Below, in pieces: positions 1 to 33,117 of a DNA stretch of 33,117 bases. The stretch is from Pigmentiphaga sp. NML080357. Lineage in GTDB: Bacteria > Pseudomonadota > Gammaproteobacteria > Burkholderiales > Burkholderiaceae_B. A model generated the notes under the pieces. It did no database searches. It saw nothing but the letters and a program-made list of their open reading frames with translations, and was not told where the DNA came from. Both the position numbers and the translations under genes were made by a program. Each line of letters starts with the position of its first letter. Within the stretch, counting starts at the first letter, position 1. The stretch covers positions 1-33,117 of the forward strand of contig NZ_NINW01000023.1 of NCBI RefSeq assembly GCF_002188465.1, written 5' to 3'.

Positions 1-128
1 GCCAGCTTCCACCCGTTTGATGGCTTCGATGATCTGGCTGTCCGTGAATCGTGACTTCTTCATGCTGTAGAACTCCTCAACGAGAAAATTCTACTTCTGG
101 ATGCAACGCTTTTGCGGGGGGATTACCA
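1..128 (-). mobile_element. 5' end of an IS3-family insertion sequence (truncated by window edge)
   Basis: Reading leftwards from position 63, the sequence encodes the start of an IS3-family OrfA transposase (begins MKKSRFTDSQIIEAIKRVEAG), the helix-turn-helix subunit that binds the element ends. It runs off the window at base 1. Between the ATG and the LysR remnant lies a stretch with AGTAGAATTTTCT and a CCCCCC run, as in the outer ends of this IS group. The exact tip is uncertain. I place it near 128 because the minus strand there starts TGGTAATCCCCCC and IS3 ends begin with TG. The element has removed the first part of the adjacent LysR gene. Confidence 0.7.
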
Positions 129-378
129 TACGCGAACTGGAATCGGAGCTGGGGCTCAAGTTGCTGGACCGGACCACGCGTTCGGTGCGCATGACCGAAG
201 CCGGCGCAGAGCTGCTCCCCGTCGCCAGCCGCGTGCTCCAGGATCTCGGCGCCGCCATTGCCGGATCGCGCGAACTGGCAGACCGTCGGCGCGGCAAGGT
301 TCGCATTGCCTGCTCGCCGCTGCAGTCCTCGCTGGTGCTGCCCCGGCTCATTGCCGCCTTCAAGGCCGACCACCCGCA

Positions 379-384
379 CATCAC
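379..384. repeat. Left target-site duplication of the IS21 element (CATCAC)
   Basis: CATCAC lies immediately left of the TG end of the IS21 element and is repeated directly after its CA end at 2349-2354. A 6-bp duplication is within the range usual for IS21-family elements. Confidence 0.85.
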
Positions 385-460
385 TGTCAACGCCGGTTGA
401 AAACTGACCCCTTTGTCGGCGCTCGCGCCGAAGTAAATTTGACCCCCTGGGGTTGAAGGG

Positions 461-2265
<1,805 letters not shown>

Positions 2266-2348
2266 CTTGGCGGCCAAAAGCCGCCATCATCGCCCAGGGG
2301 GTCAGTTTTACCTCGGCGCCAGGGGTCAGTATTACTTCGGCGCTGACA

Positions 2349-2354
2349 CATCAC
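2349..2354. repeat. Right target-site duplication of the IS21 element (CATCAC)
   Basis: This is the second copy of CATCAC, directly after the IS21 CA end. It pairs with 379-384. One copy belongs to the original LysR gene, where it encodes part of HIT in HPHITVV. Confidence 0.85.
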
Positions 2355-2889
2355 CGTCGTGCTGCGCGATACGCCGGGCGGAGAAATCGTCGACCTGGTG
2401 ACAAGCGGCGAGGTCGACCTAGCATTGGCCGTGCCGCCGGCCGATACCACCTTCGTCACCGCCGAACCCGTCCTGACTGATGACCTGTTGCTGATTTATC
2501 CCAACAGCTACGGCTGGAGCAGCCGCCGGCGCGTCACGTGGAAGGATATTGCGGCCCGCCCATTTATCGCGCTTGGCAAGCACAACTCCACACGCTATCT
2601 GGTCGACCATCACGCCGGTCAGGCGGGCGTTCGACTGGTGCCCGCCTACGAGGTCGCCTTCGTCTGGACGGCCATCGGCCTGGTGGAAGCGGGACTTGGG
2701 TTATCTCTGGTTCCCGGCCATGCGCGTCCTGTCGTGCAAAAGCATCCTGACGTGGGTATGCGCCCATTCGAGCAACAGCAGATCAAGCGGCCGATCGCGT
2801 TGCTTCAGCATCGGCAGCGGACGCTTTCGCCGGCTGCGGGGGCGTTTGCAGGGTTTGTTCGAAGTTCTATGGGTAGTGGCAAATAGCCT

Positions 2890-3625
2890 ACCAAGGCCTT
2901 GCAGAACCAACAGCGAAGAGCATGCACGGCGGCCGCCATATAAGGCAATCGTGCGTGAAGAGTCCGGCGCACAGCCGCGATTCGGTTCGACTGCCTGGTC
3001 CAAGGGTTGGCGTGGCCGTCCTGGCATCCGCCTCTTTCTGCGACGTGGCAAGTTCAATCCCATCTCGCAATACACTCGGTGCATGCGCTTCTTGTTCCAG
3101 CAGCGGCCGTCGAGTCGCAGTCGGGTGAAGCATTTCCAGAATCCACATCGCCCATGTCTACTAACTAAGACGTTGAGCGCGTCAATCACCTTGATGTCAC
3201 GCTCGGATGCCGGCATCGGCCTCTTGTAGTACACCGCCCCGACAGGCCAGCAATCTGGCAGACGCGCATGATGGATAGCTTGGCTTAGACCAACTACGCC
3301 ACTTCGCGCATGGCTGACGGCGTCGTGACTTTCGGTTCAGAACGTCCTTGATCGCTGCATTCTTCAGCGCCAAGCCGCCTACATGCGCTTAAGCTTGGCA
3401 TGCTTCCAGCTCGCGCAGCCGTTGCAGCTCGGACACTTGCATGCCCGCGTACTTGCTTTTGCACTGCGCACTGCTAATGCCATGTTACGGCACTGCTCGG
3501 CCACCGGCATGCCGGCCTCGCCTTCCTTCACACTGCGACAATCCGGCTTTCTGTGAGCCTGCTTTTCTTCAAGGGAGTCTCCGAGTCAGGGAGCCTCCTA
3601 AATTCTACCGGCTGGTGTCTATCAT
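2890..3625 (-). pseudogene. Decayed IS3-family (IS2/IS407-like) element, orfA and orfB fragments
   Basis: Minus-strand translation of about 2960-3234 shows an OrfB fragment: YYKRPMPASERDIKVIDALN, then GFWKCFTRLRLDG and WNKKRMHRVYCEMGLNLPRRR, as in IS3-family integrases before the DDE core. A frameshifted stretch to about 2910 still resembles the following conserved region, but the catalytic core is gone. Upstream, about 3340-3570 holds OrfA pieces in shifting frames (LKKSRLTESRIVAV, SELQRLRELEA, LALKNAAIKDVLN). A GTAGAATTT motif near 3600 resembles the outer end of the element at 1-128. Several frameshifts and stops make it non-functional. Confidence 0.75.
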
Positions 3626-4124
3626 TAGGGGAGCTTACGCGTGCGCCGCAGTAAACCGAACCAACGGCACAGCTTGGCGATCGAGGCTGTGATGCTGTCG
3701 CTTGCAGTCCCTGGCGGATCGTCTCAATCATTTCTCCTCCGCCCAGCAGAGACTGCATTTTTTCTCGCGCGCAGCTCCAGCATCGCTCACCGTACGCCTC
3801 TTGCAGGCCCTTTAGTTGGTGTTCGTACTGCTCGCGCAGGTCCGGGGGGTTGGCCCGCAAGGCGTTCTCCATGCCCAGCTTGCCATCATCGATACACTGT
3901 TCGAACTACGACGGCGACCGGTCGTACTGACGGCTCGTCTCGCCGCGGCGGCCTTGCCCTGAATGATGTGCAGCAGTAGCGCGCTTCTTGAGCTTGGCTG
4001 TCCAGCGTTTGATGTCGTCTTCCATCTTCATGCTCATCGTCAACTTCTCGATTATGACCTGAGCAGGATTCCACTGGGTCAATACACGCCCGAATATGGC
4101 CTTGGGCGGATTTTACCCGAAACA
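3626..4124 (-). pseudogene. Decayed IS3-family (DUF1153-type OrfA) element remnant
   Basis: Read on the minus strand from about 4035, the sequence encodes a broken OrfA of the DUF1153 type: MKMEDDIKRWTAK, then after a frameshift and a stop GMENALRANPPDLREQYEHQL, KGLQEAYGERC and QSLLGGGE. The start of OrfB follows (MIETIRQGLQ, then in another frame ASIAKLCRWFG). It is cut off where the other IS3 remnant begins near 3625. The outer tip is probably near 4124, where the minus strand reads TGTTTCGGGTAAAATCC. Multiple frameshifts mean it is a relic. I identify the OrfA type from memory of the family's sequence. Confidence 0.7.
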
Positions 4125-4247
4125 GCGGCTAGCCATGGCCGCGTAGCAATCTACTTCTGGGCATCGCTAAAAATGGCGGATTACCGTGCCGTTCGACGCC
4201 GGGCACTGTGGCCCTCAGCACAGTGCACCTCGCCAAAACTTGTAGCA
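4125..4247. other. Intergenic gap downstream of the polysaccharide cluster
   Basis: This stretch separates the IS remnants from the last gene of the polysaccharide cluster. I see no credible gene. No clear intrinsic terminator for the minus-strand operon is visible either, so the original downstream end of the cluster may have been lost when the IS elements arrived. Confidence 0.4.
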
Positions 4248-5777
4248 TTAACCCAAAGCACCTTTCCCCGCAATAGGATGAATGATCGATCGGAGGCTGG
4301 CGGCAATGAAGCCTTTTACGAACCACGCGACGCCCGTTACTTTAAAATGCTCACCGTGCTTAAAAATATCTCGCACTGCCGCAGCAAAGTATCGTCCGAA
4401 CAACTTTCGTTCAATACGGCTTAACGCCCATAGATGCGTATTAATCTTACACCTCAAAAGCTGCCGCTCAATCCGTGCATCAGCCCAGACCCCTACCTTA
4501 TCGTTCAACCAATCGAAGATAGGAAAATGCACAAATAATCTTTCATCTCTGACAGCAATATCTTGTCCATCGCGTTCTTGTCGATAGTAATAGAAGCACT
4601 CGGGAATGATTGACATACGCTTTACGCGTGCGAGCACCTCGAATTGAAAAGGCAAATCATCAAAACGTGGGATATGTTCAGGAAATTCGATAGCGTTTCC
4701 GCAAAGGAACTCCTTGCGATAAATTCTTCGCCATATCGTAGGTTTTACAACGAGATAAGATAGTGGATCCTCCACTAGGCCGCACGTCCGGCTTCCGGAA
4801 GCAGCTCCCCAAGCTGTTGAATAAAGTTCCAATCTCCCAGAATCTTCAAAAGCCTCTATGTATCCGCACTGAGCCACGTCGGCTGCATTGAGCACCGCCG
4901 AACGATAGAGAGCTTCGAACATGTTCGTATCTACCCAGTCATCTCCATCAACGAAGGCTACATATTCCCCCTGCGCCACACGTGCGCCCGCGTTTCTGGC
5001 ACTGGCGCATCCGCCGTTCGGTTTATGAATCACCTTGACGCGCCCGGGATACTTCTGTGCCCATTCGTCCAATCTGGTTCCGGTTGCATCGGGCGACCCA
5101 TCGTCGACAGCGATAATCTCTAGCGATGCCAATGTCTGGTCGACGAGCGTTTGCATACATCTGTCTATCCAGGCCAAGACCTTATAGGCCGGTACCACAA
5201 CTGAAACTTCAAATGCCGGCGCGGGACCGCTCCAACTAAGCGGACTATCTCTCCCCATAACGCGCCAATGAAAGCTTTTTACCCGTGCACGACATGTTCG
5301 ATACACATCAATAGGATCAGCATCCCAAGGGTCGAAATCTCCACAGATATGATCAATACAAAAGCGGTTGATCAGCTCCTCCACCCCGACGGGGTCAAAC
5401 ATTGTCGAATCGGCTCTCACTAAAGAAAAATTCTTATAGGCGGATCCATAAAGCTCTTCCATGCTTGCGAAGAACACTACACGTTCGCGCCAAGCGAGAG
5501 CAGCAATATTCTCAAGACAGTCGTCAAGCTCTCTCTTTAAAGATAGGTTCGGTTCGACCACGACGATCTTGGCAGAAGAAGATGCTGTCAAAAATCTTAC
5601 GATCTCCAACCCGGATCGAGCGCCAAGCAACAAGATGTGTGCGTACGGTTTAGAAGCGCGGAAATCAAGCCCAAAATAATTTTCTTGCAGCCTCAGGCGG
5701 TCTTCTTCTAGATATTTAGCGACAAGCATGCCATTCAATAAGGCTAAAGATCGTGCATATTCTGCTTTCCTTAACAT
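4248..5777 (-). CDS. GT2 glycosyltransferase with N-terminal Rossmann-like domain
   Basis: The 509-residue protein has two parts. Residues about 40-175 resemble a nucleotide- or SAM-binding Rossmann fold (HILLLGARSGLEIV at 47-60, then IVVVEPN), reminiscent of FkbM-type methyltransferases, though the match is loose. From about 190 there is a GT-A family 2 glycosyltransferase: VSVVVPAYK, DDGSPD (225-230), GGCASARNAG and the metal-binding DGDD (277-280). The C-terminus is basic and amphipathic. It probably adds a sugar to the surface glycan at the inner membrane face. GAGGT lies 8 nt before the ATG, which supports the start; the upstream gene ends 9 nt away. Donor and acceptor cannot be read from sequence. 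Confidence 0.85.
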   Translation of the reverse strand: MLRKAEYARSLALLNGMLVAKYLEEDRLRLQENYFGLDFRASKPYAHILLLGARSGLEIVRFLTASSSAKIVVVEPNLSLKRELDDCLENIAALAWRERVVFFASMEELYGSAYKNFSLVRADSTMFDPVGVEELINRFCIDHICGDFDPWDADPIDVYRTCRARVKSFHWRVMGRDSPLSWSGPAPAFEVSVVVPAYKVLAWIDRCMQTLVDQTLASLEIIAVDDGSPDATGTRLDEWAQKYPGRVKVIHKPNGGCASARNAGARVAQGEYVAFVDGDDWVDTNMFEALYRSAVLNAADVAQCGYIEAFEDSGRLELYSTAWGAASGSRTCGLVEDPLSYLVVKPTIWRRIYRKEFLCGNAIEFPEHIPRFDDLPFQFEVLARVKRMSIIPECFYYYRQERDGQDIAVRDERLFVHFPIFDWLNDKVGVWADARIERQLLRCKINTHLWALSRIERKLFGRYFAAAVRDIFKHGEHFKVTGVAWFVKGFIAASLRSIIHPIAGKGALG

Positions 5778-5786
5778 AGCCCTACC

Positions 5787-6986
5787 TCACGCTGTATTGC
5801 GCATAAACACAAACCTTCCCGTACCATTTCTAATTCTCCTGAGCCCAGCCCGAATAAGAGTACGCCGAAGTTTTCGACCATGCTTCCAACTAAACAGCAA
5901 CTTAAAAATCCATAGCCTTGCCGTTTTTCGCCCAGACGAGTACGCAATAAGAAAGCGTGCTGCTTTCGCACGGAACGCAGAAACAAGAATCGCTTCTCGG
6001 CGATCAATACCGTTTGCCATGCAATAATTTGCGGCAACTGGGTCAATCAACGATCCGATTTGCTCGCATGCTGCAATAAAGAATCGCTTTCGATCTTTAT
6101 TTAACGTATGTTTCCCACACCAATACGTCATGCGAGTAGCCATAATCGCAATATAAGCTCTACCTGCAGCATCGACGTGATACCGTTTCATAGCGCTGAA
6201 GCCGAGCTCAACCGATTTCAAGATATCGAAACGTTTTTCACTCTTTTGATCAGTGATTTTCCCTGGACGGTTGACACGATAGTAATAACCAGTGGAATCC
6301 ACTAACAAAACTCTTCCCGCCGCTGCTAGAGCTTCGACATGGACAGGAAAGTCCTCGAAATGCAATCCGAGAGGAAACGCAAGTCTTTTCTCCAATAGAA
6401 AACTTCGACGTAGCAACCGAGTATTAGCATTGGGCTCAAAGCGAAAAATACGTGGTTCGCGCCGTGCACTAGTTACGACGCAAGAACGACCATGCAATAT
6501 TTCATTCCATATCGCCGTGTCATAGAAATCGTGCACGATCTGCGAAACACTATCAAAAACAACAGATCGGCAAATAGCCACGTCGCATTTTTCTCGTTTT
6601 GCGAGAGAAGCCATGTTCGTGTAGCACGAAATCTCTACGAAGTCATCGCTGTCACAAAACCCGATGAACTCACCGGTGGCGTACTTCACACCCATCATCC
6701 TGGCTGCAGATAAGCCCGCATTCTCTTGTCGAATATGCAGCGTGGGCACTTTACAACTAGCTATCCACGCCGCAATCCTCGCAGAACTCCCATCAGTGCT
6801 TCCATCATCGACAATAATAATTTCGATACCTGGACCGTTCTCTGCAGCAATAGAGTCGAGCGTTTCGACAAGCAAGTTTTCTGTGTTGAAAACTGGGACC
6901 ACCCACGAGATGAGGGGTGGCATGGTAGTTTGATAGAGAGGACGATTGTCACTAATTATCTCTTCGCTCATAATTTCCCGAGTCAT
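5787..6986 (-). CDS. GT2 family glycosyltransferase
   Basis: A GT-A fold family 2 glycosyltransferase of about 399 residues. Core motifs near the N-terminus are ISWVVPVFN, DDGSTD (60-65), NAGLSAARMMG and the metal/nucleotide site CDSDD (111-115). HFEDFPVHVEAL follows in the acceptor half, as in capsule and O-antigen transferases of the WcaA/WfgS type. I chose the ATG at 6986 because it overlaps the galE stop as ATGA. ATGs at 6997 and 6971 and a longer start at 7037 are possible, and none has a strong Shine-Dalgarno sequence. It belongs to the polysaccharide operon. The sugar transferred is not predictable. Confidence 0.88.
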   Translation of the reverse strand: MTREIMSEEIISDNRPLYQTTMPPLISWVVPVFNTENLLVETLDSIAAENGPGIEIIIVDDGSTDGSSARIAAWIASCKVPTLHIRQENAGLSAARMMGVKYATGEFIGFCDSDDFVEISCYTNMASLAKREKCDVAICRSVVFDSVSQIVHDFYDTAIWNEILHGRSCVVTSARREPRIFRFEPNANTRLLRRSFLLEKRLAFPLGLHFEDFPVHVEALAAAGRVLLVDSTGYYYRVNRPGKITDQKSEKRFDILKSVELGFSAMKRYHVDAAGRAYIAIMATRMTYWCGKHTLNKDRKRFFIAACEQIGSLIDPVAANYCMANGIDRREAILVSAFRAKAARFLIAYSSGRKTARLWIFKLLFSWKHGRKLRRTLIRAGLRRIRNGTGRFVFMRNTA

Positions 6987-8032
6987 ATCGTCGGGCATTC
7001 CGCATATCCATCCGGATTCTGCGATTGCCAACGCCACCCATCACGACACATGTCTTCAATGCTCCGGCTAGCCCACCAACCCAACTTCTCATGGGCGGCC
7101 GTGGGATCAGCCCACATCTGCGCAACGTCGCCCGGCCTTCTGGCAAGGATTTCGTAAGGCACAGGTCTGCCGGTCGCCGTTTCGAACGTGCGAATCAACT
7201 CGAGCACGCTGGTTCCCCGGCCCGTTCCAAGGTTGAAAGCGAAACATCCAGGAGCGACTCGGCTCGCATATTCCACAGCCTTCACGTGCCCCATGGCAAG
7301 GTCGGAAACATGCAGATAATCACGAACTCCGGTACCGTCGGAAGTTGGATAGTCATTGCCGAACACCGACAGCTTTGCCCGCTTTCCCACTGCCACTTGG
7401 GTGATATAGGGAAAAAGGTTGTTAGGCGTGCCGCGCGGCGACTCGCCAATCTTCCCGCTCGGATGAGCTCCGATAGGATTGAAATAGCGGAGATTGACAG
7501 CCGTCCTGGCGGCGTCGGATGCGCACCAGTCTGCCAGAACCGCTTCTACCATCGCTTTGGTTCTTCCGTAAGGATTGGCCGGTGCCAGAGGGTGGCTCTC
7601 AGTGTAGGGCAATGACAATGGTTCGCCGTAAACCGTAGCTGAAGAACTGAAAACGATACGCTTAACCTGCGCCCGGTCCATGGCCCTTAACAGAACGACA
7701 CTCCCGTGCACATTGTTGTCGTAGTAGTCAAGCGGTTGGGCCACCGACTCCCCAACGGCCTTCAACCCTGCAAAGTGCACGACACAATCGATTGGCATGC
7801 CCTCCTGCCGAGCCTGTGAGAACACTGCATTCAGCATGCCTTCATCTCGAACGTCGCCCCGATGCCAGACGACAGGAAAACCCGTAAGTGCCTCGACTCG
7901 GCGCAGAACGTCCGGAGAGCTGTTACAGAAATTGTCTACCACAATCGGTCGATAGCCAGCAGCGAGAAATTCCACCAAAGCATGAGACCCGATGTACCCC
8001 GCCCCGCCGGTAATAAGAATGGAAGTTGCCAT
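6983..8032 (-). CDS. galE: UDP-glucose 4-epimerase GalE
   Basis: Interconverts UDP-glucose and UDP-galactose in the cytoplasm with tightly bound NAD. The 349-residue protein is a standard short-chain dehydrogenase-type epimerase: NAD-binding GGAGYIG at 9-15, SSSATVYG at 129-136 containing the catalytic Ser/Thr region, and the YGRTK motif with Tyr155 and Lys159. Its place between glycosyltransferases and downstream of glf suggests that it supplies UDP-Galp for Glf to turn into UDP-Galf, so the cluster can make its own galactose donor. The stop overlaps the next gene. Length is normal for the family. Confidence 0.95.
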   Translation of the reverse strand: MATSILITGGAGYIGSHALVEFLAAGYRPIVVDNFCNSSPDVLRRVEALTGFPVVWHRGDVRDEGMLNAVFSQARQEGMPIDCVVHFAGLKAVGESVAQPLDYYDNNVHGSVVLLRAMDRAQVKRIVFSSSATVYGEPLSLPYTESHPLAPANPYGRTKAMVEAVLADWCASDAARTAVNLRYFNPIGAHPSGKIGESPRGTPNNLFPYITQVAVGKRAKLSVFGNDYPTSDGTGVRDYLHVSDLAMGHVKAVEYASRVAPGCFAFNLGTGRGTSVLELIRTFETATGRPVPYEILARRPGDVAQMWADPTAAHEKLGWWASRSIEDMCRDGWRWQSQNPDGYAECPTI

Positions 8033-8058
8033 GATAGTTCTATAAATACTTGATGCGG

Positions 8059-9030
8059 CTAGCGCGCGAACTGTTCCGATGGAGAAACACCAGTAGCTAG
8101 CTCTTGATCGAAACGGCGTGCCGATTTGAGTGCAGAAAGGAGCATCGCGCGGCGAGCACGGCCATTTCGACTGACCAGGCTGGCGACCACTAATACAGCA
8201 GTAATCAGATAGGGCTTAAGTCGTACCAAGGCATTCTCGCCGTATTTGAACTGGACGACAAAAAAATTCCGGAACATATAGAACCCTTTCCAGGAGTCAA
8301 GGGCGTGCTGCTGTGCAAAATCGAGCTGCCGGACCATGACCGCATCGCGTACGGCAGAAATTCGGTAACCCGCCCGCCGTATACGCAGGGCATAGTCGAC
8401 GTCGTCGTAGAAGATAAAGTATCGAGCATCGGGATAGCCCACTGCATCGACTACGGAGCGATGCACCATAAATCCTTCAAAGGCAACGTTCTCGACGTAG
8501 AGCACCGCAGGCATGTGTGATCGCACACGATAAGTCTGAGCCACATAGCTCCGTTTACTACGCACTACGAGAGGATTTCGTAAATCGAACCGAATAGCAG
8601 AACGTTCTACCAAGGCTCCATCCAAATTTTCACGCACGGCAATCATGGCGAGTTCACCGCATTTAACGAGTTGCTGAGCGCAGTCCGACTGGGGTACGAC
8701 GTCGTCATCCATCATCCAGATCCAATCCCAGCCGCCTTCGTGGGCCAACTTCATACCGAGCGCAAATCCCCCTGCTCCTCCCAGATTTTCAGCGCTGCGC
8801 GTTACATGCAGCGGCAGGTCTGTTCGGCCCGCCAGCAGTTGTGCTGTTGCGTCAGTCGACGCATTATCGACGACATAGATTGCCTTCGGGGGCACGGTTT
8901 GCCTCGCAAGCCCTTCCAGGCAGCGCCCAAGAAGCTCGCAGCGATTGTGCGTGACGATGACGACTGCAATGTTGTCCAATGGCTTACTCGATAAAACGCC
9001 GATGACCGGAGAAATCCCCGCGCCAACCAT
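8059..9030 (-). CDS. GlfT1-like GT2 glycosyltransferase (probable galactofuranosyl- or rhamnosyltransferase)
   Basis: A 323-residue GT-A glycosyltransferase. Motifs are VVIVTHNR (23-30), VDNASTD (54-60), NLGGAGG (82-88) and MDDD (107-110), followed by FIFYDDVDYALRIRRAGY. The NxGGAGG/MDDD combination is characteristic of the family that includes mycobacterial GlfT1 and many rhamnosyltransferases. With glf and galE next door, transfer of galactofuranose is the favoured guess. The ATG at 9030 would overlap the upstream gene by 47 bp. A TTG just after the upstream stop, reading LDNIAVV, is an alternative start giving almost no overlap. No strong ribosome-binding site decides the matter. Confidence 0.87.
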   Translation of the reverse strand: MVGAGISPVIGVLSSKPLDNIAVVIVTHNRCELLGRCLEGLARQTVPPKAIYVVDNASTDATAQLLAGRTDLPLHVTRSAENLGGAGGFALGMKLAHEGGWDWIWMMDDDVVPQSDCAQQLVKCGELAMIAVRENLDGALVERSAIRFDLRNPLVVRSKRSYVAQTYRVRSHMPAVLYVENVAFEGFMVHRSVVDAVGYPDARYFIFYDDVDYALRIRRAGYRISAVRDAVMVRQLDFAQQHALDSWKGFYMFRNFFVVQFKYGENALVRLKPYLITAVLVVASLVSRNGRARRAMLLSALKSARRFDQELATGVSPSEQFAR

Positions 9031-9898
9031 CGGCCAGGGCTTGCACGCTCAGGCGCAGCCGCGCCAGGTTTGGCCGCGAAAACGTGTAAAACCAAATCGT
9101 CTTAGCCGCGAACGCCAACGCGCTCAGCGGTCCTCGGTACGTCAATAGATTGACTGTGTTATTGCGACACAGACAATAGTGTTTAAGCGACGATCCGGTA
9201 TTGTTGAAATGCATCAGACCAAAAAACATTGGCGCACCCAGCTCGTCCTGTCTGGGATGGAAGAAACCAGCCGCCGTGACCGTAGCAATGCGCGCTCCGG
9301 CCTTGGCCGTACGCATTACGTATTCGATGTCATCACCCCAGATAAAGAATTCCTTGCGAGGTAAGCCGATGCGTTCGATCAGCTCTCGTCTGATCAGAAC
9401 GCCGTTAAACGGCATTACCACATCGGGTAGCAATCCCCGGACACCTGCGTCCTCAGCTGCCTCACGCGCACGCAGGATTTTCGCGGTACCGGGAATACGC
9501 AGTGGAAAACAGAGCTGCCCGGGTTGCGCCTCATCAAGTACCACAGGCCCCCAGAGGTCGAGACCCTGCCCTTCTTCCAGCAACTTTTCCAGGCAGTCCT
9601 CTGCCGGATAACCGTCATCGTCCATCAGCCATGCTAGATCACAGCCCGTCCGGAGAGCTGCCGCCATGCCATGATGAAACCCCCCCGCTCCGCCCTCATT
9701 GCTGGCGAGCTTGATGAGTTCAAACCCTGCCCAAGCTAGTACGCCGTCGGCCTCCAAAGCCTCGGATGTACCGTCCGTACTCGCGTTGTCGACGACGATG
9801 ATCCTGTCCGGAGAACGGCTTTGCCCACGCAGCGCTTTCAAGCAGCGCAACAGCAACGCCTTTCGGTTATAAGTGACGACTACCGCGCAAACACGCAT
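8984..9898 (-). CDS. GlfT1-like GT2 glycosyltransferase
   Basis: A 304-residue family 2 glycosyltransferase starting directly at the fold (MRVCAVVVTYNR). It has VDNASTD at 36-42, NEGGAGGF at 67-74, MDDD at 92-95 and FFIWGDDIEYVMRTAKAG in the second half. It is similar in layout to the next gene downstream, so the two look like diverged paralogues acting one after the other, perhaps as initiating and extending galactofuranosyltransferases. The length matches mycobacterial GlfT1. It starts 3 nt after the glf stop, consistent with one operon. The Galf specificity is inferred from context only. Confidence 0.88.
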   Translation of the reverse strand: MRVCAVVVTYNRKALLLRCLKALRGQSRSPDRIIVVDNASTDGTSEALEADGVLAWAGFELIKLASNEGGAGGFHHGMAAALRTGCDLAWLMDDDGYPAEDCLEKLLEEGQGLDLWGPVVLDEAQPGQLCFPLRIPGTAKILRAREAAEDAGVRGLLPDVVMPFNGVLIRRELIERIGLPRKEFFIWGDDIEYVMRTAKAGARIATVTAAGFFHPRQDELGAPMFFGLMHFNNTGSSLKHYCLCRNNTVNLLTYRGPLSALAFAAKTIWFYTFSRPNLARLRLSVQALADGWRGDFSGHRRFIE

Positions 9899-9901
9899 GA
9901 A

Positions 9902-11789
<1,888 letters not shown>

Positions 11790-11794
11790 GACGG

Positions 11795-12601
11795 TCAAAG
11801 CCAATAAGTTACACGATGCCGGAAACGGGCCAGCAATCCAATGGTGAAAAAACTACCCGCTACAACGGCAACCAGTGCGACTACCCAATACATAAGGGGA
11901 GGTGCTATGCCCAGAATAGGCTGCCGCATCAATTCAAGCAGGATCGTAAGCGGATTCAAATGAGCAAGATGAGCCCGATCTGCGGGTAACTGATCGACCT
12001 GCCAGACGATGGGTGTAATAAAAAACATTAACGACATGACACTGTTGACGACCGGATGCATATCCCGATAGCGAGTACAGAATATCGCGACGACCAATCC
12101 TATCCACAACAGATTGAGAGAGACCAGCAACAGCCCTGGAAACAGCAACAAGAGATTTGCATTAATGGACTTTCCGAGCAGGACCATCACCACTGGATAA
12201 ATGAAAACATTATGGCAAAGAATAATAAACTGACGATAAATGACACGAAGAACGAAAACCGTGAGAGGAAGTTTTACCTGTTTAAGATAATGAGCTGAGC
12301 CTGAAAAGGCATCACAGAACTCGTTAATACTTCCCGCAATAAATGCCCAAAATATCAACCCGAGCGCGAGATGGGGGATAAATTCCGCGGGCGAACGTGC
12401 GAAAAGCGCACCATACAAGGGCCCCATGGCCGCAACCGTAACCGCAGTACTAATGGTGATCCATAGGGGGCCAAGGGCTGATCGCCTATAGCGGGTGCGG
12501 ATATCCTGCCACCCGAGAGCGGTCCAAAAATAACGGTCGCGAAATGCTGCTGTTATATCAACAATTGCTTCAGATAAATTCACCGGAAAACACCATTTCA
12601 T
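11795..12601 (-). CDS. wzm: Polysaccharide ABC exporter permease (Wzm type, ABC-2 family)
   Basis: The membrane half of the exporter that moves the glycan across the inner membrane. The 268-residue protein has a cytoplasmic N-terminus with RTRYRRSALGPLWITIS, the conserved ABC-2 gate/linker region, followed by about six hydrophobic segments (for example AAMGPLYGALF, LGLIFWAFIAG, NVFIYPVVMVLL, LLVSLNLLWIGLVVAIF, PLMYWVVALVAVVAG). RDMHPVVNSVMSLMFFITPI and NPLTILLELMR are typical Wzm/KpsM blocks. The ATG at 12601 is preferred over an upstream TTG at 12628. It is the first gene of the cluster, downstream of the structured leader region. Confidence 0.92.
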   Translation of the reverse strand: MKWCFPVNLSEAIVDITAAFRDRYFWTALGWQDIRTRYRRSALGPLWITISTAVTVAAMGPLYGALFARSPAEFIPHLALGLIFWAFIAGSINEFCDAFSGSAHYLKQVKLPLTVFVLRVIYRQFIILCHNVFIYPVVMVLLGKSINANLLLLFPGLLLVSLNLLWIGLVVAIFCTRYRDMHPVVNSVMSLMFFITPIVWQVDQLPADRAHLAHLNPLTILLELMRQPILGIAPPLMYWVVALVAVVAGSFFTIGLLARFRHRVTYWL

Positions 12602-12705
12602 ACGATGCCATGGCCCGGCACCGGTCAATGTGAGGGCATTCTAGTCGCACGGCCAGTAGCGCATATTCCTAGAGTAGCCACGGTCGTGTGTAAATGTAAG
12701 CCTCA

Positions 12706-12747
12706 TGGAAGAAAAGAAAAGGGCTTCAAACCATTGCTTGAAGCCCT
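12706..12747 (-). terminator. Intrinsic terminator (10-bp stem, T-rich tail) on the minus strand
   Basis: AGGGCTTCAA (12720-12729 on plus) pairs perfectly with TTGAAGCCCT (12738-12747) around an 8-nt loop. On the minus strand the stem is followed at once by TTTTCTTTTCTT. The plus-strand side has no comparable T tract, so it acts on leftward transcripts. Confidence 0.85.
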
Positions 12748-12821
12748 AGCATTTTGGGAAGAACAGGCCGTTGCTTCCTCACGTATCGGCGTGGCGGAGC
12801 ATACGCCGACCGCCTGACTAA
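12706..12821 (-). ncRNA. Putative small RNA or attenuator leader upstream of wzm
   Basis: A strong promoter just upstream (12828-12856) would start minus-strand transcription near 12820, and a perfect intrinsic terminator ends it near 12706. The transcript, about 110 nt, folds into three hairpins by eye. The first pairs TCGGCGT (12803-12809 on the minus strand) with ACGCCGA (12786-12792). The second pairs GGAAG (12774-12778) with CTTCC (12757-12761). The third is the terminator stem. No convincing open reading frame fits inside. wzm begins about 105 nt beyond, so the RNA could be free-standing or a leader whose terminator must be bypassed to express the polysaccharide genes. I recognise no Rfam family. 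Confidence 0.6.
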
Positions 12822-12827
12822 TAGCAG

Positions 12828-12856
12828 ATTATGGCAGTGGCGCCAAACGCTGTCAA
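12828..12856 (-). promoter_or_regulatory. Sigma70-like promoter reading toward the sRNA/leader and wzm
   Basis: On the minus strand a consensus -35 TTGACA (12851-12856) is followed after exactly 17 bp by CATAAT (12828-12833), five of six matches to the -10 consensus. This is the best promoter match I found in the window. Confidence 0.75.
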
Positions 12857-12969
12857 AGCACCGCGATGAGCATTGATGACCTGAAATATTCAGTTGGACT
12901 CCTACGCAAATTGTCAGCGTTGAGTGGGCATTCACTGACAAATACATGACGCAAGCACCTCCATTCACG
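12857..12969. other. Intergenic spacer between the catabolic operon and the leader promoter
   Basis: Together with the promoter and leader this makes a gap of about 370 bp without a protein gene (12602-12969). This part is AT-richer than the catabolic operon on its right, so the composition change to the polysaccharide island starts here. I see no coding frame with plausible codon use, no clear terminator for the catabolic operon and no repeat. Confidence 0.5.
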
Positions 12970-13719
12970 CTACCCCAGCAGCAACGCCCCCGCCCCCGGC
13001 ACCACCGCCTCCAGCCCCAGCCTCTCCAGCATCCCCCTCACCGTACACACCGCCGTCGACACCACCGGCACCCCCAGCCTGTCCTGCACCGGCTGGATGG
13101 CCGGCAGCGACGGCATCTGCACGCAGGCCGACAGAACCACGGCGTCGACGCCACGGGTGTCGAGGGTCTTCACATCCTCCACCAGTTGCATGGGATCGCG
13201 GCGGCCGACTTCGAGGTTGTCGGGGATCTCGAAGCATTTCGCATCCACGACTTCGATGCCCTCGTTCTCGATGTACTTCACCACGAGGTCGGTCAGCGGC
13301 CGCATGTAGGGCGCCATGAGCGAGATGCGCTTGGCGCCCAGCCGCTGCAGTCCTTCTATCAGCGCCCCGGCCGAGGTCATCACGGGCGCGTCGCTGTGGT
13401 TGGCGCGCGCCACCTCGGTCAGTTCCCGTTCGGTCTGGCGGTGGTAGCCGGCGCCCATGGCCATGATGGCGACCAGGCAGGCGGTGCTCATGACGTCGAC
13501 GCGCGCATCGGCCAGTTCGGCCGCGCAGCGCAGGCCTTCGCGGTTCATGGCCTCCAGCTCTTCCTTGGTGACCTTGTGCATGCGCATGCGGCTGGAGTGG
13601 AAGGTGAAGCGCTCGGGCCGGATGGCTTCGCGGGCGCGCAGCATGGCGGGGATTTCCGTCTCCATGGTGGTGTTGGAGCTGGGGACGATCTGGCCGATGC
13701 GGTAGATGCGGGACGTCAT
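12970..13719 (-). CDS. maiA: Maleate cis-trans isomerase (Asp/Glu racemase superfamily)
   Basis: Converts maleate to fumarate without a cofactor, the final step of several pathways that cleave hydroxylated aromatic or pyridine rings. The 249-residue length is normal. It has the family N-terminus IVPSSNTTMETEIPAM (Asn16 in the substrate pocket) and the two catalytic cysteines Cys81 (MSTACLVA) and Cys199 (LSACVQMPS), placed as in maleate isomerases of the MaiA/NicE type. AGGAAA lies just upstream of the ATG. It is last in the seven-gene operon, 19 nt after the Bug gene, suggesting that the upstream enzymes yield maleate. Confidence 0.9.
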   Translation of the reverse strand: MTSRIYRIGQIVPSSNTTMETEIPAMLRAREAIRPERFTFHSSRMRMHKVTKEELEAMNREGLRCAAELADARVDVMSTACLVAIMAMGAGYHRQTERELTEVARANHSDAPVMTSAGALIEGLQRLGAKRISLMAPYMRPLTDLVVKYIENEGIEVVDAKCFEIPDNLEVGRRDPMQLVEDVKTLDTRGVDAVVLSACVQMPSLPAIQPVQDRLGVPVVSTAVCTVRGMLERLGLEAVVPGAGALLLG

Positions 13720-13738
13720 GGCATTTCCTGTGGAAGGG

Positions 13739-14713
13739 CTAGTCGAGGGAGATGGCGGCCTGCTTGACGACGGTGTCGAAGCGCTGGGTATCGGTTTTCA
13801 TGGCCTGGGCCAGGTCGGCGGCATTGGCCGGCCAGGCCTCGAAGCCGAAGGTGTCGAACTGCTTGCGCACGTCGGGCTCGACGACGGCTTTGGCCACGCC
13901 GCCGTTGATGCGGTCGATCACGGCCTTGGGCGTGCCCTTGGGCGCGAACAGCGCGACCCAGGTCTTGAGCTCGAAGCCCGCGGGCCCGCCGGCTTCGGCC
14001 ACGGTGGGAATGTGGCCGTACTGGGCCAGCCGCTTGGGCGCGGCCAGCGCCAGCAGTTTCACTTTCTTGGCCTGGTAGAGCTGGGCGACGGTGGCGGCGG
14101 TGCCGAAGGCCCAGTCCACTTCGCCGGTGGCAACGGCGGTGTAGAGCTGGGGCAGCTCCTTGAAGGGCACGTGCGTCATCTGGGTGCCGGTCTGGGTCTG
14201 GAACATGGAGGCGCCGATGTGGGCGACGCTGCCCATGCCCCAGGTGCCGTAGGTAAGGTTGCCTCCCTTGGCCTTGGCGGCGGCGATGAGGTCGCCGACG
14301 TTGTTCCAGGGCGAGTTGGCCGGCACCACGATGAAGAAGTAGGTGGTGTAGACCGGGGCCACGGGCTCGAAATCGGCCACGGGGTCGAAGGGCAGTTTCT
14401 TGTACAGGTGCGGATGCAGGGTCATGTGGGTATTGTCGACCACGACCAGCGAATAGCCGTCGGCGGCGGCCCGCTTGACGTCGCCGATGGCGAGCCAGCC
14501 GTTGGCGCCGGGCTTGTTCTCGACGATGAGGGGCTGCCCCCACGCCTTGGAGAGTTTCTCCCCGACCAGGCGGGTGACGGCGTCCGGTCCGCTGCCCACG
14601 GAGTACGGCAGCACGGCGCGGACGGGCTTGGCGGGATAGCTGGCGGTCTGGGCCCAGGCCGGGACGGCCAGGATCATGGCGATGGCGGCGGCGCCGCGCA
14701 GGATGGTTTTCAT
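13739..14713 (-). CDS. Bug/TctC-family periplasmic solute receptor
   Basis: A secreted solute-binding protein of the Bordetella uptake gene family, which usually binds carboxylates and in most cases is not encoded with its own transporter. The 324-residue protein starts with a signal peptide, probably cut after AWA (MKTILRGAAAIAMILAVPAWA). YPAKPVRAVLPYSVGSGPDAVTRLV follows in shorter blocks, with VENKPGANG, LPFDPVADF and HVPFKELPQLYTAVATGEVD, all typical of the family. An AGGAGA site precedes the ATG. The ligand is unknown; an aromatic acid or its ester fits the operon. No TctA/TctB membrane genes are present. Confidence 0.93.
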   Translation of the reverse strand: MKTILRGAAAIAMILAVPAWAQTASYPAKPVRAVLPYSVGSGPDAVTRLVGEKLSKAWGQPLIVENKPGANGWLAIGDVKRAAADGYSLVVVDNTHMTLHPHLYKKLPFDPVADFEPVAPVYTTYFFIVVPANSPWNNVGDLIAAAKAKGGNLTYGTWGMGSVAHIGASMFQTQTGTQMTHVPFKELPQLYTAVATGEVDWAFGTAATVAQLYQAKKVKLLALAAPKRLAQYGHIPTVAEAGGPAGFELKTWVALFAPKGTPKAVIDRINGGVAKAVVEPDVRKQFDTFGFEAWPANAADLAQAMKTDTQRFDTVVKQAAISLD

Positions 14714-14765
14714 GGATGTCTCCTCGGTCTTGTGTGGGTATGGACGTGGTCTTGGGTAAGCGTGC

Positions 14766-15926
14766 TCACGCCGTTGCCGGCGTATCCGTGCGTTCGTGGC
14801 AGGCCATGGCCTCGCAGGCTGCCGCGAAATGCGGATCGCGCCGCCTGAGGTCGTCGTGGCTGACCTGGCCGGTACGCCGCATGTAGTCGTAGGCGAAGGC
14901 CACCGGGTCCAGGTGCATCTTGGCGGCGACGTTCTCGTACCAGTCCAGGCTGCGGGCGGCGGCGGCCTGGAAGCTGGACGAGGCGGGCCGCCGCTGCGCC
15001 TCGAACGCGGCGAAGGCGGCCGGCAGGTCGCCGGGGTGGCTCGCCACGCCTTCGCTCAGTGCGATGGCGTCCTGCATGGCCATGCGGGTGCCGGACCCGA
15101 GCGAGAAATGCACGGTGCGCAGCGCATCGCCCAGGAGCACGATGTTGCGGTAGCTCCATTGGTCATTGCGGACGATGTTGGCTTCGAACCAGAGCGACCG
15201 GTTGGTAAGCAGCTCGTTGCCGCCCAGCTCGGGACGGAACACCTCGGCGCAGTAGCGCCGGCTCTCTTCCTCGCTCGCGCGGTCCAGGCCGGCCCGGCGC
15301 CAGGTGTCGGGGTCGACCTCGACCAGGAAGGTGCTGAGCTCGGGACTGTACTGGTAGCTGTGGGCGATGAAGACGCCGTGCGGCGTCTCGCGGAAGATGA
15401 GCGATACGGGGTGGAAGCGCTGGCGCGTGCCGTACCAGGCGAATTTGTTGCGGCGCTTCTCGAAGCTGGGGCGGAAATGATGGGCGAACTGCGTGCGCAC
15501 GGCGCTGTTGCCGCCGTCCGCGGCCACCACCAGGTCCACCTCGCTCGCCAGCTTCGAGACGTCCTCGATGCGGCGGCCATGCTCGATGCTTATGCCTTGC
15601 GCCCGGCACGCATCCTCCAGGACCTTGAGCATGTCGATGCGCGACGTGCGCGAAAAGTGGTTGCCATGCACCTGGACATGGGTGCCGCGATGGACGATTT
15701 CCATGTAATCGCAGCGTTCGTGGTGGGCAACGAAGGTCCGGAAGAACTCCGGGTCGGCTTCGCGCAGGAAGGCCAGGCCGACGTCGGAGAACACCACGCC
15801 CCAGCCATAGGTGGCGCCGGCGGGGTTCTGCTCAAAGACCTGGATCCGGTGGGAGGGATCGCGCTTCTTGGCCAGCAACGAGAAATACAGGCCGGCCGGC
15901 CCGGCTCCGATGACGGCGATTTTCAT
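14766..15926 (-). CDS. FAD-dependent aryl-CoA hydroxylase (salicylyl-CoA 5-hydroxylase-like)
   Basis: A single-component flavin monooxygenase of 386 residues with GAGPAG (7-12), the NADPH/FAD motif AADGGNSAVR (135-144) and the FAD ribityl motif GDALRTVHFSLGSGTR (266-281). The stretch GATYGWGVVFSD and the HGNHFSRTSR block are typical of the group that hydroxylates CoA-bound substrates (salicylyl-CoA 5-hydroxylase, and the N-terminal half of anthraniloyl-CoA monooxygenase) rather than free phenols. The adjacent ligase and thioesterase support a CoA substrate. The ATG overlaps the thioesterase stop as ATGA. Substrate identity is inferred. Confidence 0.85.
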   Translation of the reverse strand: MKIAVIGAGPAGLYFSLLAKKRDPSHRIQVFEQNPAGATYGWGVVFSDVGLAFLREADPEFFRTFVAHHERCDYMEIVHRGTHVQVHGNHFSRTSRIDMLKVLEDACRAQGISIEHGRRIEDVSKLASEVDLVVAADGGNSAVRTQFAHHFRPSFEKRRNKFAWYGTRQRFHPVSLIFRETPHGVFIAHSYQYSPELSTFLVEVDPDTWRRAGLDRASEEESRRYCAEVFRPELGGNELLTNRSLWFEANIVRNDQWSYRNIVLLGDALRTVHFSLGSGTRMAMQDAIALSEGVASHPGDLPAAFAAFEAQRRPASSSFQAAAARSLDWYENVAAKMHLDPVAFAYDYMRRTGQVSHDDLRRRDPHFAAACEAMACHERTDTPATA

Positions 15927-16399
15927 GATGCAAGGCTCCCTGCCGCCGCGGCCTCGCAGGCGGCTTGGTAAGAAGACAGCGCCCGGCGCAGCGCGTCGGG
16001 AACGGGTATGGCGCGGCGTTCGCCGCGGGCCACGCAGATGGGCGTCAGCTTGGCGACGAAGGCGATTTCGCCTGTGGCGGTCGTGGCGGTGATGTCCAGC
16101 ACGTAGGTGCGCTGGCGGATCTCGTCCACGGTGACGCGCATGTCGAATTCGTCGTCCGGCCACAGCGATGCGCGGAAGTCGAAGGACAGCGCCCGGCTGG
16201 GTGTGCCGAAGCCCTGCTCGTCCTTCATCCTTTGGGGGGTCGATTCGAACAGCGTGCCGTAGAACAACTCCACGGCCGAGATGAGGTACTCGCCGAAGGT
16301 CACCGTGTAGACCACGCCGGCGGGATCGCAATCGCCCCACTTGACGCGGCGGCGGACGACGAAGGGGGCAAGGGAGACCACGTGTTCGGTGCTGATCAT
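15923..16399 (-). CDS. Hotdog-fold acyl-CoA thioesterase (4HBT family)
   Basis: A 158-residue single hotdog domain with the classic active-site motif WGDCDPAGVVY at residues 21-31, Asp25 matching the catalytic Asp of 4-hydroxybenzoyl-CoA thioesterase. The rest follows the fold (FDFRASLWPDDEF, VTVDEIRQRTYVLDITA, CVARGERRAIPVPDALR). It lies between the ligase and the hydroxylase, overlapping both by ATGA, so the three are tightly coupled. The natural reading is that it frees the hydroxylated aromatic acid from CoA after hydroxylation, as the thioesterase is thought to do in CoA-dependent salicylate degradation. Confidence 0.9.
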   Translation of the reverse strand: MISTEHVVSLAPFVVRRRVKWGDCDPAGVVYTVTFGEYLISAVELFYGTLFESTPQRMKDEQGFGTPSRALSFDFRASLWPDDEFDMRVTVDEIRQRTYVLDITATTATGEIAFVAKLTPICVARGERRAIPVPDALRRALSSYQAACEAAAAGSLAS

Positions 16400-18087
16400 G
16401 GCCGCGCCCCCGCCGACACGCCGGCCGCCTCGGCTTCGCGGGCCAGCTTGTCGGCGATCATCTGCTTGAGCGCCGGCTTGTCCAGCTTGCCCACCTTGGT
16501 CACCGGGAAGCTGTCCAGCACCTCGACCCGCTCGGGACACTTGTACTTGGCCAGTCCCTGCGCGACCAGGAATTCCATCAGTTCCTGGACCGTGGGCGCG
16601 CGCTGGCCCGGGCGGGTCACGATATAGATGCAGCCCTTCTCGCCATAGACAGGATCGGGCATGGCGACCAGCCGGGCCTCGGCAACCGCCGGGTGGGCGC
16701 TGACCAGCCCTTCCACCTCTTCGCAGCCGATCTTCTCGCCGCCGCGGTTGATGTTGTCGCGCAGGCGGCCTTCGAAGGTGTAGCAGGTGACGCCGTCGAT
16801 GACATGGGCCGTCATCATGTCGCCCGTGCGATAGAAGCCGTCCGAGGTATAGGCCTTGGCATTGGCCTCCGGCGCGTTGAAAAAACCCGGCAGGGTCGAC
16901 GGGCCGCGGAAGCACAGTTCGCCCATCTCGCCGGGCGCGGCGGGCTGCTCGCTGTCCGGCAGCAGCAGCCGGATCTCGTCCTCGGGACAGCCCGAAGTGC
17001 CTTGCGTGTGATGGCGCATGAAGGCCGGCGCGTCGGGCGGCGATCCGAGCAGCAGCCCTTCGGTGATGCCGAACAGGTTGGAGCACGGCACGCCGAGGTG
17101 GGCCTCGAGGCGGTCGGCGCGGCTCATGGTGGTGAACAGCCGCAGCGACGACAGGTCGTGCCGGGCCAGGTCCGGATACGTCATGATCTGGGGCGCAATG
17201 GGGCCGATGGACACGGCGCGGGTGACGCGGTGCGCCTCGATCAGGGTCAGCATGCGCGGCAGGTCCACGCGCGGCATCAGCACCGCCGACGTCCCCATGG
17301 CGAACACCGGCATCAGCACGTATAGCTGGGCCGCGTTGTGCAGCAGGGGCAGCGCCCACATGAAGCGGTCGTCCTCGCTCTGCTTGTACCGCCGCGAGCA
17401 AGCCAGCGCATGGCCGAGATACTCGGCGTGGAACCGCGGAATGATCTTGGGCACGCCGGTCGTGCCGCCCGACAACTGGAAACTCAGCACGTCGCCGAGC
17501 GCGGGCCCTTCCGCGGCCAGCCGCCGCCGGGCCGTCTCGAGCGGCATGCCGTCGATCAGCGCGCGCAGGGAAAGGTCGCCTTGCGCCGGTCCGCGGGCGA
17601 CCACCAGGTGCGTCAGCGTATCGCTGGCGGCCGCCATCTTGCGGGCGAAAGCGGCCAGGTCGAAGCCGCTGCTGAAGTCGGCCTGCACGAAATAGCCGCG
17701 CGCGCCGGACTGGCGCACCAACTGGCCGATTTCCAGTTCGCGATGCTGGGGCAGCGAGCACACCGGCACGATGCCGGCCTTGTAGCAGGCGGCCAGCGCC
17801 AGCACCGTCTCCAGCGTGGTGCCCATCTGGAAGATGGCGCGGTCGCCGGGACGCAGGCCCGCCTGCAGCAGCGCGGCGCCCAGGCGTTCCGACTGCTCGT
17901 CCAGTTCACGAAAGCTGAGCCGGCCTTCGTCGCTGATGAACGCGTCCTTCTCCGGCAATCGCGCGGCCGTCGCGCGCAACGCGTCGCCCACCGTGGACCG
18001 CATCCAGGCGCCGCTGGCCAGGTAGCGGCGCGCGTCGGCCTCGGGATGATAGATGACCCCTTCTATCGGGTACCGTACGTCTTGCAT
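16396..18087 (-). CDS. Aryl-AMP/CoA ligase (2,3-dihydroxybenzoate-AMP ligase-like)
   Basis: An adenylate-forming enzyme of 563 residues that activates an aryl carboxylate with ATP. It has the phosphate loop SGGTTGVPK (206-214), LLHNAAQ (248-254) at the aryl pocket, LFGITEG (338-344), YRTGD (419-423) and the catalytic lysine K534 in VTKVGKLDK. Overall it is closest to the EntE/DhbE group, which includes SdgA, the salicylate-activating enzyme of Streptomyces. No carrier protein is nearby, so CoA is the likely acceptor. A strong GGAGGAGA site precedes the ATG. The substrate is likely salicylate or a similar ortho-substituted benzoate, by inference. Confidence 0.9.
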   Translation of the reverse strand: MQDVRYPIEGVIYHPEADARRYLASGAWMRSTVGDALRATAARLPEKDAFISDEGRLSFRELDEQSERLGAALLQAGLRPGDRAIFQMGTTLETVLALAACYKAGIVPVCSLPQHRELEIGQLVRQSGARGYFVQADFSSGFDLAAFARKMAAASDTLTHLVVARGPAQGDLSLRALIDGMPLETARRRLAAEGPALGDVLSFQLSGGTTGVPKIIPRFHAEYLGHALACSRRYKQSEDDRFMWALPLLHNAAQLYVLMPVFAMGTSAVLMPRVDLPRMLTLIEAHRVTRAVSIGPIAPQIMTYPDLARHDLSSLRLFTTMSRADRLEAHLGVPCSNLFGITEGLLLGSPPDAPAFMRHHTQGTSGCPEDEIRLLLPDSEQPAAPGEMGELCFRGPSTLPGFFNAPEANAKAYTSDGFYRTGDMMTAHVIDGVTCYTFEGRLRDNINRGGEKIGCEEVEGLVSAHPAVAEARLVAMPDPVYGEKGCIYIVTRPGQRAPTVQELMEFLVAQGLAKYKCPERVEVLDSFPVTKVGKLDKPALKQMIADKLAREAEAAGVSAGARP

Positions 18088-18120
18088 GGCGGCGTCTCCT
18101 CCGCAGGTGGATCAGTCTTG

Positions 18121-19059
18121 TCACTCGGGGACGATGCGCGCGCAGTCCCGGTCCAGCGTCTCGATGCGGCCCTGTACCCCGCCGGTGAAAAGCCCGTACC
18201 AGATCGCGGGCTTCAGGCCCAATGTCTTGCGGCGGAACTCGACGGGTCCGTCGCTTTCGATCCGGTCGTACTCGCCCGCCGCCTCGACCCGGCAGTCGCC
18301 CCGCGCGCGGGCGTCCTCGACGATGGATGCGAACTCGCGGACGCGGGGAACGAAGATGCGCACGAGTCCCGTCCCGGGCGTATCGCCGGGCCGCACATGC
18401 GATGCCACCAGCCTGGCCTTGCGCGACCAGATCTCCGCAATATCGGTCACCTTCCGCCCAGCCGCGTGCGCGTCGGCTTCCGCCTCCATCGCAGCCTGCA
18501 GCGTCAACTGGCCGTCCAGCGCATCCACCTGCCCCAGCGGGCGCAGCTTGCGGGTGAACTCGACGAAGTAGCCGTTGGGGTCGCGCACGTAGATGGATTC
18601 GATCACCTCGTGCGTGGTCTCCACCGATACCTGCAATCCGGCCGCCTCCAGCTTCTGCTTCCAGGCCCGCAATTCCTCCTGCCCTTCCACCAGCCATGCG
18701 GTATGCGTCGCATCGAACACGTGGTCATCGGGCACGGGCGGCATGGGGGGACGGTCGCGCATGCCTTCCGGCGGCTCCGAGCCCAGGTAGTAGAAGAAGG
18801 CAATGGTGCTGCCGCGTCCGCTGTCGAAGAAGAAATGCAGGAAATCCGGATGCGTGGCCGGTCCCCAGCCGCGCGCGGAGATCACATGGACCAGCGGGAG
18901 GCCGAGAATGTCGCGGTAGAACGCGACGGTCTCGCGCAGTTTCCAGGTAGGACGGGCGGTATGGTCGACGCCTCGCAGCACGAGCCCGCGGGCGGAAAGC
19001 GGCGCAGTCCCGGCCTGGCCGTCCTGGCCGGCCGGGCTTGCGCGTTCAATGGTAGTCAT
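18121..19059 (-). CDS. VOC-fold protein with extradiol-dioxygenase-like metal site
   Basis: The 312-residue protein has two vicinal-oxygen-chelate modules in its first 175 residues (GVDHTARPTWKLRETVAFYR; THTAWLVEG; YVRDPNGYFVEFTRK). Candidate metal ligands are His33, His119 and Glu167, in the same places as the 2-His-1-Glu set of type I extradiol dioxygenases. The remaining 140 residues do not look like a further VOC domain; I do not recognise them. It may open a hydroxylated ring in the pathway or act as a lyase or glyoxalase. I chose the ATG at 19059 because AAAGGGA precedes it. It sits second in the operon. Function beyond fold is uncertain. Confidence 0.75.
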   Translation of the reverse strand: MTTIERASPAGQDGQAGTAPLSARGLVLRGVDHTARPTWKLRETVAFYRDILGLPLVHVISARGWGPATHPDFLHFFFDSGRGSTIAFFYYLGSEPPEGMRDRPPMPPVPDDHVFDATHTAWLVEGQEELRAWKQKLEAAGLQVSVETTHEVIESIYVRDPNGYFVEFTRKLRPLGQVDALDGQLTLQAAMEAEADAHAAGRKVTDIAEIWSRKARLVASHVRPGDTPGTGLVRIFVPRVREFASIVEDARARGDCRVEAAGEYDRIESDGPVEFRRKTLGLKPAIWYGLFTGGVQGRIETLDRDCARIVPE

Positions 19060-19085
19060 GGCGTTCCCTTTCCTGTCGATGTTGA

Positions 19086-20351
19086 TCAGTTCGCAAACCG
19101 CTCGCGCAGCCACGCCGCCAGCTGGCGTCCGGCCTCGTAGCGGCCCGGCTCCTCGCCCTCGGCAAGCGCGCGGCCGTGGTGGTCGCCCCGCACGCGCAGG
19201 TGGCGCTTGTCGCGGGCGGCCAATGCGTCATGGATGGCGCGCACGTCCGCCGGAAAGCAGGCCTGGTCGCCCGTGTACTCGATGATCAGCGTGGGCTGGA
19301 CGATGGCCGCCGCCGCGGCGGCCAGGCTGGCGTTGGACGACAGGCCGGACCAGGTCGACAGCCAGCTTTCCGGCGTGCAGAACCGCGCGAAGCCGACGGC
19401 GCCGTAGTTGGACGCATACGGGTCCCGCCCCCAGAGCGACCCGGGATGGCGATCCGACGGATCGAGGCTCAGGTCCAGGCAGCGCAGGTCGGCGTCCGTG
19501 CGCCATACCGTCATCACCGGCGTATGGGCGCCCAGCCGGCGCTCGGCTTGCGTGGCGTCCTCGCGTCCCTTTAGCGCCTTGCGCGCCGCCAGGCGCTGGG
19601 CGATCAACTGCCGGGCCAGCGCGTCCAGGCGCTCCACCCGGGCGCGCTGCGCCCGGCGGTAGCGCTCGACGAAGGCGGGCGCATAGCGCGCCTGGCCGCC
19701 CGGCCGGTAGCCGTTGTCGGGATTGAGGGGATCCAGGTCCGGGTCGACCGACAGCGCATCTCCTTCCTCCGGCACCGAGGGATCGATGCAGTTCATCAAC
19801 AGCGCGCCCTGCCCCGGGTGCGGCCCGACCAGGACGAGCCCGTGGACAGCCGGCATGTCGAGCTCGGCCAGGCCGGCCGGCTTGCCGCCGGGCGTGCGCG
19901 CGATGCGCTCGGCGCCGGGCAGCGCGGCCTGCTGGACGTAGAAGGCGTACAGACCCGCGCCGCCGGAGTTGCCCAGCAGCACGATGCGCTCGAACCCCTG
20001 CGCGCGCAGGAAGGCCAGCCCGGCCGCCACGTCGTGCAGCGCGGTCTCGTGCTCCAGCCGCAGGTCGTTGCCCACGGAGCGCGCGCCTTGCGACCAGGCG
20101 GCGCAGCCGGCGCCGACGATGTCGGGAATGAGGTAGTGGCAGGCCATGAACTCGCGCGGATGCATGACGCATACGACGGTACGGGGCCGCGGGCCGGCCG
20201 GCAGGTAGAGCGAGCCGGTGGTGGCCGCGCCGTCGTCCGTGCGCAGGACCACGTTGCGGGTGGTAGTGCCCGGCGGCAGGTCCCGGGGATTCCAGTCGGT
20301 GTTCAAGAAGCCTGCGGTGACATGCTGGGCTGCGCTGGCGCCGGTGTTCAC
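19086..20351 (-). CDS. Alpha/beta hydrolase, first gene of the catabolic operon
   Basis: A serine hydrolase of about 421 residues. It shows GNSGGAG (127-133, nucleophile Ser129) in the GxSxG-type elbow and an Asp in LIIEYTGDQACFP. The likely catalytic His is in VRGDHHGRALAEGE near the C-terminus. VVCVMHPREF suggests an oxyanion loop. A GTG start at 20351 is chosen because AGGAG lies 7 nt upstream, whereas the in-frame ATG at 20399 has no such site and falls in the promoter. No signal peptide, so cytoplasmic. It may split an ester or amide that releases the aromatic acid used by the operon, or a ring-cleavage product; the sequence does not decide. Confidence 0.85.
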   Translation of the reverse strand: MNTGASAAQHVTAGFLNTDWNPRDLPPGTTTRNVVLRTDDGAATTGSLYLPAGPRPRTVVCVMHPREFMACHYLIPDIVGAGCAAWSQGARSVGNDLRLEHETALHDVAAGLAFLRAQGFERIVLLGNSGGAGLYAFYVQQAALPGAERIARTPGGKPAGLAELDMPAVHGLVLVGPHPGQGALLMNCIDPSVPEEGDALSVDPDLDPLNPDNGYRPGGQARYAPAFVERYRRAQRARVERLDALARQLIAQRLAARKALKGREDATQAERRLGAHTPVMTVWRTDADLRCLDLSLDPSDRHPGSLWGRDPYASNYGAVGFARFCTPESWLSTWSGLSSNASLAAAAAAIVQPTLIIEYTGDQACFPADVRAIHDALAARDKRHLRVRGDHHGRALAEGEEPGRYEAGRQLAAWLRERFAN

Positions 20352-20399
20352 GATGCGTCTCCTGGGATTCTGCGGATCGATACAGCCGCGTTTCGTCAT

Positions 20400-20458
20400 A
20401 TTCGACTATTTTTTGACTTCACTGTCAATACTCGTTGAAATTTAGACAGATATGTCAA
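20400..20458. promoter_or_regulatory. Divergent promoters with two TetR-type operators
   Basis: Two inverted repeats share one half-site: TTGAC-N6-GTCAA at 20413-20428 and TAGAC-N6-GTCAA at 20443-20458, centres exactly 30 bp apart. Leftward, TTGACA (20423-20428) and TCGAAT (20400-20405) are 17 bp apart and serve the catabolic operon. Rightward, TTGACT (20413-20418) and TGAAAT (20436-20441) are also 17 bp apart and serve tetR. The first operator covers both -35 boxes and the second covers the tetR start region, so repression of both directions by TetR is likely. Confidence 0.65.
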
Positions 20459-21294
20459 ATCAAGGCGCCGACAGCACCTCTTTCCCTCGGAGAACGGCCC
20501 TTCCCCATGCCATAATCCGGCCTCAGGCCATCGCCTGTACGGCCCACCCTCCTGGAAAATCCCTATCCGTGAACGAGGCTCCCACCAAGACGACGATGAA
20601 AGGGGAAGTCCTGCGCAGCGCCATCCTGGATGCCGCGGCCAAGCTCTTCATCGAACGCGGCACGGGCGGCACGAGCATGCAGGACATCGCCGAATCGCTC
20701 GGCCTGAGCCGCACTGCCGTCTACTACTATTTCAAGAACAAGAACGCGATCCTGCGCGCGCTGACCGAAGAGGTCCTGATCCCGGCCAAGCAACTGGCCA
20801 ACGATGCCGTCGCGCGCAAGGACCAGGATCCGACCGAGGCCCTGCAATCGCTGGTCACGCAGTATGCGGAGCTCATCCTGTCGCGGCCGGCGGAGTTCCG
20901 CGTGGCCGACCGCAACGAGTCGGACCTCACGCAGCGGCAGCTCGCATCGATGCAATCGGCGCGGCGCAGCGTGCTCGCGGATTTCAGCGACGTCATCGAA
21001 CGCGGCATCGAGCTCGGCCATTTCCGCATGGTCGACGCGCACGTGGCGGCGTTCAGCCTGATCGGCATGTGCAACTGGACGGCGTGGTGGTTCAAGCCCA
21101 GCGGACGGCTGAGCAGGCAGGAAGTGGCCCAGGCCATCGCCGACATGGCCATTCATGCGCTGCGGCGCGACGAATCGCGCCGCCCGCGCCTGCCGGACGT
21201 AAAGGAATCGCTGCGGTTGCTGCGCGAGGACCTGGCCTACCTGGAGAAGCTGGTGCTACCCGAGGATGACACCTCCTCGGGCCAGCGCAAGTAG
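20452..21294 (+). CDS. TetR/AcrR-family transcriptional regulator
   Basis: A one-component regulator with an N-terminal HTH (VLRSAILDAAAKLFIERG; MQDIAESLGLSRTAVYYYF) and a helical ligand domain. Divergent placement suggests that it represses the catabolic operon and itself. The start is uncertain. The ATG at 20452 gives 280 residues but lies inside an operator, lacks a Shine-Dalgarno site and adds about 47 unusual residues before the HTH. GTG at 20569 and ATG at 20596 give family-like lengths and a leader of over 100 nt. The last 21 codons and stop lie in the 69-bp repeat also found at 27673-27741. The ligand may be an aryl-CoA or aromatic acid, by context. Confidence 0.88.
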   Translation: MSNQGADSTSFPRRTALPHAIIRPQAIACTAHPPGKSLSVNEAPTKTTMKGEVLRSAILDAAAKLFIERGTGGTSMQDIAESLGLSRTAVYYYFKNKNAILRALTEEVLIPAKQLANDAVARKDQDPTEALQSLVTQYAELILSRPAEFRVADRNESDLTQRQLASMQSARRSVLADFSDVIERGIELGHFRMVDAHVAAFSLIGMCNWTAWWFKPSGRLSRQEVAQAIADMAIHALRRDESRRPRLPDVKESLRLLREDLAYLEKLVLPEDDTSSGQRK

Positions 21295-21298
21295 GCCT
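21230..21298. repeat. 69-bp direct repeat, left copy (3' end of tetR)
   Basis: A perfect 69-bp match to 27673-27741 in the same orientation, starting ACCTGGCCTAC and ending AAGTAGGCCT. Here it encodes the last residues of the TetR protein ([20 protein letters not shown]) and its stop. With the right copy it brackets the 6.4-kb islet. Confidence 0.95.
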
Positions 21299-21328
21299 GC
21301 GCCATGAAGCCCTCAGAGACCCACTCGT

Positions 21329-22390
21329 TCACCGCGCATTACGCGCCAGCGCCTGAGCCGCGTTGAACACCGCCTCCACCACCGTCGGTTCGACTGCCCG
21401 CATGATAAAGACGAGGCGCGACTGCCGGTTTTCGTCGGGCCACCGATCCAGCGGTACAGCGGGATGGAATATGTGCTGGACACATTGGACGACAACGGGA
21501 TCCCCCTCGACATTGAGGATTCCTTTCATGCGCAGCATGTCCGGGCCGCGTAGCGCGGTGAGCATTTCCATGGCGCCTGTGATGGCAGGCCATGTGAAGG
21601 GCTCGTCGAACCGCAGCGACATCGTGCGGATGTCCTGCAGGTGGGGGCGCAGCGGCTTGTCTTCGACGTCGTCCTGGTCGCCGGGCGCATCGAGCGCCGC
21701 GCCCAGGAAACTCAATGCCTGGGCGGACAGGCGGGTGCTGGCCAGTCCCAGCCCCGTAAGCTGCTCAGGCTCCACTTGCCCATGCTGGACGCGCAGCACG
21801 CCGGCGCTGGCATTGATGGCTTGCAGCGCCCGTTCCAGCGAGGCGGCGTCGTCCGGCGCCGCGAGATCGGTCTTGGTAAGCAAGATGCGGTCGGCCAGTG
21901 CGACTTGCTTGACCGCCTGGGGGAACTCCTCCAGTTGCTGCCCGCCATTGACCGCGTCGACCAATGTGATGATGCCGTCCAGCCGGAAGTGGGCGGCCAG
22001 CATCGTATCGCTAAGCAGGGTCTGCACGACGGGCGCGGGGTCGGCCAGGCCGGTGGTTTCGACCATGACGCGGTCAAAATCTGGAATGGCGCCGGCCCGG
22101 CGCTGTCCGAAAAGTTCGCGCAGGGTTTCCTGCAGGTCGGTCCGGACGGTGCAGCAAATGCAGCCGTTGGCGAGCACGGATACGTTCTCGGACGAGAACG
22201 AGACGAGATCGTGGTCGATGCCGATTTCGCCGACTTCGTTGATGACGACCGCCGCGTTCCGCATTGACGGATGCGTGAGCATCCGCGCGAGCATCGTGGT
22301 CTTGCCGCTGCCGAGGAAACCCGTTACCAGGGTCAGGGGAAAGCGGCCCGCCATCGGATCGGGCGAGCCTGGATTCATGGGAGAGCTCAT
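21329..22390 (-). CDS. CobW/G3E-family GTPase (metal chaperone type)
   Basis: A G3E P-loop GTPase of 353 residues. It has Walker A GFLGSGKTT (24-32), the metal-binding GCICC motif with Cys77, Cys79 and Cys80, the Walker B/switch region VMVETTGLADP, and a C-terminal CobW domain (RMKGILNVEGDPVVVQCVQHIF). Proteins of this type load metal, often zinc, into a client enzyme. No cobalamin genes are present. Being in one operon with an LVIVD propeller and opposite an amidohydrolase-like enzyme suggests a local client. Its ATG overlaps the upstream stop as ATGA. It is last in the minus-strand islet operon, ending 31 bp from the left repeat. Confidence 0.9.
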   Translation of the reverse strand: MSSPMNPGSPDPMAGRFPLTLVTGFLGSGKTTMLARMLTHPSMRNAAVVINEVGEIGIDHDLVSFSSENVSVLANGCICCTVRTDLQETLRELFGQRRAGAIPDFDRVMVETTGLADPAPVVQTLLSDTMLAAHFRLDGIITLVDAVNGGQQLEEFPQAVKQVALADRILLTKTDLAAPDDAASLERALQAINASAGVLRVQHGQVEPEQLTGLGLASTRLSAQALSFLGAALDAPGDQDDVEDKPLRPHLQDIRTMSLRFDEPFTWPAITGAMEMLTALRGPDMLRMKGILNVEGDPVVVQCVQHIFHPAVPLDRWPDENRQSRLVFIMRAVEPTVVEAVFNAAQALARNAR

Positions 22391-23643
22391 CCGATGTTCA
22401 TTTCAAGAATATAAAGGCCGCCGCAGAATCGATCGACCGTATAGACGATGCGGCGGTCGTCGACGTAGACATCGTTGAGCTGAATCGCACCGACGGGCGA
22501 CAGCGCCGGCGCAGCCGGGACGTAGTAGGCCAGCTCCTGGACTTGCCAGGGATTGCTGGTGTCGTAGACGCGTACGCCGGCGTTGAAGAAGGTGCCGATG
22601 ATGATGTGGTCCGAGCGGAACGAGCAGGGCGCCGGCAGGTTCTCGTGCAGATTGTGGGCGCCGAAGCGGCCGCCCCGTCGCGCGAAGGCCTCGACCGGAG
22701 GCGCTGGGAAGGTGCCGATCGGGACCGGGTTGCCTTCGTTGCGGGCATCCACGACCCAGACGAGCTTGGGCCAGTCCGCGCCATTGTCCTGGACGCATTC
22801 GTCGCTCACGATCCACAGATCGCGGCTGAAAAGCGGCAGCACCGTATGGGTGAAGCCGTTGAAAGGCGGCGAGTGGTTCCAGCTCGACACGACACGGGGG
22901 GCGCTCATGTCGGAGATGTCGAGCACGATGGAGCCGCCGTCGATATAGCCGATGTAGGCGCGGTCGGGGCGTTCGGGAAAGACGTTGGTGTTGTGCACGC
23001 GAAAGCCTGTGTCGAACTGCTTTGGCAGGCGGGCCGGGGCCTCGGCGCCGTCGCCGGCACGGGTGCCCGGCAGCCACCAGCGGCCGGCTTCCACCGGGCG
23101 CGAAGGCTCGCGCACGTCGATGATGCGGTAGAACTGGTCGTCCAGCGGATTGCGCGGCTCGAAGTCGGGCGCGCCGGAGGCCAGGTGGACGAACTGCCCG
23201 TCGACGAACCACAACGCATGCACGCCTCGCGAATGCGGCCCCGAGCAGTCGAAATGCGAGACCAGGCGGGGCGACTCCGGCTTGCTGATGTCGAACAGGT
23301 CGAAGCCGGCGGGTTTCATGCCCGGTGACTGCGTCTGGTAGGCCACGGCCATGAGGTCGCCGCTGATTTCCAGCGAGTTCGAACGTACCTTCATGTGCGG
23401 AAGTTCGGTCTGGACGATCACGCACGGTGCGCGCGGGTCGGTCACGTCGACGCCGGTGAAGTTCTTCGGCGCGGCCTCGTGCGCCAGCCATAGGATGCGT
23501 CGGCCGTCGGCGCATTGTTGCATGGCGATGCCTTCGCCCAGGCCGCCATAGCCTTGCAGCTCATGATGGGCAAGCAGCGTCATGTTGCGGGCCATGGACT
23601 TGTCGGCGCGCGCGGCGAGGTTGGGTGTGGGGTAGCGGTTCAT
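22387..23643 (-). CDS. LVIVD-repeat beta-propeller protein
   Basis: A 418-residue protein made of repeated blade-like units such as VDVTDPRAPCVI, FDLFDISKPESPRLVSHF, YRIIDVREPSRPVEAGRWW, SIVLDISDMSAPRVVSSW, VWVVDARNEGNPVPIGTF and VRVYDTSNPWQVQELAYY. These match the LVIVD repeat, predicted to form a beta-propeller. Conserved-looking histidines (CSGPHSRGVHALW, HNTNVF, FTHTVLP, GAHNLHENLPAP) could bind a metal, as in selenium-binding-protein-like propellers. No signal peptide is visible, so a cytoplasmic enzyme or binding protein is likely. The function is unknown. Coupling to the CobW GTPase hints at a metal-dependent activity. Confidence 0.8.
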   Translation of the reverse strand: MNRYPTPNLAARADKSMARNMTLLAHHELQGYGGLGEGIAMQQCADGRRILWLAHEAAPKNFTGVDVTDPRAPCVIVQTELPHMKVRSNSLEISGDLMAVAYQTQSPGMKPAGFDLFDISKPESPRLVSHFDCSGPHSRGVHALWFVDGQFVHLASGAPDFEPRNPLDDQFYRIIDVREPSRPVEAGRWWLPGTRAGDGAEAPARLPKQFDTGFRVHNTNVFPERPDRAYIGYIDGGSIVLDISDMSAPRVVSSWNHSPPFNGFTHTVLPLFSRDLWIVSDECVQDNGADWPKLVWVVDARNEGNPVPIGTFPAPPVEAFARRGGRFGAHNLHENLPAPCSFRSDHIIIGTFFNAGVRVYDTSNPWQVQELAYYVPAAPALSPVGAIQLNDVYVDDRRIVYTVDRFCGGLYILEMNIG

Positions 23644-23650
23644 GTGTCGA

Positions 23651-24427
23651 TCATTGGCGCAACAGGCGCGTGACTTCCCGGGCTGCGGTTTTCAGTTTTG
23701 GAAGAATGCCGCGGATGCGTTCATCGGTCATGCGCGCTTGCGTGGTAGCGACGGCAAGGGCCGCTATGGGGCTGCCCGCGGCGTTGTAGATAGGCAGGCC
23801 GATGGCGCGCACGCCAGGCGCCGCGTGATTGCCCGTGACGGCGTATCCGGAAAGACGGGCCTGGCCGACCAGTTCCAGCAGTTCGTCCGCGTCGAGATCG
23901 CCATAGGCGCCCAGGCGCGGGGCGACGGCCTGGATGACCGTTTCGATCTCTTCTTCCGGCAGCGCTGCGAGCAGCGCCAGTCCTCCGGCGCTCACGCCGA
24001 GCGGCTGGCGGCTGCCCAGCGGCACCGACGGCGTCTGAATCGGGTAGGGGCCCTGGGTGCGGGATATGCAGACGGCGTCATAGCCGCTGCGCAGGAACAG
24101 GAAGGTCGTGTCGCCTGTCTGCTCCGCCAGCCAGTCGCACACCGGCTGGCACACTTCCTTCAGATTGAACTGGTGCGTTGCAGAAATACCCAGTTCGAAC
24201 AGTAGCGGCCCGAGGGTATAGCGGCGCGACCGGTCGTCCTGTTGCAACAGTCCTTCGATCGTCAGCGCTTTGAGCAGCCGGTGCGCGGTCGGCCGCTGCA
24301 GGGCCAGTTCGCGGGCAACGTCCACCAGGCGCACGCCTTCTGGCGCTTGAGCCGCCACGATCTGCAAAGCCCGGACCGCGCGGCTGACGGTCTGGGCGCC
24401 ATGCACATCGATGGTCGTCGTGGCCAT
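23651..24427 (-). CDS. IclR-family transcriptional regulator
   Basis: A 258-residue regulator with an N-terminal winged HTH (VSRAVRALQIVAA; LVDVARELALQRPTAHRLLKAL) and a C-terminal IclR effector domain (FELGISATHQFNLKEVCQPV, GVSAGGLALLAALPEEE, VRAIGLPIYNAAGSPIAALAV). I use the ATG at 24427; a TTG at 24445 overlapping the Bug stop is possible. It lies inside the islet operon between the Bug receptor and the propeller gene. It probably controls the divergent islet promoters at 25417-25738, where IclR-like sites are visible. The inducer is likely the imported compound or its hydrolysis product, by inference. Confidence 0.92.
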   Translation of the reverse strand: MATTTIDVHGAQTVSRAVRALQIVAAQAPEGVRLVDVARELALQRPTAHRLLKALTIEGLLQQDDRSRRYTLGPLLFELGISATHQFNLKEVCQPVCDWLAEQTGDTTFLFLRSGYDAVCISRTQGPYPIQTPSVPLGSRQPLGVSAGGLALLAALPEEEIETVIQAVAPRLGAYGDLDADELLELVGQARLSGYAVTGNHAAPGVRAIGLPIYNAAGSPIAALAVATTQARMTDERIRGILPKLKTAAREVTRLLRQ

Positions 24428-24441
24428 GGGTCTGGCTTTCT

Positions 24442-25416
24442 TCAATCCAACGTGACGTTGGCGAGCTTGACTGCCTGCGCCATGGCTGTGGCCTGCGATT
24501 TCAACAGCCTGTCGAACTCCGCGGGCGTGCTGGCCAAGGCGTCGGCGCCGGCATTGGCCAGGGTCTGCTTCATCTCCGGCGATTCGAGCGCTTTCCTGAC
24601 CTCCTCGTTCAAGCGGGAAACGACGGCGGGCGGCATGCCCTTGGGACCGATCAGGCCGCTATACAAGACGATTTCCAAGGGTATGCCCTGTTCCTTGAAG
24701 GTAGGTACATCGGGCATCGCGGCCACCCGCTTGGCCGTTGTTACCGCCAGCGCATGGATTTTTCCTGCTTTCGCCTGGGCGACGGCGGGCGGCATGCTCA
24801 AGAAGCTATAGGTCACTTCTCCGGCTACCACGGCTTGCACCGAGGGCGCGCCTCCTTTGTATGGCACGTGCAGAGAATCGATGCCCATGGCCTGTTTGAA
24901 GGACTCGCCAGCAAGATGCATGATGGTGCCATTGCCCGAGGAGGCGTAGCTTACCTGGCTTTGTTTTTTCTTGGCCAGTTCGACGAGCGACTTGACGTCG
25001 CCGGCCTTGGAGCCAAGGCTGGAAACCATCATCAACGGCGTCGAGGCGACGAGGCTGATCAGGCTGAAGTCGTTCAGCGCATCGAACGGCAAGCGCTTAT
25101 AGGCCTCGGCATTGATCGCATGCGTCGTCATATCCTGGAACAACAGGGTGTAGCCGTCCGGCGCGGCCTTGGCGACGTAGGCCGAGGCGATGGTGGTGCC
25201 GGCGCCGGGCCGGTTTTCCACGATGACGCTCTGGCCCATCTGAACCGACAGCCGCGCCGCAAGCGCCCGGGCCAGCACGTCGGAAATGCCGCCGGGCGGA
25301 AAGCCGGTGACGATGGTGACGGGCCTAACCGGGTACGGTTGGGTTTGCGCGGAAGCAGGAGCGAGGGAGGTCGCGCAGAGCAGCGAGCAGGCGAGCGAAA
25401 TAGTGGCTATTTTCAT
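24442..25416 (-). CDS. Bug/TctC-family periplasmic solute receptor (islet copy)
   Basis: A 324-residue secreted receptor with a signal peptide ending ASA-Q (MKIATISLACSLLCATSLAP then ASA). It shows Bug-family blocks YPVRPVTIVTGFPPGG, VENRPGAGTTIAS, RLPFDALNDFSLIS, HVPYKGGAPSVQAVVAGEV and ALAVTTAKRVAAMPDVPTFKEQG. It differs clearly from the receptor at 13739-14713, so it is not a duplicate. It is first in the islet's minus-strand operon and presumably binds the substrate of the two hydrolases on the opposite strand. No membrane transporter genes accompany it. Confidence 0.94.
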   Translation of the reverse strand: MKIATISLACSLLCATSLAPASAQTQPYPVRPVTIVTGFPPGGISDVLARALAARLSVQMGQSVIVENRPGAGTTIASAYVAKAAPDGYTLLFQDMTTHAINAEAYKRLPFDALNDFSLISLVASTPLMMVSSLGSKAGDVKSLVELAKKKQSQVSYASSGNGTIMHLAGESFKQAMGIDSLHVPYKGGAPSVQAVVAGEVTYSFLSMPPAVAQAKAGKIHALAVTTAKRVAAMPDVPTFKEQGIPLEIVLYSGLIGPKGMPPAVVSRLNEEVRKALESPEMKQTLANAGADALASTPAEFDRLLKSQATAMAQAVKLANVTLD

Positions 25417-25738
25417 GGTTATGAACCAGGGCGGTGGATGGGTCGCCCGTCAGGGCGGAATAGTCCGGACCACTCTATAAGTCGGCAATTTTCACCGTCA
25501 ACACATTCGTCGAATGTTTCTCTATTTGGAACTTAAGACATGCATGACGGTGCGCCGCGCACCAACGCCGGCCATGGCATGCGGGTTCCGGATCACTGTT
25601 GGTGCGGCTCGGCGGCGCGCCCGACCCAGTCGTCCAGAGGTGTCCAATATATGGAACTTCAGGCGGCTGGCGTTGACCTTGGCGGACGGGCATGAAGATC
25701 ATGCAGGGTCTCAGTAACTTCCCCTACCAAAGCGCATC
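25417..25738. promoter_or_regulatory. Divergent islet promoter region with palindrome and IclR-like sites
   Basis: This 322-bp gap separates the Bug operon from the deacetylase gene. Leftward, TTGACG (25496-25501) and TATAGA (25474-25479) are 16 bp apart. Next to that -35 is a perfect palindrome, ACATTCG-T-CGAATGT (25503-25517). Two copies of ATNTGGAACTTNAG lie at about 25524-25537 and 25649-25662. The second is part of TGTCCAATATATGGAACT (25641-25658), which resembles known IclR-type operators. Rightward a weak TTGACC (25673-25678) has no good -10. No open reading frame here is convincing. Confidence 0.55.
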
Positions 25739-26635
25739 ATGACCCAACCCATCGGCTCGAGCGTCCTGGCTCGCGCACCCTATCAGTCCATCGTGCGTCG
25801 TCCCCGCCTGACCTTGCCGGGCGACGCGCGGGTCGTCCTGTGGAACATTGTCAACGTCGAAGTCTGGGAGCCGACTGCAGCCATGCCGCGGGCGGTGCTC
25901 TCTCCTCCCATGGGCGCGCCCATGCTGCCGGATGTTCCCAATTGGGCCTGGCATGAATACGGCATGCGGGTGGGCTTCTGGAGGATCCTCGATGCTTTGC
26001 GCGCGCGTTCGATGCCGGCCAGCTTTGCGCTCAACGGCGCGGCAATCCCCCGTTACGAGGAAGTCTGCACCGCGGCGCGGGACGCAGGCTGGGAATTCAT
26101 GGGCCACGGCCTCGTGCAGCGCCCGATGCATAAGGTCGAGGACCAGCGTGCCGCCATACGGGAAACCATCGATGAGATCCAGCGCTTTACCGGCAAGGCG
26201 CCACGCGGCTGGGAGAGCCCGGGCCTGACTGAAACCGACGACACTGTCGACTATCTGGCCGAGTGCGGCATCGAGTACGTCGCGGACTGGGTCCTGGATG
26301 ACCAGCCCGTCCGCTTGCGCTCCTCCAAGGGGCCGATGACGTCGATTCCTTATACCGTGGAACTCAACGATGTGGTGATTTCAGCTGTGCAGCAGCATCC
26401 GTCCGACGAAATGCTGCGCCGGGGCAAGGCACACTTCGATCGTTTGTACCAGGACAGCGCAGATACGCCGCGAATCATGGCGATCTCTGTTCATCCCTAT
26501 CTGAGCGGCGTACCGCATCGCATTGGGTACCTGGAACAGCTCTACGACCACGTGCTGTCCCACGAAGGCGTCCTGGTATGGACCGGAGAGCAGATCCTGG
26601 ATTGGTTCAATGCGCAGCAGCCGGAGGGAAAATGA
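25739..26635 (+). CDS. Polysaccharide-deacetylase-fold hydrolase, PuuE/cyclic-imide-hydrolase-like
   Basis: A 298-residue NodB-fold (CE4-like) protein of the branch that includes PuuE allantoinase and cyclic imide hydrolases, which open amide rings rather than deacetylate sugars. It shows VVLWNIVNVEVWEP, WHEYGMRVGFWRILDALR (71-88), PASFALNG, GWEFMGHGLVQRP (with the GHG motif at 122-124) and GWESPGLTETDDTVDYLAECGIEYVADW, all characteristic of that branch. No signal peptide, so cytoplasmic. It overlaps the asparaginase-like gene by ATGA, suggesting ring opening followed by amide hydrolysis. The actual substrate is not known. Confidence 0.85.
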   Translation: MTQPIGSSVLARAPYQSIVRRPRLTLPGDARVVLWNIVNVEVWEPTAAMPRAVLSPPMGAPMLPDVPNWAWHEYGMRVGFWRILDALRARSMPASFALNGAAIPRYEEVCTAARDAGWEFMGHGLVQRPMHKVEDQRAAIRETIDEIQRFTGKAPRGWESPGLTETDDTVDYLAECGIEYVADWVLDDQPVRLRSSKGPMTSIPYTVELNDVVISAVQQHPSDEMLRRGKAHFDRLYQDSADTPRIMAISVHPYLSGVPHRIGYLEQLYDHVLSHEGVLVWTGEQILDWFNAQQPEGK

Positions 26636-27645
26636 CCTTGCCGCGTGTGCTGGTGGTGACCCTGGGCGGCACCATTACCATGACTGCGGACGATGGCGGC
26701 GGCATTCGTCCGACGCTCGATGGAGCGCAATTGGTGAAGGCCGTGCCGCAGTTGGAGCAAGTGGCCCGGATCGACGTGGAGACGCCTTTCATGTTGCCGG
26801 GTGCGTCGTTGACCCTGGGGCATTTGTGGCAGGTCGCCCAGTTGTTGCGGCAGAGACTGCGCTCCGGCGAGTTCGCTGGCGCCGTACTGGTGCAGGGCAC
26901 GGACACAATCGAAGATACGGCCTTTGTCATGGACGTGCTGCTCGACTTGGAACGGCCCGTCGTCGTAACCGGCGCCATGCGCGGCGCGCAGGCGCCCGGC
27001 GCGGATGGCCCCGCCAATCTGCTCGCAGCCGTTACCGTCGCGGCAAGCGCGGATGCCGCGCGTTGTGGCGTACTGGTGGTTTTGAACGACGAAATTCATG
27101 CCGCCCGCCTGGCCCGGAAATCGCACACTGCGCTGCCCAGCGCCTTCACGTCGCCCGGCGCTGGCGCCTTGGGACTCGTAGCCGAAGGGCAGGCGCGGAT
27201 AGGGTGCCGGCCGGTCCGCAATCGTGTCGAGTCGGTTCTGGCCCGGATGGCGGATCCGGCCGAGCCCGAATGGGTGCCCGTGGCGCAGCTATCCGTAGGG
27301 CTGGATGAAGACGCGCGTATTGCCGCGACCTTGGAAGACCTGGGTTATGGCGGAGCGGTTGTCGAAGCCATGGGCGCCGGACACGTGCCGGCAAAGGCTG
27401 TCGAGGCGTTGGCCTCGCTTGCCGGCCAGATGCCGGTCGTACTGGCAACCAGAGTGCCGGCGGGAAGAGGATTCACGCGGACCTATGGGTTCGCCGGATC
27501 CGAAATCGATCTGCTCGCCCGCGGGTTGTTGCCAGCAGGAAGCTTGTCTGCAAGCAAGGCCCGCCTGCTGTTGTCGCTGTTGCTGGCTACAGGCGCCATG
27601 GCCGACGACATCCAGGCCGTGTTCGGGGCGCGGTTCTTCCCGTAG
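26632..27645 (+). CDS. Asparaginase-family amidohydrolase
   Basis: A 337-residue asparaginase/glutaminase-fold protein with both threonine motifs: VTLGGTIT (Thr14) and LVQGTDTIEDTA (Thr90, Asp91), plus Lys163 in ARKSHT. It thus has the full set of catalytic residues. There is no signal peptide. GGAGG lies 5 nt before the ATG, which overlaps the deacetylase stop (ATGA). Because it is coupled to a ring-opening hydrolase, it may act as a half-amidase on the opened product rather than on asparagine. It ends 27 bp before the right 69-bp repeat and is the last islet gene. Confidence 0.9.
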   Translation: MTLPRVLVVTLGGTITMTADDGGGIRPTLDGAQLVKAVPQLEQVARIDVETPFMLPGASLTLGHLWQVAQLLRQRLRSGEFAGAVLVQGTDTIEDTAFVMDVLLDLERPVVVTGAMRGAQAPGADGPANLLAAVTVAASADAARCGVLVVLNDEIHAARLARKSHTALPSAFTSPGAGALGLVAEGQARIGCRPVRNRVESVLARMADPAEPEWVPVAQLSVGLDEDARIAATLEDLGYGGAVVEAMGAGHVPAKAVEALASLAGQMPVVLATRVPAGRGFTRTYGFAGSEIDLLARGLLPAGSLSASKARLLLSLLLATGAMADDIQAVFGARFFP

Positions 27646-27672
27646 CGTGCTTGACTCGCTTAAGCGCTTGGA

Positions 27673-27741
27673 ACCTGGCCTACCTGGAGAAGCTGGTGCT
27701 ACCCGAGGATGACACCTCCTCGGGCCAGCGCAAGTAGGCCT
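27673..27741. repeat. 69-bp direct repeat, right copy (3' end of glpD)
   Basis: An identical 69-bp copy of 21230-21298 in the same orientation. On the minus strand it encodes the last residues of GlpD ([19 protein letters not shown]) and its stop at 27680-27682. On the plus strand it repeats the tail of tetR without the rest of that gene. Sequence diverges at once on both sides of the repeat. Confidence 0.95.
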
Positions 27742-29286
27742 CGGCCAGCCCGCAAAAGGCCTCGACGCACGGATCCGCGCCGGTTTCCTCCCTCAGCAGG
27801 CGCCCGACCTCGGCCGCCACCGCGCGCGCCAGCCGGGCATCGAGGAACAGCAGGCGCGAGCGGCGCGCCAGCACGTCCTCCACGGTGCGGGCGTATTCGT
27901 GGCGCGCGGCGAACCGCACCATGGCTTCGGTCAGCCCGCCGCCCAGGTCTCGTTGGGCGCCGTGCAACGCCAGCACCGCCTCCTGCTCGCTGCCATATCC
28001 CCGGATGTCGGGCATATCGGCAACACGGAGCCGCCCCGGCGCGGCACCCACCAGCGGCCAGTCGGCGGTCGCGCTCGATTTCGCGGTCTTCAGCAGCCCC
28101 GCCGCGATGCATGCGTCGACCGTGTCCTCGGCCATGGCGCGGTACGTCGTCCATTTGCCGCCCGCCACCGTGACCAGCCCGTCGCCGTCGATCCGCACCT
28201 GGTGCTCGCGGCTGATGTTCTTGGTGCTGACGAAGCCGCCCGGACGCACGAGGGGGCGCAATCCCGCCCAGGCGCTGGAGATGTCGTCGATGCCTGGCGC
28301 GCGGGCCAGGTAGCGTCCCGCCTCGTCGAGCAGGAAGGCCACTTCGGCCGACAGCGGCCGCGGTTCGAGCTCGACGCGGGGACGGGGCGTGTCGGTGGTG
28401 CCGATGACGGTCCTGCCCATCCATGGCAGCGCGAACAGCACGCGTCCGTCGCGCGTGCGCGGAATCAGCACGGCGCGATCGCCCGGCAGGAACGTCCGGG
28501 GCACGACGATGTGCGCGCCCTGGCTGAAGGTGACGGTCGGCTCGGCCTGCGGCGTCTCGCGCCCGAGGCCGCGCACCGCGTCCACCCAGATGCCCGCCGC
28601 GTTCACCACGCATTTCGCGCGTATCCCGTATGACCGCCCGGTTTCGGCATCCTCGCAGCGCAGCCCGGCCACCTTGCCGCCTTCCCGGATGAAGTCCACG
28701 GCGGCGCAATAATTGAGCAGCAGCGCGCCCGCCTGCGCGGCCGTGCGCGCCAATGCGATCGCCATCCGCGCATCGTCGAACTGCCCGTCCCAATATTCGA
28801 TCCCGCCGCGCAGCCCTTGCGCCCGCAGCGCCGGCTGTCGCGCCAAGGTTGCGCGCGCGTCGAGCCATCGGGTGCGGCCGAGCCCGGCCTTGCCGGCCAG
28901 GGCATCGTACAGGACCAGTCCTGTCCCGTAGAACGGCCTCTCGCCCAGGTGATAGGCGGGTACGACAAAAGGCAGCGGCTGGGCCAGGTGCGGGGCGTTG
29001 CGCAGAAGGATTTGTCTCTCCCGCAGGGCCTCCCGCACCAGCGGGAAGTTGCCCTGGGCGAGATAGCGCACGCCGCCGTGGATGAGTTTGGTGGCGCGGG
29101 AGGACGTGCCCTTGGCGAAGTCGCGGGCCTCGACCAGGGCCACGCGCAAGCCTCGCGTGGCGGCATCCAGCGCGACGCCCAGCCCCGTCGCTCCGCCGCC
29201 CACCACGGCGAGGTCGTACTCGACGGGTTCGGCCAGGCGCGACAGCAAGGCGGCCCGGTCGGTGCGCCACGGCGCGCCGCTCCCGC

Positions 29287-29302
<16 letters not shown>
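27680..29302 (-). CDS. glpD: FAD-dependent glycerol-3-phosphate dehydrogenase GlpD
   Basis: Oxidises sn-glycerol 3-phosphate to dihydroxyacetone phosphate at the cytoplasmic membrane, passing electrons to quinone. About 540 residues: FAD-binding [22 protein letters not shown] (GGGATG at 35-40), [19 protein letters not shown], a central FAD domain with [22 protein letters not shown] and [20 protein letters not shown], then a C-terminal DAO cap. The ATG at 29302 overlaps the glpK stop by 16 bp, consistent with coupled expression. Its last 18 or so codons lie in the 69-bp repeat, so the C-terminal tail overlaps what was once the tetR 3' end. Confidence 0.95.
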
Positions 29303-30816
<1,514 letters not shown>

Positions 30817-30957
30817 GCGTAAGCCCGTAGGAACCTGCGATGACGTGGAGGCACGGCAACGGGACACGCGGGCGGCAGCCTGCGGCCCCGCTCAAGCGTA
30901 GCCAGCGGGGAATCCTCGCTTCCATTAGGTGTATCACCCAGGATAGCTGCCCAGTTT
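30817..30957. other. Short spacer upstream of glpK with a GC hairpin
   Basis: CCCCGCT (30886-30892) can pair with AGCGGGG (30904-30910) around an 11-nt loop, in the leader of glpK or as the end of the MFS transcript. No T tract follows on the minus strand, so it is not a typical terminator. I find no convincing glpK promoter here. Confidence 0.35.
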
Positions 30958-31596
30958 CTACTCTGCCGCGGACGGACGCGCAAGCTCCTCCCGCGGTTCG
31001 GCGGCGGGCGCGGCGGGCGCGGCGGCCGGGCGGATGAGGGCGGCCCCCAGCACGGCCGCCAGCGTGGCGGCCACGGCCCCCGCCGCGAAGGCGAGCTGGT
31101 ATCCGCCATTCAGCGCGGCGCGCTCGGCCACGCCACCTGCCAGCAGCGTCCCGGTACGCGCCGCCGCCAGGGCCGCCAGCACCGCCAGGCCGAGTGCGCC
31201 GCCCATCATGAAGGAGGTATTGACCACGCCCGAGGCCAGTCCCGCCTCGTCCGGCGCCACGTCGTTCATGGCGGCCAGCAGCATGGGATTGAAAGCGATT
31301 CCCGCGCCCACGCCCATCAGCAGCATGCCGGGCAGGACGTCGACCAGGAAGATTCCGTCGACCGGCATGCGGGCGAACAGGGCCAGCCCGGCGGCCGCCA
31401 GCAGCAGGCCGCCGCCGAAAGTCAGCATGTAGGCATTCACCACCCAGACCAGCGAGGTCTCGGAAAATCCCAGGTCGTCGCGTATGGACGGCAGCGCGAC
31501 GTTGACGATGGTGGTATCGAGCACGATCATCAGCACGCCCAGGCAGAGCACCGTCAGCGCCAGCCAACGCCCGCGGGAATCGATGCCGTGGCTCAT
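30958..31596 (-). pseudogene. DHA2-type MFS efflux pump with large internal in-frame deletion
   Basis: The frame encodes only about 212 residues where this family (EmrB/QacA type, 14 membrane segments) has 450-500. The N-terminus is normal: WLALTVLCLGVLMIVLDTTIVNVALPSI (TM1) and WVVNAYMLTFGGGLLL (TM2). It then jumps to what is normally the last third: LALFARMP, VDVLPGMLLMGVGAGIAFNPMLLAAMNDVAPDEAGLASGVVNTS, MMGGALGLAVLAALA and a final TM. About 230 or more residues are missing, with the junction near GGGLLLAAAG. The frame stays open, but the pump is very unlikely to work. GGAG precedes the ATG at 31596. Confidence 0.8.
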
Positions 31597-31671
31597 GCCC
31601 GGCTCCGGAAGACGGCGGGACGGAGGAAACAGGCCATGGGGAGCTCCTTGCGGGAAGGGGAAGGCGTTAAA

Positions 31672-31688
31672 TGTGTACAGCGTACACA
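31672..31688. promoter_or_regulatory. 17-bp palindromic operator upstream of the MFS remnant
   Basis: TGTGTAC (31672-31678) and GTACACA (31682-31688) form a perfect inverted repeat around AGC, about 75 bp upstream of the MFS start. Such sites upstream of efflux pumps usually bind a TetR- or MarR-family repressor. No such repressor gene adjoins, so the regulator may lie elsewhere or have been lost. Confidence 0.6.
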
Positions 31689-31816
31689 AATAACAGACAC
31701 CGGCGGGCCCCGTCTATCGGCATCTTGCAAAAAAGAAAGGGAAATGAAGCTGACGCGAGCCGGCGTCCGCCGCCCCGCAGACCGGCTCGATCGGCGGAAC
31801 GCCCGAAAAAGCGGCG

Positions 31817-32941
31817 CTAGCGTATCACCATGTTGTCCCGATGCATCAGCTCGGGCTCTTCCATGCTGCCCAGCAAGGCCTCGATCTGGCTCGATGGCTG
31901 GCGCATGATGCGGCGGGTGGCGCCGGACGAATAGTTGATGAGTCCGCGCGCGAGCTCCTTGCCGGACGCATCCACGCAGGCGACCACGTCGCCACGGTCG
32001 AACTCCCCTTCCACCGCGGTCACGCCTATGGGCAGGAGGCTCTTGTTGTCCCGCGTCAACGCAAGCGCCGCGCCGTCGTCGACGGTCACGCGGCCCCGCA
32101 GTTGCAGATGGTCGGCAATCCACTGCTTGCGGGCGGACAAGAGCGGCAGAGAAGCGCGCAGTTCGGTGCCGATGCAGGCGCCGCCGGCCAGGCGCACCAG
32201 CACGTCGGGTTCGCGGCCGGAAGCGATGACGGTATGGGCGCCGCTGCCGGCCGCACGCTTGGCGGCGAGGATCTTGGTCAGCATGCCGCCCTTGCCGAGG
32301 CTGCTGCCGGCGCCGCCCGCCATGGCTTCCAGCGCAGGATCGCCGGCCCGCGCGTGGGCCACGAACTTGGCGTCCGGATGCTTGCGCGGATCGGCGGAGT
32401 ACAGCCCGGCCTGGTCGGTCAGGATGACCAGGGCGTCCGCTTCGATCAGGTTGGTCACGAGCGCGCCCAGCGTATCGTTGTCGCCGAACTTGATCTCGTC
32501 GGTGACCACTGTATCGTTTTCGTTGATGATGGGCACCACGCCCAGGCGCAGCAGCGTGAACAGCGTCGAACGCGCGTTCAGGTAGCGCCGCCGGTTCGAC
32601 AAGTCGTCATGCGTCAACAGGATTTGCGCGGTTTGCAGCGCATACTGGGCGAAGCTGCTCTCGTAGGCCTGCGCCAGGCCCATCTGGCCCACCGCGGCGG
32701 CGGCCTGCAATTCGGGGACCAGCGTGGGCCGCTTTTCCCAGCCCAGGCGCAGCATGCCTTCGGCGATGGCGCCGCTGGATACCAGCACGACTTCTTTATC
32801 GAGCGCCCGCAAACGCGCGATCTGCTCGGCCCAGCGCGACAGCGCGCGCCGGTCCAGGCCGCGCCCCTCGTCGGTGACCAGCGAAGAGCCTACTTTGATC
32901 ACGAGCCGCCGGGCGGCGGCGATCACGGAAGTGGTATTCAT
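31817..32941 (-). CDS. proB: Glutamate 5-kinase ProB
   Basis: First enzyme of proline synthesis, phosphorylating glutamate to gamma-glutamyl phosphate in the cytoplasm. The 374-residue protein has an amino-acid-kinase domain ([70 protein letters not shown]) followed by a C-terminal PUA domain (from about residue 275, [14 protein letters not shown] to [14 protein letters not shown]). Length fits the two-domain bacterial form. I used the ATG at 32941, where the family begins. Its position just after a probable obg gene matches the gene order I know from Bordetella. Confidence 0.95.
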
Positions 32942-32993
32942 CGAACGCCGTGAACGAAGAAGAAAAGGGAAATCGGTAGAACGGAATCGAGGG

Positions 32994-33117
32994 TCAGTCG
33001 CCGTCGCCGCCGCCGCCGTCGCCATCACCGCCACCGGCATCGCCGCCGTCGTCGGTATCCGGCGCGTCATCGGGCGTCGGGGAACCCGCGTCGCCGCCGC
33101 CGGCCGGCACTGGCCGA
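32994..33117 (-). CDS. C-terminal fragment of a probable Obg-family GTPase
   Basis: On the minus strand an open frame enters from the right edge and stops at 32994-32996. The visible 40 residues are a Gly/Asp-rich tail ([24 protein letters not shown], ending GGGGDGD), with no domain left to recognise. The call rests on position: obg/cgtA commonly precedes proB in Bordetella and relatives, and Obg proteins often end in an acidic low-complexity tail. Another acidic-tailed protein is possible. The spacer to proB is 52 bp. Confidence 0.45.

Follow-up and report, generated by a model that had tools for sequence, protein, structure and literature searches.

Elements that carry a tyrosine recombinase typically insert at the 3′ ends of genes and restore the gene. 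Transposons usually produce target duplications far shorter than 69 bp. Insertion with a long target duplication was reported in Helicobacter pylori by Nobusato et al. (2000), as described in PMC1643837, PMC3031569, and PMC4978471. The islet analyzed here lies in a window of 33,117 nucleotides (the whole stretch of DNA that was analyzed) from Pigmentiphaga sp. NML080357, and we assign it to this known pattern, with secondary spread by recombination.

Repeat pair flanking the islet

The features of the locus are listed in Table 1. The first-pass annotation had reported a perfect 69-bp direct repeat on either side of the islet, and this was confirmed by comparing the two copies letter for letter. 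When extended to 75 bp, the pair was 97% identical. No other perfect direct repeat of 30 bp or more was found at a spacing of 0.3–20 kb in the window, and the window's genome contained two copies of the 69-bp sequence among the matches listed (best 40 of 81 candidates scored). At a measured 69 bp, the duplication is far longer than those usual for transposons. Four related genomes (784 kb in all) also had perfect repeats of 30–104 bp at a spacing of 0.3–20 kb, and the length of 69 bp is therefore not unique by itself; the distinctive trait of the pair is that it brackets a segment missing from relatives. The probability of zero differences over 69 bp is 0.35 at 1.5% divergence and 0.12 at 3%, which is high enough to make gene conversion between the copies a needless assumption.

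Table 1. Positions of the features at the tetR-glpD locus in the window
Feature	Coordinates	Strand	Remarks
tetR-family regulator	20452–21294	+	Longest ORF, true start may be downstream; Pfam TetR_N and TetR_C_24; tail compared with 7 relatives
Left 69-bp copy, tetR 3′ end	21230–21298	+	Holds last tetR codons, stop 21292–21294; left crossover of G008 falls within copy
Predicted 64-nt hairpin, nearly whole repeat	21234–21297		Folding prediction; right copy identical in sequence
Left crossover of G008 import, homologous interval	21272–21275		Diagnostic sites; inside left repeat
Islet, 6,374 bp	21299–27672		Six main genes; missing from 6 empty sites
CobW-type GTPase	21329–22390	-	Protein family search
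LVIVD-repeat protein	22387–23643	-	Clusters with homologues of Ramlibacter and Polaromonas MAGs
IclR-family regulator	23651–24445	-	Protein family search
TctC-family solute-binding protein	24442–25416	-	Protein family search
Polysaccharide-deacetylase-family hydrolase, PuuE-allantoinase-like	25739–26635	+	117 bits, far below the equivalog cut-off of 424.6
Asparaginase-family amidohydrolase	26632–27645	+	Start 26632 chosen; longest ORF begins at 26578
Right 69-bp copy, glpD 3′ end	27673–27741	-	Holds last glpD codons, stop 27680–27682
glpD ORF, glycerol-3-phosphate dehydrogenase	27680–29398	-	Pfam DAO and DAO_C; start position approximate
Right crossover of G008 import, homologous interval	29100–29123		Diagnostic sites; in glpD

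Empty sites and overlapping gene tails

Eleven genomes of the genus were searched for the tetR-glpD junction, and eight of them have it. A single copy joining tetR to glpD, which had been predicted for strains lacking the islet, was found in six of the eight (G002, G003, G004, G005, G006, and G009); the other two, the window's genome (G000) and G008, carry the islet. The segment is thus missing at this site in related genomes, and its flanking repeats correspond to one target there, an orthologous stretch of 69 bp, or of 63 bp in G009 and G005. BLAST overlaps at the islet against G003, G002, and G004 were 64–66 bp, and the absence of the islet from these three genomes was seen again in the pairwise insertion survey described below. 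No other element was found in the six empty sites. The empty sites compared are not from close relatives of G000; those of G003, G002, and G004 have about 85–86% identity to it in the left flank.

The first-pass annotation had proposed that tetR and glpD ancestrally converged. The convergence was borne out and could be refined, in that the coding ends also overlap in the empty sites, by 58 bp in G003, G002, G004, and G006 and by 52 bp in G009 and G005. The 69 bp consist of the 58-bp overlap with 7 bp on one side and 4 bp on the other. As the protein tails showed, the two stop codons lie within the repeats, and the left copy completes tetR and the right copy completes glpD, so that both genes are intact in the window as had been stated. 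Since the duplication exceeds the overlap in length, both genes were kept whole, each with a full private tail, while a duplication shorter than the overlap would have truncated one of them. The glpD product scored 327.5 bits against NCBIfam PRK12266, whose cut-off is 360. In the empty-site genome G009, only a 115-codon remnant of tetR was present, indicating that tetR is not always whole across the genus.

Cargo and its relatives

No integrase, transposase, or other recombinase family was matched among the six main proteins of the islet, nor was a tRNA found in the window, in agreement with the first-pass annotation; Rfam gave 0 matches in the window. Judged by these six proteins, the islet has neither the transposase nor the short target duplication of a transposon or insertion sequence, and neither the tyrosine or serine recombinase nor the tRNA location often seen for integrase-borne islands. 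Restriction-modification genes, which are a frequent but not defining trait of insertions with long target duplication, were not part of the cargo, which consists of CobW, LVIVD, IclR, TctC, deacetylase-family, and asparaginase genes. The substrate of the enzymes may be an imide or amide, and a literature search found nothing pairing a cyclic imide hydrolase with a polysaccharide deacetylase, although such work may be in print.

In a tree of 88 rows, the window and G008 joined two Ramlibacter MAGs and one Polaromonas MAG with support of 100/97; by this tree, the cargo groups with Comamonadaceae MAGs. The six-gene order of the islet was also present in L100 and L102. The longest exact matches of the islet margins to the 300 bp downstream of the homologous genes were 7 and 8 bp in L100 and 5 and 6 bp in L102, and at such lengths (at most 5–8 bp) microhomology at the original joins is unreadable. 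The first-pass annotation had asked whether the islet occurs elsewhere with its own flanking repeats. The homologues elsewhere sit in different gene contexts, and the 69-bp part had no match off the tetR-glpD junction among the matches listed for 61 genomes (at most 12 candidates per genome scored).

Import of the islet into a second genome

G000 and G008 were identical at 6,274 of 6,373 aligned bases in the islet (98.4%) and at 1,330 of 1,358 in the glpD part of the block (97.9%), compared with 1,841 of 2,129 in the left flank (86.5%) and 1,396 of 1,627 in the right flank (85.8%). The pooled BLAST figure for the islet was 96.3%, which is lower because off-target pieces were counted (6,855 aligned of 6,374 bases). 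Against G003, G002, and G004, the identity of G008 was 96.3–96.5% in the left flank, 65–89% in the glpD part, and 90.7–98.0% per 150-bp bin to the right of the block. The changes of type at diagnostic sites fell within 21271–21276 on the left and 29099–29124 on the right. Since the block is about 98% identical to the window while its flanks are at about 86% and closer to the empty-site relatives, the block was imported. The mosaic, with sharp switches at both ends and native flanks, is that of homologous recombination, and on these sequence comparisons G008 acquired the block through it from a G000-like donor. The first-pass annotation, which had named recombination-mediated capture among the possible origins, was thus right for this second carrier.

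Predicted hairpin in the repeat

At its base, the predicted hairpin stops 4 nt short of one end of the repeat and 1 nt short of the other. In post hoc tests, the fold had a z of -3.4 and was equaled by 1 of 200 shuffles; an MFE as low was found in 16 of 1,973 GC-matched 69-bp windows, 5 of them with an outer span of at least 60 as well, and in 376 of 6,298 windows without GC matching, 150 of them with such a span. For the six empty-site orthologues, the predicted folds were weaker and differently paired (-18.9 to -31.7 kcal/mol), with spans of 66 in G009 and G005 and 38–54 in the rest, and stronger-folding 69-mers were present at the same locus, 104–126 nt away. For these reasons, the hairpin is only a lead. 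In a very doubtful reading, the overlapping convergent genes would have formed a hairpin or cruciform, and a break there would have produced the duplication: a cut across the structure and opening of the capped ends would give a full copy at each end, with the foreign fragment joined between them. If this were true and general, hairpin-bearing overlapping convergent tails would be lossless landing pads that require no mobile element.

Survey for similar insertions

Insertions of at least 500 bp were surveyed in 12 ordered pairs of G008, G003, G002, and G004 (184–200 kb each), where one event may recur across rows. Among the 30 insertion rows, a BLAST overlap of at least 15 bp was observed in three, all representing this islet, and the remaining 27 had gaps of 1–60 bp in the comparison genome. 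Eight further ordered pairs with the window gave 10 rows: three for the islet, three near 31.4 kb of the window, and four with no overlap of at least 15 bp. The rows near 31.4 kb (including G003, G002, and G008) had overlaps of 15, 39, and 39 bp; in the G003 row, there was merely a 23-bp repeat of 96% identity at another spacing, and this candidate was treated as an alignment-end effect. No second insertion with a long duplication was found in the 184–200 kb of each of the four genomes, and such insertion is accordingly not established as a common route. A narrow literature query yielded no insertions at overlapping convergent genes, of which published cases may exist, and no title on Pigmentiphaga genomic islands dealt with such an insertion.

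Discussion

The origin of the locus is probably explained by two steps, a lossless foreign insertion with a 69-bp target duplication and a subsequent homologous import into G008. This account builds on what can be read from the aligned genomes, namely the overlap at the empty sites, the duplicated target around the islet, the grouping of the cargo with another family, and the imported block with its crossovers. In the initial step, a foreign 6.4-kb fragment with two divergent gene sets, from a comamonad-like source, would have been inserted where the 3′ ends of tetR and glpD overlap, creating the target duplication. We infer that this took place in the lineage leading to G000 or in that of a close relative. 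The join would have been made by the host, with no enzyme of the islet's own, presumably by end joining (Ku is encoded) or by replication-linked illegitimate recombination. The Ku family was detected in 10 of the 11 genus genomes, both carriers among them, although its presence is no proof of its use. Selection presumably retained only the lossless insertion. Later, a block that starts in the left repeat, spans the islet and the right repeat, and takes in most of glpD passed from a G000-like donor into the G008 lineage by homologous recombination, with one crossover inside the left repeat and the other in glpD.

The first-pass annotation had listed Campbell-type integration among its possible origins, in which a circle (a plasmid or an excised ring) bearing the islet together with a 69-bp tetR/glpD patch would have integrated by a single crossover, leaving direct repeats. 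Duplications of 109–950 bp in Escherichia coli conjugation integrants (14 clones sequenced) are ascribed in PMC3240628 to circles that carried a shortened homologous patch and integrated by one crossover, and a repeat-flanked insert could itself yield such circles by excision. However, the circle would first need this exact junction, and the 61 genomes gave no off-junction match among those listed. A plasmid collection gave 129 records matching the islet, of which 0 covered more than 80% of it in one place, the best-ranked place amounting to 11%. The import into G008 is no simple Campbell product either, as its right repeat and glpD are of donor type. We consider this origin unlikely. A mobile unit targeting gene 3′ ends, which had also been proposed, is not supported either, given the same lack of listed off-junction matches, the different gene contexts of the homologues elsewhere, and the lack of a second long duplication in the four surveyed genomes.

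Site-specific recombination by an integrase acting in trans, with the 69 bp as attL and attR, would fit the 3′-end position and gene restoration typical of tyrosine-recombinase elements, and the repeat contains an 8-bp inverted repeat with a 7-bp spacer. Comparable inverted repeats, however, were found in 92 of 2,898 69-bp windows of a relative. The six main proteins include no recombinase family, the six empty sites are free of any other element, and the exact identity of the copies across a two-gene coding overlap favors local duplication, making this explanation very improbable. The least probable explanation is that the islet and its repeats are ancestral and that the empty sites arose later by precise deletion between the repeats. 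Deletion of this kind should be feasible, as 69 bp exceeds the RecA threshold of roughly 30 bp (PMC2884548), but losses would be required in several lineages, and the origin of the repeat would be left unexplained. Moreover, the islet of G008 was imported, the near relatives of this genome (G003, G002, and G004) lack it, and the cargo groups with Comamonadaceae MAGs.

Under the two-step account, the locus is a clean natural example of a foreign gene set that enters with no visible mobile element and no broken gene and then passes between species by homologous recombination using its flanks. It also suggests a testable rule: at overlapping convergent genes, a duplication at least as long as the overlap is needed to leave both whole.

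The islet shares with tyrosine-recombinase integrative elements the repeats at gene 3′ ends that restore a gene, but its six proteins include no recombinase, two genes are restored, and the repeat was listed at this site only. Campbell single-crossover integrants likewise leave direct repeats of a homologous patch, but they require a circle with the junction, and none was present in the plasmid collection searched. In homology-facilitated illegitimate recombination, foreign DNA also enters partly by illegitimate joining; as described in PMC3240628, however, foreign DNA is generally inserted while a stretch of similar size is deleted, usually at 3–10 bp of microhomology, whereas the islet has a duplication and its original insertion shows no homologous arm. 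As in the long-target-duplication insertions described for H. pylori, a strain-specific block lies between direct repeats of a target present only once in the strain without the block, and the duplication is long. The cases described there frequently carry restriction-modification genes, whereas the Pigmentiphaga islet carries a metabolic gene set. In the Pigmentiphaga case, the duplication matches the coding overlap of two genes, and the subsequent transfer between species has a crossover mapped inside one repeat.

Direct repeat and empty sites

The first-pass annotation had described a perfect 69-bp direct repeat around the islet, with the left copy completing tetR and the right copy completing glpD. 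The repeat was found at the positions listed in the table, its identity was checked over all 69 bp, and the gene ends bore out this assignment, tetR ending in the left copy and glpD in the right copy. The copies are 6,374 bp apart; no other perfect repeat in the window reaches 30 bp at a spacing of 0.3–20 kb. Among the matches listed, these two were the copies present in the genome of the window (G000, 59 contigs), and in the 61 genomes searched, with up to 12 candidates scored in each, the 69-bp part had no listed match outside the tetR–glpD junction. Inside the repeat lies an inverted repeat of 8 bp whose arms are separated by a 7-bp spacer; comparable inverted repeats occurred in 92 of 2898 windows of one relative, and this one may therefore be no more than a terminator-like hairpin.

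Positions of the islet, its flanks and other features in the window
Feature	Position	Strand	Remark
IstB_IS21	461-1246	minus	IS21-type istAB pair, contig left end
rve-domain protein	1243-2277	minus	IS21-type istAB pair, contig left end
Glycosyltransferase-containing region	4248-12628		
tetR	20452-21294	plus	left of islet
69-bp repeat, left copy	21230-21298		
Inverted repeat	21259-21281		inside left copy
Islet	21299-27672		six main genes
CobW-type GTPase, LVIVD-repeat protein, IclR regulator, TctC-family binding protein	islet	minus	four genes
PuuE-like polysaccharide-deacetylase family, asparaginase family	islet	plus	two genes
69-bp repeat, right copy	27673-27741		
glpD	27680-29398	minus	right of islet

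A tetR-end query against 61 genomes (60 relatives and G000) gave some match in 18, and a glpD-block query matched nine of the 11 genus genomes, among them G010 at just 67%. No tetR was found in the locus around the G010 glpD match, about 1.5 kb on each side; G001 and G007 gave no match to the glpD block, and glpD was absent from their tetR-like loci. The tetR–glpD junction was present in eight genomes, with the islet in G000 and G008 and without it in G002, G003, G004, G005, G006, and G009. In all six sites lacking the islet, the two-sided matches met over one orthologous stretch, and the predicted empty site, a single copy joining tetR to glpD, was found in six of the eight junction-bearing genomes.

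The genes overlap tail to tail in the empty sites, by 58 bp of coding sequence in G002, G003, G004, and G006 and by 52 bp in G005 and G009. In the window, the overlap corresponds to repeat positions 8–65; because the repeat exceeds it by margins of only 7 and 4 bp, the duplication barely suffices to provide two complete private tails. Either the first duplication was about 69 bp long, or it was longer and its unneeded margins have since decayed. G009 retains a remnant of tetR, whose open frame spans 115 codons. In this genome (L030, around 2217), matches skip from window 14257 to 20946, indicating that the genes upstream of tetR and its 5′ part are absent at this place.

Imported block in the second carrier

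The window and G008 shared 98.4% identity in the islet (6274/6373 aligned bases) and 97.9% in the glpD part of the block (1330/1358), compared with 86.5% (1841/2129) and 85.8% (1396/1627) in the left and right flanks. In 200-bp bins, identity was 97–100% for 21.4–28.2 kb, 93.5–100% up to 29.2 kb, and 76–92% outside. Against the empty-site genomes G003, G002, and G004, G008 showed 96.3–96.5% identity in the left flank, 90.7–98.0% per bin in the right flank, and just 65–89% in the glpD part.

Diagnostic sites were defined as positions where these three genomes agree yet differ from the window. The 254 left-side sites in G008 comprised 238 of clade type, seven of window type, one other, and then a final eight of window type; the last clade-type site was 21271, and the closing run began at 21276. 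On the right side (407 sites), 224 were of window type, six of clade type, and five other up to 29099, and 157 were of clade type, nine of window type, and six other from 29124. The window-type block within clade-type flanks and these switches indicate that homologous recombination with DNA of a G000-like donor brought into G008 a block of some 7.8 kb, which starts within the left repeat and ends inside glpD. Since both copies are identical in G000, we infer that the original insertion was of the G000 type and that its first host would have been G000 or a close unsampled relative.

Cargo and its relatives

The islet leaves margins of 30 and 27 bp outside its six genes, which, as a guess from their protein families, may serve amide or cyclic-imide breakdown. 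Relatives of the LVIVD protein occurred in 38 of 268 family genomes, counting G000 (E 0.001 or better), and a named-genome scan found 99, of which 80 were kept. Among these 80 loci, many of them too short to reveal order, L100 (Ramlibacter MAG) and L102 (Polaromonas MAG) shared the gene order of the window, considering matches of at least 38% identity; the 4.7-kb L101 showed it in part. In a tree of 88 rows (the window and 87 loci, with five loci duplicating named records omitted), the window and G008 grouped with L100, L101, and L102 with support of 100/97. The deacetylase–LVIVD–CobW–TctC set was found in a different order in seven of 11 loci from family genomes (L093–L099), accompanied by the asparaginase in two (L094 and L096). 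G146 has an additional second LVIVD locus without a deacetylase match.

Origin of the insertion

The six main islet proteins gave no match to recombinase or transposase families, and the window contained no tRNA by ARAGORN, in agreement with the earlier claim that integrase, transposase, and tRNA are lacking; Rfam gave no match in the window at gathering scores. The istAB pair lies 19 kb from the islet, with no visible link. The glycosyltransferase-containing region resembles a gene cluster for a cell-surface polysaccharide: it encodes four proteins of such families together with UDP-galactopyranose mutase, a sugar dehydratase/epimerase, and an ABC transporter pair.

The islet was probably captured once: host repair or illegitimate recombination would have joined the foreign DNA into the junction and left a long target duplication. 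The insertion would have been retained because no gene was lost, and would later have spread via homology of the flanks. The end-joining protein Ku is encoded in 10 of the 11 genus genomes, including both carriers, which makes end joining a possible, not proven, route. Breakage at a hairpin or cruciform of the tetR–glpD overlap is very improbable as the source of the duplication. It is suggested by a predicted hairpin covering 64 of the 69 repeat bases (z −3.4), equalled by five of 1973 GC-matched windows in a post hoc test; the empty-site orthologues do not conserve this hairpin, and stronger folds are predicted for other 69-mers at the locus.

The capture with target duplication follows a pattern described for H. 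pylori under the name 'insertion with long target duplication' (Nobusato et al. 2000, as cited in passages of PMC1643837, PMC4978471, and PMC3031569; see also PMC3154945). Passages of PMC2884548 describe variable segments with flanking direct repeats and put much diversity down to illegitimate recombination, and those of PMC3240628 attribute duplications of 109–950 bp to single crossovers and report deletions in capture products. The islet is a real, well-resolved case of this known kind, and its interest lies in a duplication fitting the gene overlap and in a mapped second transfer, rather than in a new mobile element.
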